From assembly GCF_950101795.1 (NCBI RefSeq), contig NZ_CATNLZ010000001.1, positions 193,382-257,381 on the forward strand: DNA of 64,000 nucleotides. The letters run 5' to 3'. Shown in pieces: positions 1 to 64,000 of this stretch. Within the stretch, counting starts at the first letter, position 1. The number at the start of each line of letters is the position of its first letter. The position numbers and the translations under genes were made by a program. Origin of the DNA: Nocardioides sp. T2.26MG-1 (GTDB taxonomy: Bacteria > Actinomycetota > Actinomycetes > Propionibacteriales > Nocardioidaceae). The notes under the pieces are model-generated. The model searched no databases, had not been told where the DNA came from, and worked only from the letters and a program-made list of their open reading frames with translations.

Positions 1-504
1 CGGCACGCCCTCGGGGAAGCGCGCCTCGGCGTCCGCGAACGCCGCCTCGAGCTCGGCCCGGCCGGAGACGACCGCGGACTGGTGGGACGCCCAGGCACCC
101 AGCTGCGAGGCGCGCGGGCGGGACGAGAAGTACGCCTCGACCTCCGCGCGGGGCAAGGGAGAGGCGACGCCGTCGATGCGCACCTGCCGCTCGAGCGGGT
201 GCCAGGGGAACAGCAGCGTGCAGCGAGGGTCGGCGGCGAGCTCGCGACCCTTCTGCGACGCGGTGTTGGTGAAGAACACGAAGCCCGCCTCGGACACGCC
301 CTTGAGCAGCACCGTCCGGGACGCGGGGGCCAGGTCCGGGCCGACGGTGCTGAGCACCATCGCGTTCGCGTCGTGGCGGATGGCGTCGTGCGCCTCCCCC
401 ATCCAGCGGTCGAACATCGTGATCGGGTCGGGGGCCAGGTCGGATTCGTCGAGGCCCGCCCGGGCATACTCCTCACGCAGCGCGGCGAGATCGAGGTGTG
501 ACAT
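1..504 (-). CDS. pdxH: Pyridoxine/pyridoxamine 5'-phosphate oxidase, 3' end cut by window edge
   Basis: The visible 168 N-terminal residues, read from the ATG at 504, match the FMN-dependent oxidase that makes pyridoxal 5'-phosphate in the cytoplasm. Family hallmarks seen are DPITMFDRWMGEA near the N terminus, the SRTVLLKG phosphate/FMN-binding stretch, FFTNTASQKGREL, LLFPWHPLERQVRIDG and SSRPRASQLGAWAS. The C terminus lies beyond position 1. A TAGGGT box on the minus strand at 511-516 lies only 6 bases before the ATG, so the transcript may be leaderless (inference). The gene diverges from a citrate synthase gene. The family call is very secure. Confidence 0.96.
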   Translation of the reverse strand, partial: MSHLDLAALREEYARAGLDESDLAPDPITMFDRWMGEAHDAIRHDANAMVLSTVGPDLAPASRTVLLKGVSEAGFVFFTNTASQKGRELAADPRCTLLFPWHPLERQVRIDGVASPLPRAEVEAYFSSRPRASQLGAWASHQSAVVSGRAELEAAFADAEARFPEGVP

Positions 505-510
505 GACTCG

Positions 511-516
511 ACCCTA
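511..516 (-). promoter_or_regulatory. Candidate -10 box of pdxH
   Basis: The minus strand reads TAGGGT, a typical actinobacterial -10, with 6 bases to the pdxH ATG, which suggests a leaderless mRNA. I do not see a convincing -35 at 17 bases, so this is a moderate call from one hexamer. Confidence 0.45.
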
Positions 517-580
517 GTCGCGGCCCGGGGCACAATGCGTCCGGCGCCGTACGCCGCCGCCGAACCAGCGAAGGAGTCCC

Positions 581-1687
581 ATGACCGAGGTGCAGCACGG
601 GCTGGAGGGCGTCGTCGCCTTCGAGACCGAGATCGCGGAGCCGGACAAGGAGGGCTCGGCGCTGCGGTACCGCGGCGTGGACATCGAGGACCTCGTGGGG
701 CGCGTGCCGTTCGAGAACGTCTGGGGCCTGCTGATCGACGGCTCCTACGACCCCGGCCTGCCGCCCGCCGAGGCCTACAACATCCCGGTCCACACCGGCG
801 ACGTCCGCGTCGACGTGCAGGCGGCGATCGCGATGCTCGCACCGGCGTTCGGCTTCCGCGCGAGCTACGACATCACCGAGGAGCAGGCCCGCGCCGACCT
901 GTCCCGGGTCGCGGTCATGGTCCTGTCGTACGCCGCGCAGTCCGCGCGCGGGCTGCACCAGCCCGTCGTGCCGCAGGCGGAGGTCGACAAGGGCGGCACG
1001 CTGGCCGAGAAGTTCCTGATCCGCTGGAAGGGCGAGGCGGACCCCAAGCAGGCGCACGCCATCGACGCCTACTGGTCCTCCGCCGCCGAGCACGGCATGA
1101 ACGCCTCGACGTTCACCGCGCGGGTGATCACCTCCACGGGTGCCGATGTCGCGGCGGCGTTCTCGGGCGCGATCGGCGCGATGAGCGGCCCCCTGCACGG
1201 TGGCGCGCCGTCGCGGGTGCTCGGCATGATCGAGGAGGTCGAGAGGCGCGGCGACGCCCGCACGTACGTCAAGGAGCTCCTCGACGACGGCGAGCGGCTG
1301 ATGGGCTTCGGCCACCGGGTCTACCGCGCCGAGGACCCCCGCGCGCGGGTGCTGCGGCGTACGGCGAAGGAGCTCGACGCCCCGCGCTACGAGGTCGCCG
1401 AGGCGCTGGAGCAGGCCGCGCTCGCCGAGCTCCGCGAGCGCCGGCCCGACCGCGTCCTGGAGACCAACGTGGAGTTCTGGGCCGCGATCGTCCTCGACTT
1501 CGCCGAGGTGCCGGCCCACATGTTCACCTCGATGTTCACCTGCGCCCGCACCGGCGGGTGGTCGGCGCACATCCTCGAGCAGAAGCGCACCGGTCGGCTG
1601 ATCCGCCCGTCCGCCGTCTACGTCGGTCCGCCGTCGCGGCCGGCGACCGACGTCCCGGGCTGGGACCCCGCGTGGCGTCACGGCTGA
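581..1687 (+). CDS. citA: Citrate synthase 2 (CitA type)
   Basis: This 368-aa protein condenses oxaloacetate and acetyl-CoA into citrate. Motifs seen are EHGMNASTF (His171), GPLHGGA (His206), GFGHRVYR (His245) and the C-terminal CARTGGWSAHILEQ substrate loop with RLIRPSA. Where the classical enzyme has its catalytic Asp (NVDF), this protein has NVEFW with Glu298. I recall that form from the actinobacterial CitA branch, so it is probably a subfamily trait. The length fits CitA rather than the longer GltA. The ATG is preceded by AAGGAG at good distance. It diverges from pdxH, and its last 16 bases overlap the next gene. Confidence 0.95.
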   Translation: MTEVQHGLEGVVAFETEIAEPDKEGSALRYRGVDIEDLVGRVPFENVWGLLIDGSYDPGLPPAEAYNIPVHTGDVRVDVQAAIAMLAPAFGFRASYDITEEQARADLSRVAVMVLSYAAQSARGLHQPVVPQAEVDKGGTLAEKFLIRWKGEADPKQAHAIDAYWSSAAEHGMNASTFTARVITSTGADVAAAFSGAIGAMSGPLHGGAPSRVLGMIEEVERRGDARTYVKELLDDGERLMGFGHRVYRAEDPRARVLRRTAKELDAPRYEVAEALEQAALAELRERRPDRVLETNVEFWAAIVLDFAEVPAHMFTSMFTCARTGGWSAHILEQKRTGRLIRPSAVYVGPPSRPATDVPGWDPAWRHG

Positions 1688-2532
1688 CGCCGGCGAGCAC
1701 GTACGCCGGGCACTACCGCGGCAGATCGGCGATCATCACCGGGGCCGGCTCCGGGATCGGTGCCTGCCTGTCCCGGGCGCTGGCGGCCGCTGGCGCGGAC
1801 GTCGTCTGCGCTGACCTCGACCCGGTCGCGGCCGCCGCCGTGGCCGGGCCGATCGGTGCCCGCGCGGTGGCGCTCGACGTCACCGACGCCGACGCCGTCC
1901 AGGCGCTGGTGACCGAGGTCGAGCCCGACCTGCTGTTCAACAACGCGGGCATCACGTTCGGGGGCGAGACCGAGGACCTGAGCCTGGGGCAATGGGACGC
2001 GATCATCGACGTCAACATCCGCGGCGTCGTGCACGGCGTCGCGGCGGCGTACCCGCTCATGGTGCGGCGCGGCGGCACTGGACTCTCGGGAGGCCAGATC
2101 GTCAACACCGCCTCGATGGGCGGCCTGATGGCGGCCGGGCTGATCACGTCGTACGTCATGACCAAGCACGCCGTGGTCGGCCTGTCGCTGGCGCTGCGGT
2201 CGGAGGCCGCAGCCAAGGGCGTCGGCGTGACCGTGGTCTGCCCGTCGGCGGTCGACACCCCGATCCTCGACAAGGGCTACGTCGGGAGGTTCCACGGCCG
2301 CGACTTCTACCTCAAGGGCCAGGGTGTGCGCCGCCCGCTGGACCCCGTGACCTTCGCCGACCAGGTGCTGGCGGCCGTCGCGGAGAACCGCGCGATGCTG
2401 GTCACCCCGCGCACCGCCCGGATCCAGTGGCGGCTCGGGCGGTTCTTCCCGGGCCTCGTCCAGCGCGCCTCGATCCGGTTCGTCGCCAAGCAGCGCCGCC
2501 TGCAGGAGCAGCGCGCGCTCGCGCCGCGGTAG
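1672..2532 (+). CDS. SDR family NAD(P)-dependent oxidoreductase
   Basis: A 286-aa classical short-chain dehydrogenase/reductase. The cofactor motif TGAGSGIG is at residues 23-30, then FNNAG, Ser148 in NTASMGG, and the catalytic Tyr161 and Lys165 in YVMTK. CPSAVDTPI follows the active site. The GTG at 1672 is chosen because it gives a normal short lead before the first beta strand; it overlaps the end of citA by 16 bases, so the two genes are probably co-transcribed. The last 50 residues are basic and hydrophobic, hinting at membrane association as in some SDRs acting on lipids or retinol-like substrates (inference). Substrate unknown. Confidence 0.88.
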   Translation: MASRLTPASTYAGHYRGRSAIITGAGSGIGACLSRALAAAGADVVCADLDPVAAAAVAGPIGARAVALDVTDADAVQALVTEVEPDLLFNNAGITFGGETEDLSLGQWDAIIDVNIRGVVHGVAAAYPLMVRRGGTGLSGGQIVNTASMGGLMAAGLITSYVMTKHAVVGLSLALRSEAAAKGVGVTVVCPSAVDTPILDKGYVGRFHGRDFYLKGQGVRRPLDPVTFADQVLAAVAENRAMLVTPRTARIQWRLGRFFPGLVQRASIRFVAKQRRLQEQRALAPR

Positions 2533-2538
2533 GCCGCC

Positions 2539-3045
2539 ATGCAGTTCTTCTGCTACCACCGCGACCGGCCGGGATCGACACCCCTGCGGAGCCGGATGGT
2601 CGAGGAGCACTGGGCCTACATGGACCGGTTCGGCGAGTCGCTGATCGCCCGCGGCCCGACGTTCGCCGACGACGAGACCCTCACCGGCAGCGTGCACGTG
2701 ATCGAGCTGCCCGACCCCGCCGCCGCCCGCGCGTTCGCATTCGACGAGCCCTGCTGCCAGTCCGGCGCCTACCGCGACGTGCTCGTCCGGCGCACCCGCT
2801 GGCAAGGTCCGGGCAGCACGGCGACCGCAGGGTTCCTCGGGCTCGGGTTCGTCGACCCGGAGCCGTACGACGCGCTGCCGGCGCCGCAGCGCGACCTGAT
2901 CGGCTTCGGCGCGCTCCTGTCCGACGACGGCGCCACGCTGCTCGGCGCTGCGGTGCTGGCCGCCACGGAGCCGGCCGCGCGGGACTGCCTCACCGGGTTC
3001 GGCGCCGTCGAGGTCCACCGCTGGGAGCGGGGCGGCCGGCGTTAG
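2539..3045 (+). CDS. YciI-like domain protein
   Basis: A 168-aa protein whose first 90 or so residues resemble the YciI/dimeric alpha-beta barrel family: MQFFCYHRDRPG at the start, the EHWAYMDRF helix, GPTFADDETLTGSVHVIE, and the FAFDEPCCQSGAYRDV segment that in this family carries a His-Asp-type pair. The C-terminal third (residues about 95-160) is an extra part that may be a second, degenerate copy of the fold. It starts 6 bases after the SDR stop and is probably its operon partner. No reaction can be assigned from sequence. Confidence 0.75.
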   Translation: MQFFCYHRDRPGSTPLRSRMVEEHWAYMDRFGESLIARGPTFADDETLTGSVHVIELPDPAAARAFAFDEPCCQSGAYRDVLVRRTRWQGPGSTATAGFLGLGFVDPEPYDALPAPQRDLIGFGALLSDDGATLLGAAVLAATEPAARDCLTGFGAVEVHRWERGGRR

Positions 3046-3053
3046 ACCTGGCG

Positions 3054-3611
3054 CTAGAGCCGACCGTCGTACCAGCTGGTCAGTCCGCGTGCCCCGCGCC
3101 GGCTCAGCGAGACGTGCACGTGGTCTCGGTGCCGCAGCGTGGCCGAGCACCTGCGCCGGGTCTTGCAGCCCGACGAGAGGTACGGCTCGGGCTCGAACCC
3201 GGTCCAGGCCGGGTACATCCGGTCGTCCCAGATCAGGTACATCACGCCCATCCGGCGCGCGAGCGCGTCCTCGTTGCCGCGCCCGTCGGCCGCGAACAGC
3301 CGCTCCATCAGCCGGGCGGCCATCCGCTGGCCGCGGCGGCTCGCCGCGTCGAGGCTCCAGTCGAACGCCTGGCCGGTCTGGTGCTCCGAGGTCGGGCCGT
3401 CCTTCTTCGAGCACCTCCGGGCGTACCCGACGTACCCACTGCCGTAGTTGCGGGCGACCCAGCGGCCGAGGACCACGGTCCCGGCCCGCGGCTGCGGGTG
3501 GCAGCTGCGCGGGGCCTCGTACGACGCGTAGTCGTCGATGTCGGCGACCGCGGGGGCGGCGCCGGCGATGCCGAGCAGGAGGGCGAGGAGCAGCGAGATT
3601 CCGAGACGCAC
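3054..3611 (-). CDS. Secreted M15/ARB_07466-like peptidase-fold protein
   Basis: A 185-aa exported protein. Reading from the GTG at 3611 gives a clear signal peptide (MRLGISLLLALLLGIAGA, cleavage near AVADID). The mature part has the arrangement of the M15-like domain of actinobacterial extracellular proteins: SEHQTGQAFDW (metal His and Asp) and, near the C terminus, HRDHVHVS. Four Cys residues may form two disulfides. It may trim peptidoglycan peptides, but activity is not shown. It lies 17 bases after the stop of the next gene upstream on the same strand. The start is the least certain part, since no strong ribosome site is seen. Confidence 0.72.
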   Translation of the reverse strand: MRLGISLLLALLLGIAGAAPAVADIDDYASYEAPRSCHPQPRAGTVVLGRWVARNYGSGYVGYARRCSKKDGPTSEHQTGQAFDWSLDAASRRGQRMAARLMERLFAADGRGNEDALARRMGVMYLIWDDRMYPAWTGFEPEPYLSSGCKTRRRCSATLRHRDHVHVSLSRRGARGLTSWYDGRL

Positions 3612-3628
3612 GATCGACAAGCGTAGGT

Positions 3629-4222
3629 CTAGACCACCGTGCGCGTGGTGCGTTCGAGATAACTCCTGCCTCGTGGAGAGATCTCGTAGCCGACCTCGAA
3701 GCTGCGGGTCAGCCCGAGGTTCTTCAGCTTGCGGACGTCGATCTTGAACGGGTCGCGCTCGCGGCCGAGCTCGGCCGCCAGGTCGGGCGCTCGGGTGCGT
3801 GGACGGCGCCGGATCACGTCGAGCGTGGTCATCGTCCAGGGTCCGTGGCTGCTCGCCCGGTCGAGCCGTTCGAGCCGGGCATCGATCTCGGCCACCTCGG
3901 CGTCGGTGAGGTCGGCCTGCTCGCGCAGCGCCACCCGCGGGTCGGGGCCGGCCCACGACAGCGTGATGCGGTACGTCGCGAGGTCGCCCTCGACCTTGTC
4001 GAGCTGCCGACGGAGGCGGGCGGCGTCGGCCCAGCCGGCGGCCTGGGCGTCGGTGTCGCTGATCGCCGCCGGGTCGACGACGGTCACGTCGTCGACCCGG
4101 ACCACGCCGGCGACCGTGCGGAAGGTCGCGCCCGGCCTGACGTCCTGCGCTCGCCAGCGCCGGAACGCCAGCGTCACCGAGCCGTCGGCGACACCGTCGG
4201 CGACCTTGGGAGGCAGCAGCAC
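3629..4222 (-). CDS. ASCH/PUA-like domain protein
   Basis: A 197-aa cytoplasmic protein. The N-terminal pattern (MLLPPKVADGVADG, LAFRRW, then VRPGATFRTVAGVVRV) resembles ASCH-type PUA-like domains, which bind RNA or modified nucleotides in known members. The middle region is helical (ARLRRQLDKVEGDL) and the C terminus looks like a winged-helix segment (KIDVRKLKNLGL, YEISPRGRSYLE). Its ATG is only 22 bases from the start of the diverging methyltransferase gene, so the two promoters must overlap the coding starts. Function unknown. Confidence 0.7.
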   Translation of the reverse strand: MLLPPKVADGVADGSVTLAFRRWRAQDVRPGATFRTVAGVVRVDDVTVVDPAAISDTDAQAAGWADAARLRRQLDKVEGDLATYRITLSWAGPDPRVALREQADLTDAEVAEIDARLERLDRASSHGPWTMTTLDVIRRRPRTRAPDLAAELGRERDPFKIDVRKLKNLGLTRSFEVGYEISPRGRSYLERTTRTVV

Positions 4223-4244
4223 GGGACCAACATAGAGTCAGGAG

Positions 4245-4838
4245 GTGACCTCTCGGGACCGCGAGCTGTGGGACGACCAGGCAGCGACCTTCGACGACGA
4301 GCCCGACCACGGGCTCCGTGACCCGGTCGTCCGTGACGCCTGGCGCACGCTGCTGCGCGCGGTGCTGCCGCCGGTGCCCTCCCGGGTCGCCGACCTGGGC
4401 TGTGGCACGGGCACGCTCTCGCTGCTGCTCGTCGAGGACGGTCACACGGTCGACGGCGTCGACCTCTCCCCCGAGATGGTCCGGCGCGCGCAGGCCAAGG
4501 CCGGGACGTTTCCGCGCACGAGCTTCACGGTCGGCGACGCCGCCGACCCGCCTCTGGCGGACGCGGCGTACGACGTCGTGCTGTGCCGCCACGTCCTCTG
4601 GGCGCTGCCGGCGCCAGCGGACGCCCTGGCCCAATGGGTCCGCATGCTCAGGCCCGACGGCAGGGTGGTCCTGGTGGAGGGCAGCTGGTCCACGGGCGCC
4701 GGGCTGACCGGTGCCGAGACCGTCGCGCTCGTTGAGGGCGCCGGGCTCGAGCCGGAGCACCGCTCGCTGCCCGACCCGGCGTACTGGGGCCGGACCATCG
4801 ACGACGAACGCTATGTGGTGCTCGGTCGGCGCCCCTAG
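4245..4838 (+). CDS. Class I SAM-dependent methyltransferase
   Basis: A 197-aa small-molecule-type methyltransferase. Motif I is VADLGCGTGTLS (residues about 47-58), followed by VDGVDLSPEMV (motif with the ribose-binding acid), GDAADPPLAD and YDVVLCRHVLWAL, then MLRPDGRVVLVEG. The substrate is unknown. The GTG start abuts AGGAG directly, which is tighter than usual, but no other in-frame start lies nearby. The stop overlaps the end of the converging response regulator gene by 4 bases. Confidence 0.88.
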   Translation: MTSRDRELWDDQAATFDDEPDHGLRDPVVRDAWRTLLRAVLPPVPSRVADLGCGTGTLSLLLVEDGHTVDGVDLSPEMVRRAQAKAGTFPRTSFTVGDAADPPLADAAYDVVLCRHVLWALPAPADALAQWVRMLRPDGRVVLVEGSWSTGAGLTGAETVALVEGAGLEPEHRSLPDPAYWGRTIDDERYVVLGRRP

Positions 4839-5512
4839 GAGAGCGGCTGGTCCGGAGGCCCGAGCCCGGACTCGATCGCGAACACGACCAGCTGGGCGCG
4901 GTCGCGGGCCTGGAGCTTCACCATCGCGCGACTGACGTGGGTGCGCACGGTGTCCGGGCTGACCACGAGCCGCTCGGCGATCTCGGCGTTCGACCGGCCG
5001 GTCGCGACCCAGGCGACGATCTCGCGCTCGCGCTCCGTCAGGTCCCCCAGCCTCGGGTGCGGGCGGCCTCGCGGCCCCACCCGGCCGAACTGCTCGATCA
5101 CCCGCCGCGTCACCGAGGGCGCGAGCAGTGAGCCGCCGTCGGCGACGACCCGGATCGCCTCGAGCAGCCGCTCCGGGTCGGTGTCCTTGAGCAGGAACCC
5201 GCTCGCGCCGTGGCGCAGCGCCTCGAAGACGTACTCGTCGAGCTCGAAGGTCGTCAGCATGATCACCTTCACGCCCGCCAGACCCGGATCCGCCGCGACC
5301 TCGGCCAGCAGGCCGAGCCCGTCGAGCACCGGCATCCTGATGTCGCAGAGCACCACGTCCGGGTGGGCGCGGCGCAGCAGGGCGAGACCGGCGCGGCCGT
5401 CCGGAGCCTCGCCGACGAGCTCGAGCCCGGGCTCCGAGCGGACCAGGGTGGCCAGGCCCATCAGGACCAGCGGCTGGTCGTCGACGAGCACGACCCGCAC
5501 GGGCGCGGTCAC
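4835..5512 (-). CDS. Two-component response regulator, NarL/LuxR family
   Basis: A 225-aa regulator. The receiver domain spans residues 1-120, with acidic pocket VDDQ, phospho-acceptor Asp57 in CDIRMP and Lys in FLLKDTD. The HTH_LuxR domain spans about 155-215 (LTEREREIVAWVATGRSNAEIAERL, then DTVRTHVSRAMVKL). Its ATG overlaps the kinase stop by 4 bases (ATGA), so kinase and regulator are translationally coupled. It probably controls the diverging ABC transporter pair at 6752-8538, a common layout in actinobacteria (inference). Confidence 0.95.
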   Translation of the reverse strand: MTAPVRVVLVDDQPLVLMGLATLVRSEPGLELVGEAPDGRAGLALLRRAHPDVVLCDIRMPVLDGLGLLAEVAADPGLAGVKVIMLTTFELDEYVFEALRHGASGFLLKDTDPERLLEAIRVVADGGSLLAPSVTRRVIEQFGRVGPRGRPHPRLGDLTEREREIVAWVATGRSNAEIAERLVVSPDTVRTHVSRAMVKLQARDRAQLVVFAIESGLGPPDQPLS

Positions 5513-6621
5513 GGCTCCACCGGGATGCTCGCCCGGACCCGGAAGCCGGGCCCCCTCGGGTCGGGGCCGGCGACCAGCGACCCGCCGAGAGCCTCGACCC
5601 GGCTGTGCATGCCCGCGAGGCCCATCCCGCCCCCCTGGCGCCCCGAGCTCCGCGGCGGCGCGTGCACCGCACCGGCGCCGTCGTCGGCGACCGTGACCAG
5701 GAGCCGCTCCCCCGACCGCTCGAGGGTGACGGTCGCCCGCGTCGCCCGGGCATGCCGCAGCACGTTGGTCAGCGCCTCCTGCACGACGGCGTACGCCGCC
5801 TGTCCGGCTCGCTCACCGAGGTCGGTCGTGCCATCCGCGTCGCCGCGACGCTCCACCACCAGTCCCCCCGCGCGCACCCGGTCGAGCAACGCGTCCAGGT
5901 CGACCAGCCCGGGCGCCGCGCGCCGCGGGGCGGGGCCGCCCGAGAGCCGGGACAGCTCGGCGCGCAGCGCGTCGAGCGACTCCCGGCTGCTGTCGCGGAT
6001 CGCCTCCAGCGCGGCCCTGGCGGCCGCCGGGTCGCGCTCCAGCACGTGCAGCGCCACGCCTGCCTGCATCGCGATCACCGCCAGCCCGTGACCGACGCCG
6101 TCGTGCAGGTCCTGGGCCATCCGCAGCTGCTCCTCGCTCACGGCGCGCTCCGCCCGCTCGACCCTCATCCCGCGCCGGTCCGCGAGCCACCAGCCACCGA
6201 CCGCGGCGCCCGCGCACAGCGCGCTGGTGGTGATGCACTCCCACACGGTCTCCGGCCACGGGCGCCCGTGCGCGACGGCCCGCGCGACGAGTCCGGCGGC
6301 CGTGAACCCGACGGCCGCGACCGCCGCCGGCGCCAGCAGCCGCGGTCGCTGCCGCTGAGCGGCGACGAGCACGCCGAGCGGCAGAGCCAGGAAGATCGGT
6401 CCGTTCGCCAGGCCCAGCGCGAAGTAGCCGCCGACCGCCGCCCCACCCAGCACCAGCGCGGTCCGGCCGCGGAACCAGGCGAGCAGCATGGCCCCACCGG
6501 CGAGCGCGGCGAGGACCCCCGCCGCCGCCGACCGGGCCTCCGTGACTCCGTGGTTGACGCCCAGCGACCCCATCACGACGAGCCCGGCGGGCACCAGCCA
6601 GAGGAGTCGGGAACGGACCAC
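5509..6621 (-). CDS. Sensor histidine kinase, HisKA_3 type
   Basis: A 370-aa membrane kinase. Residues 1-150 form several transmembrane helices with little periplasmic sequence, as in kinases that sense membrane stress or a partner transporter. The phospho-acceptor is His173 in AQDLHDGVGHGL. The ATPase domain has VVQEALTNVLRHA (N box), VADDGAG (G1) and GMGLAGMHSRVEALGG (G2). The GTG start at 6621 is used. It lies upstream of the regulator gene with a 4-base overlap. The ligand cannot be deduced. Confidence 0.94.
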   Translation of the reverse strand: MVRSRLLWLVPAGLVVMGSLGVNHGVTEARSAAAGVLAALAGGAMLLAWFRGRTALVLGGAAVGGYFALGLANGPIFLALPLGVLVAAQRQRPRLLAPAAVAAVGFTAAGLVARAVAHGRPWPETVWECITTSALCAGAAVGGWWLADRRGMRVERAERAVSEEQLRMAQDLHDGVGHGLAVIAMQAGVALHVLERDPAAARAALEAIRDSSRESLDALRAELSRLSGGPAPRRAAPGLVDLDALLDRVRAGGLVVERRGDADGTTDLGERAGQAAYAVVQEALTNVLRHARATRATVTLERSGERLLVTVADDGAGAVHAPPRSSGRQGGGMGLAGMHSRVEALGGSLVAGPDPRGPGFRVRASIPVEP

Positions 6622-6652
6622 GTACCGAGGCTAGGCCGCGCGCGGCCCCAGC

Positions 6653-6696
6653 GCGTACGACCTCCCGCGGCTTCGACGTACGCGGATCTGCGTACG
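6653..6696. promoter_or_regulatory. Three GCGTACG motifs between kinase and ABC genes
   Basis: GCGTACG at 6653-6659, its inverse CGTACGC at 6677-6683, and GCGTACG at 6690-6696 lie in the 130-base divergent region. The first two form an inverted repeat. They could be binding sites of the neighbouring LuxR-type regulator. Only the motif repetition is seen; binding is inference. Confidence 0.35.
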
Positions 6697-6751
6697 GCGG
6701 AGCCGCCGACCGGCGGACGCGCGCGGAGGTGGACGCAGCGACGGTGGGGGC

Positions 6752-7684
6752 ATGACGGAACTCATGGTGCAGACGGAAGGACTGACCAAGCGCTACGGCA
6801 GCGGCGACCGCACCCGGCTCGCCGTGGACGGGGTCAGCATGACGGTGCGGCGTGGTGAGGTGTACGGCTTCCTGGGCCCGAACGGCGCGGGCAAGACCAC
6901 CACGCTGCGGATGATGCTCGGGCTGGTCCGGCCGACGGCCGGCCGCGCGACGGTCCTGGGCCGGCCCGCGGGCCGGCCGGAGGTCACCGCCCGGGTCGGC
7001 TCGCTGGTCGAGGGGCCGGGCTTCTACCCGTTCCTGAGCGGCCGCGACAACCTCCGGGTGATGGCGCACTACCGCGGGCTTCCCGAGCGCGAGGTCGAGG
7101 CGGCGCTGGACCGGGTGAGCCTGGCCGACCGCGGTGACGACCGGTTCCGGAGCTACTCGCTGGGCATGAAGCAGCGCCTCGGCGTCGCGTCGGCCCTGAT
7201 GGGCGACCCCGAGCTGATCGTGCTCGACGAGCCCACCAACGGCCTCGATCCCGCCGGGATGGCCGACATGCGCGCCCTGGTCGTGAGGCTCGCCCGGGGC
7301 GGTCAGACCGTGCTGCTCTCGAGCCACCTGCTCGCCGAGGTGCAGGAGATCTGCGACCGGATCGGCGTGATCAACCAGGGTCGGCTGGTGCGCGAGTCCA
7401 CGGTCGCCGACCTGCGCGGCGCTGCTCAGCTCCGGCTGCGCGCGACCCCAGCCGACCGAGCCGTCGCCATCGCGATGCGCGTCGCCGGCGACGACGCCGT
7501 GCACCTCCTCGACGACCGGATCATGCTCGACCTGCCGGCGTCCGCGGCGCCCGGGCTCGTGCGCGAGCTCGTGACGGCGGGCGTCGACGTCCACGAGGTC
7601 GGCGCCGCCGAGCGCACCCTCGAGGAGGTCTTCTTCGAGATGACCAGCACCGACCCGCACGACCTGGAGAGGACGGACCGATGA
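6752..7684 (+). CDS. ABC transporter ATP-binding protein (drug/lantibiotic exporter type)
   Basis: A 310-aa ATPase. Walker A is GPNGAGKTT, the signature is YSLGMKQRLGVA (a common LSGGQ variant in the DrrA/BcrA group), Walker B is LIVLDEP followed by TNGLDPAG, and the switch His is in SSHLLAEV. A C-terminal domain of about 90 residues ends in the LEEVFFEMT motif typical of this group. It overlaps the permease start by 4 bases. With the diverging two-component system it forms a likely inducible export module for a membrane-active compound; substrate unknown. Confidence 0.94.
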   Translation: MTELMVQTEGLTKRYGSGDRTRLAVDGVSMTVRRGEVYGFLGPNGAGKTTTLRMMLGLVRPTAGRATVLGRPAGRPEVTARVGSLVEGPGFYPFLSGRDNLRVMAHYRGLPEREVEAALDRVSLADRGDDRFRSYSLGMKQRLGVASALMGDPELIVLDEPTNGLDPAGMADMRALVVRLARGGQTVLLSSHLLAEVQEICDRIGVINQGRLVRESTVADLRGAAQLRLRATPADRAVAIAMRVAGDDAVHLLDDRIMLDLPASAAPGLVRELVTAGVDVHEVGAAERTLEEVFFEMTSTDPHDLERTDR

Positions 7685-8538
7685 ACGCCGTGATGAGGAG
7701 CACCCGCGCCGAGCTGCTGCGCCTGCGCCGGTGGCCGGCGGTCTGGGCGACGCTCGGTGCCTGGACGGCGCTGGCGCTGATGTTCGGCTACGTGTTCGGC
7801 TACCTCTCCTACAAGACTGGGGACACCAGCTTCTCCAACGAGGGCCAGACCATGGCCTCGATCCTCCACGACCTGATGCCGGTGGCGATCCCGGACGTGC
7901 TGCTGCGCGGGATGCCGATGTTCGGTGGCGCCCTGATGATGGTGCTCGGCGCGCTGGTCGCCGGCAGCGGCTACGGCTGGGGCACCTGGAAGACCGTGTT
8001 CACCCAGGGTCCGAGCCGGACGGCGTCCCTGCTCGGCTCGCTCGCCGCGATCACGATCGTCGTGCTCGGCACCGTTCTCCTCACCCTCACCGTCTACACC
8101 GGCGTGTCCGTCGCGATCGCGATCAGCGAGTCCCAGGACCTCGTCTGGCCGTCGGCCGGCTCGGTGCTGCAGTCCGTGCTCGCGGGCCTGCTGGTGCTGG
8201 AGATGTGGGCGCTCGCCGGGTTCGCGCTCGGGACGGTGTCGCGCGGTCCGGCGCTCTCGGTCGGGCTCGGTCTGGTGTGGGCGCTGGTGGTCGAGAACCT
8301 GCTGCGGGGAGTCGGCAGCCTGCTCGGCCCCGTCGAGGCGATCACGCACGTGCTGCCCGGGACGGCCGCCGGATCGCTCGTCGGAGCCCTGGTCGGCGTC
8401 GGCACCGACGGTGGCGACACGACACCCGGGGTCGTCGACTCGATCTCGGGCACCCAGGCGGCGTGGACCGTGCTGGCGTACGTCGTCGTCCTCCCCCTGC
8501 TCTCCCTGGCGCTGACCCGGCGCCGCGACGTGGTGTGA
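7681..8538 (+). CDS. ABC-2 type permease
   Basis: A 285-aa integral membrane protein with about six hydrophobic segments, including AVWATLGAWTALALMFGYVFGYL and GSLAAITIVVLGTVLLTLTV. It has the conserved early motif GSGYGWGTWKTVFTQGPSR, which in ABC-2 exporters follows the second helix. Its ATG overlaps the stop of the ATPase gene, so the pair is co-translated. It forms the membrane channel of the exporter. Confidence 0.9.
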   Translation: MNAVMRSTRAELLRLRRWPAVWATLGAWTALALMFGYVFGYLSYKTGDTSFSNEGQTMASILHDLMPVAIPDVLLRGMPMFGGALMMVLGALVAGSGYGWGTWKTVFTQGPSRTASLLGSLAAITIVVLGTVLLTLTVYTGVSVAIAISESQDLVWPSAGSVLQSVLAGLLVLEMWALAGFALGTVSRGPALSVGLGLVWALVVENLLRGVGSLLGPVEAITHVLPGTAAGSLVGALVGVGTDGGDTTPGVVDSISGTQAAWTVLAYVVVLPLLSLALTRRRDVV

Positions 8539-8548
8539 GGACGGGTCG

Positions 8549-9061
8549 CTAGAGCCGCCGGCCGTAGCAGCGCGAGAGCGGGGCGTCGCGGTAGTAGCCG
8601 AAGGACGCGACCGGGGTGTAGCCGCTCGACTCGTAGAGCGCGATCGCCTCGGGCTGGCGCAGACCGGTCTCGAGCACGACGGCCCGGGCACCATGCTCGT
8701 GGGCGCTCTGCTCGAGGTGGGCGAGCATCCGTCGGGCGATGCCCCGGCCGCGGGCGGCGGGCGTCACGTACATGCGCTTCACCTCGACGGTGGCGGTGGT
8801 GCCGAACGCCTCGACCCCGGAGCGGCGCCAGGCGCCGGTGGCGACCGCGGTGCCGGCGAGATAGCCGACGTAGAAGCTGCCGCCGGGCGGCTCGAACATC
8901 AACGGGTCGAGCGGGGTCTCGTCGGGCCCGCCGTAGCGCTCGACGTACTCGGCCTGGACCTCGCCGATCAGCCGCAGCGCGTCGGGGTGGCCGTAACCCA
9001 CCCGCCGGATCTCAGGCGAGCGCGGAGCCGCAGGAGTCGCAGAACTTGGCGTCACCGTCAT
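8549..9061 (-). CDS. GNAT family N-acetyltransferase
   Basis: A 170-aa acetyltransferase. The fold shows in IRRVGYGHPDALRLI (strand 1), VEVKRMYVTPAARGRGIARRML (strand 4 plus the acetyl-CoA RGRGIA loop) and AVVLETGLRQPEAIALYESSGY (strand 5 and helix 4). The ATG at 9061 is chosen because it supplies the residues before strand 1; it lies inside the upstream gene, giving a 50-base overlap. The acceptor is unknown; the motif order resembles small-molecule or antibiotic-type GNATs. Confidence 0.85.
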   Translation of the reverse strand: MTVTPSSATPAAPRSPEIRRVGYGHPDALRLIGEVQAEYVERYGGPDETPLDPLMFEPPGGSFYVGYLAGTAVATGAWRRSGVEAFGTTATVEVKRMYVTPAARGRGIARRMLAHLEQSAHEHGARAVVLETGLRQPEAIALYESSGYTPVASFGYYRDAPLSRCYGRRL

Positions 9062-9419
9062 TGCGGACTCCGCACTTCGAGCAGAACGGACCGGCGCTCC
9101 GGCCGACCCCGAGCAGTCCCTCACCGTTCGAAAGGTACTCGGCCGAGTCCTTGACGACCGGCATCGTCTCGCCGGCCCCGTACCGCGCGGCAGCGCCCAG
9201 GAAGCCCCACTGCAGGAACATCAGGCCGACCCCGAAGACCAGCACGCTGCCGACGAAGCACAGCAACGCGAGCGCGCCCGGCACCTCGTCGCTGCCGAAG
9301 ACCGCACTGAACCCGTAGATGCCCATGACGATGCCCGCGACGACGAGCAGGGCGCCGAGGACGCGGAACGTCGTGCGGTACTGGCCCTGGCGGGCGAACC
9401 CGGGTGCGGCGGTGGCCAT
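9012..9419 (-). CDS. Membrane protein with C-terminal zinc ribbon
   Basis: A 135-aa protein read from the ATG at 9419, which has a good site (GAGGAG) upstream. Two hydrophobic segments (LGALLVVAGIVMGIYGF and ALLCFVGSVLVFGVGLMFL) precede a cytoplasmic tail with FCSKCG and FCDSCG, a double-CxxC zinc ribbon. The zinc ribbon end overlaps the start of the GNAT gene. Such small proteins are common in actinobacteria; no function is known. Confidence 0.8.
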   Translation of the reverse strand: MATAAPGFARQGQYRTTFRVLGALLVVAGIVMGIYGFSAVFGSDEVPGALALLCFVGSVLVFGVGLMFLQWGFLGAAARYGAGETMPVVKDSAEYLSNGEGLLGVGRSAGPFCSKCGVRNDGDAKFCDSCGSALA

Positions 9420-9463
9420 CTGGACTCCTCGAGAGAGCGTGGGCGGCAGCAATGACACAATAG

Positions 9464-10642
<1,179 letters not shown>

Positions 10643-10664
10643 CGCCCTCCACCTGGACCCCGCG

Positions 10665-11849
10665 GTGATCAGCACCGAGATCACCCCCGCGCTCGTCCGC
10701 GGTGCGCTCGAGCTCGAGCGCACCGCGCACGGCCTGCTGCCGCACCGGCTGCCGGCGTGGGCGCGCGCCCAGAGCGCGGACCCCCAGATCGCGCTCTCGG
10801 AGAGCCAGCCCGCCGGCGTACGCCTGGTCTTCCGCACCCGCGCCACCATGGTCGAGCTCGACACGGTGCCGACCAAGCGCGTGTACGCCGGGGCGCCGCC
10901 GCGCCCGGACGGCGTCTACGACGTGCTCGTCGACGGCCGGCTCGCCCACCAAGGGACCGTGCCGGGCGGCCACACGCTGACCATCGACATGATGAGCGGG
11001 CGGTCCGAGCTCACGCCCGGGCGGCCGGGCACGCTCCGGGTCACCGGCCTCGACGACGCCGCCAAGGACATCGCGGTCTGGCTCCCCCACGACGAGACCA
11101 CCGAGCTCGTCGCGCTGCGCACCGACGCCCCCGTCGAGCCGGTCGCGGACACCGGTCGCCCGGTGTGGCTCCACCACGGCAGCTCCATCAGCCACGGCTC
11201 CAACGCCGCGAGCCCCTCGACGACCTGGCCGGCGCTGGCGGCCGCCGCCGGGGGCGTCGACCTGGTCAACCTCGGCTTCGGCGGCGGCGCGCTGCTCGAC
11301 CCGTTCACCGCCCGGACCATGCGGGACACGCCGGCCGACCTGCTGAGCGTCAAGATCGGGATCAACCTGGTCAACACCGACGTCATGCGGATGCGCGCCT
11401 TCGGCCCCGCCGTCCACGGCTTCCTCGACCTGGTGCGCGACGGCCACCCGGACGCGCCGCTGCTCGTGGTCTCCCCGATCCTGTGCCCGATCCACGAGAC
11501 GACGCCCGGTCCCAGCGCGCCCGACCTGGCCGCGCTCGCGGAGGGGCGACTCTCGTTCACCGCGGCCGGCGACCCGGCCGGGGTCGCCGCCGGCCGGCTG
11601 ACGCTCACGACGGTCCGCGACGAACTCGCCCGCATCGTCGCGCAGCGGGCCGCCGACGACCCGCACCTGCACTACCTCGACGGCCGTGAGCTGTACGGCG
11701 AGGCCGACCACGCCGAGCTGCCCCTCCCCGACCAACTGCATCCCGACGCCGCCACCCACCAGCTGATCGGCCGTCGTTTCGCCGCCCTCGCCTTCAGCCC
11801 CGCCACCCCGTTGAGTCGGGACTTCCGACCGTTGAATCGGGAGTTGTGA
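10665..11849 (+). CDS. SGNH/GDSL-type hydrolase
   Basis: A 394-aa protein. An N-terminal beta-rich domain (residues about 1-165) comes before the hydrolase domain. Block I is WLHHGSSISHGSNA, where GSS replaces GDS, and the last block DQLHPDAATHQLIG supplies the Asp-X-X-His pair. NLGFGGGAL is the likely Gly block. The order matches the two-domain carbohydrate-esterase-like SGNH proteins. No signal peptide is seen. The last residues and the TGA stop are encoded inside two 21-bp repeats (11811-11852). The GTG start lies 22 bases after serC. Confidence 0.83.
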   Translation: MISTEITPALVRGALELERTAHGLLPHRLPAWARAQSADPQIALSESQPAGVRLVFRTRATMVELDTVPTKRVYAGAPPRPDGVYDVLVDGRLAHQGTVPGGHTLTIDMMSGRSELTPGRPGTLRVTGLDDAAKDIAVWLPHDETTELVALRTDAPVEPVADTGRPVWLHHGSSISHGSNAASPSTTWPALAAAAGGVDLVNLGFGGGALLDPFTARTMRDTPADLLSVKIGINLVNTDVMRMRAFGPAVHGFLDLVRDGHPDAPLLVVSPILCPIHETTPGPSAPDLAALAEGRLSFTAAGDPAGVAAGRLTLTTVRDELARIVAQRAADDPHLHYLDGRELYGEADHAELPLPDQLHPDAATHQLIGRRFAALAFSPATPLSRDFRPLNREL

Positions 11850-11932
11850 CGGTCGAGTCGGGAGCTGTGACAGCGCGCCCGACGGTGCGCCCACCAGAAA
11901 CCACGACTCAAGCGTCAGAACTCACGACTCAA
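11811..11932. repeat. Cluster of five 21-bp repeat units in opposed orientation
   Basis: Three units run on the plus strand (11811-11831, 11832-11852, 11853-11873) and two on the minus strand (11891-11911, 11912-11932). The core reads roughly TTGAGTCGKGAGTTSTGAC. The cluster can fold into a long imperfect hairpin between converging genes. The stop codon of the SGNH gene lies in the second plus unit, and the stop codon of the macro-domain gene lies in the outer minus unit. It may act as a two-way terminator. Confidence 0.8.
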
Positions 11933-12425
11933 CGTCGAGGGCGGTCCTGATCTGCTCGTACGTCGCCGCGTCGAACGCGACCAGCCGGGCCTCGGTGACC
12001 GCGGTGTCGGCCGAGCAGAACGCCTCGAGGGCGCAGGCGATCGCGTCGTCCTTCGGCCAGCCGTAGACCCCGGCGGAGACCAGCGGGAACGCGACCGTGG
12101 CGGCGCCCAGCTCGTCGGCGACCTCCAGGGCACGGGAGTAGCAGGACAGCAGCAGCGCCCGGTCGCGCTGACCGGCGTGGTAGTTCGGGCCGACCACATG
12201 GATCACCCACCGCGCGGGCAGGTCGCCGGCGGTGGTCCAGCCGGCCTCGCCGGTCGGCAGCCCGTGCGGGAACCGGGCGATGCAGTCCTCGAGCACGGCC
12301 GGCCCACCGGCGCGGTGGATCGCACCGTCGACGCCGCCGCCCCCGCGCATGCCGTTGTTGGCGGCGTTGACGACCGCGTCGACCTCCTGGCGGGTGATGT
12401 CACCCTGCACCGCCGTGATCCGCAT
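11922..12425 (-). CDS. Macro-domain O-acetyl-ADP-ribose deacetylase
   Basis: A 167-aa macro domain of the MacroD/YmdB type. Seen are GDITRQEVDAVVNAANNGMRGGGGVDGAIHRAGG (ADP-ribose site with Asn and Asp), CYSRALEVADELG, and FPLVSAGVYGWP (phosphate loop). Members remove ADP-ribose esters or O-acetyl groups from ADP-ribose. Its ATG shares one base with the topoisomerase IB stop (TGATG), so the two proteins are coupled, suggesting a role linked to DNA damage or ADP-ribosylation (inference). Confidence 0.94.
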   Translation of the reverse strand: MRITAVQGDITRQEVDAVVNAANNGMRGGGGVDGAIHRAGGPAVLEDCIARFPHGLPTGEAGWTTAGDLPARWVIHVVGPNYHAGQRDRALLLSCYSRALEVADELGAATVAFPLVSAGVYGWPKDDAIACALEAFCSADTAVTEARLVAFDAATYEQIRTALDVES

Positions 12426-13429
12426 CAGGCCTCCTTCAGCAGCCTCAGCGTCGCACGCTCGAGCGCCGCCTGCCGCTCGTCGGGCGTGTCGTAGCTGCGC
12501 CCGGTGGCCCGCGAGATCGTGCGCCCCTCCTCGTAGGCGTCGATCACGCGCGGGTCGACGTACGACGAGCGCGCCAGCGTCGGGGTGTTCCCGAGGAACG
12601 ACGCGACCTCCTTCATCGCCCCCGTGACGGCTCGCTTCCGGGACGCGCCGGAGTGCCCGGGCTCGGGGGTCTCGGCGAGCGCGGCCGCAGCCAGCACGGT
12701 CGCGTGCCAGGTGCGGAAGTCCTTGGCCGTGGCCTCGATCCCGGTCGAGGCACGGACGTACTCGTTGACGAGCTCGGGCAGCATCGACCGCCAGCCGCGG
12801 CCGTTCTTGTAGGCCAGCAGCCGCAGGTCCTGCCCGCGTCTCCGGCGCATGACCTCGATGGCCTCGACCACGACCGCGTCGTCGATCTCGATGCGGTGCT
12901 CGACGCCCGACTTGCCGACGAACGTGAACACCAGCCGGTCCTGGCGACGGCGCACGTGCCGGCGCTCGAGCGTGGTCAGCCCGAAGGAGCCGTGGGCGTC
13001 GGCGTAGACGTCGTTGCCGATCCGGAAGTAGCCGAGATCCAGCAGCCGCACGGCCGCCGCGCAGGCCCGCTCCAGCGGCATCCCCTCCAGGCCCAGGTCG
13101 CGCAGCACGAGCTCACGTGCCTTGGCCAGGGCCTTGCCGAACTCCAGCATCCGGTCGAACTTCTCCGCGTCCCGCCGGGCCCGCCAGTCGGGGTGGTAGA
13201 GGTACTGCCGGCGTCCCGCGTCGTCGGTGCCGACGGCCTGAAGGTGGCCGTTGTCGTACGGCGTGACCCACACGTCGGTCCACGCCGGCGGGATCACGAG
13301 GTCGCGCACTCGCCGCGCGTCCTCCTCGGGCAGCCGGTCGCCGTGCTCGTCGAGGTAGACGAACCCCTTCCCGGCCCGGCGCCGGGTCCAGCCCGGCTGG
13401 TCGGGCGACGTGCTACGAAGCCGCACCAT
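12425..13429 (-). CDS. DNA topoisomerase IB (poxvirus/bacterial type)
   Basis: A 334-aa eukaryote-like type IB topoisomerase, which nicks one strand through a 3'-phosphotyrosine. The N-terminal domain has GKGFVYLD and IPPAWTDVWV. The catalytic domain has RIGNDVYADAHGSFGLTTL, FVGKSGVEH, KDFRTWHATVLAA (catalytic Arg and following His) and the nucleophile Tyr290 in SSYVDPRVI. Length is normal for bacterial TopIB. The start lies inside the 3' end of the upstream gene (17-base overlap), and it is coupled to the macro-domain gene. Confidence 0.94.
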   Translation of the reverse strand: MVRLRSTSPDQPGWTRRRAGKGFVYLDEHGDRLPEEDARRVRDLVIPPAWTDVWVTPYDNGHLQAVGTDDAGRRQYLYHPDWRARRDAEKFDRMLEFGKALAKARELVLRDLGLEGMPLERACAAAVRLLDLGYFRIGNDVYADAHGSFGLTTLERRHVRRRQDRLVFTFVGKSGVEHRIEIDDAVVVEAIEVMRRRRGQDLRLLAYKNGRGWRSMLPELVNEYVRASTGIEATAKDFRTWHATVLAAAALAETPEPGHSGASRKRAVTGAMKEVASFLGNTPTLARSSYVDPRVIDAYEEGRTISRATGRSYDTPDERQAALERATLRLLKEA

Positions 13430-14396
13430 GGCGCGTCAGTAGCCGTACCGCACCGGCCACAAACCCGACCGCGACGACGCCGCCGAGCATCCAGGGCCAG
13501 ACCGGCGAGCCGGAGCCGTCCTGCTCGCCGTCCCCGTCCTGCTCGCTCGGCTCCGCCTGCGGAGCCGGGGAGCCGGACGGCTCCGGGGCTGGCCGCAGCG
13601 CGGCGACCACCCGCGCCGGCAGCTCCACGTCCAGCACGTCGGTGAACTGTCCCTCGGTGCACACGTGCACGGAGCCGTCGGGGGCGACCGCGATGCCCTC
13701 GCCCTGCTGCTGCGAGGGGAGCCCGAACGACGCCACCTTCTCGTGCCCGGGGAACGTGTAGACCGCCGCGGCGCCGTAGTCGCGCAGCACGTAGTGCCGC
13801 CCGTCGGGGAAGAACGCGCCGTCGGTGGCGAACGACAGCGAGTCGGCGACCGCGCGCAGCCGGTTGGGCTCCGACGCCGACAGCCGCCGGGGTGCGGCGT
13901 ACACCGTGCCGCCGAAGAGGTCCTTGCTCACCACGAACAGCTGGCCGGTGCGCGGCTGCGCCATCAGGGTCTCGGCGTCGTGGGCGCCGTCGGGGTAGAC
14001 CAGGGTGTACGCCGCCGGGTCGACCGTCCGGTCGCCGCGGCCGTACGGCACCCGGAGCACCTCGATCGAGTCCCGCGCCTCGCGGTTGTCCCCGATGTCG
14101 CCCACCCACACCGTGCCGCGGCCGGCCGGCGCGAGCGCCTCGACGTCCTCGGGGTCGTCGGCCCACGACGTGGTCCCCACCGTGGCGCCCGAACGGTCGA
14201 CCACGAACACGCGGCCGCTGTCCCCGGAGTCGTTGACGGTGACGAACAGCCCGTCGCCCACGACCAGGCCGCTCGACTCGACGATCGCCGGGTCGTCGAA
14301 CGTCAGGTCGACGGTCGCGTGGGGGTCCGCCGGGCCGGCGAGCGAGCCGATCGCGAACGAGACGGCTGACGCGAGACCGAGGACCCGGTCGAGCAT
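13413..14396 (-). CDS. Membrane-anchored extracellular beta-propeller-like protein
   Basis: A 327-aa protein with an N-terminal signal (LGLASAVSFAIGSLAG). Repeated short segments such as SSGLVVGDGLFVTVNDSGD, VWVGDIGDNREAR, FVVSKDLFGG, DGAFFPDGRHYVLRDY and GIAVAPDGSVHVC look like blades of a propeller. A Pro/Glu/Asp-rich linker follows, then one transmembrane helix (VWPWMLGGVVAVGFVAGAV) and a short basic tail. It resembles actinobacterial proteins of unknown role that sit outside the membrane. The ATG shares one base with the upstream methyltransferase stop. Confidence 0.75.
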   Translation of the reverse strand: MLDRVLGLASAVSFAIGSLAGPADPHATVDLTFDDPAIVESSGLVVGDGLFVTVNDSGDSGRVFVVDRSGATVGTTSWADDPEDVEALAPAGRGTVWVGDIGDNREARDSIEVLRVPYGRGDRTVDPAAYTLVYPDGAHDAETLMAQPRTGQLFVVSKDLFGGTVYAAPRRLSASEPNRLRAVADSLSFATDGAFFPDGRHYVLRDYGAAAVYTFPGHEKVASFGLPSQQQGEGIAVAPDGSVHVCTEGQFTDVLDVELPARVVAALRPAPEPSGSPAPQAEPSEQDGDGEQDGSGSPVWPWMLGGVVAVGFVAGAVRLLTRHGAAS

Positions 14397-15604
14397 CAGC
14401 GTGCGTCGAGCAGCCGGGCCAGCGCGGGGCTGATGTTCCAGGTGTCGACGAGGTCGTCGTACTCCTTGCGCACCGAGCCGCCCTTGACCGGCGAGCCGGC
14501 GCGGACCGCGCGCAGCATGGTGTTGCGCGGGGTGTGCTGGCTCTCCACGAACTGCACGACGTCGACGCGGTAGCCCTGCTGGCGCATGAGCGAGGCGCGC
14601 AGCGCGTCGGTGAGCGTGTCGGCCAGCCGCTCGCGCAGGATCCCGTGGCGGGTGATCATCGCGTACGGCGCGGGCGTCGGCGACCGGCGCAGCTGGGCGG
14701 CGATGTCGTGGTGGCAGCACGGCGCGGCCAGCACCAGCTGGGCGCCCCAGGCGACCGACTGGGCCAGCGCCTCGTCGGTGGCGGTGTCACACGCGTGCAG
14801 CGCGAGCACCACCTCGGGAGCCGGGTCGAGCTCGACACCGCCGATGGTGCCGACCACGAAGTCAGCGGACACGCCGAGCCCGGCGGCGACCGCGGCGTTG
14901 TGCTCGCGCGACTGCTCCTTGACGTCCACACCGGTGAGCCGGACCGGCAGCCCGCGGACCCCGCTGAGGTAGCGCTCGGCCGCGAACGTCAGGTAGGCGT
15001 TGCCGCAGCCGAGGTCGACGATCCGCAGCGGGTCCTCGGCGGTCGGGCGGCGCAGGTGGCCCTTGTCCAGGGCGTCGGTGATCGAGGCATCCAGGAGCCG
15101 CAGGAACTCCTCGACCTGGCGGTACTTCGCCTGCCGGCTGGGCTTGAGCCGCCCGGACTCGTCAGAGATCCCGAGCGCGACGAACACGGGGTCGTCCTCC
15201 GGCAGCAGCCGCGACTTCTCCCGGTCGTGGCCGCGCTCGATCTCGACCGGCTCGACCCTGTCGGTGGTGTGCACGACGGCCTCGAGCTTCTTCGTGACCC
15301 GCAGCTGATGGCTCTCGGTGGTGGTGTCGACGTGCCAGTTGCCGAACGGCTCGTCGAGCAGCGCGTCCACCGCGTCCCGTGCTGCGTCGCCGACGGCGTG
15401 GTTGGCGGTGTGCGCCTGGGTCTCGTCGTACGTCGTGATCTGCAGGTGCCGGCCGGCCTTGAGGTCCACGTAGCGCAGCTCGGCGCGCCGCCAGGTCGGC
15501 TGGGTGCCCTTCTGGCGCCCGGAGGCCACGGCCTTGACCAGCACGTCGGGATCGAGGATGTGGTCGCGCAGCCGGTTGAGCGCGCGCAGCAGCGGCTCGC
15601 TCAT
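14396..15604 (-). CDS. SAM-dependent methyltransferase with APCCHH motif
   Basis: A 402-aa protein. Residues 1-150 form an N-terminal domain of unknown type. The Rossmann part has IVDLGCGNAYLTFAA (motif I), TGVDVKEQSREHNAA, and ALHACDTATDEAL followed by LAAPCCHHDI. The CCHH signature is shared with the Trm13/METTL25-like group, some of which act on RNA, so an RNA substrate is plausible but not shown. It lies between the 28-aa membrane peptide gene (7-base gap) and the propeller gene (1-base overlap). Confidence 0.85.
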   Translation of the reverse strand: MSEPLLRALNRLRDHILDPDVLVKAVASGRQKGTQPTWRRAELRYVDLKAGRHLQITTYDETQAHTANHAVGDAARDAVDALLDEPFGNWHVDTTTESHQLRVTKKLEAVVHTTDRVEPVEIERGHDREKSRLLPEDDPVFVALGISDESGRLKPSRQAKYRQVEEFLRLLDASITDALDKGHLRRPTAEDPLRIVDLGCGNAYLTFAAERYLSGVRGLPVRLTGVDVKEQSREHNAAVAAGLGVSADFVVGTIGGVELDPAPEVVLALHACDTATDEALAQSVAWGAQLVLAAPCCHHDIAAQLRRSPTPAPYAMITRHGILRERLADTLTDALRASLMRQQGYRVDVVQFVESQHTPRNTMLRAVRAGSPVKGGSVRKEYDDLVDTWNISPALARLLDAR

Positions 15605-15611
15605 GCCGGGC

Positions 15612-15698
15612 TCACTTCAGCACCGCCGCGACCACGACCACCAGCAGCAGGGCCGCCAGCGCCACGGGGATGACGAGTCGGCGATGGCGGGGGTTCAC
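15612..15698 (-). CDS. 28-aa single-helix membrane peptide
   Basis: Too short for usual gene calls. From a GTG at 15698 it encodes a basic start (MNPRHRRLVIP) and one hydrophobic helix (VALAALLLVVVVAAVL) ending in Lys. The GTG shares GTGA with the stop of the FAD/Fe-S gene, GGAGG lies just upstream, and the TGA at 15612 is 7 bases before the methyltransferase ATG. This exact packing suggests a real, coupled small protein. It may anchor the oxidoreductase at the membrane (inference). Confidence 0.55.
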   Translation of the reverse strand: MNPRHRRLVIPVALAALLLVVVVAAVLK

Positions 15699-18445
15699 GC
15701 CTCCACCTTAGAAGCGAGCAGCTCGGCGAGGTGCATCGTGGGGACGTCCGCGAGGTCGTCGAGCTGGACCCGGCACGACATGCCGTCGGCGAGCACCACC
15801 GCATCGGGGTGGGCACGCACGGCCGGCATCAGGTGGGTCTCGGCGACCGCGACGGACACCTCGTAGTGGCCTTTCTCCATGCCGAAGTTGCCGGCCAGCC
15901 CGCAGCAGCCGGCGACCTGGGTGACGGTGGCGCCGGCCTTCTCCAGCAGTCGCTTGTCGGCGGCCCAGCCGAGCACGGAGGCGTGGTGGCAGTGCGGCTG
16001 CGCCACGACCTCGACCCCGGCCAGCGAGGGCAGCGGCACGTCGAGCCGCTCGAGCAGCTCGGCGAAGGTCAGCACGTCGAGGTGCTCGCCGATCATCTCC
16101 GGCAGGTCGCTGCGCAGCGTCGCGAGGCACGACGGCTCCAGCCCGACGACCGGCACGCCGGACGCGACGTACGGCCTCAGCGTCCGCACGGTCTTGGTCA
16201 TGATCGACCGGGCCTCGTCGAGCTGCCCGGTCGTCACCCAGGTCAGCCCGCAGCACGCGTCCTCGCGGATCACCCGCGCGGTCACGCCGACCGACTCCAG
16301 GAAGCGGATCGCCGCGTGCCCGTTGTCCGGGAAGAAGTGGTCGGTGAACGAGTCGGCCCAGATCCACACGTCCGGGGTGCCCTGCTCGGGCTTGTCGAGA
16401 CCGCGCCGCAGCGTCCGCGGCGCGAACGCCGGGATCGAGCGCCGCTGGTCGATGCCCGCGGTGGCCTTGGCCAGCCGGGCGACCGGGCCGAGCCGCATCA
16501 TCCGGTTGGCCAGCGGCGCGACCGGCGCGGCCAGCCGGGCCCACTTCGGCAGCCGGCCGAGGAGATAGTGGCTGCGCGGGCGGCGCTTCGAGCCGGGCCC
16601 GTCGTACGTCGCGTGCAGAGCCTCGGCCTTGTAGGTGGCCATGTCGACGCCGGTCGGGCAGTCGGACGCACAGCCCTTGCAGGCCAGGCAGAGGTCGAGC
16701 GCCTCGTGCACCGCGGGGTCCGCGAGGCCGTGCACGAGCTCTCCGTCGAGCGCCTCCTGCAGCACCCGCGAGCGGCCGCGGGTGGAGTCCTTCTCCTCCC
16801 GCGTCGCGAGGTAGGACGGGCACATCACGCCGTTGGTGGTCGGCGCCACGCACTTGCCGACGCCGGTGCAGCGGTGCACGGACCCGGCGAGCGGGATCGC
16901 CGGACGGGGGCGGGCCGGGCGCAGGTCCGCGTCGAGCGGGGCGGGGTCGACGATGTTGCCGGGGTTGAGCAGGTTGCCCGGGTCGCAGATCTTTTTGACG
17001 GCCGCGAACAGCCGCAGCGACTCCGCGTCGTACATCAGCGGCAGCAGCTCGGAGCGGGCCCGGCCGTCGCCGTGCTCACCCGAGAGCGAGCCGCCGTGGT
17101 CGCGCAGCTTGAGCGCACTCGCGGTGAGGAAGTCGCGGAACTGCCGGCGGCCGTCGCCCTCGCCGGCCTGGAACGGGAAGTCGATGCGCACGTGCACGCA
17201 GCCGTCGCCGAAGTGGCCGTAGGGCACCCCGTCGAGGTCGTGCTCGCGCAGCAGCTCGTCGAAGTCGCGCAGCCAGGCACCCAGCCGCTCGGGTGGTACG
17301 GCGGCGTCCTCCCAGCCGGAGTAGGCGGGGCGGGACAGGCTGCGCGCCGCGAGCCCGGCCCCGTCCTCACGGATCCGCCAGAGCGCTGCGGCCTCGGCCG
17401 GGTCGAGCACGACGCGGTGCCCGAGGGCCCCGGACTCGGCGACCACCCGGGCCGCGAGCGACTCGGCCTCGGCGCCCGTCAGCTCGACGAACAGCCAGCC
17501 GGCCCCCCGCGGCAGCTCGGGGACCGCGTTGCCGCGGGCCCGCACCAGGTCGACGATCCGGGCGTCGAGCCCCTCGCACGCGATCATCCGGCCCTCGCAG
17601 GCAGCGACCAGCGCCGGCACCGCGTCGGCGGCGTCGACCATCGTCGGGTAGCCGAGCAGCACCAGCCAGCGCTCGGCCTCGTCCTCGACGAGCCGCACGG
17701 TGGCCTCCTGGACCACGGCGAGCGTGCCCTCCGAGCCGACCAGGAAGCGGTCCAGGCTGCGGCCGTTCTCGGGCAGCAGGTGCTCGAGGGAGTAGCCGCT
17801 GACCTGCCGGGAGAAGCGTCCGAACGCGGTCCGCACGTGGCCGAGGTGCTGGTCGACGAGCGCCGCGAGGCGGGTCTCGACGTCGGTCGCGCCGGGCCCG
17901 TGGGCGACGTCCATCGCGACCACGTTGTCGACCGTGCGGCCGTAGCCGAGGGCCCGGGAGCCGCAGGCGTTGTTGCCGATCATCCCGCCGATCGTGCAGC
18001 GGGTGTGGGTGGACGGGTCGGGCCCGAAGCGCAGTCCGTACGGCGCGGCCGCGCGCTGGAGGTCGGCGTGCACGACGCCGGGCTGCACGACCGCCGTGCG
18101 CGCGTCCGCGTCGATCGAGAGCACCCGGTTGAGGTGCCGCAGCGTGTCCACCACGATCCCGGTGCCGACGGCGTTGCCGGCGATCGACGTGCCCGCACCG
18201 CGCATGGTCACCGGCGCGCCGGTGGCGTGCGCGGCGTCGATGACCGCCAGCAGCTCGTCGCGGTGCCGGGGCCGGACCACGACCTGCGGGACCACGCGGT
18301 ACAGCGAGGCGTCCGAGGAGTACAGCGCCCGGGTCAGCGTCGAGTCGTCGACGTCCGAGACACCACGGCGGCGCAGCTCGCCCACGAGGTCCGGCACGGC
18401 CGGGTCCGACGGGATCGGCGGGGCCGGTGGGGACGTCTGGGACAC
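15695..18445 (-). CDS. Fused FAD-linked and Fe-S oxidoreductase (D-2-hydroxyglutarate/lactate dehydrogenase type)
   Basis: A 916-aa fusion of a GlcD-like FAD half (residues about 1-530) and a GlcF-like Fe-S half. The FAD half shows VTMRGAGTSIAGNAVG, TIGGMIGNNACGSRALGYG, FLVGSEGTLAVV and GEHGDGRARSELLP. The Fe-S half has two 4Fe-4S clusters (CTGVGKC with C at MCPSY, and CLACKGCASDCPTG) and two CCG domains (EDACCGLTW, VAGCCGLAGNFGM). The layout matches E. coli YdiJ, a D-2-hydroxyglutarate dehydrogenase, and related D-lactate enzymes. It starts one base after the HOT-type dehydrogenase stop, which favours D-2-hydroxyglutarate as substrate. Confidence 0.92.
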   Translation of the reverse strand: MSQTSPPAPPIPSDPAVPDLVGELRRRGVSDVDDSTLTRALYSSDASLYRVVPQVVVRPRHRDELLAVIDAAHATGAPVTMRGAGTSIAGNAVGTGIVVDTLRHLNRVLSIDADARTAVVQPGVVHADLQRAAAPYGLRFGPDPSTHTRCTIGGMIGNNACGSRALGYGRTVDNVVAMDVAHGPGATDVETRLAALVDQHLGHVRTAFGRFSRQVSGYSLEHLLPENGRSLDRFLVGSEGTLAVVQEATVRLVEDEAERWLVLLGYPTMVDAADAVPALVAACEGRMIACEGLDARIVDLVRARGNAVPELPRGAGWLFVELTGAEAESLAARVVAESGALGHRVVLDPAEAAALWRIREDGAGLAARSLSRPAYSGWEDAAVPPERLGAWLRDFDELLREHDLDGVPYGHFGDGCVHVRIDFPFQAGEGDGRRQFRDFLTASALKLRDHGGSLSGEHGDGRARSELLPLMYDAESLRLFAAVKKICDPGNLLNPGNIVDPAPLDADLRPARPRPAIPLAGSVHRCTGVGKCVAPTTNGVMCPSYLATREEKDSTRGRSRVLQEALDGELVHGLADPAVHEALDLCLACKGCASDCPTGVDMATYKAEALHATYDGPGSKRRPRSHYLLGRLPKWARLAAPVAPLANRMMRLGPVARLAKATAGIDQRRSIPAFAPRTLRRGLDKPEQGTPDVWIWADSFTDHFFPDNGHAAIRFLESVGVTARVIREDACCGLTWVTTGQLDEARSIMTKTVRTLRPYVASGVPVVGLEPSCLATLRSDLPEMIGEHLDVLTFAELLERLDVPLPSLAGVEVVAQPHCHHASVLGWAADKRLLEKAGATVTQVAGCCGLAGNFGMEKGHYEVSVAVAETHLMPAVRAHPDAVVLADGMSCRVQLDDLADVPTMHLAELLASKVEA

Positions 18446-18446
18446 G

Positions 18447-19703
18447 TCACCAGTGTTCCATCGAGCCGCGGAACACCGCGGCCAGGTCCTCCGGCGTGGG
18501 ACTCTTCGGCGCCGTCGCGAGCAGTCGCTGCTGTTGGAGCGCGCCGCCGACGAGGTCGTCGACGTCGGCCTCGCCGTACCCCACGGCCGCCAGGCCGTTG
18601 GGGATGCCGATGTCGCGCATCAGCGCGGTCAGCACCGTCGGCAGCGCGTCGGGCCCCTCGGGCACCCGCGGGTCCAGCAGCCGCGCGGCGCGGAGGTGCC
18701 GGTCGGGCGCGGCCTCGAACGTGAACCGGAACGCCGCCGGCGCCGTCAGCGAGACCGCCATGCCGTGCGGGACGATCGCCGCGTCGGGGTAGCCCTCGGG
18801 CCGGTAGTCGCGGACCCGGCCGGCGATCGGATAGGCGTTGGCGTGCGGGATGTGCACCCCGGCGTTGCCGAAGCCGAGCCCCGCGAAGGTCGCCGCCATC
18901 GCCATCTGCTCGCGGGCGGCCCGGTCCGACCCGTCGCGCACGGCGGTGCGGAACGCGCCGGCCAGCAGGGACAGTGCCTTCTCCGACCAGAGGTCGGCGA
19001 TCGGGTTGGCCCCGCAGTAGGGCACCCGCTGCTCGGGGCGCTTGGCGTCGAAGTCGGCGTACCACCGGGCGGTGTAGCTCTCGAGCGCGTGGCACACGAT
19101 GTCCATGCCGGCCGCGGCCGTGACGGTCGCCGGCTGGCTGAGCGTCAGGTCCGGGTCGACGACCGCCAGCGTCGGTCGCAGCCGTGGGTGGCTGATCCCC
19201 GTCTTGACCTTGAGCGCGAGCACGTCGAGCACGCAGATCGTGGTGCTCTCCGCGCCGGTGCCGGTCGTCGTGGGGATCGCGACCAGCGGGAGCAGCGGCT
19301 GGGACGGCGCCAGCGCCTTGCCGACGGGCGCGTTGACGTAGTCCATGAGCTCACCGGGGTTGGTGGTGAGCAGGTTGACCGCCTTCGCGGTGTCGATCGA
19401 CGATCCTCCGCCGACCGCCACGATCGCGTCGAACGGCCCGGCGTCGCGGGCGAACGCGATCGCGTCGGCCATCGAGGCGTCGGTCGGCTCGACGTGGACA
19501 CGGTCGTACGTCGTGACCTCGATGCCCCGGGCGGCCACCTGCTCCGCGATGCGGCCCGGGTGCCCGGTGGCCGCGACGCCGGGGTCGGTGACCAGCAGCA
19601 CCCGGCGCGCGCCGTACGACGCCAGGTCGTGCCCGACCTCGCCGGACGCCCCGGGGCCGAACTTGAGGGCGGGCGCGGCGTAGGTGAAGACGGTCTCACT
19701 CAT
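18447..19703 (-). CDS. Iron-containing alcohol dehydrogenase, hydroxyacid-oxoacid transhydrogenase (HOT/ADHFE1) type
   Basis: A 418-aa group III alcohol dehydrogenase. Seen are FTYAAPALKFGPGA at the start, AVGGGSSIDTAKAV (NAD site), PTTTGTGAESTTICV, and metal ligands in AGMDIVCHALESY and NAGVHIPHANAYPIAG with IPHGMAVSLTAPAAF. The last motifs are characteristic of HOT enzymes, which move hydride from 4-hydroxybutyrate to 2-oxoglutarate and so form succinic semialdehyde and D-2-hydroxyglutarate. The ATG at 19703 removes an unlikely basic extension. It is the first gene of the minus-strand run. Confidence 0.9.
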   Translation of the reverse strand: MSETVFTYAAPALKFGPGASGEVGHDLASYGARRVLLVTDPGVAATGHPGRIAEQVAARGIEVTTYDRVHVEPTDASMADAIAFARDAGPFDAIVAVGGGSSIDTAKAVNLLTTNPGELMDYVNAPVGKALAPSQPLLPLVAIPTTTGTGAESTTICVLDVLALKVKTGISHPRLRPTLAVVDPDLTLSQPATVTAAAGMDIVCHALESYTARWYADFDAKRPEQRVPYCGANPIADLWSEKALSLLAGAFRTAVRDGSDRAAREQMAMAATFAGLGFGNAGVHIPHANAYPIAGRVRDYRPEGYPDAAIVPHGMAVSLTAPAAFRFTFEAAPDRHLRAARLLDPRVPEGPDALPTVLTALMRDIGIPNGLAAVGYGEADVDDLVGGALQQQRLLATAPKSPTPEDLAAVFRGSMEHW

Positions 19704-19762
19704 TCGCCCAACATAACGGCCGGACCGGCCCCTACGATTGACCGGCGGAGAGGGGGGCTTCC

Positions 19763-20947
19763 ATGCTGCTGCACGCACGACGTCAGGCACGCTGGATCGC
19801 GCTGGCGGCCGTCGTGGCGCTCCTCGCCGGCACCGGCCTCTACCTCCAGCTCCGCACGCCCACGGCCTCCGGCGTTCTCGCCGACACCGGCGCCGCCCAC
19901 GCCGTGGTCGAGGGCAACCGGATCGTCGACGCCCGCAGCGGCCGCGACTTCGTGCCCCGCGGCGTCAACTGGAGCAGCTTCGAGTACGCCTGTGCCCAGG
20001 GCTGGGGCATGTCCGCTCTCGACAACGTCGTGGCGGGCAGCCCGGCGACGGCCGAGGCCGACGCGATCCGGGCATGGGGGGCGAACACCGTGCGCCTCCC
20101 GCTCAACCAGGACTGCTGGCTCGGCACCCGCGGCGCCCCGGTCAGCGACCAGTACGAGGAGCGGACCGTCGAGGGCTACCGCGCGGACGTGCACCGGTTC
20201 GTCACCGCGCTCAACCGCGCCGGCCTGGTCGTGGTGCTCGACCTGCACAGCCGCAAGCGGATCGGGCAGCCCGAGTTCGGCAACCTCGCGATGCCGGACT
20301 CGGAGTCGATCGCGTTCTGGACCTCGGTGGCCACGGCGTACCGCGACAACCCGTCGGTGATGTTCGATGCGTTCAACGAGCCCTACTCCCGCTACAGCGC
20401 CGGCGGGGACCGGTTCCTGTTCGACCTCACCTGGCAGTGCTGGCGCGACGGCGGTTGCCAGGCGCCCGTCGAGGACGACCAGAGCGCGACCCTCGGCCAG
20501 GTCACCTACCCGGTGCAGGGCTTCGCTGCCGTGGTCAGCACGATCCGCGACACCGGCGCCGCGCAGCCGATCCTGCTCGGCGGGCTCGACTACGCCAACG
20601 ACCTCAGCCACTGGCTGGAGTTCGCGCCCGACGACGACCAGCTGGTCGCGGCCTTCCACTCCTACGACTTCAAGGCGTGCGGCGACCCCGACTGCTGGGA
20701 CGACGTGCTCGGCCCGATCGCCGAGACGGTGCCCCTGCTCACCTCCGAGCTCGGCGCCCGGCACCCGGAGGACGGGTACGTCGGCCGCTACCTCGACTGG
20801 GCCGACGAGCACGGCGTCGGCGCACTGTTCTGGGTCTGGGCCGACCACCCGGCCGACCCGATGGCACTGGTGTCCGACGAGAGCGGCCGCCCCACGCCGT
20901 ACGGACGCCAGGCGCGCAGCTGGCTGACCGACCACCTGCCGAGGTGA
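19763..20947 (+). CDS. Membrane-anchored or secreted GH5-like glycoside hydrolase
   Basis: A 394-aa protein with a signal anchor (WIALAAVVALLAGTGLYL). The TIM-barrel shows FVPRGVNWSSFEY, the GANTVRLPLNQDCW strand, LVVVLDLHS, VMFDAFNEPYS (acid/base Glu206), FHSYDF and LLTSELGA (nucleophile Glu329), the GH5 pattern of endo-beta-glucanases. Four Cys residues may pair outside the cell. It precedes the glycosyltransferase operon, as cellulases accompany cellulose synthases. GGAGAGGGGG precedes the ATG. It diverges from the HOT gene. Confidence 0.87.
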   Translation: MLLHARRQARWIALAAVVALLAGTGLYLQLRTPTASGVLADTGAAHAVVEGNRIVDARSGRDFVPRGVNWSSFEYACAQGWGMSALDNVVAGSPATAEADAIRAWGANTVRLPLNQDCWLGTRGAPVSDQYEERTVEGYRADVHRFVTALNRAGLVVVLDLHSRKRIGQPEFGNLAMPDSESIAFWTSVATAYRDNPSVMFDAFNEPYSRYSAGGDRFLFDLTWQCWRDGGCQAPVEDDQSATLGQVTYPVQGFAAVVSTIRDTGAAQPILLGGLDYANDLSHWLEFAPDDDQLVAAFHSYDFKACGDPDCWDDVLGPIAETVPLLTSELGARHPEDGYVGRYLDWADEHGVGALFWVWADHPADPMALVSDESGRPTPYGRQARSWLTDHLPR

Positions 20948-20982
20948 TCCAGCCCACCCTCCCGGCGGGGATGTACACAGGC

Positions 20983-21041
20983 GGTCCACGTCCGGTCAAC
21001 GATCCGTCCACAGTCCGTCAACGCTGGTCCAGACCGTCACC
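20983..21041 (+). repeat. Three spaced repeats upstream of the polysaccharide operon
   Basis: GGTCCACGTCCGGTCAACG (20983-21001), CGTCCACAGTCCGTCAACG (21005-21023) and a shorter GGTCCAGACCGTCACC (21026-21041) recur every 21-22 bases, about two helical turns. They sit 140-200 bases before the operon's first start codon and look like operator half-sites. No regulator can be named. Confidence 0.4.
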
Positions 21042-21112
21042 AGCGGGCGTGATCGCCAACTAGCGTGGGCATCCGAGGAGTCCACCAATCGGTGAACGGT
21101 ACGCGAGGGGGC

Positions 21113-21158
21113 GTGCCACCATGAGTCCCGCAAGGGCTCGGGACCGGTGGTGGGGCAC
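21113..21158 (+). promoter_or_regulatory. Structured 5' leader hairpin of the polysaccharide operon
   Basis: The outer stem pairs GTGCC/GGCAC and ACCA/TGGT (21113-21121 with 21148-21158, two-base bulge). The inner stem pairs GTCCCG (21125-21130) with CGGGAC (21139-21144). It ends 20 bases before the ATG at 21179, over the region where GGGGGGAA gives the ribosome site. It could be a translational control element. I do not see the c-di-GMP-I riboswitch consensus. Confidence 0.4.
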
Positions 21159-21178
21159 CTGAGCAGGGGGGAAGCATC

Positions 21179-21466
21179 ATGTCGTTGCAGACGGGTCCGT
21201 CGCGTCCGGCAACGAAGTCGGTGGGCGCCGCGGTCGTGGGGCTGCTCCTGACCCTGGCCATCCTCGTCGTCGCCCTGCTGTCCTTCCTGATCGCGCCGCT
21301 CGTGGCGCTCGGCGTCGCCTACCTGGCGTACGCCGTCATGCGGCCGCGCAGCAACCGGCGGCCCCAGCCGGACCAGACTGCGCAACCGGGCGCCGTCGCA
21401 CACGCCGAGTCGCCCGGACGGGCCTCCCATGGCACCGCCGGCTTCGGATCGGGGACCTCAGCGTGA
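21179..21466 (+). CDS. Small membrane protein, first gene of polysaccharide operon
   Basis: A 95-aa protein with a long hydrophobic stretch (AAVVGLLLTLAILVVALLSF plus LIAPLVALGVAYLAYAV) that makes two transmembrane helices, then a polar Pro/Gln/Gly-rich tail. It is not a family I recognise. Its stop overlaps the GTG of the glycosyltransferase gene by 4 bases (GTGA), so it is made together with the synthase and may be an accessory subunit (inference). GGGGGGAA lies upstream of the ATG. Confidence 0.75.
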   Translation: MSLQTGPSRPATKSVGAAVVGLLLTLAILVVALLSFLIAPLVALGVAYLAYAVMRPRSNRRPQPDQTAQPGAVAHAESPGRASHGTAGFGSGTSA

Positions 21467-23610
21467 CCACGACCCAGTCCGGCCAGGCCGGCCTCGAGAC
21501 CCGCCGCCTCCCCAGGCTGACCGACGGGGTCGCCCAGGACCTGCGCCACCTGATCCCGGAGGGCATCTGCCGCACCTTCCGGGTGATGCCGTACGCCTCG
21601 GTCGGGGGCGCCGTCCTCGTGGCGGCGGCCGACGCCGACGACGCGATCACCGCGCAGGTCGTCGCCGAGCGGATCGACCGACCCGTGCAGCTGGTGCGTC
21701 ACACCGTCAACGAGATCGTGGCCGCGATCGACTCCGTGTACCCGCCTCAGGAGACCGAGGTCGAGTCGCCGGACGCACGCCGGGCGCGGATGCAGATGGC
21801 GCAGATGCTCACCCGCAGCGGGCTGATCACCGACGAGCAGCTGCAGCGGGCGATGCTCGAGTACTCCCGCACCGGCGACCCCCTGGGCGACATCCTCGTC
21901 TCCCACGAGGCGATCACCGAGGACGTGCTCGTGGCGGCCCTCTCGGAGATGTACCAGATGCAGCGGGTCGGGCTGACGGACTTCACCCCCGACCTCGAGG
22001 TCGCCCGCCGGCTCCCGGAGCCGCTCGCCCACGCGTTCCAGGCGATCCCGGTCGCCGCGACCGACGACCTGGTGCTGCTCGCCGTCGCCCGCCCACTCGA
22101 CGCCGAGCAGTCGGCCGAGGTCGAGGAGGCACTCGGCGCGCCGTTCCGCCAGCTGCTGGCCAACCGGACCGAGCTCGACCAGCTGATCCAGCGGGTGCAC
22201 GCCCGCCACTACGCCGAGGTCTCGACCCGGCTGCTCATGGAGACCCGGCCCGAGGAGTCGGCCCACGTGGTCATCTCGGGCGGACAGAAGGCCGGCCTGG
22301 TGCTGTCCGCCGTCGTCATCGTCTTCTGCGCCGTGATCTGGCCCATGAACACCGCGATCGCCCTGGTCGCAGCCTGCAGCCTGCTCTACCTGGTGGTGTC
22401 CTTCTACAAGTTCCGGCTCACCCTGCGGGCACTGGGCACCCACCTCGAGACCGACGTCACCGACGAGGAGATCGCGGCGATCGACGAGCGGCGCCTGCCG
22501 ATGTACACGATCCTGGTCCCGCTCTACAAGGAGGCGGGCATCGTCCCGCGCCTGGTCCGCGACATCAACGCCCTCGACTACCCGCGCACCCGGCTCGACG
22601 TGAAGCTGCTGTGCGAGGAGGACGACGAGGAGACGGTCCAGAAGATCCGCGAGATGCAGCTGCCGCCGCACTTCCACCTGGTGGTCGTCCCCGACAGCAA
22701 GCCGAAGACCAAGCCCAAGGCCTGCAACTACGGGCTGCAGCTCGCGTTCGGCTCCTACTGCGTGATCTTCGACGCCGAGGACCGCCCGGACCCCGACCAG
22801 CTGAAGAAGGCCGTGATCGCGTTCAGCCGCGTCGCGAGCAACGTGGTGTGCGTCCAGGCCAAGCTCAACCACTTCAACCAGGACCAGAACATGCTCACGG
22901 CCTGGTTCGCCAACGAGTACTCCATGCACTTCGAGCTCGTGCTCCCTGCCATGGGCGCGGCCGAGTCGCCGATCCCGCTGGGCGGCACCTCCAACCACTT
23001 CGTGACCTCCAAGCTGCGCGAGCTCGGCGCCTGGGACCCGTTCAACGTGACCGAGGACGCCGACCTCGGCATCCGGCTGCACCGCGAGGGCTACCGGACG
23101 GCGATGATCGACTCGACCACGCTCGAGGAGGCGAACTCCCAGGTCCCCAACTGGATCCGGCAGCGCAGCCGCTGGAACAAGGGCTACATCCAGACCTGGC
23201 TGGTCCACATGCGCAACCCGCTCCGGCTCCTCTCCCAGACCGGCCTGAGCGGCTTCCTCAGCTTCAACCTCACGATGGGCAGCGCGTTCGTGCTGCTGCT
23301 CAACCCGATCTTCTGGGCGCTGACCACGTTGTACGTCTTCACCCAGGCCGGGTTCATCGAGCAGCTGTTCCCGGGCATCATCTTCTACGCCGCCAGCGCG
23401 CTGCTGTTCGTCGGCAACTTCGTGTTCGTCTACCTCAACGTGGCCGGCAGCCTGCACCGCGGCGAGTTCGGCCTCACCCGCACCGCGCTGCTCTCGCCCT
23501 TCTACTGGGGCCTGATGAGCTGGGCGGCCTGGAAGGGCTTCATCCAGCTCTTCACCAACCCGTTCTACTGGGAGAAGACCGAGCACGGCCTGGACGAGGG
23601 ACACTCCTGA
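21463..23610 (+). CDS. Processive GT2 glycosyltransferase fused to MshEN/GspE-N-like domains
   Basis: A 715-aa membrane synthase. Residues about 15-265 hold two GspE-N/MshEN-like modules; the second has LGDILVSHEAITEDVLVAAL (from residue 141), the pattern that binds c-di-GMP in MshE. Two transmembrane helices follow (about 275-320). The GT2 domain has VPLYKEAGIVPRL, DAED at 437-440, TED at 530-532 and QRSRW at 567-571, the D,D,D,QxxRW set of cellulose-synthase-like processive enzymes. Four or so C-terminal helices form the export channel. It probably polymerises and extrudes a beta-linked glycan under c-di-GMP control; polymer and ligand are inferred. Confidence 0.92.
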   Translation: MTTTQSGQAGLETRRLPRLTDGVAQDLRHLIPEGICRTFRVMPYASVGGAVLVAAADADDAITAQVVAERIDRPVQLVRHTVNEIVAAIDSVYPPQETEVESPDARRARMQMAQMLTRSGLITDEQLQRAMLEYSRTGDPLGDILVSHEAITEDVLVAALSEMYQMQRVGLTDFTPDLEVARRLPEPLAHAFQAIPVAATDDLVLLAVARPLDAEQSAEVEEALGAPFRQLLANRTELDQLIQRVHARHYAEVSTRLLMETRPEESAHVVISGGQKAGLVLSAVVIVFCAVIWPMNTAIALVAACSLLYLVVSFYKFRLTLRALGTHLETDVTDEEIAAIDERRLPMYTILVPLYKEAGIVPRLVRDINALDYPRTRLDVKLLCEEDDEETVQKIREMQLPPHFHLVVVPDSKPKTKPKACNYGLQLAFGSYCVIFDAEDRPDPDQLKKAVIAFSRVASNVVCVQAKLNHFNQDQNMLTAWFANEYSMHFELVLPAMGAAESPIPLGGTSNHFVTSKLRELGAWDPFNVTEDADLGIRLHREGYRTAMIDSTTLEEANSQVPNWIRQRSRWNKGYIQTWLVHMRNPLRLLSQTGLSGFLSFNLTMGSAFVLLLNPIFWALTTLYVFTQAGFIEQLFPGIIFYAASALLFVGNFVFVYLNVAGSLHRGEFGLTRTALLSPFYWGLMSWAAWKGFIQLFTNPFYWEKTEHGLDEGHS

Positions 23611-25283
23611 TGAGCGCCCCGGTGAGCACGGTCTCCAACGTCCACACCAAGGACCGCCGCAGCGGCGTCGTCCAGCTCGTCGGTCGCCGGCCCAACGACG
23701 TCGAGCGCCGGTGGTGGGAGAGCGCCCTGGTGTTCGCGTTCTTCACGGTCGCCTACACCTGGTTCGGCTACTGGGTCGTGGTCGACCTGCACGTGGTCGG
23801 CTTCGAGACCCTCGACCGCCTGAACCGTGCCCTGATGGTGTGGCACAACGACCCGGCCAAGCTGTCCGCGATCGGCTTCGACTACCCGCCGCTCGCGACC
23901 CTGCTCATCGCACCGCTCGCGGTGCTCCGCGGCCTGGTGACCTCGCTCGCGGTCGTGCCGCTGGCCTCGGCGATCTTCGCCGCGTTCACCATGGTCGCGT
24001 TCAACACGATGATGCGCCGGGCGCTGATCGCCGGCCCCCTGCGCTACGCGGTCCTTCTCGCACTCGGTGCCAACCCGATGGTGCTGCTGTACGCCACCAC
24101 CGGCACCCGCCACTTCGTCTGGATCGCGCTGGTCGTCACCGCACTGGGCGCCCTGTTCGCCTGGTACATCACCGCCGACGTCCGGTTCGTGATGCTCGCG
24201 GGCATCTCGTTCTCGATCGCCGCCCTCGCGGGCTACACCAGCCTCACGTTCTTCGTGCTCAGCGCGATCATGATCGGCGCCATCCTGGCCCGGCTCGGCG
24301 CCGACGGGACCGAGGTCGAGGGCACCGTGGTCGGCTTCGCCTCGCCGACCGTGTACGTCGTCGCCCTCTGGACGGTCTTCAACTTCATCCTGCTGCTCCG
24401 GCCGTTCGCCTGGATCACCCGATCGAGCGACGCCGCCGCGTCGGGCGGGCTCGAGACGTTCTCGGCGGTCGAGCTGCTCCGCGCCACCGGCGAGCTGGTG
24501 CTGTACGGCGCGCCGATCGCGATCGTCGTGCTCCCCGCGCTCGTCTTCGCCGGCGTCGCCCGCGGCAACCCGTTCGCGTTGTGGCTCGGCGTGATGCTCG
24601 GCGTCGCGATCATGCTGCCGTCGGCGGCGGTCGTGCTGCGGCTCACGGACTCACCGATGCTGATGCGCAACGCGGTGCCGATCCTGATGATCAGCATGAT
24701 CGGGGCGATCTGGCTGGCCCGCTCCGCCGACGAGGGCAGCACCCTGGTCGCCGCGTTGATCGTCGTGGCACTGGTGATCAGCATCCCCTGGACGATCCAG
24801 GCGATGAAGACCTACCGCTACCAGAACCTCGAGGCACCGTTCGCGGCCGCGATCACCACCGGCGAGTCCCAGGAGGGGGCCGAGACCCTCAGCCGCGAGA
24901 AGGTCGGCATCTTCTCCGAGCAGGCGATGGCCGAGTACATCTCCAACAACGTCTCACGGGACAACTCCATCCTCACCGACAACGCCCAGACCTACGCGGT
25001 CATGATGCTGACCGGCCACCCCGAGTACTTCTTCGACCGGATCGACCAGAGCGACGGCCCGTGGAAGCTCGCCGCACGCAACCCCGCGGCGTACGACGTC
25101 GACTACCTGCTGATGTCGGCCGCCGACAACGGCGACCTGCTCACCGCGCTGTACCCGGACGCCGCCATCGGCTCCGACCCCATGCTGCAGGTCGTCTTCC
25201 GCACGCCGCGCTACGTCCTGGTCAGCGTGCCCGCCGGCTACCAGCCCGGTGGGGTGACCACGGGCCAGTTCGGGGAGTCATGA
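23610..25283 (+). CDS. Polytopic membrane protein, GT-C-like
   Basis: A 557-aa protein with about ten hydrophobic segments between residues 30 and 390 and a soluble C-terminal domain (about 400-557). An early acidic loop (GFDYPPLATLLIAPLAVL) and the general topology resemble GT-C glycosyltransferases that use lipid-linked sugars, but no catalytic pair is certain. The C-terminal domain (AMAEYISNNVSRDNSILTDN) resembles the periplasmic part of such enzymes. Its ATG shares one base with the synthase stop. It may modify or translocate the glycan. Confidence 0.8.
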   Translation: MSAPVSTVSNVHTKDRRSGVVQLVGRRPNDVERRWWESALVFAFFTVAYTWFGYWVVVDLHVVGFETLDRLNRALMVWHNDPAKLSAIGFDYPPLATLLIAPLAVLRGLVTSLAVVPLASAIFAAFTMVAFNTMMRRALIAGPLRYAVLLALGANPMVLLYATTGTRHFVWIALVVTALGALFAWYITADVRFVMLAGISFSIAALAGYTSLTFFVLSAIMIGAILARLGADGTEVEGTVVGFASPTVYVVALWTVFNFILLLRPFAWITRSSDAAASGGLETFSAVELLRATGELVLYGAPIAIVVLPALVFAGVARGNPFALWLGVMLGVAIMLPSAAVVLRLTDSPMLMRNAVPILMISMIGAIWLARSADEGSTLVAALIVVALVISIPWTIQAMKTYRYQNLEAPFAAAITTGESQEGAETLSREKVGIFSEQAMAEYISNNVSRDNSILTDNAQTYAVMMLTGHPEYFFDRIDQSDGPWKLAARNPAAYDVDYLLMSAADNGDLLTALYPDAAIGSDPMLQVVFRTPRYVLVSVPAGYQPGGVTTGQFGES

Positions 25284-26230
25284 TGGTCGACGACAAGCCG
25301 CGCATCGCGCCGCCCCCGTCGGTCGACGACGTGCTCTCCGCCCTGACGGACCAGTCCCGCATCGGTCAGGTCGACTTCACCGCCGCGCTGGCGACCGAGC
25401 CCGTCGAGACCCGGGCCACCCGCCTGACCGGCAAGACCGCCGGCCCGGGCGACCTCCGGACCGCACTGCGCCGGGTGCCCGAGCCGACGCCGGCACCGAT
25501 CCTCGAGCCCGATGCGACCGCGACACCGGTCGAGCCCGTGACCGAGCCCGTGACCGCACCCGTGTCCCGGCCAGAGCCGGAGCCGGTCGCCGAGACCGCG
25601 CCCGAGCCCGCACCAGGACCTGCGCCCGAGCCCGAGCCCCAGCCCGCGACCGCGCCCGCGACCGCGCCGACGACCAGGGCCCGGCGGCCGCGCAGCGCGC
25701 GCAAGCCCCTGACCGTGGTCGAGGAGCTCGCCCCAGAACCCGAGCCAGAGCCGGCGACCGAGGGCGAGCCCGAGGCCGAGGCCGAGGCCGAGGCTGAGTC
25801 CTGGCCGGAGCCGGACCCGGTCGCCGAGGCCGAGCCCGTGGCCGGGCGTGAGCCCGTGGTCCCGCCGGTGGACCTCGCCCGCACCGTCGAGGAGATCGCG
25901 CAGGGCGTGATCAGCCGCATGCACGCGGCCGAGCAGGCCACGCTGCGGCATCTGGAGGCCATGGACCTCGAGGCGACCCGCCGCTACGAGCTCGTCACCG
26001 CCCAGGCCGAGCTGGACGCCGAGCTGATCCGTCTCCAGTCGCGCCGCGAGGCACACGCGATCATCACCGCCGCTCGGATGCGCGCCGGGGAGCTCGACGA
26101 CCTCGACGACGACCCCGGCGACCACGGCCACCGGCTGGCGGTCCTCAGCGATGCGATCTCCAGGGTCGCCGACACCACCGAGTCCTCGCTCACGCGACCG
26201 CGGACCAGAGAGACCGGGCCCTCCCGATGA
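25280..26230 (+). CDS. Pro/Glu/Ala-rich protein with C-terminal coiled coil
   Basis: A 316-aa cytoplasmic-looking protein without a signal or membrane helix. Residues 1-70 are mixed; about 75-200 are a low-complexity run of PEPEP and EAEAE repeats; about 205-290 are a helical coiled coil rich in Glu, Ala, Arg and Gln. The architecture suggests a scaffold or spacer. Two ATGs in a row (25280 and 25283) are possible starts; the first overlaps the upstream stop as ATGA. I do not recognise a family. Its repeated composition is unlike its neighbours. Confidence 0.75.
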   Translation: MMVDDKPRIAPPPSVDDVLSALTDQSRIGQVDFTAALATEPVETRATRLTGKTAGPGDLRTALRRVPEPTPAPILEPDATATPVEPVTEPVTAPVSRPEPEPVAETAPEPAPGPAPEPEPQPATAPATAPTTRARRPRSARKPLTVVEELAPEPEPEPATEGEPEAEAEAEAESWPEPDPVAEAEPVAGREPVVPPVDLARTVEEIAQGVISRMHAAEQATLRHLEAMDLEATRRYELVTAQAELDAELIRLQSRREAHAIITAARMRAGELDDLDDDPGDHGHRLAVLSDAISRVADTTESSLTRPRTRETGPSR

Positions 26231-27393
26231 CCACACGACGTCAGCACCGCACCCAATGCGGCGTCGCCGTCGTCGCGGCCGCCGCGGTCCTGCTCGCCGG
26301 CTGCGCGGGCGGGGACTCCGGCAAGGACGCGTCGGAGGACGTGGTCGTGACCGTGGACCCGACCCAGTCACCCGGTGTGGTCGTGCCCGAACACCGGTTC
26401 TTCAACGACACCTCACCCTGGAACCGGCGCATCGACACCGCCCGCGTCGACCCCGACTCCGACCGGATGATCCAGTACGCCCACGAGCGCCTGGGCGTGA
26501 TCGAGGGTCCGGGCTCCACCCAGGTCCAGACCCGGGACATGGTCGACGCGGGCCTGTACATCAACACCCTGCGCTGGACGGTCCCGGTCGTCGCCGGGGG
26601 TCGGCCGACCTCGCTGGTCTGCCGCCAGCTGGTCTGCGGCGACGGCGAGAACACCACCGTCCTCAACATCCCCGACGACGTCGACCCCGATCCCCGCTAC
26701 GACGGGTGGTACACCGTCTTCGACACCTCGGCGTCGGTCGCCTACGACCTGTGGCGGGCCCGCCGCGAGGCCGACGACACCATCTCCTACAACTACATGC
26801 GCAAGTGGGACCTCAACGGCCCCGGCTACAGCGAGCCCCAGACCGAGGGTGCCCGTGGCTCCGGTCTGCCGCTGTTCGCCGGGCTGATCCGGGCCGGCGA
26901 GCTGGAGTCCGGCGAGATCCAGCACGCGCTCGCGATCAGCGTGCCCGGCCCCGCCGCGGGCGTGTTCGTCCAGCCGGCGTCGTCGACCGACGGCAACGGC
27001 CGACCGCGGTCGCTGCCCGAAGGTGCCCGGATCAGGCTGAAGCGCGACGTCGTGCTCCCGCCGCCGGTCGACCCGCGGACCGGCAAGCCGATCAAGCTCA
27101 GCAAGCAGCAGCAGCGCCTGGCCGACGCGATCGTGGCCTGCCTGCGCACGTACGGCGCCATCGTGGTCGACCGCGCGGCCGTCCCGACCCTCTACGCGCA
27201 GCGCGACGTGACGGACGGGCTGATCCGCGGCAACGAGCTCCAGGGACTCACCCTCGACGACTTCGAGGTGCTGCCGTTGGGCCAGCTCTACCGCTACCCG
27301 CCGGAGGAGGACGACGGGACCGTCGTCGACCCGAGTGCCGACCCGAGCGCCTCGCCGACGAGCTCACCGACCGAAGGGGGCGCCGTCCAGTGA
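26227..27393 (+). CDS. Lipoprotein of unknown function
   Basis: A 388-aa exported lipoprotein: signal helix then LLAGC lipobox (Cys about 26). The mature part has no family I can name with confidence; FNDTSPWNRRI, YDGWYTVFDTSAS, SYNYMRKWDLNGPGYSE, ARGSGLPLFAGLIR and HALAISVPG recall carbohydrate-active or adhesion beta-sandwich proteins of secreted glycan systems. It ends in a Pro/Ser/Thr-rich tail. It is joined by ATGA overlap to the coiled-coil gene and by GTGA to the next. A role in binding or tailoring the exported glycan is inference. Confidence 0.78.
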   Translation: MTTRRQHRTQCGVAVVAAAAVLLAGCAGGDSGKDASEDVVVTVDPTQSPGVVVPEHRFFNDTSPWNRRIDTARVDPDSDRMIQYAHERLGVIEGPGSTQVQTRDMVDAGLYINTLRWTVPVVAGGRPTSLVCRQLVCGDGENTTVLNIPDDVDPDPRYDGWYTVFDTSASVAYDLWRARREADDTISYNYMRKWDLNGPGYSEPQTEGARGSGLPLFAGLIRAGELESGEIQHALAISVPGPAAGVFVQPASSTDGNGRPRSLPEGARIRLKRDVVLPPPVDPRTGKPIKLSKQQQRLADAIVACLRTYGAIVVDRAAVPTLYAQRDVTDGLIRGNELQGLTLDDFEVLPLGQLYRYPPEEDDGTVVDPSADPSASPTSSPTEGGAVQ

Positions 27394-28844
27394 CCCGCAC
27401 CCGCTCGCTGCTGGCCCGGCCGCTGGCGGCCTCGCTGGCCGTCGCCGCGGTCTCGCTCGGCCTGCTCACCGCCTGCTCGGACCCGTCCCAGGAGGCGACC
27501 GACACGGTCAGCCAGGACCAGGCCGACGCGTTCCGCGAGAACAAGCTGCGCGAGCAGGACATCGCCAAGGCGTACGCCGCACTCCCGACGCGCCCCACGG
27601 GCGTCGTCGACGTCGACGGCTCGACCAGCGGGTCGATGACCCCGACCGAGATCGGCCGCTACGAGACCACGACCGACGCCGCGCAGATCAACGTCGCCGA
27701 CAACGGCGAGGACCAGGCCTTCCAGGAGCTGTGCGCGGGGCGGATCGACCTCGTCGACTCGGCGCGTCCGATGAGCCGCGCGGAGTGGGAGGCGTGCCAG
27801 GCCGTCGGGCTGGACGTGGTGCAGTTCCAGGTCGCCGCCGAGGCGATCGTGGTCGCGATCAAGTCCGAGACCGACGTCGGGGCCGACTGCCTCACGGTCG
27901 ACCAGGTGCGCGACCTCTACCGCGCCGGCTCGCCGCTGACGAACTGGAGCCAGGAGCCGCTCGGCCTCGACGACGTGCCGCTCAAGGTCGGCGGGCCCAA
28001 CCCCGACAACAACGGCTTCGGGTTCTTCGGGCGTTACGTGCTCGGCGCACCCGAGCCCTCCCAGGTCGACCTCCGCTCCGACTACTACCTCGCCGAGAAC
28101 GACGAGCAGGCTCGCCAGTTCGTCGTCGGCCAGCGCAACCTCGGGCTGCGGGCAGCCCGCTTCGACGACGTCAGCCGCCGGCGCGCCCAGGTCAACCAGG
28201 CCCTCCAGGACGCCCGCATGGAGATGGCGGCCGCCCGCACCGAGCTCTCGATCGCGCTGGCCGAGCGCGCCAAGGGGATCCGTGACGAGCGGCCCCTGGC
28301 CGACAAGCGGAAGGACCAGCGTCGCGTGGATGCGGCGTACACGCGCCGCTCGGCCGCCCGGGTGCGGCTCAACGCCGCCGAGCTGCGCTACCGCGAGGTC
28401 AACACGCTCTACCAGAGCACCGACCACGCCCGCCGCCTGTACGAGTCCTACCGCGGCCACGTCGCGTACTTCCGGTACAGCTACTACGAGCTGTTCGAGG
28501 ACCAGCTGCGGCCCTTCGAGATCACGATGCCCGACGGGCAGCGCAACTGCATCTTCCCGAGCCAGCGCACGATCACCAGCGGCGAGTACCCGTTGGCCCG
28601 GCAGCTGCTGATCACGACGACCACCCGGTCGCTGGTCCGCAACGAGGTGCGCGACTTCCTCGGTCACTACATCGACAACGCCCAGAACGACGCCGACACG
28701 GCCCGCCTCGTGGCACTGCCCAACGAGACGGTCCGGATCCAGCAGGCGTGGCTGAACGGCGACCAGGCCCCGCTGCTCTACGTCCCGGACGACAACGCGA
28801 CCTCGCCCTCCCAGCCGGTGCCGAGCGAGAAGCCGGCGAGATGA
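27390..28844 (+). CDS. PstS-like binding lipoprotein with coiled-coil insertion
   Basis: A 484-aa lipoprotein (GTG start; lipobox LLTAC, Cys29). Residues about 65-255 look like the phosphate-binding type of periplasmic binding protein: DGSTSGSMTP (anion loop), FQELCAGRIDLVDSARPMS, VAAEAIVVAIKSETDV and VGGPNPDNNGFGFFGRYVL. Residues about 258-350 are a long charged coiled coil, after which the second lobe continues (ISGEYPLARQLL-like segment at about 395-410). A coiled coil inside this fold is unusual. It overlaps its neighbours by 4 bases. It may act as an envelope scaffold rather than a phosphate importer, since no Pst permease lies nearby. Confidence 0.82.
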   Translation: MTRTRSLLARPLAASLAVAAVSLGLLTACSDPSQEATDTVSQDQADAFRENKLREQDIAKAYAALPTRPTGVVDVDGSTSGSMTPTEIGRYETTTDAAQINVADNGEDQAFQELCAGRIDLVDSARPMSRAEWEACQAVGLDVVQFQVAAEAIVVAIKSETDVGADCLTVDQVRDLYRAGSPLTNWSQEPLGLDDVPLKVGGPNPDNNGFGFFGRYVLGAPEPSQVDLRSDYYLAENDEQARQFVVGQRNLGLRAARFDDVSRRRAQVNQALQDARMEMAAARTELSIALAERAKGIRDERPLADKRKDQRRVDAAYTRRSAARVRLNAAELRYREVNTLYQSTDHARRLYESYRGHVAYFRYSYYELFEDQLRPFEITMPDGQRNCIFPSQRTITSGEYPLARQLLITTTTRSLVRNEVRDFLGHYIDNAQNDADTARLVALPNETVRIQQAWLNGDQAPLLYVPDDNATSPSQPVPSEKPAR

Positions 28845-29869
28845 CCACTTTGGCCACCCGGCTGGTCGCGTTCGCATCGCCCCTGCTGCTCCTGATCCCC
28901 GCGCTCGCCGTCGCGCCGACGTACGCCGGCGCGTCCGCCACGAGCGCTCGGCAGGTGCAGCAGACCAAGCGGATCGTGGTCAGGTGGCACGGGGACCAGA
29001 AGCGACCGGTCTACCAGAAGGCGACCAACGTGCCCGGGATCGGCCAGGTCGAGCTGGTCTGCCGGCCCAAGGCCACGATGCTCCGGATCCGGGCCAACGA
29101 GCGCAACGCCGAGACACAGATGTGGCTGGCCAAGTTCGAGACCAAGGACGGCACCGACCGGGTCGCGGTGAAGAACGTTCGCATCTACCGCTACTCGACG
29201 GCTGCGGACGACGGGACCGGCGGGACCGGCTACCAGGCGCACGAAGGCCTCAACCAGGGTGCGCACGGCATCGAGGACTTCGCGAAGGGCTCGGCGTACG
29301 GCGTGATCAGCCAGCGTCCCGGCCGCAACCGGTCCGGGGGCGGGACGCTCGCGCTGCCGGTGACCTCGTTCAAGCTGACCTGGTGGTGGGAGCGGTTCGC
29401 CTACCCCGGCAGCCAGTACTGCAGGATGACGCTCGCCCTCAGGACCGACACCGAGCAACAGTTCGGGCTCAGCTGGCACGGTGACGCCGACGCAGCCGCG
29501 CACCGGACCAGCACCGCGACGATCCCGGGGTTCGGGCAGGCCGAGCTCGTGTGCGAGACCGGCCGGGGAGGTGAGCAGAGTGTGGCGCTGCGCCCCGACG
29601 ACCCCGACGCCTTCATGGACTACGAGTACATCCAGGGCGAGGGGCGGACCGACGATCCCTCCCACATCACCCACTACGACGACCTCGACCTCGACCCCAC
29701 CACCGGTCTCCTGGGGCCGGTCGACCTGCCACGCAACGGCATGATGCGCATCTGGTGGTCGGTCGGTGGGGTGAAGCAGGCCTGGGTCCTCTCCTCCTAT
29801 CTCGTCACCAACAACACCTCGAAGCCCGAGCTCAACGTGTGCGAGGTCGCGGCCACGCCACTGCCCTGA
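28841..29869 (+). CDS. Secreted protein with duplicated domain
   Basis: A 342-aa protein with a signal peptide (SPLLLLIPALAVAPTYAGA). Two copies of one domain are visible: VVRWHGDQKRPV...VPGIGQVELVC at about residues 45-78 and LSWHGDADAAAH...IPGFGQAELVC at about 208-240, each followed by a beta-rich stretch with aromatic residues and a late Cys (CRM and CEV). The pattern suggests tandem beta-sandwich modules that could bind glycan. It is the last gene of the operon and ends 24 bases before the converging Nudix gene. Family not recognised. Confidence 0.8.
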   Translation: MTTLATRLVAFASPLLLLIPALAVAPTYAGASATSARQVQQTKRIVVRWHGDQKRPVYQKATNVPGIGQVELVCRPKATMLRIRANERNAETQMWLAKFETKDGTDRVAVKNVRIYRYSTAADDGTGGTGYQAHEGLNQGAHGIEDFAKGSAYGVISQRPGRNRSGGGTLALPVTSFKLTWWWERFAYPGSQYCRMTLALRTDTEQQFGLSWHGDADAAAHRTSTATIPGFGQAELVCETGRGGEQSVALRPDDPDAFMDYEYIQGEGRTDDPSHITHYDDLDLDPTTGLLGPVDLPRNGMMRIWWSVGGVKQAWVLSSYLVTNNTSKPELNVCEVAATPLP

Positions 29870-29893
29870 TCGAGGGCCCGACCGACGCTCCGG

Positions 29894-30769
29894 TCAGCGC
29901 TCCCGGAGCGCCTCGCGGACCAGCTCGAGCACCGGCACCTCGCCGCTCAGGATCCGGTCGCGGGACACCCACGCGACCTCCGCCGAGGTCCCACCCTGCT
30001 CGGCCAGGCGAGGATCGGCGTCGGCCGCGACGTCGGCGGCGAAGACGAGCGCCACGGAGTGGAAGTCCTCGTAGCGCCCCGACGGCGCGGTGCCGCTGAA
30101 GTGGTCGTCGTGGACCGCGACGAGCTCCCCGACCTGGCACTCGACGCCGGCCTCCTCGCGGACCTCGCGGACCACGGCGGTCCGGGGCGCCTCGCCGTGG
30201 TCGACGCCACCTCCCGGCAGGGTCCAGGAGCCCGTGTGGAAGCCGCGGTCGGAGATCCGCACGAGCAGCACGGCGTCGTCGCGCAGGATCAGCGCGTAGG
30301 CACCGAGGCGCTGATGGCGGAACGGGCGGTGGTCGGCGACCGCCTCGAGCACCATCGGCGCCACCGGCACGGTCCCGTCCAGGACGTCCTCGGTCGGCTT
30401 CCAGGCGGCCTCGGCCGTGGAGCCACCCACCTCGATCACCCGGGGCTCGGGAGCGTCGATCGGCACCCACCCGTCGTAGACGATCCGCAGCGCGTGGGCA
30501 TCGACCCGGCGCCCCTCGCGCCAGACCCCCGGCAGGTGGGCGGAGTAGACGCGCGCCGTCTCCCCGACGACCGCGTGCAGCCCGGTCTCCTCGTAGATCT
30601 CCCGGATCACCGCGTCGCGCGGGTCCTCACCGTGGTCGAGGCCGCCGCCGGGCAGCGTCCACAGCTCCTCGGAGGTGATGCTCCGGGAGAGCCGGCTCAG
30701 CAGGATCCGGCCTTCGCGGATGATCACCGCGTACGCCGCCACCCGCTGCCGCTTGGGGAGTCCGACCAC
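29894..30769 (-). CDS. Protein with two tandem Nudix hydrolase domains
   Basis: A 291-aa protein. Each half has a complete Nudix box: GGGLDHGEDPRDAVIREIYEE (about residues 41-61) and GGGVDHGEAPRTAVVREVREE (about 185-205), with the REXXEE metal ligands intact in both. Each half begins with the usual YAVII or YALIL strand. The duplication suggests one polypeptide that acts as the usual Nudix dimer, or two substrates. The GTG at 30769 abuts GGAGGA closely; a GTG at 30742 is an alternative start. It probably follows the reductase gene in one transcript order across an 9-base gap. Confidence 0.9.
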   Translation of the reverse strand: MVGLPKRQRVAAYAVIIREGRILLSRLSRSITSEELWTLPGGGLDHGEDPRDAVIREIYEETGLHAVVGETARVYSAHLPGVWREGRRVDAHALRIVYDGWVPIDAPEPRVIEVGGSTAEAAWKPTEDVLDGTVPVAPMVLEAVADHRPFRHQRLGAYALILRDDAVLLVRISDRGFHTGSWTLPGGGVDHGEAPRTAVVREVREEAGVECQVGELVAVHDDHFSGTAPSGRYEDFHSVALVFAADVAADADPRLAEQGGTSAEVAWVSRDRILSGEVPVLELVREALRER

Positions 30770-30778
30770 TCCTCCCCC

Positions 30779-32026
30779 TCAGCCGAACGGCGGGCGGTGG
30801 TCCAGGGCGATCGAGCGGCGCCCGGCCCAGCGCCACACCCGCGCGGCCCGGTCGCGGTCCTCGTCGGTCACGAGGTTGCCCATCCACCGCAGCGCCAGCG
30901 TCATCAGCCAGTCCGAGCGCATCCCCGCCGGACCCAGCGTGGGCAGCAGGCGCGGGACGGTCACCAGGCCGGCCAGCCGGCGGGCGATCGAGAACGACTC
31001 GCCGTAGTGCTCACGCAGCAGCGCCGGCCAGACAGTCTCGAGGCCCGGCGCGTCCGCGGGCCGGTCGGCCAGCAGCTCCGCGACCAGACGACCCGTCTCG
31101 AGGCCGTAGTCGATGCCCTCGCCGTTGAGCGGGTTCACGCACGCGGCGGCGTCGCCGATCAGCGCCCAGTTGGGCCCGGCGACGTGGGACACCGCGCCGC
31201 CCATGGGCAACAGCGCCGAGGTGGGCATCCGCAGCTCCCCGGAGAGCTGGAACTCCTCACGACGCTCGTCGGCGTAGTGGGCCATGAGCGGCTTGATCGC
31301 GATGTCCGCGGGCCGCTTTGCGGTCGCCAGGGTGCCGACGCCGACGTTCACCTCACCGGTGCCGAGCGGGAAGATCCAGCCGTAGCCGGAGAGGACCTTG
31401 CCGTCCTGGCCGCGCAGCTCGAGGTGGGAGCTGATCCAGGGATCGTCGGACCGCTCGGAGGTGATGTAGGAGCGGCCGGCGACGCCGTAGACGGTCTCGC
31501 GGTGCCACTCGCGGCCGAGGACCTTGCCCAGCGGGCTCCGGACGCCGTCGGCGACGACGAGCCGGCGGCAGCCGATCTCCACCTCACCCGACGCGGTGCG
31601 GAAGACGACGCCGACGACCCGTCCTGCCGACATCCGTACGTCGACGGCGCGCGCCCCGTCGACCGCGACCGCTCCCGCCTTGATCGCCGTCGTGCGCAGG
31701 TGGTCGTCGAGCTCGGTGCGGGCCACGGCGGAGCCCCAGTCGGGCAGCGTCCCTCCGGGCCACGGCAGGTGCAGGGTCTGGCCGAAGCCGTGGGCGCGGA
31801 GCCCCTGGTTGACCGTGTGGGCGCGGAGCCAGTCCTCGAGGCCGAGCCGCTGCAGCTCACCGATCGCGCGCGGCGTGAGTCCGTCGCCGCAGGTCTTGTC
31901 ACGAGGGAAGACCGCCGCGTCGGCGAGCACGACGTCGAGTCCGGCTCGCGCCGCCCACGCGGCCGCCGCCGACCCTGCGGGGCCGGCGCCCACGACGAGG
32001 ACGTCGGTCTGCGCGGGTGTGCTCAC
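30779..32026 (-). CDS. Geranylgeranyl reductase family flavoprotein (menaquinone reductase type)
   Basis: A 415-aa FAD enzyme that saturates isoprenoid double bonds. Seen are VVVGAGPAGSAAAAWAARAG (FAD loop), KTCGDGLTPRA, YGWIFPLGTGEVNVGVG, LIGDAAACVNPLNGEGIDYGLETGR and the C-terminal helices. The GDGLTPRA and GYGWIFP motifs are those of the MenJ-type enzymes that hydrogenate the menaquinone side chain in actinobacteria, so that role is likely. It is followed at 9 bases by the tandem Nudix gene. The ATG at 32026 fits the FAD loop position. Confidence 0.9.
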   Translation of the reverse strand: MSTPAQTDVLVVGAGPAGSAAAAWAARAGLDVVLADAAVFPRDKTCGDGLTPRAIGELQRLGLEDWLRAHTVNQGLRAHGFGQTLHLPWPGGTLPDWGSAVARTELDDHLRTTAIKAGAVAVDGARAVDVRMSAGRVVGVVFRTASGEVEIGCRRLVVADGVRSPLGKVLGREWHRETVYGVAGRSYITSERSDDPWISSHLELRGQDGKVLSGYGWIFPLGTGEVNVGVGTLATAKRPADIAIKPLMAHYADERREEFQLSGELRMPTSALLPMGGAVSHVAGPNWALIGDAAACVNPLNGEGIDYGLETGRLVAELLADRPADAPGLETVWPALLREHYGESFSIARRLAGLVTVPRLLPTLGPAGMRSDWLMTLALRWMGNLVTDEDRDRAARVWRWAGRRSIALDHRPPFG

Positions 32027-32092
32027 GCTCCCATTGTCTCAGGCCGGGTCCCGATCCTCCCAAGCGGCGGCCCACTGCCGCGGCGGACGACC

Positions 32093-32455
32093 TCAGTAGC
32101 TGAAGGTCGTCGCGCCCTCGTCGCCGATCCACTCCCACATCGGCACGGTCCCTCCGCTGGTCGCACCGGGGACGAGTGGCTGCTCGGCAAGCCCCTTGGC
32201 ATCGATGCAGATCGGGCAGACGAGATAGGTGCCGCCGGCTCGGGCATACCGCTCCATGAGGCTCTCGAGCGTCGGGCACCCCTGGCACGCGGTGGCGGTC
32301 GCCACGCCCTCGACCGCCAGCCGTACCGCCTCCTTGGTGAGGAACATCAGCGTCGGCCGGCCGCTCTCGGCGGCGCCGACTGCGACCAGGAACGCGACGG
32401 TGACCCGCTCCGCGTCCTCCAGCCCGGTGGTGAGTGAGATGACCGCTTTGCCCAT
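32093..32455 (-). CDS. DsrE/DsrF-like family protein
   Basis: A 120-aa small cytoplasmic protein. VISLTTGLEDAERVTVAFLVA, then PTLMFLTKEAVRLAV, and the Cys pair regions TACQGCPTL and YLVCPICIDAKGL match the DsrE-like fold seen in sulfur-carrier and peroxiredoxin-like proteins. Two CxxC-type pairs suggest redox or sulfur handling. The diverging HxlR regulator gene lies 107 bases away and could control it (inference). Confidence 0.85.
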   Translation of the reverse strand: MGKAVISLTTGLEDAERVTVAFLVAVGAAESGRPTLMFLTKEAVRLAVEGVATATACQGCPTLESLMERYARAGGTYLVCPICIDAKGLAEQPLVPGATSGGTVPMWEWIGDEGATTFSY

Positions 32456-32529
32456 GGTGCCCTCCCGTGTGGTGATGAGGCGTCCATGGAACCCGGCGAG
32501 GGCGACGGGTGCACTCCAGGTTCTGTAGT

Positions 32530-32543
32530 GCGCACCGGTGCGC
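32530..32543. promoter_or_regulatory. 14-bp palindrome in the dsrE-hxlR intergenic region
   Basis: GCGCACCGGTGCGC is perfectly self-complementary and sits 19 bases before the GTG of the HxlR gene and 75 bases from the DsrE start. A TAGCGT box at 32551-32556 would place the transcript start at or next to the GTG, so the palindrome would lie in the -35/-10 spacer. It is a likely operator for the dimeric HxlR protein (inference). Confidence 0.5.
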
Positions 32544-32562
32544 CGTCGCCTAGCGTGGTCCG

Positions 32563-33234
32563 GTGGCCACCTACGGACAGTTCTGCCCGGTCGCGAAGAC
32601 CGCGGAGTTGCTGTGCGAGCGCTGGATGCCGCTCGTCCTGCGGGAGCTGATGTGCGGCAGCAGCCGGTTCTCCGACATCCAGCGCGGGGTCCCCCTGATC
32701 TCGCCGACCCTGCTCGCCAAGCGGCTGCGCCAACTCGTCTCCGCGGGAGTAGCGGAGCGCGCGGAGGGCGGCGGCTATCGGCTCACCGCCGCCGGCTGGG
32801 AGCTCTACCCCCTGATCGAGGCCATGGGCGTCTGGGGTCAGCGCTGGGTCCGCAGCGACTACGCTCCCGACGAGCTCGACCCCACCTTCTTGATGTGGGA
32901 CATGCGTCGGATGCTCCGAGCGGGCGGGTTGGCAGACACGAGGACCGTGATCGAGTTCTGGATCCGCGACGCGCCCCCACGCCGCACCACGTACTGGCTG
33001 GTGGTCGACCAGGACATCGACCTCTGCCTCGTGGACCCGGGCCAGCAGGTCGATCTCCGGGTCAACGCCGACCTGCGCGCGCTCACCGAGGTCTGGATGG
33101 GCGACCGCACCATGAGCGAGGCCCGCGCGGACGGCTCCATCGAGGTGATCGGACCCCCGGTGCTCAGCCGCCGATTCCCCGAGTGGCTCGGCCGTCACCC
33201 GGTGCTCGGCGACATCGGCCGGGCGAGAGGCTGA
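32563..33234 (+). CDS. HxlR-family winged-helix regulator with C-terminal ligand domain
   Basis: A 223-aa regulator. The N-terminal 95 residues form the HxlR domain: FCPVAKTAELLCERWMPLVLREL, SSRFSDIQRGVPLISPTLLAKRL (recognition helix) and LTAAGWELYPLIEAMGVWGQRW. The C-terminal 110 residues look like an SCP2-like lipid-binding domain (EFWIRDAP, WLVVDQDIDLC, LTEVWMGDRTM). It diverges from the DsrE-like gene. The start is the GTG at 32563, and the mRNA may be leaderless. Confidence 0.9.
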   Translation: MATYGQFCPVAKTAELLCERWMPLVLRELMCGSSRFSDIQRGVPLISPTLLAKRLRQLVSAGVAERAEGGGYRLTAAGWELYPLIEAMGVWGQRWVRSDYAPDELDPTFLMWDMRRMLRAGGLADTRTVIEFWIRDAPPRRTTYWLVVDQDIDLCLVDPGQQVDLRVNADLRALTEVWMGDRTMSEARADGSIEVIGPPVLSRRFPEWLGRHPVLGDIGRARG

Positions 33235-33255
33235 AGGCGGGCACCCCAGGGCCGC

Positions 33256-33468
33256 TCACGCGCCCTGCTCGCCCTCCGGCGGGAACCGCGGCTCGGCCTC
33301 GTCGTAGCCCTCGGAGTCGGTGAACATGCCGCGCTCCGCGTCGAAGTCACGATCGGTGTTGTCCACCTCGGCCCGGTCGGGGCGGTTCTCCGGGTCGAGC
33401 CGCTCGCGGCGCTCGGCCTCCACCTCGTCCAGGTCGACGTCCGACGACTCGTCCGGTGTTTCGCTCAT
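33256..33468 (-). CDS. Small acidic protein
   Basis: A 70-aa hydrophilic protein (about a third Asp and Glu) read from the ATG at 33468, which overlaps the stop of the upstream secreted protein as ATGA. It has no hydrophobic segment and no recognised motif; DRDFDAERGMFTDSEGYDEAE is typical of disordered small actinobacterial proteins. Function unknown. Confidence 0.65.
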   Translation of the reverse strand: MSETPDESSDVDLDEVEAERRERLDPENRPDRAEVDNTDRDFDAERGMFTDSEGYDEAEPRFPPEGEQGA

Positions 33469-33968
33469 GCTCGACGGTAAGCCTTGTGGCTCAGCAGGTG
33501 AACCCTCTCGTTCCGGCAGCCGGTGGTGGGGTGGGCGACGAACTGGGACGCCGTCTCGTTCGGCAGGTACACCCGGAACCCGTCCACGTGGGCCCGCCGG
33601 CACTCACGGCGCGGGTAGACGGTCGCGTCGGTCTCCGACACCGCGCTGACGACCTTCTCCCCCGGGTGGACGACGATCGAGCGCACCCTCCCCGGCACCC
33701 GGTCCGCGGCCGCCCCGATCTGGGTGCCGTCGCCTCCGCCGACGTACGACAGCCCGCCGTACCCTCCGGTGCGGCACGCGTGGTCCGAGACGTTGCGCAG
33801 CACGATCCTCCCGAACTGGTGGCTCATGCCGGCGTCGGTCGCGTGGTACGACGCGCGCAGCTCGGCATTGGTGCACGGAGCGACGGCCGCGGCCGTGGCC
33901 GCGCTCGCCGGGACGGTCAGCCCTGCGGCGAGGACGCCCAGGACGGCAGCGATGTGGTGGATTCTCAT
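33465..33968 (-). CDS. Secreted DUF4232-type protein
   Basis: A 167-aa exported protein. From the ATG at 33968 the signal peptide is IHHIAAVLGVLAAGLTVPASA with cleavage near ATAAA. The mature part has the DUF4232 layout: CTNAELRASY, FGRIVLRNVSDHACRTGGYGGLSYV and late RRECRRAHVDGFRVYLP with four Cys. Such domains are secreted or lipid-anchored in actinobacteria and of unknown role. The in-frame ATG at 34046 would add 26 residues before the signal and is not preferred. Confidence 0.82.
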   Translation of the reverse strand: MRIHHIAAVLGVLAAGLTVPASAATAAAVAPCTNAELRASYHATDAGMSHQFGRIVLRNVSDHACRTGGYGGLSYVGGGDGTQIGAAADRVPGRVRSIVVHPGEKVVSAVSETDATVYPRRECRRAHVDGFRVYLPNETASQFVAHPTTGCRNERVHLLSHKAYRRA

Positions 33969-34106
33969 GTCGCTGGGACGCTCTCGGCCCGCCGGGAGTT
34001 GCGAGTCACCGGCAATTGACCGCCGGGCGAATGTGAGCGTTCCCATGGCCGGCGATCCGTTCTAGTCTCGGGGCTGTCACAGCGGCGAGAGATCGCGAGG
34101 GAACGC

Positions 34107-37100
34107 TTGCTCGTCATCCGGCGGGCCCGGGTCCACGGGCCGCTCCTCGCTGCGTTCGTCGGCACCGCGATGCTCCTGTGCGGCGTGGCGGTCGCGATCG
34201 TCGGCCGGGTCGACGCCGCCGTCGACGACGGTGCCCGGGCGGTCGCGTCCCGGCACGCTGGCGCGGATCTCGCGCTGCGCGCGTCGCTCAACCTGGCCGC
34301 GGACGCCGAGCGCCAGGACCAGCAGGTCCGGGCCGCGCTCACCCGCTCCCTGGCGGCGGCCGCCACGCCACTCGCCACGGACCGCACCGTCGCCGGGGAG
34401 GCCATGCTCGTGCCGCACCCCGGCGGAGGGGGCGAGGAGCGGGCCGTCACCGCGATGAGCGTCCCCGACCTACCGGCTCGAGCCGACCTGGTGGCCGGGT
34501 CCTGGGCCGAGGGTGACGACGACGTGATGGTCCAGGCCGACGCCGCGGACGAGCTGGGGGTGCGCCCCGGGAAGGACGTGGTCCTCGGCGGCGTGCGGCT
34601 GCACGTCGCCGGCACCTGGCGGGCGCGCGACCACCTCGACCCGCGCTGGATGGGCGACCCGCAGGTGGCGGTGGGCAGCGACGACGGCCAGTTCGGCCCG
34701 GTGGTGGTGGCCGAGACCCGATGGGCGGACGTGGCCGCCGAGCCCCGGGCGCGCTGGGTCGTCGTCCCCGACCTCCGGGACGTGACCGCGGCGGACCTCG
34801 ACGCCGTCGCCACGGCCCGCGACCGCCTCGCCCTGGACTGGACCGGACGCGTGGACGACGCCGAGAGCCTGCAGGTGGACGGCGGGCTGCCGGCCGTCGC
34901 CCGCGAGGTGGCACTCCGGACCGACGGCCTGCGCTCCGCGGAGCCGGTGGTCCTGCTGCTGCTCGCCGTCGTCGGCCTCGTCACGCTCGCCGCGTTGGCC
35001 CGGCTGTTCGCCGCCACGCACGCCCAGGAGCTCTCGCTGCTCTGGGCACGGGGAGCCTCGTCGGTCTCGCTGGCCCGGTCGGCGGCGACCGAGGCCGCAG
35101 CCGCCGCAGCGGTCGGCGGGTGCGTGGGCGCGACACTCGCACTCGTCGGCGCGTCCGCGCTCGGCTCGCAGACGTCGCGACCGGCCACGACGATCGCCGC
35201 GGCCGGGCTCGCCGTCGCGGCGGTGGCCGGAGCGGTGGCCGTGCTCACCGGCGTCCAGGTCCGCCAAAGCGCCGAGTCGCACGCGTGGCGGGGACCGACC
35301 GGGCGCGCGGGCCGGTTGATCGGACCGGGCCTGGTCGCCCTGGTCGTCGCCGGAGCCGCGCTCGCGGTCTGGCAGCTCCGGTCCTACGGCTCCCCGGTCA
35401 CCGTGGCCTCCGACGGCGTCCCTGCGGTCGACCCGGTCGCCGTGGCCGCGCCCCCGGCACTCCTCGTCGCCGTCGTGCTGCTCGCCCTGATGCTCTTCCC
35501 CGTCGCCGCCGGGCTCGCCGAGCACCGCGCCCGCGGCGCGGACACCGACGTCACCCGGCTGCTGGCGGCTCGCTCGCTCGCCCGCCGGCTGGTCCCGGTC
35601 ACCGCACCGGTCCTCGTCGTGGCCATCGCCACCGCGGCCCTGGTGAGCGCCGCATCGTACGGCCGCACCTGGGCCGACGAGTTCGACACGACGCGACAGC
35701 TGCGTGCCGGCGCCGACGTACGGGTGTCGACCGGCGACACCGGCACCTCCGGCGCGACGCTCGACGCGATCGCCGACCTGCCGGGCGTCCGGGCGGTGGC
35801 GCCCGTCGGTGTGCAGCTCGGCGGCGACTTCGGCTCCCTGGTGGAGGTCAGCCCGGCCGCACTGGACATGCTCGGCCGAGGGTTCTCCGACGACCCCGAG
35901 AGGGGCCGGGTCGCCAAGGCCCTCACCAGCCGTACGTCGGCACCCGAGCTGCCCCCCGAGGCCACCGGCGTCCGCGTCGTGCTGGAGGCCGACGGCCTGG
36001 CCGCACCGCCGCAGGTGACGCTCTGGGTGGCCGATCCCGCCGGTGCGCTGCGAGCCGTGACGGTGGGCACCGAGGCGGACGCCGGCTCCGGCACGCTCTC
36101 CTACTCGGCGCCGCTGCCGGCCGACCGCTCGGGCCTCGACGGCCCGCGGACGATCGCCGCCCTCGACCTCGACATCGAGCCCGGAGCTCGCGCCGTCGAC
36201 GACCCGGCCCGCCTCGGACTGGTCGCCATCACGGCGACCGGTACCAGTGCGGACCAACCGCTCGAGGACGAGACCTGGACGGCTCAGCTCCCCGGCGGCG
36301 AGGAGCTCGCCCTGGCGCCCGGGGAGGACGCCCCCTCCGGGGACGCGCTCGTGGACCCCTCCAACCGCAGGATCCGGCTCAGCCCGTCGTTCGCGCCCGG
36401 GACGCCCGACGGGGCACGGGTGCCCGTCGTCCTCTCACAGACAGCCGCGGACCGGCTCGACCTGGGGGTCGGCGACCCCGTCGAGCTGTCGATCGACGGC
36501 ACCTACGAGCAGCTCCAGACCACGGTCGCCGCGGTCGTGCCGGCCGTGCCCGGAGCCCCGGAGGAGTCCGCGGCGCTCGTCGACCTGCGCGCGGTGAACC
36601 AGGCTCGGCTCCACGACCAGGAGGTCGTGGCACCGCCCACCGACCTCTGGGTCAAAACCGGCGATCCCGAGGGCGTGACCGCCGAGCTGCGCCGCCTGCT
36701 GCCAGCGAACAGCCGCATCGACACCGGCACCGACGCCGCGGGGCGCTCGGTGCTGGCGACCGGCGCGGTCATGTGGTGGTGGGGAGCGGCCGGCTGCAGC
36801 CTGCTGGCGCTCCTCGCGCTCGACACCGTCGCACGAGGGCAGCTGCGCTCGCGCCGCGGCGACGTCGCGGTGCTCCGGGCGCTGGGCCTCTCGGTGCGCA
36901 GCCAGCAGCGGCTCCGCGGCCGCGAGCTGGCGTGGACCGTCTCCTTCGGTCTGGTCGCCGGCCTGGTCGCCGGCGTCGCGGTGTCTCTGCTGACCGTGCC
37001 GCAGCTCGCCCGCGCCGCCGTACCCGAGCCCTATCCGACGATCGCCACCAGCCTCGGCGTGGACGTGCGCGGCCTGCTCGGCGGGGCGGCGCTCCTGGTG

Positions 37101-37187
37101 GGCGGCCTGGCGCTCGGCGTCGCGGCGTACGCCTGGCGCGTCGGCGTCGAGGCCCGCCGCGCCGGCGGTCCGGGGGCCGAACGATGA
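34107..37187 (+). CDS. FtsX-type ABC transporter permease, large
   Basis: A 1026-aa membrane protein of the MacB/LolCE-like FtsX family. One helix at the N terminus (LLAAFVGTAMLLCGVAVAI) is followed by a large extracytoplasmic domain, a cluster of helices (about 275-400 and 445-520), a second extracytoplasmic domain (about 540-880) and three final helices. The TTG start is taken because GAGGGA lies 7 bases before it and it opens on the first helix. Its stop overlaps the ATG of the next permease. The two permeases and two ATPases form one export or surface-remodelling system of unknown substrate. Confidence 0.85.
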   Translation: MLVIRRARVHGPLLAAFVGTAMLLCGVAVAIVGRVDAAVDDGARAVASRHAGADLALRASLNLAADAERQDQQVRAALTRSLAAAATPLATDRTVAGEAMLVPHPGGGGEERAVTAMSVPDLPARADLVAGSWAEGDDDVMVQADAADELGVRPGKDVVLGGVRLHVAGTWRARDHLDPRWMGDPQVAVGSDDGQFGPVVVAETRWADVAAEPRARWVVVPDLRDVTAADLDAVATARDRLALDWTGRVDDAESLQVDGGLPAVAREVALRTDGLRSAEPVVLLLLAVVGLVTLAALARLFAATHAQELSLLWARGASSVSLARSAATEAAAAAAVGGCVGATLALVGASALGSQTSRPATTIAAAGLAVAAVAGAVAVLTGVQVRQSAESHAWRGPTGRAGRLIGPGLVALVVAGAALAVWQLRSYGSPVTVASDGVPAVDPVAVAAPPALLVAVVLLALMLFPVAAGLAEHRARGADTDVTRLLAARSLARRLVPVTAPVLVVAIATAALVSAASYGRTWADEFDTTRQLRAGADVRVSTGDTGTSGATLDAIADLPGVRAVAPVGVQLGGDFGSLVEVSPAALDMLGRGFSDDPERGRVAKALTSRTSAPELPPEATGVRVVLEADGLAAPPQVTLWVADPAGALRAVTVGTEADAGSGTLSYSAPLPADRSGLDGPRTIAALDLDIEPGARAVDDPARLGLVAITATGTSADQPLEDETWTAQLPGGEELALAPGEDAPSGDALVDPSNRRIRLSPSFAPGTPDGARVPVVLSQTAADRLDLGVGDPVELSIDGTYEQLQTTVAAVVPAVPGAPEESAALVDLRAVNQARLHDQEVVAPPTDLWVKTGDPEGVTAELRRLLPANSRIDTGTDAAGRSVLATGAVMWWWGAAGCSLLALLALDTVARGQLRSRRGDVAVLRALGLSVRSQQRLRGRELAWTVSFGLVAGLVAGVAVSLLTVPQLARAAVPEPYPTIATSLGVDVRGLLGGAALLVGGLALGVAAYAWRVGVEARRAGGPGAER

Positions 37188-39817
37188 CGCGTCGCTCGCA
37201 CATCGGTGTCGCGGGGCTGCTCCGTCACCACCTCTCCACGGGGACGCGTGCCTCACTCCTGGTGGCCCTCCTCGTAGGCGCCACGGTCGTGGGCGTCGCC
37301 CTCGCGCCGCGCGCCCTCGCCCGGCTCGGGGACCGGGAGCTGCGCCACGCACTGGAGAAGACATCGGCGACCCAGCTCGACCTGGCCGGCGTCGGCCAGC
37401 CTGGGGCCAAGGCCTACGCCCAGGGCCTCGAGGGGCCCTACGCCCACGCCGCGCTGGTGATCGGCAACATCCGCCAGGCGCTCCCGCAGCCGCTGCAGTC
37501 CCTGGTGGGCGACCCGCACTGGCTGGTGCGGACGCCGGCCCAGTCCGTGACCGTGACCCGCGGCCAGGACCTCAACCTCCACGTCCGGCTCGGCATCGAC
37601 CTCTCCTGGAAGGACCTGGTCCGTCCAGTGCAGGGCGAGCTGCCCGACACGTACGACGGGCGCGGGCCGATCGGCATCGCCGTGCCGCGGGCGCTGGCCG
37701 AGCGCGCCGACCTCCGCGTCGGCGACCGGCTCCCGAGCGACCCCGGAAAGCTCCGGGTGACCGCGATCGTCGACGTCGTCGACCCCGACGGCGGCTATGC
37801 CGCCCACACCGGCGACCTGGTGAGGCCCACGGTCACGGTGTCGCCTGGCTTCCCCTCCACCGTCACCGGGACGGTCCTCGTCGCACCCGACTCGGCGCGA
37901 GCGCTGGAGCCGCTCCTGGCCAGCGGCACGCTCACGGGATGGCTCCCGGTCGACGGGTCGCGGGTCTCGTACACCGAGGCCGACGCGCTCGTGCCGGAGG
38001 CCCGGAGGCTGGCGAGCAACCCGGTCGAGCTCCCCGAGGGCGGGCGGTTGGCCTTGCGCACCGGGCTCGCCGACATCGTCGAGCAGACCAGTGACCGGAT
38101 TGAGTCGACGTACGCACTGTTCGCGCTCGCGTTCTCGGGCCTTGCGGGCGTGCTCGGCGCCGTCTTCGCGCTCGGGGTGCAGACGGTCGTCGCCCGGCGG
38201 CGGCCTGCACTCGCACTGGCCTCGGCCCGCGGTGCCGGCGAGGTGCAGGTCCGCGGCGTGATGGTGCTCGAAGGCCTGCTGATCACGCTCCCCGTGTCGG
38301 CGGTCGCGATCCGCGCCGTCACCTCCCTCGTGCCTGCGGCCGTCGGCCCGGTCGGCCGTCTGCTGCCCTGGGCGGTCGCGGCGCTGGTGCCCGTCCTCTT
38401 CGGGGTGCTGACCACCACGCGGGCGCTGCGCGAGCCGCGCCAGGACCTGCAGGTGCGCACCCGCAGCCGGGTCCGCTGGGTGCTCGAGGTCGGCGTGGCC
38501 GGCCTCGCCGTCCTCTCCCTGCTCGCGCTCGATCGGCGCGGCGTGGTCGAGTCGAGCCGCGCCGTGGGCATCGACCCGCTCGTCGTGGCCGCCCCGATCC
38601 TGCTGGTGACGGCGGTGTGCGCCGCCGCGCTGCGCGTGTATCCCTGGCCGCTCGCGGTGCTGCAGCGCTCGCTGCGGTCCCGCCGCGGCCCGGTCGCCGT
38701 CCTCGGGGCAGCCCGGGCAGTGCGTCAGCCGGCCCTCGGGTTCGCCGCGGCCCTGGCCCTCGTGGTCGGTCTCGCCGTGGTCACGTTCTCGGCCGTGATG
38801 GCCTCGACGATCCGGTCCGGGCTCGAGCACGCGGCGCGGGAGGCGGTCGGGGCCGACGTCCGGCTCTCGGCCTCGGCCTTCGACGAGGGGGACCTCGACG
38901 CCGTACGCCGGCTCGCCGGTGTCGACGAGGCCGTCCGGCTGTCGGTCCGCTCCGGGGTCGAGCTCGATCTCGGCCGCACCGCTCACGTCGACGTGGTCGT
39001 CACCGACACCGCCGCGCTGCACACGGTCCGGCCGGACCTGCCCGCGCTGACGGGCGAGTACCCGACCCCGATCCTCCTCGGCACCGACCGAGAGGAGAGA
39101 GCAGACAGCGTCCTCTTCGAGTCCCGGCCGGCCCACCTGGTGGACGTCGTTGCCCGCGAGCTGCTCCCGGGGCTGGACCACCGCTGGGTGCTCGTCGACG
39201 AGTCCGCCCTGCCACCGGGCGCAGCGCGGGGAGACAGCCGGCGCCAGGAGGTGCTCATCCGGGTGGCACCGGGCGCCGACGCGGCCGACGTCGCAGACCG
39301 GGCCGCGGGCGTCGCGGGGCGATCTGGCGTCGACGTCGAGGTGGTCGATGTCGAGGGCGAGCGCGCGGCTGCCGAGTCCTCCCCCCTCGTGGGTGGCCTG
39401 CAGCCGGCGCTCCTCGTCGCGGCACTGGCAGCCCTCCTGCTCACGTTGGTCACGGTCGTGCTGGCCTCACTGGCCGCGGCCCGCGCGCGACAGCAGCTGC
39501 TCGGTGTCCTGCGCATCCTGGGGATGTCCCCGCGCCAGCTGCGTGGCGTGACCGCGTGGGAGCTCGGGCCGATCGCCGTGGTCGCGGTCGCGGTCGGGAC
39601 CGCCGTCGGGCTGGCGCTGCCCCGCGTGGTCACGCGAGCACTCGACCTGCGTCCGTTCGTCGGCGGCCGGACGTCGCCCACACCGGTGGTCGAGCCCGCG
39701 CTCGTGCTCGCCGGGGTGGGCGCGTTCGTCGTCGTCGTGGTGGTCGCCGGTCTCCTCGCCGTCGCGGTCGGGCGCCGAGTGGCGCCCGCCGTCACCGTCA
39801 AGATGGGGGAACGTTGA
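37184..39817 (+). CDS. FtsX-type ABC transporter permease, second
   Basis: An 877-aa protein with the same plan as its neighbour: an N-terminal helix (ASLLVALLVGATVVGVAL), an extracytoplasmic domain, FtsX core helices at about 300-400 and 430-500, another extracytoplasmic domain and three C-terminal helices. The segment LALASARGAGEVQVRGVMVLEGLLI and LLGVLRILGMSPRQLRGVTAWE are the cytoplasmic coupling loops of FtsX permeases. Overlap with both neighbours is 4 bases. It pairs with the 1026-aa permease. Confidence 0.87.
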   Translation: MTRRSHIGVAGLLRHHLSTGTRASLLVALLVGATVVGVALAPRALARLGDRELRHALEKTSATQLDLAGVGQPGAKAYAQGLEGPYAHAALVIGNIRQALPQPLQSLVGDPHWLVRTPAQSVTVTRGQDLNLHVRLGIDLSWKDLVRPVQGELPDTYDGRGPIGIAVPRALAERADLRVGDRLPSDPGKLRVTAIVDVVDPDGGYAAHTGDLVRPTVTVSPGFPSTVTGTVLVAPDSARALEPLLASGTLTGWLPVDGSRVSYTEADALVPEARRLASNPVELPEGGRLALRTGLADIVEQTSDRIESTYALFALAFSGLAGVLGAVFALGVQTVVARRRPALALASARGAGEVQVRGVMVLEGLLITLPVSAVAIRAVTSLVPAAVGPVGRLLPWAVAALVPVLFGVLTTTRALREPRQDLQVRTRSRVRWVLEVGVAGLAVLSLLALDRRGVVESSRAVGIDPLVVAAPILLVTAVCAAALRVYPWPLAVLQRSLRSRRGPVAVLGAARAVRQPALGFAAALALVVGLAVVTFSAVMASTIRSGLEHAAREAVGADVRLSASAFDEGDLDAVRRLAGVDEAVRLSVRSGVELDLGRTAHVDVVVTDTAALHTVRPDLPALTGEYPTPILLGTDREERADSVLFESRPAHLVDVVARELLPGLDHRWVLVDESALPPGAARGDSRRQEVLIRVAPGADAADVADRAAGVAGRSGVDVEVVDVEGERAAAESSPLVGGLQPALLVAALAALLLTLVTVVLASLAAARARQQLLGVLRILGMSPRQLRGVTAWELGPIAVVAVAVGTAVGLALPRVVTRALDLRPFVGGRTSPTPVVEPALVLAGVGAFVVVVVVAGLLAVAVGRRVAPAVTVKMGER

Positions 39818-40713
39818 GCACACAGCCGGCACAGCCAGCACAGATCGAGTGCACCGACCTGGTGCGGATCTTCTCCGCCGAGGGCGTCGAGGTGCAGGCG
39901 CTGCAGGGTCTCACCCTGCGCGTCGAGCGGGGCGAGCTCACCGCCATCGTCGGCGCCTCCGGGTCGGGAAAGTCGACCCTGCTCACGATCCTGTCGGGCC
40001 TCGACGTCCCCAGCGCCGGGTCCGCGCGGGTCGCGGGCCACGACCTGCTCGCCATGGGCACCCGCGAGCGCACGGCGTACCGACGCCACACCGTCGGGTT
40101 CGTGTGGCAGCAGACCTCGCGCAACCTGCTCCCCTACCTGACCGGGGCGGAGAACGTCGCGATGGCGCTCGCCGTCGCGCGCTCGCCCCGGCGACAGCGG
40201 GCAGGTCGCGTCGACGAGCTCCTCGAGCTCCTCGGGGTCGCGTCCGTCCGCGACCGGCCGCCCGCGCAGATGTCGGGCGGCCAGCAGCAGCGGGTGGCGA
40301 TCGCCGTCGCCCTGGCCAACGAGCCTGAGGTGCTGTTCGCCGACGAGCCGACCGGCGAGCTCGACGAGGTCAGCTCCCAGGGCGTGTTCGACGCGCTGCG
40401 CGACGTCAACGAGCGGCTCGGGGTGACCGTGCTGATCGTCACCCACGACCAGCGGGTCTCCCAGCAGGTCCGCCGGACCGTGCAGATCCGCGACGGCCGG
40501 CTCTCGACCGAGGTGCTGCGCAGCACCCGGCTCGACGAGCACGGGGTCGAGCAGCACCACGCCGAGGAGTACGCCGTGCTCGACCGGGTCGGCCGGCTCC
40601 AGCTCCCCCAGGAGTACCTCACGTCGCTGTCGCTCAAGGACCTGGTCCGGCTGGAGCTGGACACCGACCACGTCAAGGTCCACCCCACGACCGGCGAGGA
40701 GGCCCCGTCGTGA
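39814..40713 (+). CDS. ABC transporter ATP-binding protein, MacB/LolD type with C-terminal extension
   Basis: A 299-aa ATPase. Walker A is GASGSGKST, Q-loop FVWQQ, signature MSGGQQQRVAIAVALA, Walker B VLFADEP, and switch His in VTHDQRV. About 70 extra residues after the switch (residues 230-299) are unusual for this group and partly charged. The TTG start overlaps the permease stop as TTGA; the site GGGGGA lies just upstream. It energises the FtsX-type permeases. Confidence 0.93.
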   Translation: MSTQPAQPAQIECTDLVRIFSAEGVEVQALQGLTLRVERGELTAIVGASGSGKSTLLTILSGLDVPSAGSARVAGHDLLAMGTRERTAYRRHTVGFVWQQTSRNLLPYLTGAENVAMALAVARSPRRQRAGRVDELLELLGVASVRDRPPAQMSGGQQQRVAIAVALANEPEVLFADEPTGELDEVSSQGVFDALRDVNERLGVTVLIVTHDQRVSQQVRRTVQIRDGRLSTEVLRSTRLDEHGVEQHHAEEYAVLDRVGRLQLPQEYLTSLSLKDLVRLELDTDHVKVHPTTGEEAPS

Positions 40714-41396
40714 GCCAGTCGACCGCGCTGCGCTGCGAGGAGCTCACCCGCACCTACGGGTCGGGCGACACCGCCGTCCACGCCCTGCGGCAGGTCTCGC
40801 TCGCGGTGCCGGCCGGCGAGCTCCTGGTGCTGCGCGGGCCGTCGGGCTCGGGCAAGACCACGCTGCTCAACCTTCTCGGCGGCCTCGACCGCCCCACCTC
40901 GGGACGGGCGTGGCTGGGCGAGCGCGAGGTGACGTCGGCGTCCGAGGCCGAGCTGACCGAGCTGCGCCGCGACCACATCGGATACGTCTTCCAGTCCTTC
41001 GCACTGCTCCCGGTGCTCTCCGCAGCCGAGAACGTCGAGCTCCCGCTGCGCATCCGGGGTGCGTCCGTCGCCGAGCGCGACGCCCGCGTCGCGGAGCTCT
41101 TGGAGGTGGTCGGGCTGTCGGCCCATGCCAACCAGCGCCCCGCCGAGCTCTCCGGCGGCCAGCAGCAGCGGCTCGGCATCGCCCGGGCGCTCGCCAACGA
41201 CCCGAGCCTGCTCATCGCCGACGAGCCGACAGGACAGCTCGACAGCGTCAATGCCGAGGCGATGATGTCGCTCATCGCCGCCCTCGTGCACCAGCGCGGC
41301 GTGGCTGCCGTGGTCTCCACCCACGACCCGCGGATGGCGGTGTACGCCGACCGGGTGATCGACCTCCACGACGGCCGGCTGGCCGCCCCTGTCTGA
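40710..41396 (+). CDS. ABC transporter ATP-binding protein, MacB/LolD type
   Basis: A 228-aa ATPase of standard length. Walker A GPSGSGKTT, Q-loop YVFQSFALLP, signature LSGGQQQRLGIARALA, Walker B LLIADEP and switch His in STHDPRMA. The GTG overlaps the previous stop by 4 bases. Two different ATPases beside two permeases suggest a heteromeric transporter. It is the last gene before a hairpin-rich intergenic region converging on rpoC. Confidence 0.95.
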   Translation: MSQSTALRCEELTRTYGSGDTAVHALRQVSLAVPAGELLVLRGPSGSGKTTLLNLLGGLDRPTSGRAWLGEREVTSASEAELTELRRDHIGYVFQSFALLPVLSAAENVELPLRIRGASVAERDARVAELLEVVGLSAHANQRPAELSGGQQQRLGIARALANDPSLLIADEPTGQLDSVNAEAMMSLIAALVHQRGVAAVVSTHDPRMAVYADRVIDLHDGRLAAPV

Positions 41397-41742
41397 CGCC
41401 GAGCCGGGCTCTCCTGCTGAAGGCTGGGTGGGGCGGGTGTCCTCCCCGACCTGTGGTCGCCGCGGGAGGTCATACGTTTCGTGGCCTAGGACCCCCAGAT
41501 CGTATGACGTCCTGCGCGCCAGACCCGGCGGGCGCCGACCCGCCTGCCCCCACACAAACAGCACGTGCGCCGACTCCCCAGCGCGTCTGCACGACCCGGG
41601 ACCCGGAGTCGGCGCTGGCTGAGTGGTCGATCACCCACCAGCGCAATGGATCTCGACGCACCAACGCCCGCCCACGCAAGCGTGGGCGGGCGTTGGCTTG
41701 CTCGATCTGGCTCCTGGTTATCAGGACTGCGCGCTTGCGCGC
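41397..41742. other. Hairpin-rich intergenic region between ABC ATPase and rpoC
   Basis: No gene is supported in these 346 bases. They hold an 8-bp inverted repeat GTCATACG/CGTATGAC (41469-41476 and 41501-41508), a perfect 11-bp inverted repeat GCGCCGACTCC/GGAGTCGGCGC (41567-41577 and 41605-41615), a strong terminator hairpin (41661-41696), and the left part of a hairpin that crosses the rpoC stop codon (41719-41754). Confidence 0.7.
41661..41696. terminator. Bidirectional terminator hairpin between ABC ATPase and rpoC
   Basis: A perfect 17-bp stem with a two-base AA loop: the left arm begins CCAACGCCCGCCC and the right arm ends GGGCGGGCGTTGG. It lies between the converging ABC operon and rpoBC and can serve both. 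T-rich tails are weak, as is usual in high-GC actinobacteria. Confidence 0.8.

Positions 41743-41754
<12 letters not shown>
41719..41754 (-). terminator. Hairpin across the rpoC stop codon
   Basis: TATCAG and ACTG pair with CAGT and CTGATA around a CGCGC/GCGCG inner stem. The rpoC TGA at 41743-41745 lies inside the arm. It is a second stem-loop close behind the rpoC end and may stabilise the transcript or aid termination. Confidence 0.5.
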
Positions 41755-45615
<3,861 letters not shown>

Positions 45616-45692
45616 GATGGCTGCTGTCCTTCGTTAGTTCTGAATCAAATCTGTGGACTGAACCCCCGGCCCTGCGACCGCAACCACAGGAC

Positions 45693-45747
45693 CGGGGTCC
45701 CCGCGAAGTTCTCGAGCGAAGCGACGAGAACTTCGTGGGGTGGTTCA
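45693..45747 (-). repeat. Dispersed hairpin repeat, copy in the rpoB-rpoC gap
   Basis: On the minus strand the element opens TGAACCACCCCACGAAGTTC and closes with AACTTCG then GGGGACCCCG, forming a hairpin with stem CGAAGTTCTCG/CGAGAACTTCG. Its first three bases are the rpoB stop codon. A second copy with the same ends and a different loop lies at 55649-55712, also at a gene end. Confidence 0.8.
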
Positions 45748-48700
45748 GACTTCTTCGACGCTGCTGGGCTCGCGGCGGGACAGGTCGATGCCGAGCTCCT
45801 CGGCGGCGCGGAAGACGTCCTCCTCCGCGTCGCGCATCTCGATGGCCGTGCCGTCCTGGGACAGCACCTCCACGTTGAGGCAGAGCGACTGCATCTCCTT
45901 GACGAGCACCTTGAACGACTCGGGGATGCCGGAGTCGGGGATGTTCTCGCCCTTGACGATCGCCTCGTAGACCTTGACGCGACCGGGCACGTCGTCGGAC
46001 TTGATCGTGAGCAGCTCCTGGAGGGCGTAGGCGGCGCCGTACGCCTCCATCGCCCAGACCTCCATCTCGCCGAACCGCTGGCCACCGAACTGGGCCTTAC
46101 CGCCCAGCGGCTGCTGCGTGATCATCGAGTAGGGGCCGGTGCTGCGCGCGTGGATCTTGTCGTCCACGAGGTGGTGCAGCTTGAGGATGTACATGTAGCC
46201 GACCGAGACGGGCTCGGGGAACGGCTCGCCGGAGCGACCGTCGAACAGGCTCGCCTTGCCGGTCTCGTCGATCACCCGCTGGCCGTCGCGGTTGGGGATC
46301 GTCGCGCCGAGCAGGCCGATGATCTCGTCCTCGCGGGCGCCGTCGAAGACCGGCGTCGCCAGCTTGGTGTTCGGCTCGGCCTTGTCGGCGCCGATCTTGA
46401 TCAGCCGCTTCTTCCACGCCGAGCTGTCGGGGTCGCCGGACAGGTTGAGGTCCCAGCCCTGCTTGCCCAGCCAGCCGAGGTGCAGCTCGAGGATCTGACC
46501 GATGTTCATCCGTCGCGGCACACCCAGCGGGTTGAGCACGACGTCGACCGGCGTGCCGTCCTCCATGAACGGCATGTCCTCGACCGGCAGGATCTTCGCG
46601 ATGACGCCCTTGTTGCCGTGGCGTCCGGCGAGCTTGTCGCCGACGGAGATCTTGCGCTTCTGGGCGACGTAGACCCGCACCAGCTGGTTGACGCCCGGGG
46701 GCAGCTCGTCGCCGTCCTCGCGGTCGAACACGCGGACGCCGATCACCGTGCCGGACTCGCCGTGCGGCACCTTCATCGAGGTGTCGCGCACCTCGCGCGC
46801 CTTCTCACCGAAGATCGCGCGGAGCAGCCGCTCCTCGGGGGTGAGCTCGGTCTCGCCCTTGGGCGTGACCTTGCCGACCAGCACGTCGCCGGTCGTGACC
46901 TCGGCGCCGATGCGGATGATGCCGCGCTCGTCGAGGTCGGCCAGCATCTCCTCGGAGACGTTCGGGATGTCCCGGGTGATCTCCTCGGGGCCGAGCTTGG
47001 TGTCGCGGGCGTCGACCTCGTGCTCCTCGATGTGGATCGAGGTGAGGACGTCCTCCTGCACCAGGCGCTGGCTCAGGATGATGGCGTCCTCGTAGTTGTG
47101 GCCCTGCCACGGCATGAACGCCACGAGGAGGTTGGTGCCGAGCGCCATCTCCGCCTGGTCGGTGCACGGACCGTCGGCGATGGGCGTGCCGACCTCGAGC
47201 CGGTCACCCTCACTGACCAGCGGGCGCTGGTTGATGCAGGTGCCCTGGTTGGAGCGCTTGAACTTGGCCAGCTTGTACGTCGAGTACGTGCCGTCGTCGT
47301 TCATCGTCTCGATGAGGTCGGCGGACACGTCCTTGACCACACCGGCGGCGGTCGCGACGACCACGTCACCGGCGTCGACCGCCGCGCGGTACTCGATGCC
47401 GGTGCCGACGATCGGCGAGTCGCTGCGGATCAGCGGGACGGCCTGACGCTGCATGTTGGCGCCCATGAGCGCACGGTTGGCGTCGTCGTGCTCGAGGAAC
47501 GGGATCAGCGCGGTCGCCACCGACACCATCTGGCGCGGCGAGACGTCCATGTAGTCCACCTCGTCGGCCAGGATCTCGGAGACCTCGCCGTCGCGCTGGC
47601 GGACCAGCACGCGCTCCTCGGAGAAGCGGCCCTTGTCGTCGAGCGCGGCGTTGGCCTGCGCGATGACGTAGCGATCCTCGTCGTCGGCGGTCAGGTAGTC
47701 GATCTGGTCGGTGACCTTGCCCTTCTCGACCTTGCGGTAGGGCGTCTCGACGAACCCGAACGGGTTGATCCGGCCGTAGGAGGCCAGCGACCCGATCAGA
47801 CCGATGTTCGGGCCTTCCGGGGTCTCGATCGGGCACATGCGGCCGTAGTGCGACGGGTGGACGTCGCGGACCTCCATGCCGGCGCGGTCGCGGGACAGAC
47901 CACCGGGACCGAGCGCCGAGAGGCGACGCTTGTGCGTCAGGCCGGCGATCGGGTTGGTCTGGTCCATGAACTGCGAGAGCTGGGAGGTGCCGAAGAACTC
48001 CTTCAGCGCCGCCACCACGGGACGGATGTTGATCAGGGACTGAGGGGTGATGGCCTCGACGTCCTGGGTCGTCATCCGCTCGCGGACCACCCGCTCCATG
48101 CGGGCCAGGCCGGTGCGGAGCTGGTTCTGGATCAGCTCGCCCACCGTGCGCATGCGCCGGTTGCCGAAGTGGTCGATGTCGTCGGCCGAGATGTCGAGCG
48201 CGCCCTGGGGCGACTCGAGCTGCTCGCGGCCGTCGTGCAGCGCCACGATGTAGCGGATCGCGGCGACGACGTCGTCGATCGTCAGCGTCTGCTGGTCGAA
48301 CGCCTCGACGAGACCGAGCTTCTTGTTGATCTTGTAGCGGCCGACCTTGGCGAGGTCGTAGCGCTTGGGGTTGAAGTAGTAGTTGTTCAGCAGCGTCTGC
48401 GCGGCCTCCCGCGTCGGCGGCTCGCCCGGGCGCAGCTTGCGGTAGATGTCGAGCAGCGCGTCGTCCTGGCCCTGGGTGTGGTCCTTCTCCAGGGTCAGCA
48501 TCATCGACTCGTACTCGCCGAACTCCTCGCGGATCTGCTCGTTGGTCCAGCCGAGGGCCTTGAGCAGCACGGTGACGTTCTGCTTGCGCTTGCGGTCGAG
48601 GCGGACGCCGACCATGTCGCGCTTGTCGATCTCGAACTCGAGCCAGGCACCGCGGGAGGGGATGAGCTTGGCGGTGTAGATGTCCTTGTCGGACGTCTTG

Positions 48701-49209
48701 TCGGCGGTGCGCTCGAAGTAGACGCCCGGCGAGCGGACGAGCTGCGAGACGACGACACGCTCGGTGCCGTTGATGATGAAGGTGCCCTTGTCGGTCATGA
48801 GCGGGAAGTCGCCCATGAAGACCGTCTGGCCCTTGATCTCACCGGTGTCGTTGTTGGTGAACTCCGCCGAGACGTACAGCGGAGCGGAGTAGGTGAAGTC
48901 CTTCTCCTTGCACTCGTCGACGGTGTACTTCGGGTCGTAGAAGACCGGGTTCTCGAACGACAGCGACATCGTCTCGGAGAAGTCCTCGATCGGGGAGATC
49001 TCCTCGAAGATCTCCTGGAGACCGGACTTGCTGGAGACGTCCTCGCCCTCCGCGCGGCGACGCTCGACGGCGGCGTCCCACTTGGCGTTGCCGACCAGCC
49101 AGTCGAAGCTGTCGGTCTGGAGAGAGAGGAGCTGAGGGACTTCGAGGGGTTCGGTGATCTTTGCGAAAGAGATGCGGCGGGAGTTACCGGAGGTGGTGCG
49201 CGCGGCCAA
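45745..49209 (-). CDS. rpoB: RNA polymerase beta subunit
   Basis: A 1154-aa beta subunit. The rifampicin region reads [15 protein letters not shown] (Ser at residue 409), then [20 protein letters not shown]; Thr418, Ile421 and Ala422 differ from the common Asn, Leu and Ser. [18 protein letters not shown], the [21 protein letters not shown] catalytic lysine region and [18 protein letters not shown] are intact. The TTG at 49209 is preferred because AAGGA lies 6 bases before it and it gives the usual LAARTTS-like start; ATG at 49245 is an alternative. The stop lies in a dispersed repeat. Confidence 0.98.
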
Positions 49210-49309
49210 GAGGTGTCCTTCGACGATTCGCTCTTCGATCTGCATCCAGCCCACCACAGATCAGCCACCGGGCAGGCTGAAACGCATTTGAGGGCAGACG
49301 CAAGTTCTC

Positions 49310-49338
49310 ACCCTAGCGCACGTGCGGGCGCGCGACAA
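49310..49338 (-). promoter_or_regulatory. rpoB promoter
   Basis: On the minus strand TTGTCG (49333-49338) and TAGGGT (49310-49315) are separated by exactly 17 bases, a good match to the housekeeping sigma factor. Transcription would start near 49303, giving a leader of about 94 bases before the TTG. This promoter lets rpoBC be expressed apart from the mce operon upstream. Confidence 0.75.
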
Positions 49339-49450
49339 ACACCGCGGCAATCGCTGCGGTCGATCATGAACGCCCGCGCCGCTCAGGTCAAGCAGGTGCC
49401 CGGCGCGTCAGGCCGGGGACTGGCGGGGGGTCGGCCGGAGATCGGTGGGG

Positions 49451-50254
49451 TCAGGTCGCCATGTCGGAGACCAGCCAGGCCCCGTCGACCTGGTCCATGG
49501 TCAGCGTCACCCAGTTCTTGTAGACCTCGGGCTCGGTGTACTTCTTGTTGGTCCGGGTCTGGTTGACCAGCAGGAAGACCTGCGCGTGGCCCTCGTCGGC
49601 CCGCACGATGCTCGAGCGCACGAGCGTCGCCGTGACGACCGTCTGGGTGGAGGGGGCGTTCTTCTCGATCAGCCCGGCGAAGATGCGGTCGTAGTCGGTG
49701 CGCAGCTTGCCGGTGAGGTACTGCTGGGCCGCGGCCTTGGACTCGTCCAGGTGGGCGGCGTCGTAGGACAGGATCGGCACGACCGCACGCTCGGCCGCCG
49801 CCCGTGCGGCACGGGCGTCGCCCTCGACGTCGCCCGCCGACGGCTCGCGCCCCCAGAGCACCACGACCGTGATCACCAGGGCGAGCGTGAGTGCCCCGGC
49901 CACCGCGAGGAGCCAGCCGGGCACGGCGGCGACGCGCCCGGCGGGCGCCGCGGCCTCGCTGCCGGCGGGTGCGGCCGGCTCGACGGGCGCACTCGGGTCG
50001 ACGGGCTCGACCGGTTCGGCCGGCTCGACCTCGGGTGCCGCGGCGGCGAGCTCGGCGTCGTACGCCGCTCGCCGCCTGGGGTCGAGGAGCACCTCGGCCG
50101 CCTGGTTGAGCACCGCGAAGCGGCGGTCGGTGGGGTCGAGGTCGGCGATCTGCGCACGCCAGGCGGTGCGGACCTCCTCGGCCGGGGCGTCGGGTGCGAC
50201 GCCCAGCAGGTCGTACCAGCTCGGAGCGGGTGTGCTCATCGGTGGGGTGCTCAT
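49451..50254 (-). CDS. Mce-associated membrane protein fused to a degenerate J domain
   Basis: A 267-aa protein. Residues about 11-70 look like a DnaJ J domain (SWYDLLGVAPDAPAEEVRTAW and LNQAAEVLLDPRRRAAYD) but the HPD motif needed to work with DnaK is replaced by DLDPTD. A Pro/Val/Glu-rich linker, one transmembrane helix (WLLAVAGALTLALVITVVVLW) and the Mce-associated domain follow (ILSYDAAHLDESKAAAQQYLTG, then YKNWVTLTMDQVDGAWLVSDM). It is the last gene of the mce operon, coupled by ATGA. ATG at 50239 is another possible start. Confidence 0.85.
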   Translation of the reverse strand: MSTPPMSTPAPSWYDLLGVAPDAPAEEVRTAWRAQIADLDPTDRRFAVLNQAAEVLLDPRRRAAYDAELAAAAPEVEPAEPVEPVDPSAPVEPAAPAGSEAAAPAGRVAAVPGWLLAVAGALTLALVITVVVLWGREPSAGDVEGDARAARAAAERAVVPILSYDAAHLDESKAAAQQYLTGKLRTDYDRIFAGLIEKNAPSTQTVVTATLVRSSIVRADEGHAQVFLLVNQTRTNKKYTEPEVYKNWVTLTMDQVDGAWLVSDMAT

Positions 50255-50832
50255 TCGGAGCCCTCCCCCGTCACCGGCGCGTAGTCGTCGACCAGCCACG
50301 TGCCGTCGGACTTCACGAGGTCGACCTCCCACCGCAGCACGTCCTGGTCGGCGTCGACGCGCTTGGCGTCGTCGTCGGGGTGCTTGGGGGCGGGGTAGGA
50401 CCCGGTGAGGCCCGCGGCGACGATCGCGGTGGCCGAGTCGGCGTCCATCGACTCAACGCCGACGCCGAAGACCTTCGCGGACCGGCCGTAGCCCGCCTGC
50501 GCGACGGTCTGCTCGGCGATCGGGAGGCCGGACTTCTCGAAGTCGGTCGCGAACTTCGGGGTGATCACCTCGAGGACCTGGTCGCGGTACGCCGGGAGGT
50601 GGCCCTTGTCGTCGAGCTGGTCGGGGCCATAGGTGTTGAGCCGGAGCACGAACTGACGGGTCTGCGCCATCACCGCGTCCCGCTCCGCCTGCGCGTCGTC
50701 GGCCTCGCCTCGGCGATCGGTCAGCAGCCAGACCAGGACACCCGCGGAGGCGAGCAGCAGGACGACGAGCACGACCAGGAGGACGAGGCGGAAGGTGGCG
50801 GAACGCGGCGTCTCATCAGTCCTGGTCGTCAC
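50251..50832 (-). CDS. Mce-associated membrane protein
   Basis: A 193-aa protein with one transmembrane helix (FRLVLLVVLVVLLLASAGVLVWLL) near the N terminus and a periplasmic Mce-associated domain (MAQTRQFVLRLNTYG, ITPKFATDFEKS, VLRWEVDLVKSDGTWLVDDYAPV). Such proteins stabilise Mce transporter complexes in mycobacteria. The GTG overlaps the mceF stop as GTGA, and its stop overlaps the next gene as ATGA. Confidence 0.9.
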   Translation of the reverse strand: MTTRTDETPRSATFRLVLLVVLVVLLLASAGVLVWLLTDRRGEADDAQAERDAVMAQTRQFVLRLNTYGPDQLDDKGHLPAYRDQVLEVITPKFATDFEKSGLPIAEQTVAQAGYGRSAKVFGVGVESMDADSATAIVAAGLTGSYPAPKHPDDDAKRVDADQDVLRWEVDLVKSDGTWLVDDYAPVTGEGSE

Positions 50833-52103
50833 GGCACCAGGGGCTGGAGGAACAGCCACTTCCACGACTCCTCTCCGAAGGCTTGGGGGGCCAACGTACC
50901 GGTCGGCGCCAGGACGGGGTCGATCTTGGGCCCCCAGTGGAGCTTGCCGGTGTCGGGGTCGTACGACGCGACCGGTGCGCGGTAGGCGGCGCCCGCACGC
51001 GGGAGGTTCTGCGGCCCCCGCGCGTTGCTCATCGTCGCAGGCTCGGTGCACCCGGCCATGGTGTTCATCGGCCGGTTGCTGCCGTCCTGCGGCGGCCGCG
51101 TGTCGGTGCCCTCGTAGCCGTGGTGGCACACCGGGTTGTCGGTGATGATCAGCCCGAAGTGCGCGTCGTACAGGCCGGTGTCCGGGGACTTGGAGACCAC
51201 GGTGAAGCCGCCCTCGACGACGTAGGGGTAGATCACCAGGATCTGCTCGACGCCGGGCAGGTGCTTGACGATGACCTCGCCGGTGATCGTCAGGTTGTTG
51301 AACAGCTCGGCGAGGTCGACCTCGTTGTCCTGGAGGAACGTGCGCAGCTGGGTCGCCGCCTCGGAGCCGTCGTCGATGACCGTGCGCAGGTCGGCGTCGG
51401 AGCCCGCGAGCGAGCCGCTGAAGAGGCTGAGCTGGCGGGCGAAGTTCTGGATCGCGCTCGCCTTGTCGACCTGGCCGTTGAGGACGGTGTTGCTGTCGCG
51501 GATCAGGGCCGTCGTCACGTCGAAGTTGTCGTTGGCCTCCTGGATGAAGGCGTTGCCGGTGTCGATGATCCGCTGCAGGTCGGCGCCCGTGCCGGCGAAG
51601 GCCTCGCCGAGCTCGGTGACCGTGGTGCTGAGCGCCTGCTTGTCGACCGACTCCACGGTGTCGGAGATGTCGGTGAGCAGCTTCTGCGTCGCGATCGGGG
51701 TGCGGGTGTCGGCGACCGCGATCTGGGAGTCGTCGTCGAGATAGGGACCGGAGTCGACCTGCGGCTGGAGCTCGACGTACTGCTCGCCGACGGCCGAGCG
51801 GTTGCCGACCACCGCGAGCGAGTCGGAGGGGATGTCGTCCCAGGAGTTGTCGATGTCGAGGTAGACGTCGACGCCGTCGTCGGTGAGCTTCAGCTTGCCC
51901 ACCTCGCCGACCTGCACGCCGCGGTAGGACACCTCGCCGCCGGCGAAGATCCCGCCGGAGTCCTGGAAGTGGGCGACCACGGTGTAGTGGTCGTCGAAGA
52001 AGACCCGGTCGAGTCGGGCGTAGCGGGCACCGACGTAGCTGACGCCGAGCAGCGTGATCGCCACGAACACGAGCAGCTGCGTGCGAGTACGGCGCGTGAT
52101 CAT
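50829..52103 (-). CDS. mceF: MCE family protein, sixth subunit (MceF type)
   Basis: A 424-aa membrane-anchored MlaD-domain protein of a lipid import complex. One N-terminal helix (LLVFVAITLLGVSYVG) precedes the MCE domain (YTVVAHFQDSGGIFAGGEVSYRGVQVGEV) and a long helical region. The final 90 residues hold Cys pairs and a Pro-rich tail with WGPKIDPVLAP. Position as the sixth mce gene and the long tail fit MceF. Together the six Mce proteins build the tunnel between membrane and cell wall. Confidence 0.94.
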   Translation of the reverse strand: MITRRTRTQLLVFVAITLLGVSYVGARYARLDRVFFDDHYTVVAHFQDSGGIFAGGEVSYRGVQVGEVGKLKLTDDGVDVYLDIDNSWDDIPSDSLAVVGNRSAVGEQYVELQPQVDSGPYLDDDSQIAVADTRTPIATQKLLTDISDTVESVDKQALSTTVTELGEAFAGTGADLQRIIDTGNAFIQEANDNFDVTTALIRDSNTVLNGQVDKASAIQNFARQLSLFSGSLAGSDADLRTVIDDGSEAATQLRTFLQDNEVDLAELFNNLTITGEVIVKHLPGVEQILVIYPYVVEGGFTVVSKSPDTGLYDAHFGLIITDNPVCHHGYEGTDTRPPQDGSNRPMNTMAGCTEPATMSNARGPQNLPRAGAAYRAPVASYDPDTGKLHWGPKIDPVLAPTGTLAPQAFGEESWKWLFLQPLVP

Positions 52104-53533
52104 CGGGTCACCATCCCCGGGACGAGCAGGCGGACCAGGGCGGGGTCGAAGAGCTGGCTGAGCTGGCCCATCGTCGGACCCCGCGGCGAGGCCGACGGCC
52201 CGGCCCCGGCGCGGCCCAGGCCCAGCAGTCCGGTCAGGTCGGGCAGGCTCGGCAGGCTGGTCGGCAGCGCGGTCGGCAGCCCGGCGTCGGGCAGTCCGGG
52301 GATCTGGTTGACGATCCGGCAGACGACGGTGTCCTCGTTCTTCTTCTTCAGGCAGGCGTCGCGCAGCTTGGCCAGACCCTGGACGCTGCTCAGCAGCTTC
52401 TGGCAGGGCTTGCTGGTGATGTCGCCGCTGCGGATGCAGCGGGTTACCCGGTCCAGGAGCACGGTCGGGTCCAGGTCGCTCGGTAGCAGCGTCGGCAGCC
52501 CGGTCGGGACCCCGCTGATGCCACCGGAGAGATCGACGTCCAGCTCGACCGACAGGTTGGTGTAGTCGCCCATGTGCAGGTTGCGCGCCACCTGCGGGTC
52601 ACGGCCGACGACCTCGTCGACGAACGGATAGGTCAGGAACACGTTGAACGACTTCACGAAGGCGTCGCCGGAGTTGGCGAGCTCGGTCAGCACGGGGTTG
52701 AGCTGGCGCAGGGACTCGATCGTCGCGTCCTTGGACGCGTTGATGACCTCGACCCCCACCCCGCCGAGCCGGTTGAGGGCGCCGAGCATCTTGACCAGGT
52801 CGTCGCGCTGCTTGTCCAGCGACGTGAGCGCGTTCGGCAGCTCGTCGAGCGCGGCGTCGATGGAGCCCTGCTGACGGCGCACCGAGATCGCCAGGTTGTT
52901 GAGCGAGTCGATCGCGTCGACGATGTCCTGCTTGTTCTCGTCGAGCTGGCCCATGAAGTCGCTGATCTGGGTGAGCACCGACCGGGCGGCGCCCTCGCGT
53001 CCGTCGAGGGCCTTGTTGAGCTCGACCGCGATCGTCTTCAGCTGCGCGACCCCACCACCGTTGAGCAGCAGGCTGAGCGCGCCGAGAACCTCCTCGACCT
53101 CGGGGTTGCGGCCGGTGTCGTCGAGGCCGATCGTGGCACCGTCGGCGAGCTCGCCGGTCGCCGGCTCGTCGGTGGGCGGACCGAGCGACACGAACTTCTC
53201 ACCGAGCAGGCTCGTCTGCCGGATCTCGGCCACGGTGTTGGCGGGCAGCTCGACGTCGTTGCGCAGCGCCAGGGTGAGCTCCGCGTGGCCGTCGACGAGG
53301 TCGACGTCGGTCACCTGGCCGACGCTGATGTCGTTGACCTTGACCGTGGACATCGGGACCAGGTCGAGCACGTCGCGGAACTCGGCGGTGACCGTGATGG
53401 GGTCGTTCCCGACGTCGGTGCCGCCCGGCAGCGGCAGGCTGTAGACGTCGAAGTCGCAGCCGGTCAGCAGCAGCGCGCCGGCGACGGCGGCGACCACCGC
53501 CTTGGCCATCCCGCGCCTCCTGGTGGTCCTCAT
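52100..53533 (-). CDS. mceE: MCE family lipoprotein (MceE type)
   Basis: A 477-aa lipoprotein with lipobox LLTGC (Cys26), the mark of the fifth mce gene. The MCE domain (ITVTAEFRDVLDLVPMSTVKVNDISVGQV, then TSLLGEKFVSLGPP) is followed by a long coiled helix and a Cys-containing C-terminal region with low-complexity Pro/Leu (GLPTALPTSLPSLPD). The ATG at 53533 overlaps the mceD stop; an ATG eight codons on is an alternative. It anchors the complex in the membrane by lipid. Confidence 0.94.
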   Translation of the reverse strand: MRTTRRRGMAKAVVAAVAGALLLTGCDFDVYSLPLPGGTDVGNDPITVTAEFRDVLDLVPMSTVKVNDISVGQVTDVDLVDGHAELTLALRNDVELPANTVAEIRQTSLLGEKFVSLGPPTDEPATGELADGATIGLDDTGRNPEVEEVLGALSLLLNGGGVAQLKTIAVELNKALDGREGAARSVLTQISDFMGQLDENKQDIVDAIDSLNNLAISVRRQQGSIDAALDELPNALTSLDKQRDDLVKMLGALNRLGGVGVEVINASKDATIESLRQLNPVLTELANSGDAFVKSFNVFLTYPFVDEVVGRDPQVARNLHMGDYTNLSVELDVDLSGGISGVPTGLPTLLPSDLDPTVLLDRVTRCIRSGDITSKPCQKLLSSVQGLAKLRDACLKKKNEDTVVCRIVNQIPGLPDAGLPTALPTSLPSLPDLTGLLGLGRAGAGPSASPRGPTMGQLSQLFDPALVRLLVPGMVTR

Positions 53534-54678
53534 CGGGTCACCTCCACGAGGCCGGCGAGGCTGCGGTCGAACAGGTCGACCGACGAGCGGGGGGTGCCCT
53601 TGGCACCGGTCCCGGGGCGCGGCAGCGCCTGCTGCACGAGGTCGCACAGGGCGCCGGAGGTGTCGGCCTGGCTCAGGAACCCGCACAGGAACGTCGAGGG
53701 GTCGGACTCGATCTGGTTGATGACCTCGCCCATGTTCGCGTTGGTGTCGAGGGTGCCGGCCTCGGGGTTGTAGGTCAGCGCGAGGTTGTTCAGCGCCAGC
53801 GGCGCCGAGTCGAGGATGTGGTCGAGCTCGGAGCGCCGCTTCACCAGGACCTTCGAGACCCGGTTGAGCCCGGAGATGTTGCGGCCGAGGACCTCACGGT
53901 TCTCCTTCACGAACGTCGAGACCTGACCCAGGGCGGTCGCGAGGTTGCTCAGTGACGCCGAGAGCTCCTGCCGCTCGCCCGACAGCATCGAAGACACCTC
54001 GGAGAGCGACTGGTTGAACTTGCGGACCGTCGTGTCGTTCTTCGCCAGGGTCCCGATGAAGCCCTCCAGCTCCCGGGCGGACCCGAACAGCTCGTCCTTG
54101 TTGTCGTCGAGCGTCTGGCTGAGCTTGCCGAAGTCCTTGATCGTCTGGTGGAAGGTGGCGCCCTGACCGCCGAAGTTCTTCGCCGTCGTCTCGAGCAGGT
54201 CGGAGAACGCGCCGTTGCGGTTGGCGCCGGTCGGGCCGAGGGCGACCGTCAGGTCGTCGAGGCTGCTGTAGATCTGGTCGAGCTCGAGCGGGACCGCCGT
54301 ACGGTCCACGTCGAGCACCGCGCCGTCGGCGAGCTTCTCGCCTCCGGTGAAGACCGGAGTGAGCTGCACGAACCGGTCGCCGACGATCGACGGGGCGACG
54401 ATCACGGCCTTCGCGTCGGCGGGGACGTCGACGTCGGCGTCGTAGGACATCGTGACGGCGACGTCGGTGCCGGCGGGCGTCACCGAGTCGACCTTGCCCA
54501 CCGGCACGCCGAGGACCCGCACGTCGCTGCCCTCGTAGATGGAGATCGTGCGCGGGAAGTGCGCGGTCAGCGTCTTGGTGTCGTCGCCGCGGAACATCGT
54601 GAACGCCGCGGCGACGAGCAGGAGCACCAGGACGACGGGGACGACGGCCCGCTTGAGGAGGAGGACGGTGTTCGCCAT
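53530..54678 (-). CDS. mceD: MCE family protein (MceD type)
   Basis: A 382-aa protein with one N-terminal helix (VVPVVLVLLLVAAAFTMF), MCE domain (LTAHFPRTISIYEGSDVRVLGVPVGKV, SIVGDRFVQLTP), a long helix bundle region and C-terminal Cys. It is the fourth Mce subunit. The ATG at 54678 lies one base after the mceC stop and gives the usual short start; a GTG at 54687 would overlap it by 8 bases. Confidence 0.94.
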   Translation of the reverse strand: MANTVLLLKRAVVPVVLVLLLVAAAFTMFRGDDTKTLTAHFPRTISIYEGSDVRVLGVPVGKVDSVTPAGTDVAVTMSYDADVDVPADAKAVIVAPSIVGDRFVQLTPVFTGGEKLADGAVLDVDRTAVPLELDQIYSSLDDLTVALGPTGANRNGAFSDLLETTAKNFGGQGATFHQTIKDFGKLSQTLDDNKDELFGSARELEGFIGTLAKNDTTVRKFNQSLSEVSSMLSGERQELSASLSNLATALGQVSTFVKENREVLGRNISGLNRVSKVLVKRRSELDHILDSAPLALNNLALTYNPEAGTLDTNANMGEVINQIESDPSTFLCGFLSQADTSGALCDLVQQALPRPGTGAKGTPRSSVDLFDRSLAGLVEVTR

Positions 54679-54679
54679 G

Positions 54680-55648
54680 TCAGCCACCCACCTGCGGGAC
54701 CGGCGGCATGTTCTGGATGTAGGTGTCGAACCACGGGCCGTTGCCGAGGGTGCTCGCGAACACGCGGTAGAACGGCTCCATCAGCCGCAGGCTGTTGTCG
54801 AGGTTGTCCTCGTTCTTGTTGAGCACCTCGAGGACGTGGTCGAGGTGGTCCAGCGCCGGCTTGAGGTCGGCGCGGCTCTGCTCGATCAGCGCGGTCAGCT
54901 CCTTCGACAGCCGGGTGGTGGAGGTCAGGAGGTTGTGCACGGCGTCGCGGCGGGCGACCAGCGCCCGGAAGAGGACGTCGGAGTCCTTCATCAGCCCGAC
55001 GATGTCCGCGTCGCGCTCGTCGAGGACACTCGAGACCCGCTTGAGGTTCTTCAGCAGGCTGTTGATCTGGTCGTCACGCGCGGCGATGTTGGACGAGAGC
55101 CGCGAGACCCCGTCGAGCGCCTGCCGGAACTCCTCGGGCGTGTTGCGGGTCAGGTCCGCGAGGGTGGTCAGCGACTCGGCCAGCCGGTCGGTGTCGATCC
55201 GCTCGGAGGTCTCGGCGAGGCCCGAGAACGCGTCGACGACGTCGTACGGCGAGCTGGTGCGCTCGACCGGGATCTCCGCGCCCTCGTCGAGCTGGCCCGA
55301 CCCGGCCGGCTCGAGGGAGAGGTACATGGCGCCGAGCAGGGTCTTCACCTTGATGGCGGCGTGGGTCTCGTCGCCGAACTCCGAGGAGGTGTCGACGCGG
55401 AACGTCACCTTCACGTGGTCGCCCTCGAGCGCGACGTCCTCGACCTTGCCGACGCGCACGCCGGCGATGCGGACCTCGTCGTTCGGCTCGAGCCCACCGG
55501 ACTCGGTGAACGCGGCGTAGTAGGTGTCGCCGCCGCCGATCAGCGGCAGGTCCTGGGCGCGGAAGGCGGCCAGCATCACGATCGCCAGGACGACGATGCT
55601 GACGGCCCCGACGATCACGGGGTTGCGCTCGCGGAACGGGACGCTCAT
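54680..55648 (-). CDS. mceC: MCE family protein (MceC type)
   Basis: A 322-aa protein, shorter than its sister subunits. One helix (VIVGAVSIVVLAIVMLAAF), MCE domain (YYAAFTESGGLEPNDEVRIAGVRVGKV, TLLGAMYLSLEPAGSG), then a helical domain ending in YIQNMPPVPQVGG. It is separated from mceB by a repeat element at 55649-55712 rather than by a short overlap, the only such gap among the six mce genes. Its ATG lies directly at the end of that repeat. Confidence 0.93.
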   Translation of the reverse strand: MSVPFRERNPVIVGAVSIVVLAIVMLAAFRAQDLPLIGGGDTYYAAFTESGGLEPNDEVRIAGVRVGKVEDVALEGDHVKVTFRVDTSSEFGDETHAAIKVKTLLGAMYLSLEPAGSGQLDEGAEIPVERTSSPYDVVDAFSGLAETSERIDTDRLAESLTTLADLTRNTPEEFRQALDGVSRLSSNIAARDDQINSLLKNLKRVSSVLDERDADIVGLMKDSDVLFRALVARRDAVHNLLTSTTRLSKELTALIEQSRADLKPALDHLDHVLEVLNKNEDNLDNSLRLMEPFYRVFASTLGNGPWFDTYIQNMPPVPQVGG

Positions 55649-55712
55649 CGGGGTCCCCTCGAAGTTGTTCGGAGGAGCGGAGCGGGGGAGAAGAACTTCG
55701 TGGGGTGGTTCA
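55649..55712 (-). repeat. Dispersed hairpin repeat, copy between mceB and mceC
   Basis: It has the same ends as the rpoB-rpoC copy: minus-strand TGAACCACCCCACGAAGTTC at one end and AACTTCGAGGGGACCCCG at the other, with a different, longer loop rich in CTCCGCTCC. The first three bases are the mceB stop codon and the mceC ATG starts right after the other end. Confidence 0.8.
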
Positions 55713-56756
55713 TCCGAGATCACACCTGTCTGCGACCTTCATGCCACCCACCGGGTAGTCGACGGGCACGGACTGTCCACCGGGGAGCCGGATGCGGCCC
55801 TGGAAGTGGCACAGGTAGAAGTTGAACCACGAGCCGTACGTCGCGGTGCGGCCGATCTTGTTGAGCTTGATCGGCAGCACCTGCAGGGCCCGGTCGAGCT
55901 CGGCCTTGCCGTTGTCGAGGTTGCGGGCGACCACGCGCAGCTGCTTGATGTCGCTGACGAACGGCTCTCGGATGCCGTCGACCAGGTCGGCGGTCTGGAC
56001 GGAGAGCGCCGAGATCTGGTCGAGCGAGCCGAGGATCGCGTTGCGGTCGTCCTTGAGCCCGCCCACGAACGTGCGGAACGTGGTGATCAGGCGGCTGAGC
56101 TGGACGTCGCGGTCTCCGACGTGGTCGAGCACCTCGTTGAGGTTGTCGATCAGGTCGCCGATCAGCTGGTCGCGGCCGGCGAGGGTCGAGGTGACCGACG
56201 CGGTGTGGGCGAGCAGGCCCTCGAGCGTGCCGCCCTCGCCCTGGAAGACCTGCACGATCTCGTAGGAGAGCTTGTTGATGTCGGCCGGCGAGAGCGCCTG
56301 GAACAGGGGCTTGAACCCGTTGAAGAGCACCGTGAGGTCGAGCGCCGGCGACGTCTGGCCGACGGGGATGGTGCCGCCATCGGGCAACGGGTCGCCGTTG
56401 CCGATCTCGTCGGTCAGCGCGATGTAGCGCTGGCCGACGAGGTTGCGGTAGCGGATAGCGGCGTGCGTCGCCTGGCTGATCGTCGTGGAGTCCTCGACGG
56501 TGAAGGAGACCAGCGCGCGGGTGCGGTCGACCACCTCGACCTTGTCCACGGTGCCGACCTTGACGCCGGCGATGCGGACGTCGTCGCCCTTCACGACCCC
56601 GGTCGCGTCGACGAACTCGGCCTTGAAGTCGTGGTGGCCGGCGAACGTCAGGTTGCCGATGGTCGCGACCAGCACCGAGGTGGCCAGCGAGGTCACCACG
56701 ATGAAGATCAGCAGCTTGACCAGGTCTCCGGTGGTGCGCTTGTCGAGGAGCTTCAT
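55710..56756 (-). CDS. mceB: MCE family protein (MceB type)
   Basis: A 348-aa protein. One helix (LVKLLIFIVVTSLATSVLVATI), MCE domain (FKAEFVDATGVVKGDDVRIAGVKVGTV, RNLVGQRYIALTD) and a helical region, ending in a short Cys-containing tail (YLCHFQGRIRLPGG). It is the second Mce subunit. Its ATG overlaps the mceA stop, and its own stop lies at the end of a dispersed repeat. Confidence 0.94.
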   Translation of the reverse strand: MKLLDKRTTGDLVKLLIFIVVTSLATSVLVATIGNLTFAGHHDFKAEFVDATGVVKGDDVRIAGVKVGTVDKVEVVDRTRALVSFTVEDSTTISQATHAAIRYRNLVGQRYIALTDEIGNGDPLPDGGTIPVGQTSPALDLTVLFNGFKPLFQALSPADINKLSYEIVQVFQGEGGTLEGLLAHTASVTSTLAGRDQLIGDLIDNLNEVLDHVGDRDVQLSRLITTFRTFVGGLKDDRNAILGSLDQISALSVQTADLVDGIREPFVSDIKQLRVVARNLDNGKAELDRALQVLPIKLNKIGRTATYGSWFNFYLCHFQGRIRLPGGQSVPVDYPVGGMKVADRCDLG

Positions 56757-58030
56757 CGCAGCGACACCTCCGCTCCGCGGGCCATCGGTCCGACGAGCAG
56801 CAGGCCCAGGTCGGGAACGTCCTCGGCCGGCACGCCGAGCGCCGGGCCGAGCAGGGATCGCAGCATGTCGCTCTCGGCGGCGGTGCCGACCATCGTGCGG
56901 TAGTACTGGTTGGGCGCCACCCGGGAGGTGCCCTTGCCGGTCGGCTCGTCGACGCCGTCGTTGAAGTCGGGCTGGTGCCGCACGGGGTTCTTCTGCGACC
57001 AGGGCGGGTTGGGCAGGTGGAGGCACGCCGGTCCCCGGTCCTCCCCGAAGCGCGGCTTGTCGTTGGCGTTGTAGGGCCGCGGCTGGTGCGGCAGCGTCTC
57101 CAGCACGATGTGCAGCATGAAGCCCCGGAACGCCTCGGCCTGGAGCTTGCCGGCGTTGACGATGCCGCGGGTCAGGCAGTTGTACTCGGGGGCGTACTTC
57201 GCGAACACGCGCAGCTGCTGCTGGCTGATCTCGCTGAAGCGGATCAGGTTGTCGCCGTTGTCCTCGAGGAAGCCGCGCGCCGTGTCGGAGAAGGAGGTCA
57301 CGTCGTCGAAGAGCGCCTGCAGCCGGACCTCGCGGTCCTCGAGCGTGCCGGTGGTCTTGACGGTGTCGTCGAGGATGTCCGCGATCTGCGGCATCACCTC
57401 GGCGTAGGTGTCGGACACCTGCGAGGTCAGGCGGAGGTCCTCGATCAGCTGCGGGATCTGCGGGTTGATCCGCTTGAGGTAGCTGTCGACGGTCTCGAGG
57501 TTGTCGCCGATCTGGTCGCCGCGGCCCTCGAGCGCGGTGGAGAGGGCGTTGAGCGTGAGGTTGATGTCGGCCGGCTGGACCGTGCGCAGCAGCGGGTAGA
57601 GGTCGGACAGCACCTTCTCGACCTCGATCGAGACCTCGGTGCGCTTGATGGTGTCGCCGGCCTCGATGTGGTGCGGTGAGGGGTCGGCGGGGATGTCGAG
57701 CGCGACGTACTTCTCGCCGAACAGGGTCTTGGGGACGATCGAGCCGCTGACGTTCTCGGGGATCGTGTCGATCTGGTTCGGGTAGATCCCGAGGGTGACC
57801 TTCGCTCCCTCCGGGTCGGGCTCGTAGTCGAGCACCTCGCCGACGATGACGCCGCGGATCTTCACGTCGGCGCGGTTGGGCAGCTGCATGCCGATCTTGG
57901 AGGCCTGCAGCGTGACCCTGTCGTAGTCCGCGAACTTCTTGGTGAAGACCGCGTAGGTGAGGTAGACGCCGGCCAGCAGCAGGCAGAGGAAGATCACGCC
58001 CAGCACCTTGTGTCCTGCGATCACGCGCAC
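56753..58030 (-). CDS. mceA: MCE family protein (MceA type)
   Basis: A 425-aa protein. One helix (VLGVIFLCLLLAGVYLTYAVF), MCE domain (VTLQASKIGMQLPNRADVKIRGVIVGEV, KTLFGEKYVALDIP), a long helical section and a C-terminal tail of about 120 residues with Cys residues and NQYYRTMVGTA. The longer tail and first place in the row fit MceA. The GTG at 58030 follows the permease stop by 4 bases; a second GTG at 58024 is possible. Confidence 0.94.
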   Translation of the reverse strand: MRVIAGHKVLGVIFLCLLLAGVYLTYAVFTKKFADYDRVTLQASKIGMQLPNRADVKIRGVIVGEVLDYEPDPEGAKVTLGIYPNQIDTIPENVSGSIVPKTLFGEKYVALDIPADPSPHHIEAGDTIKRTEVSIEVEKVLSDLYPLLRTVQPADINLTLNALSTALEGRGDQIGDNLETVDSYLKRINPQIPQLIEDLRLTSQVSDTYAEVMPQIADILDDTVKTTGTLEDREVRLQALFDDVTSFSDTARGFLEDNGDNLIRFSEISQQQLRVFAKYAPEYNCLTRGIVNAGKLQAEAFRGFMLHIVLETLPHQPRPYNANDKPRFGEDRGPACLHLPNPPWSQKNPVRHQPDFNDGVDEPTGKGTSRVAPNQYYRTMVGTAAESDMLRSLLGPALGVPAEDVPDLGLLLVGPMARGAEVSLR

Positions 58031-58034
58031 ACGA

Positions 58035-58862
58035 TCACCCCGCCAGCCTGACCGTCGTCGACGCGCCCCAGATCGCCATCGACAGGAACAGGTCGATCAC
58101 GTTGATCGCGACGATGCTCGTGCGCACGGCGCGGCCCACCGCGACGCCCACCCCGGCGGGCCCGCCGGAGGCGGTGTAGCCGTGGTAGCAGTGGATGAGG
58201 ATCACCGTGACGGCGAAGACGAGCACCTTGCCGAAGGACCACAACACGTCACCGGGTGGCAGGAACGAGTTGAAGTAGTGGTCGTAGGTCCCCGCCGACT
58301 GGCCGAAGAACTGCGTGACGGTCAGCCGGGTGGCGAAGTAGGAGGAGAGCAGGCCGACGACGTACAGCGGGACGATCGCGATCAGCCCGCCCACGATGCG
58401 GGTCGTGACCAGGAACGGGAGCGAGGGGATCGCCATCACCTCGAGGGCGTCGACCTCCTCGGAGATCCGCATCGAGCCGAGCTGTGCGGTGAACCCGCAG
58501 CCGACGGTGGCCGCGAGCGCGATGCCCGAGACCAGGGGCGCGATCTCGCGGGTGTTGAAGTAGGCCGACACGAAGCCGGCGAAGGCCGCGGTGCCGAGCT
58601 GGTCGAGGGCGGCGTAGCCGGACAGGCCCACCTGCGCGCCGGTGAAGAACGTCATCGCCATGATGACGCCGACCGTGCCGCCGATGACGGCCAGCGCGCC
58701 GCTGCCGAGGGTCACCTCCGCCAGGATGCGGAGGATCTCCTTCTTGTAGCGGTGGATCGCACGCGGGGTCCACGCGAGCGCCTTGATGAAGAACGCCAGC
58801 TCCGCGCCGAGGCTGTCCAGCGTCTTCATGGGGCGGTCGTAGACCGCTCGGATGTTCGCCAT
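58035..58862 (-). CDS. yrbEB: MlaE/YrbE-type permease, second copy
   Basis: A 275-aa permease. Several helices and the family core GFVSAYFNTREIAPLVSGIALAATVGCGFTAQLGSMRISEEVDALEVM are seen; the EEVDALEVM loop contacts the ATPase. With its sister it forms the membrane channel for lipid import. The longer N terminus (KTLDSLGAELAFFIKALAW) is typical of the second yrbE gene. It precedes mceA. Confidence 0.95.
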   Translation of the reverse strand: MANIRAVYDRPMKTLDSLGAELAFFIKALAWTPRAIHRYKKEILRILAEVTLGSGALAVIGGTVGVIMAMTFFTGAQVGLSGYAALDQLGTAAFAGFVSAYFNTREIAPLVSGIALAATVGCGFTAQLGSMRISEEVDALEVMAIPSLPFLVTTRIVGGLIAIVPLYVVGLLSSYFATRLTVTQFFGQSAGTYDHYFNSFLPPGDVLWSFGKVLVFAVTVILIHCYHGYTASGGPAGVGVAVGRAVRTSIVAINVIDLFLSMAIWGASTTVRLAG

Positions 58863-58870
58863 GGCTCGCC

Positions 58871-59656
58871 CTAGCCCGTCTTCGGTGGGACGAGCTGGAT
58901 GTAGATCGCGCTCATCACGAAGTTGACGATGAACAGGAGGATGAAGGTGACGACGACCGACTCGTTGACCGCGTCGCCGACGCCCTTCGGTCCGCCGGCG
59001 GCGTTCATGCCCTTGTAGCAGGCCACGACCGCGGCGATCAGGCCGAACACGAGGGCCTTCGCCATGCCCTGCCACAGGTCGGGCAGCTGCGAGAGGGCGG
59101 TGAAGCTCGCCAGGTAGGCGCCGGGCGTTCCGTCCTGGAGGACCACGTTGAAGAAGTAGCCACCGGCGACGCCGACGACGCTGACCATGCCGTTGAGGAA
59201 GACCGCGACCAGCATGGCCGCCAGCACGCGGGGCACCACCAGGCGCTGGATCGGGTCGATGCCGAGCACCATCATCGCGTCGAGCTCTTCGCGGATCTTG
59301 CGCGCACCCAGATCGGCCGCGATCGCGGAGCCGCCGGCGCCGGCGATCAGGAGGGCGGTGCCGATCGGCGCCGCCTGCTGGACGACGGCGAGCACCGACG
59401 CGGACCCGGTGAACGACTGGGCGCCGAACTGCTTGATCAGCCCGCCGACCTGCAGTGCGATCACCGCACCGAAGGGGATCGCCACCAGGGCGGTCGGGAC
59501 GATCGTCACCGAGGCGATGAACCACGCCTGCTGAATGAACTCCCGCATCTGGAACGGCCGCTTGAACAGCGCCCGCATGACGTCGAGACCGAAGGCGAAG
59601 AACTTGCCTGCGGTCCCCACGGGCGCGAGCACGCGGCTCGCGGTCAACGACGACAT
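58871..59656 (-). CDS. yrbEA: MlaE/YrbE-type permease, first copy
   Basis: A 261-aa permease with the same fold. The core is GAGGSAIAADLGARKIREELDAMMVLGIDPIQRLVVPRVLA with the coupling-loop Glu. Helices include FIASVTIVPTALVAIPFGAVIAL and VVVTFILLFIVNFVMSAIYI. It lies between the ATPase gene (8-base gap) and yrbEB (8-base gap). Confidence 0.95.
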   Translation of the reverse strand: MSSLTASRVLAPVGTAGKFFAFGLDVMRALFKRPFQMREFIQQAWFIASVTIVPTALVAIPFGAVIALQVGGLIKQFGAQSFTGSASVLAVVQQAAPIGTALLIAGAGGSAIAADLGARKIREELDAMMVLGIDPIQRLVVPRVLAAMLVAVFLNGMVSVVGVAGGYFFNVVLQDGTPGAYLASFTALSQLPDLWQGMAKALVFGLIAAVVACYKGMNAAGGPKGVGDAVNESVVVTFILLFIVNFVMSAIYIQLVPPKTG

Positions 59657-59663
59657 GGACCGC

Positions 59664-60617
59664 TCAGCCGCCCGTCGCCATCGACATGTTCTCGTCGAAC
59701 GAGCCCGGCGGCGGGGTCACGCCGTTGGCCCGGCACCAGTCGCCCGGCGGGCGTTGGCTGCGGCGCGGGATGCCGTTGGACGGCTCCAGCTGCAGCGGGA
59801 TCGGCGGCAGCGGCGGGAGCTCCTGGTCCTTCTCCGCCTCGAGCTCGTCGGCGTCCTTCTCCTCGGACATGCCGATCGGGCCGACCTTCTGGGCGTTGAG
59901 GAACTGGCGCACGACCGGCTCCTCGGAGGACAGGAGCATCTCGCGGGGGCCGAACATCGCGAGGTGACGGTGGTAGAGGAGCCCGATGTTGTCGGGCACG
60001 GTCCGGGCGGTGTTGATGTCGTGGGTGACGATCAGGAACGTCGCGTCGATCTGGGCGTTGAGGTCGACGATGAGCTGGTTGAGGAACGCCGTCCGGACCG
60101 GGTCGAGACCGGAGTCGGGCTCGTCGAAGAGGACGATCTCGGGGTCGAGCACCAGCGCGCGGGCCAGCCCGGCGCGCTTGCGCATGCCGCCGGAGATCTC
60201 GCCCGGGAGCTTGTCCTCGGCGCCGACCAGGCCGACCAGGTCCATCTTCTCCATGACGATGTCACGGATCTGGGACTCGGACTTCTTGGTGTGCTCGCGC
60301 AGCGGGAACGCGACGTTGTCGTAGAGGTTCATCGAGCCGAACATCGCGCCGTCCTGGAACAGCACCCCGAACAGCTTGCGGATCTCGTAGAGGTCCTTCT
60401 CGGAGCAGGTGGCGATGTCGGTGCCCTCGATGACGATCGAGCCCTGGTCGGGCTTGAGCAGGCCGATGAGGGTCTTGAGGAAGACCGACTTGCCGGTGCC
60501 GGACGGGCCGAGCATCACGCAGATCTCGCCCGCGGGGACCGTCAGGGAGACGTCACCCCAGATCAGCTGTTTGCCGAACGACTTGCTCAGGTGCTCGACC
60601 TGGATCTCAACGCCCAT
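59664..60617 (-). CDS. mceG: ABC transporter ATP-binding protein of the Mce system (MceG/Mkl)
   Basis: A 317-aa ATPase. Walker A is GPSGTGKS, signature EISGGMRKRAGLARALV, Walker B EIVLFDEP, and switch His in IVTHDIN. A C-terminal extension of about 70 residues, rich in Pro, Glu and Asp, is the mark of MceG/Mkl. In mycobacteria this gene lies apart from the mce operons, between rplL and rpoB; here it is next to rplL too but heads the full operon. ATG at 60617 is chosen over an upstream in-frame start because the earlier residues are low-complexity. Confidence 0.95.
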   Translation of the reverse strand: MGVEIQVEHLSKSFGKQLIWGDVSLTVPAGEICVMLGPSGTGKSVFLKTLIGLLKPDQGSIVIEGTDIATCSEKDLYEIRKLFGVLFQDGAMFGSMNLYDNVAFPLREHTKKSESQIRDIVMEKMDLVGLVGAEDKLPGEISGGMRKRAGLARALVLDPEIVLFDEPDSGLDPVRTAFLNQLIVDLNAQIDATFLIVTHDINTARTVPDNIGLLYHRHLAMFGPREMLLSSEEPVVRQFLNAQKVGPIGMSEEKDADELEAEKDQELPPLPPIPLQLEPSNGIPRRSQRPPGDWCRANGVTPPPGSFDENMSMATGG

Positions 60618-60821
60618 GACCGCCCTCGTCCCTCCATCGCTGCGCGCGCTCCGGATCCCGGGCCGGGCACGCCTGACACTCCCCCGCCTCCCACTGACCG
60701 GTAACAACGCCGAAGTAGCGGCGAGGTTACGCGTCGGTTTCCTTCCCCGCACCCCCCGACTTACACCTTGGACACGGCTGGAACCGGTCCACGTCTGGAC
60801 CGCAGGCCGGACCCGAAATGC

Positions 60822-60862
60822 CACGAGGGGCGGTCCACCGCGTGGGTGGACCGCCCCTCGTG
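60822..60862 (-). terminator. rplL terminator
   Basis: A perfect 18-bp stem (arm CACGAGGGGCGGTCCACC) with a 5-base loop lies 33 bases after the rplL stop. It should end the rplJL transcript and insulate it from the mce operon, which must then have its own promoter in 60618-60820. Confidence 0.85.
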
Positions 60863-60894
60863 AGGGTCGTGCTGGGCCGCATGCGGCCCGGGCG

Positions 60895-61287
60895 TCACTT
60901 GAGGGTGACGGTGGCGCCGGCGCCCTCGAGGGCGTCCTTGGCCTTCTCGGCCGCGTCCTTGGCGACCTTCTCGAGGATCGGCTTCGGAGCCGCCTCGACG
61001 AGCTCCTTGGCCTCCTTGAGACCGAGGGAGGTCAGCGCGCGGACCTCCTTGATCACGTTGATCTTCTTCTCGCCGGCCGACTCGAGGATGACGTCGAACT
61101 CGTCCTGCTCGGCAGCGGCCTCGCCGCCGCCGGCAGCGCCGCCCGCAGCGGGAGCGGCGGCAACGGCAACCGGAGCAGCGGCGGTGACGCCGAAGGTCTC
61201 CTCGAACTGCTTCACGAACTCGCTGAGCTCGATCAGCGTCATCTCCTTGAACGCGTCGAGGAGCTCGTCAGTGCTGAGCTTCGCCAT
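60895..61287 (-). CDS. rplL: 50S ribosomal protein L7/L12
   Basis: A 130-aa protein. The N-terminal dimer part ([26 protein letters not shown]) is joined by an Ala/Gly hinge (residues about 36-58) to the C-terminal factor-binding domain ([36 protein letters not shown]). Length is normal. It is co-transcribed with rplJ across a 91-base gap. Confidence 0.99.
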
Positions 61288-61378
61288 GGTGGCGTTTCCT
61301 TCCATTCGGTGGCCGCGGGCGGTGTCGCGCCGAGGCCGGGTTTCAGGTGGTGGTTACCAGGTCGGACCGGGTTGCCGG

Positions 61379-62086
61379 TCAGGCCTCGGTGGTGTCGCCC
61401 TCGTCGGAGGCGGTGGTCTCAGCGGCGGTCTCCTCGGCGGGAGCCTCCTCTGCGGCCGGCGCCTCGTCAGCGGGGGCCTCGGTCTCGTCCGCTGCCTCGG
61501 CAGCGGGCTCGGCCGGGGCCTCCTCGGCGGCGACCGGCGCAGTGCCGGCACCACCTGCGAGGATCGAGGGGTCCTGCTCGGCCTTCGCCTGGAGCGCACC
61601 CGCGAGGCGGGCGGCCTGGGCGAGAGGCGCGTTGAGCAGGTAGACGGCCTGGCTGAGCGACGCGAGCATCGCGCCAGCCAGCTTGCCCAGGAGCACCTCG
61701 CGGGACTCGAGATCGGCCAGCTTGGCGATCTCGCTCGCGTCGAGGGGCTTGCCGTCCAGGACGCCGCCCTTGATGACAAGGGTGGGGTTGGCCTTGGCAA
61801 AGTCACGCAGACCCTTGGCCGCCTCGACCACGTCGCCGTTGATGAAGGCGATGGCGGTCGGGCCGGTCAACAGGTCGTCGAAGCCGGAGATGCCCGCCTC
61901 ATTGGCGGCGATCTTGGCCAGCGTGTTCTTGACCACGGCGTAGTTGGCGTTCTCGCCGAGGGAGCGCCGCAAGTCCTGCAGCTGCTTCACGGTGAGACCG
62001 CGGTACTCGGTCAGCACGGCACCGGCGGACTCGTTGAAGGACTCAACGATCTCCGCGACGGCTGCCTGCTTGTCTGCCCGCGCCAT
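61379..62086 (-). CDS. rplJ: 50S ribosomal protein L10 with acidic C-terminal tail
   Basis: A 235-aa L10. Residues 1-175 are normal ([80 protein letters not shown]). About 55 further residues rich in Ala, Glu and Pro extend the C terminus beyond the usual length; this tail lies after the L12-binding helix. AAGGAGACCC precedes the ATG. Translation is probably controlled by the L10 leader upstream. Confidence 0.98.
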
Positions 62087-62099
62087 GGGTCTCCTTCCG

Positions 62100-62274
62100 A
62101 TGGTCGACCACCTGAAGGGAGCCCCCGGAAATGACGAACGCCCCGAGCACAGGCTCAGGGCGTGGACCCCCGCGAGGAGGAGCTGCTCTTTCACCTGCGC
62201 AGGCCGTCCGCGTTTCCGCGGAACCTTCGGTCACTCCACGTGCGTGGCGAGACAACCGGCGGTCTTTGGTTTCG
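62100..62274 (-). ncRNA. Ribosomal protein L10 leader with attenuator hairpin
   Basis: The leader contains the CCGAAGG and GGCCTGCGCAGGTGA segments that typify actinobacterial L10 leaders, which bind the L10-L12 complex. After them an 11-bp hairpin ACGCCCTGAGC/GCTCGGGGCGT (62138-62148 and 62153-62163) followed by TCGTCATTT can terminate transcription. Excess L10 would thus stop rplJL synthesis. A covariance search would settle the exact bounds. Confidence 0.75.
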
Positions 62275-62280
62275 TGGAGA

Positions 62281-62309
62281 ACAGTACGACGGTTCGGGGG
62301 GTGAGCCAA
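62281..62309 (-). promoter_or_regulatory. rplJ promoter
   Basis: On the minus strand TTGGCT (62304-62309) and TACTGT (62281-62286) are 17 bases apart. Start would be near 62274, just before the L10 leader. Confidence 0.75.
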
Positions 62310-62362
62310 ATCGTCGTCGGCCCACACCGCGGGACCGATGATCGACGGCCTCCCGGTGCTGG

Positions 62363-62419
62363 ATTGTCCGTCCTGGCCGCCGCAGGGAACCCTTGACCCG
62401 ACTGGTGAGGACGGACAAT
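62363..62419. repeat. 12-bp inverted repeat upstream of rplJ promoter
   Basis: ATTGTCCGTCCT (62363-62374) and AGGACGGACAAT (62408-62419) are perfect inverted copies with 33 bases between. They lie upstream of the rplJ promoter and downstream of the rplKA terminator. They may bind a regulator or be a small repeat element; nothing shows which. Confidence 0.5.
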
Positions 62420-62466
62420 GGCGCCCCCGGGAGGACACCGACCCCGACCGGACAGCCTCACAAATG

Positions 62467-62502
62467 ACGTCGACCCCCCCCGATCACCGGGCGGGTCGAC
62501 GT
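62467..62502 (-). terminator. rplKA terminator
   Basis: A 10-bp stem ACGTCGACCC/GGGTCGACGT lies just after the rplA stop, with an inner C/G-rich part and a short CATTTGTG run behind it on the minus strand. Confidence 0.75.
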
Positions 62503-62512
62503 ACGGGTGCGA

Positions 62513-63235
62513 TCAGGCCTGCGCGTTCTCGTCCTCGAGTGCGACGTTGCGCGTCCGGTTCGGGTCGACCTGGATGCCGGGGCCCATCGTCGTGGAGACG
62601 GTGATCTTCCGGATGTAGCGGCCCTTGGAGCTGGCCGGCTTGAGCCGGAGCACCTCCTCGAGCGCCGCGGCGTAGTTCTCGGCCAGCTGGGCCTCGTCGA
62701 ACGACGCCTTGCCGATGATGAAGTGGAGGTTGGCGTGCCGGTCGACGCGGAACTCGATCTTGCCGCCCTTGATGTCGGTCACGGCCTTGGCCACGTCCGG
62801 GGTCACGGTGCCGGTCTTGGGGTTCGGCATCAGGCCACGGGGGCCGAGCACGCGGCCGAGGCGGCCGACCTTGCCCATCAGGTCCGGGGTGGCGACCACG
62901 GCGTCGAAGTCGAGCCAGCCGCCGGCGACCTTGTCGATCAGCTCGTCGCCGCCGACGACGTCGGCGCCGGCCTCACGGGCGGCCTCGGCCTTGTCACCGG
63001 TCGCGAACACGAGGACGCGGGCGGTCTTGCCGGTGCCGTGCGGGAGGTTGACGGTGCCGCGGACCATCTGGTCGGCCTTGCGGGGGTCGACACCGAGGCG
63101 CATCACGACGTCGACGGTCTCGTCGAACTTCTTCTTGCTGGTGGTCTTCGCGATCTTGATCGCGGCGAGCGGGGCGAAGATCTCGTCCTTGTCGAACGTG
63201 TCCGCCGCTGCGCGGTAGGTCTTGCTGCGCTGCAT
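62513..63235 (-). CDS. rplA: 50S ribosomal protein L1
   Basis: A 240-aa L1 of normal length. Seen are [12 protein letters not shown] at the start, [47 protein letters not shown] (RNA-binding loop) and [17 protein letters not shown]. The ATG at 63235 follows a purine-rich ribosome site. It lies after rplK, from which it is parted by a 184-base gap that holds a dispersed repeat. Confidence 0.99.
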
Positions 63236-63299
63236 GAGCTTTCTCTTCTCTCTTCGAAAGGTGTGGTCAGCGAGCCAGCGCGGCTCTGCCACAGGTGTT

Positions 63300-63414
63300 G
63301 CCGGATACCTACTGGGTTTCGAGACGCATCGGGTAGCCCCTCGCTCCGCTCGGGCCTGCGCCGACGCTCCTCAACCTTCGAGCCTCGTCCTGGCCTTCGC
63401 ACGCTCAGGCCAGG
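63300..63414 (-). repeat. Dispersed repeat element in the rplK-rplA gap
   Basis: The sequence CTACTGGGTTTCGAGA (63309-63324) begins an element that continues through TCGCTCCGCTCGGGC and CTCCTCAACC to a hairpin CCTGGCCT/AGGCCAGG at 63389-63414. The same 16 bases recur at the right edge (63985-64000). Elements with this TTTCGAGAC ... CTCAACC layout are, from memory, widespread between genes in Nocardioides. Confidence 0.65.
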
Positions 63415-63419
63415 GGCTC

Positions 63420-63848
63420 TCAGTCGGTGGTGACGCCCATGGAGCGGGCGGTGCCCTCGACGATCTTCATCGCCGCGTCGATGTCGTTGGCGTTGAGGTC
63501 GGGCAGCTTGGTCTGGGCGATCTCGCGCACCTGGTCCTTGGTCAGCTTGCCGACCTTCTCCTTGTGCGGGACACCCGAGCCCTTGCTCAGGCCGGCAGCC
63601 TTCTTGATCAGCTCCGCGGCGGGCGGGGTCTTGGTGATGAACGTGAAGGACCGGTCCTCGTAGATCGTGATCTCGACCGGGATGACGTTCCCGCGCATCG
63701 ACTCCGTCTGCGCGTTGTAGGCCTTGCAGAACTCCATGATGTTCACGCCGTGCGGACCGAGGGCGGTACCGACGGGCGGAGCGGGAGTCGCGGCACCGGC
63801 CTGCAGCTGCACCTTGACCAGTGCGGCGATCTTCTTCTTCGGAGGCAT
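63420..63848 (-). CDS. rplK: 50S ribosomal protein L11
   Basis: A 142-aa L11 of normal length. Seen are [43 protein letters not shown] at the start (with [13 protein letters not shown]), [20 protein letters not shown] and the C-terminal RNA-binding part [25 protein letters not shown]. It is the first visible gene of the rplKA unit; nusG would be expected to the right, outside the window. Confidence 0.99.
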
Positions 63849-63984
63849 TGCTTCTCTTTCTCTCTCGTGGTCATGACGAGGGGTACGTCGTACGCCTCTG
63901 CCACCTGCTGTCGCCCGAGGGCAACCTGACTATTGTGCTGCGGGATCCGGGGTTATGCGAATCCGGGCTGGCCGATCCGCAGTT

Positions 63985-64000
63985 CTACTGGGTTTCGAGA
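63985..64000 (-). repeat. Edge of a second copy of the TTTCGAGA element
   Basis: The last 16 bases of the window are identical to 63309-63324. The rest of the copy lies beyond the window. It stands 137 bases upstream of rplK. Confidence 0.6.

Follow-up and report, generated by a model that had tools for sequence, protein, structure and literature searches.

A probable actinobacterial glycan operon whose synthase carries an MshEN tandem with replaced c-di-GMP contact residues

Does a glycan synthase that carries the receptor domain for a second messenger necessarily still answer to that messenger? The question is raised by a 64 000-nucleotide stretch of DNA from Nocardioides sp. T2.26MG-1 (the window), in which eight genes, g1–g8, lie on the plus strand at positions 19763–29869. 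A preliminary description, made from the sequence alone, had proposed that c-di-GMP switches on the synthase of this locus through MshEN modules at its N-terminus. We examined the gene set, its relatives and the contact residues of the MshEN tandem; published statements are taken from passages of six papers (PMC8669469, PMC8669472, PMC11731258, PMC12002112, PMC12943098 and PMC5013675).

Gene set, domains and conservation

None of the eight reading frames is interrupted by a stop codon. The genes and the parts of g3 referred to below are as follows.

19763..20947, plus strand: g1, GH5 glycosidase, 394 residues, secreted or anchored
21179..21466, plus strand: g2, small membrane protein, 95 residues, TM-like stretch at 10–55
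21463..23610, plus strand: g3, GT2 synthase, 715 residues, with an N-terminal MshEN tandem
21523..21756, plus strand: g3 residues 21–98, first MshEN_C-like module, lacking a recognized c-di-GMP motif half
21769..21951, plus strand: g3 residues 103–163, MshEN_N part, contacts replaced
22498..23202, plus strand: g3 residues 346–580, GT2 catalytic core
23610..25283, plus strand: g4, membrane protein of predicted GT-C fold, 557 residues
25280..26230, plus strand: g5, soluble protein rich in Pro and Glu, conserved in its C-terminal third (about 197–310)
26227..27393, plus strand: g6, lipoprotein, 388 residues, without a known family, a good marker of the system
27390..28844, plus strand: g7, lipoprotein with a PstS-like substrate-binding domain and a charged insertion
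28841..29869, plus strand: g8, secreted protein, 342 residues, internally repeated, no family

Successive genes from g2 to g8 overlap by 4, 1, 4, 4, 4 and 4 nt (21179–29869); the g4–g5 overlap shrinks to 1 nt should translation start at the later of two adjacent ATGs. The gap of 231 nt between g1 and g2 makes g1 a member of the neighborhood without translational coupling. The consensus of 32 g1–g2 spacers (12 of the 32 rows are listed) contains little except a G-rich site before g2, and an Rfam search of positions 18000–31000 with E values up to 1 gave no match, so that no known c-di-GMP or c-di-AMP riboswitch lies there.

The g1 protein matches PF00150 (Pfam; E = 2.9e-27), has a TM-like stretch at residues 9–30 and contains FNEP at 204 and SELG at 328, which presumably hold the catalytic glutamates. 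No Pfam or NCBIfam family reaches its cut-off in g2. Most tblastn matches to g5 fall in its C-terminal third, and no TM stretch was found in its protein sequence. In g3, PF05157 (MshEN) is matched twice, at residues 23–98 and 164–245 (limits of 21–98 were used for the first module in the feature list and the selection analysis). The NCBIfam c-di-GMP motif model NF053729 is matched at residues 114–162 at 48.9 bits (cut-off, 38) and, at an E value of 0.001, it matches all 20 rows of the g3 alignment (A1), window included. PF13641 (GT2) covers residues 346–573, with FDAED at 436 and the processive GT2 signatures TED at 530 and QxxRW (QRSRW) at 567; MshEN and GT2 are thus joined in one chain according to both Pfam and NCBIfam. 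PilZ gave no match in g3 (Pfam, E value of 1) or in the own genome (E value of 0.001).

The structure model of g4 (pLDDT of 82.2) superposes on Pmt4 (VIA Z of 21.6, 352 residues aligned, 4.2 Å) and on ArnT (VIA Z of 21.0, 410 residues aligned, 4.3 Å). Among 996 chains, 57 reach a Z of 8 or more, and the 50 listed of these we take to be GT-C-type enzymes or subunits. The predicted fold is that of the ArnT/PMT GT-C enzymes, but a sequence family match is lacking: the window protein has no Pfam family, and the g4 profile found none of the PDB sequences at an E value of 1. Judging from the model, g4 may use a lipid-linked sugar donor.

Lipobox-like cysteines were identified by eye in g6 and g7 (sequences and alignments A2 and A4), as was the g8 repeat WHGD...PG.G...L.C (sequence and alignment A5). 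The g7 protein matches PF12849 (Pfam; E = 1.3e-15) and TIGR02136 (E = 3.7e-25), the latter with 88.7 bits, under the cut-off of 206.6, and its assignment as the phosphate-binding protein PstS was rejected on this score. A Foldseek search with g6 gave a best E value of 0.64 and no match below 0.001, and its profile matched one PDB sequence (E = 0.017); the superpositions that would suggest an MltA-like lytic transglycosylase are too weak to build on (LtgG, Z of 3.8 with 177 residues aligned at 5.7 Å; MltA, Z of 3.3). The g8 profile matched no PDB sequence, and scanning every member of alignments A2, A3 and A5 against Pfam returned only names at chance level.

Much of the preliminary description is recovered by these results: the 1-nt or 4-nt overlaps at every junction from 21179 to 29869, the D,D,TED,QRSRW motifs, the MshEN/GspE-N-like modules, the two lipoproteins and the secreted protein with a duplicated domain. 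The profile search of the synthase N-terminal part that it had suggested returns PF05157 and NF053729, and the lack of an MshEN match that it had considered damaging is not seen. The GT-C-like nature of the polytopic protein is upheld by the predicted fold (Z of about 21 over 350–420 residues). Two statements hold in part: the single unit of eight genes is an overlapping series for g2–g8 but not for g1, and sensing built into the synthase instead of a PilZ domain agrees with the MshEN tandem and the absence of PilZ, but not with the replaced c-di-GMP contacts.

Of 51 named loci, 34 combine g3, g4, g6 and g7, and this recurrence of order and content makes the gene set more than a chance assembly; the fear that the set might not be conserved together has not materialized. 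Within the 34 core loci, g1 is present in 25 and g2 in 28; inspection by eye also showed g2-like ORFs in L106, L107 and L111. Full-length g6 and full-length g3 are found in the same 20 of 391 genomes of the order, and 17 operon carriers belong to another class of the same phylum. A published description of the accessory set was not found in the literature searched, which covers few of the subscription journals; this accords with the earlier statement that no characterized system is known with exactly this set.

A characterized precedent for the GT2–MshEN fusion is Escherichia coli NfrB, the phage N4 receptor glycan synthase that works with NfrA and YbcH: like g3, it fuses a GT2 domain (DxD/TED/QxxRW) to MshEN, placing the sensor module inside the synthase chain, and it binds c-di-GMP at 1.0 µM according to the NfrB report. 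MshEN is C-terminal in NfrB, whereas it is N-terminal and tandem in g3, and no outer-membrane partner is recognized by Pfam among the eight genes. The NCBIfam NfrB model NF008411 reaches 58.3 bits (cut-off, 1170) and matches only the MshEN part of g3 (residues 106–261), and g3 was rejected as an NfrB equivalog. The likeness to BcsA lies in the GT2 core with TM segments (TIGR03030 matches residues 301–697). Assignment of g3 as the cellulose synthase BcsA fails on the CelA equivalog (53.2 bits, cut-off 699.1) and the absence of PilZ. Glycosidase genes occur in bcs operons, and the nearby g1 gives the window operon the same feature.

Contact residues of the MshEN tandem

Pfam, NCBIfam and PDB sequences all recognize the g3 tandem as the domain found in VcMshE and in GSPII-A to GSPII-C of Thermus PilF. 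Five of the six key c-di-GMP contact positions of VcMshE are nevertheless replaced in the window (R9Q, G11A, Q32Y, R38P and Q61M in VcMshE numbering), with G40 kept, and the same five positions are replaced in 18 of 18 same-genus orthologues examined. The MshEN part could be scored in 34 of the 37 named loci with g3 and g4; 31 of these 34 score 0 or 1 of 6 (R or K being accepted at positions 9 and 38, and also L in the tree set). The published relaxed MshEN motif, which is stricter than contact scoring and was applied with C added to the listed hydrophobic letters, has no copy in window g3 or in any of the 31 low-scoring loci. NfrB keeps relaxed motif II, which is absent from g3; its motif I is imperfect on our reading, and its authors call the MshEN domain fully conserved.

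The hydrophobic contact positions of g3 are still hydrophobic (6 of 6), and the stretch RTGDPLGDILV is nearly invariant in alignment A1. The MshEN_N part is under strong purifying selection, with w of 0.019–0.133 versus 0.070–0.237 for the GT core.

The g3 pattern resembles most that of Thermus GSPII-A, in which both Gln, one Arg, one Gly and two Leu positions are changed and which is reported as a measured non-binder of c-di-GMP. GSPII-B is described as binding at 6 nM without the Arg, so Gln and Gly carry more weight, and changes of R9, D12 or Q32 in MshE are stated to cost at most fivefold. Further structural features also block binding in GSPII-A according to the same source; the residues alone are therefore not decisive. 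The MshEN domain of the PilB in the own genome is also degenerate (no copy of the relaxed motif), and degeneration alone thus cannot set g3 apart from a protein encoded near GGDEF genes.

Relatives of the operon and their GGDEF context

The other-class operon loci (12 scored) keep 4 to 6 of the six contact positions. L106 and L111 score 5 and L107 scores 4; under the stricter rule (R or K only) L180–L183 score 4 and the outgroup row L113 scores 3. Two copies of the relaxed motif are present in L168, L172, L173, L174, L177 and L178, one copy in L106, L170 and L171 and none in L107, L111, L114, L118 and L180–L183. L109 was not counted, its MshEN stretch containing N, and L169, L175, L176 and L179 have no scorable MshEN.

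In a tree built from the GT part alone, an eroded clade of 17 rows (100/99) sits among intact rows, and a single change accounts for it. A wider tree, which includes long branches, needs three. The wider tree was built without L092, L126, L175 and the two loci L122 and L125, which contain just the last part of g3, without rows of fewer than 350 residues, and also without 14 near-duplicates of the Nocardioides group and L070, L116, L117, L119, L123 and L124; the GT-part tree drops 15 more rows (long-branch, unscored or non-operon). With contact loss as one event, the link between lost sites and missing GGDEF domains is not statistically independent.

GGDEF gave no match in 10 of the 18 other same-genus carrier genomes searched. 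Two GGDEF domains and one EAL domain are encoded in the own genome, the GGDEF genes lying on another contig than the operon, some 9 kb away from a gene for a pilus-type ATPase. Within the genus, eight of nine GGDEF-positive carriers have a full-length PilB-type ATPase, as against none of ten GGDEF-negative carriers. The other-class carriers (12 of 17 searched) have 3 to 74 GGDEF matches each; genome G171 has 12. A further search covered 30 genomes, G1006 excluded. The carriers without a GGDEF match, together with the replaced contacts in the window and its orthologues, speak against the proposal that c-di-GMP switches this synthase on. To judge from their residues, that proposal fits the deep-branching relatives of the same operon.

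A GGDEF gene lies near the operon in six of the 15 loci scoring 4–6 of 6 (L106, L107, L111 and L172–L174) and in none of the 31 scoring 0–1; for at least five of these 31, the contig is no longer than 14 kb. L106 and L172–L174 have one common arrangement. L109 also has a GGDEF nearby, as do L127, L073, L062 and L066 outside the operon, with contact scores of 3 to 5. With 74 GGDEF matches in genome G1006 (Svornostia by coordinates), a GGDEF close to its operon can be chance. Adjacency was accordingly set aside as a strong sign of c-di-GMP control, in view of chance, short contigs and the shared arrangement.

A probable surface-glycan machine and its input

We consider it probable that the operon encodes a surface-glycan machine whose ancestral c-di-GMP site was lost once in this lineage, the domain now serving another input. 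Such a membrane machine would make and extrude a glycan. The g3 synthase would polymerize a probably β-linked chain and thread it through the membrane like BcsA, g4 would probably add lipid-carried sugars outside, the lipoproteins g6 and g7 and the secreted g8 would serve to handle the chain or anchor it at the cell surface, and g1 would trim it. The tandem would descend from a c-di-GMP switch that looks intact in the operons of other-class relatives; in the window lineage the site would have been lost once and the domain retained under strong selection, now most likely as a structural or allosteric module whose input may be a protein partner or another ligand. The ancestral machine was probably gated by c-di-GMP, an input that this lineage probably lost; with its binding site decayed, the sensor seems to have been retained by a machine that has abandoned the signal. 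More tentatively, the loss may have occurred in one ancestor of the Nocardioides lineage, with MshEN rewired to a different ligand or protein, in which case living relatives of one operon would span c-di-GMP-controlled and c-di-GMP-free states.

A changed small-molecule ligand (such as a different dinucleotide or a sugar nucleotide) that still gates the synthase would account for the very strong purifying selection acting on what was the binding bundle, the near-invariant stretch and the kept hydrophobic positions. The candidate ligand is only putative, however, and protein docking would account for this selection equally well, as Thermus PilF is reported to bind PilM through its N-terminal half; we regard this reading as rather unlikely.

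ArnT/PMT-type GT-C enzymes decorate existing acceptors, and the g4 fold match, together with the lack of any channel or export protein recognized by Pfam among the eight products, would suit an operon that decorates a pre-existing wall or membrane glycan with side groups (GT2 and GT-C) and is not an exopolysaccharide synthase. This seems doubtful, as alignments to the CelA and PgaC profiles cover the GT and TM part of g3, and TED and a QRSRW-type motif with flanking TM segments are features of processive synthases in the NfrB report.

That the tandem still binds c-di-GMP and switches synthesis on in an NfrB-like manner is improbable: the MshEN profile matches with NF053729 above its cut-off, the retained hydrophobic pocket, the own GGDEF and EAL domains without a PilZ match and the precedent of NfrB, which binds despite a motif I that we read as imperfect, all argue against lost binding, but both Gln, both Arg and one of the two key Gly are replaced, close to GSPII-A, the relaxed motif is absent, the operon persists in genomes without a GGDEF match and the own GGDEF genes lie near a pilus-type ATPase gene on another contig.

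Under the preferred reading, the operon points to an undescribed actinobacterial surface-glycan machine, several proteins of which, g4, g6 and g8 among them, have no known sequence family. The curated model NF053729 labels such proteins c-di-GMP-binding, yet genomes lacking a GGDEF match retain the domain, which is strongly selected where this was measured. If the loss is real, a second-messenger receptor domain would have outlived its messenger within a conserved glycan operon, and the operon would provide a natural gradation of sites, intact at one end and lost at the other, for testing what each contact residue means.

Gene set and its conservation

The candidate glycan synthesis and export operon comprises the following features, the genes being numbered in order along the window.

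19763–29869, plus strand: eight ORFs (g1–g8), none interrupted
21179–29869, plus strand: g2–g8, beginning after a gap of 231 nt from the end of g1
g1: GH5 glycosidase (PF00150, E = 2.9e-27)
g3: GT2 protein with an MshEN domain (Pfam and NCBIfam profiles)
g7: PBP domain above the Pfam cut-off; PstS match under the NCBIfam cut-off
g2, g4, g5, g6 and g8: nothing above cut-off in Pfam or NCBIfam

The junctions of g2–g8 overlap by 4, 1, 4, 4, 4 and 4 nt, in agreement with the 1 nt or 4 nt overlaps previously described for all junctions from 21179 to 29869. A predicted model of g4 built from 30 sequences (the window and relatives; pLDDT 82.2) matches the GT-C enzymes Pmt4 (Z = 21.6, 352 aligned, 4.2 Å) and ArnT (Z = 21.0, 410 aligned, 4.3 Å). 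Structure comparison of the predicted g6 model (32 sequences, pLDDT 78.5) gave no clear fold match.

The nearest named relatives belong to Nocardioides, which is taken as the genus of the window. Forty loci were compared, and gene order is kept in all 19 with a close g3 orthologue, where the search missed GH5 once (L040), g5 once and g2 three times. L053 contains g3, g4, g5 and g7 only, L065 contains g3 plus a weakly matching g4, and the remaining 19 contain g3 alone. Among 51 named loci collected by g3 alignment, 34 have g3, g4, g6 and g7 in order, which bears out conservation of the set in relatives; three have g3 and g4 without g6 and g7 (two of these end at a contig edge) and 14, some on short contigs, have the synthase alone. 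Full-length g6 (E under 1e-100) is present in 20 of 391 genomes of the order, the same 20 carrying g3 at 60–100% identity across nearly its whole length, and 18 further genomes give weak g6 matches. Outside the order, g6 occurs in four of 395 other genomes of the phylum and, counting these four, in 17 of the 299 genomes searched from a single other class. Named deep-branch carriers are Solirubrobacterales MAGs (L106 and L109) and Svornostia abyssi (L111).

Several individual loci are also of note. L097 (Nocardioides rubriscoriae) has g2–g5 and no g6, g7 or g8 within 10 kb 3' of g3, and is perhaps a partial operon. Small membrane-protein-like ORFs at the g2 position (L107:9724-9987 and L106:9699-9914) escaped the sequence search, so that g2 is probably conserved more widely than counted. 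In S. abyssi (L111:9730-11863) the synthase is apparently split, the first MshEN module being a separate 90-residue ORF that overlaps the remainder in a different frame, either as a natural split or through a sequence error. A domain resembling the C-terminal two thirds of g6 gives low-score matches across many Actinomycetota genomes (e.g. L142, L144 and L145). A second GT2 synthase family (35–38% identical), mostly with an MshEN domain, occurs in some genomes of the same genus or order (L062–L064 and L066–L070, of which L069 is G134:C6:543500-562700); g4–g8 are absent from the fetched DNA around it, and a GGDEF gene lies close to the synthase in L062 and L066.

The c-di-GMP contact residues of g3

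The preliminary description proposed that c-di-GMP switches on g3 through MshEN modules built into the synthase. The N-terminal part of g3 is indeed clearly recognised as MshEN by profile searches, but five of the six key contact positions (R9, G11, Q32, R38 and Q61; VcMshE numbering) are replaced, by Gln, Ala, Tyr, Pro and Met, respectively, leaving only G40. L10 and L29 are both Met. All 18 same-genus orthologues examined also have other residues at these five positions. Of the named loci with g3 and g4, 34 could be scored, and 31 of those keep none or one of the six; the exceptions are L106 and L111 (five each) and Aeromicrobium stalagmiti L107 (four), whose coordinates suggest that it is genome G171, in which case it falls within the family of the window. 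Each 24-residue motif is expected to read RLG...G...L...L..Q (PMC5013675), and neither the window nor any of the 31 low-scoring loci contains a copy of the relaxed motif that the MshEN authors use. Binding of c-di-GMP by g3 is judged from these residues to be unlikely, and no more than unlikely because the NCBI c-di-GMP motif model exceeds its cut-off and the hydrophobic contact positions are retained.

Changes of R9 or Q32 in MshE lower binding no more than fivefold, a change of G11 abolishes it and the equivalent glycine change in NfrB (G491L) abolishes N4 infection. The nearest test case for g3, Thermus PilF GSPII-A, deviates from the motif at both Gln, at one Arg, at one Gly and at two Leu positions, and shows no binding; measurable binding requires three restored positions, and only after other blocking features are removed. 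GSPII-B binds at 6 nM without the Arg. A missing Arg alone would carry little weight; more telling is that both Gln and a Gly are lost. NfrB, like g3 a GT2 protein with MshEN, is already reported to bind c-di-GMP (Kd of 1.0 µM), and MshEN–glycosyltransferase fusions were noted in general terms in 2016. Our literature search did not find the gene set, its spread across two classes or the site loss in print.

Site history and messenger supply

Copies of this operon from the other class have motifs that are intact or almost so, with six of six in L170, L172–L174, L177 and L178, five in L168 and L171, and four (strict rule) in L180–L183. A tree was built from g3 residues 300–715 only, so that the trait's own columns were left out, and was rooted on four relatives with four to five of six (scoring rule of the wider tree). 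The window and the eroded rows group together as a 17-row clade (bootstrap 100, SH-aLRT 99) placed among intact ones, and one change suffices for the loss; a wider tree with long branches recovers the same clade and needs three. Outgroup rooting gives the direction as intact to lost.

When the window is compared with each of eight close orthologues, the MshEN_N bundle, where the contacts should sit, has a dN/dS of 0.019–0.133, under that of the GT core in six comparisons and slightly over in two. Mean identity to the window across 18 orthologues is 83% for the bundle (107–163) and 90% for the GT core. The domain is not decaying and has some function.

GGDEF searches (E of 0.001) gave no match in ten of the 18 other same-genus operon carriers, all ten being 99–100% complete, and one to three in the other eight; G171 has 12 and the 12 other-class carriers searched have three to 74 each. 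Eight of the nine GGDEF-positive genomes of the genus, including that of the window, encode a full-length PilB-type ATPase (E under 1e-120), the exception being G319; none of the ten GGDEF-negative genomes does. In all eight, GGDEF lies within about 10 kb of the ATPase gene, so that in these genomes the c-di-GMP enzymes go with pili rather than with the glycan operon. No PilZ match was found in the window's own genome.

On contig C12 of that genome, a type IV pilus-like locus (~341678–362000; L128 and L129) contains the PilB-type gene, pilin-like ORFs close to it and, ~9 kb away, two GGDEF domains and one EAL domain. The MshEN of this PilB likewise has no copy of the relaxed c-di-GMP motif from the literature.

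Proposed mechanism

BcsA-type GT2 enzymes are the basis for assigning chain polymerization and extrusion to g3. The NfrB studies provide a second. By this analogy g3 would polymerize and extrude a glycan chain, to which g4, from its predicted GT-C fold, may add lipid-carried sugars outside the cytoplasm; g6, g7 and g8 are probably located outside the cell, and the GH5 enzyme g1 would trim the chain. The present-day input to g3 may be a protein partner or another ligand. As g5 has no TM segment or signal and is translationally coupled, it is a natural candidate for such a partner.
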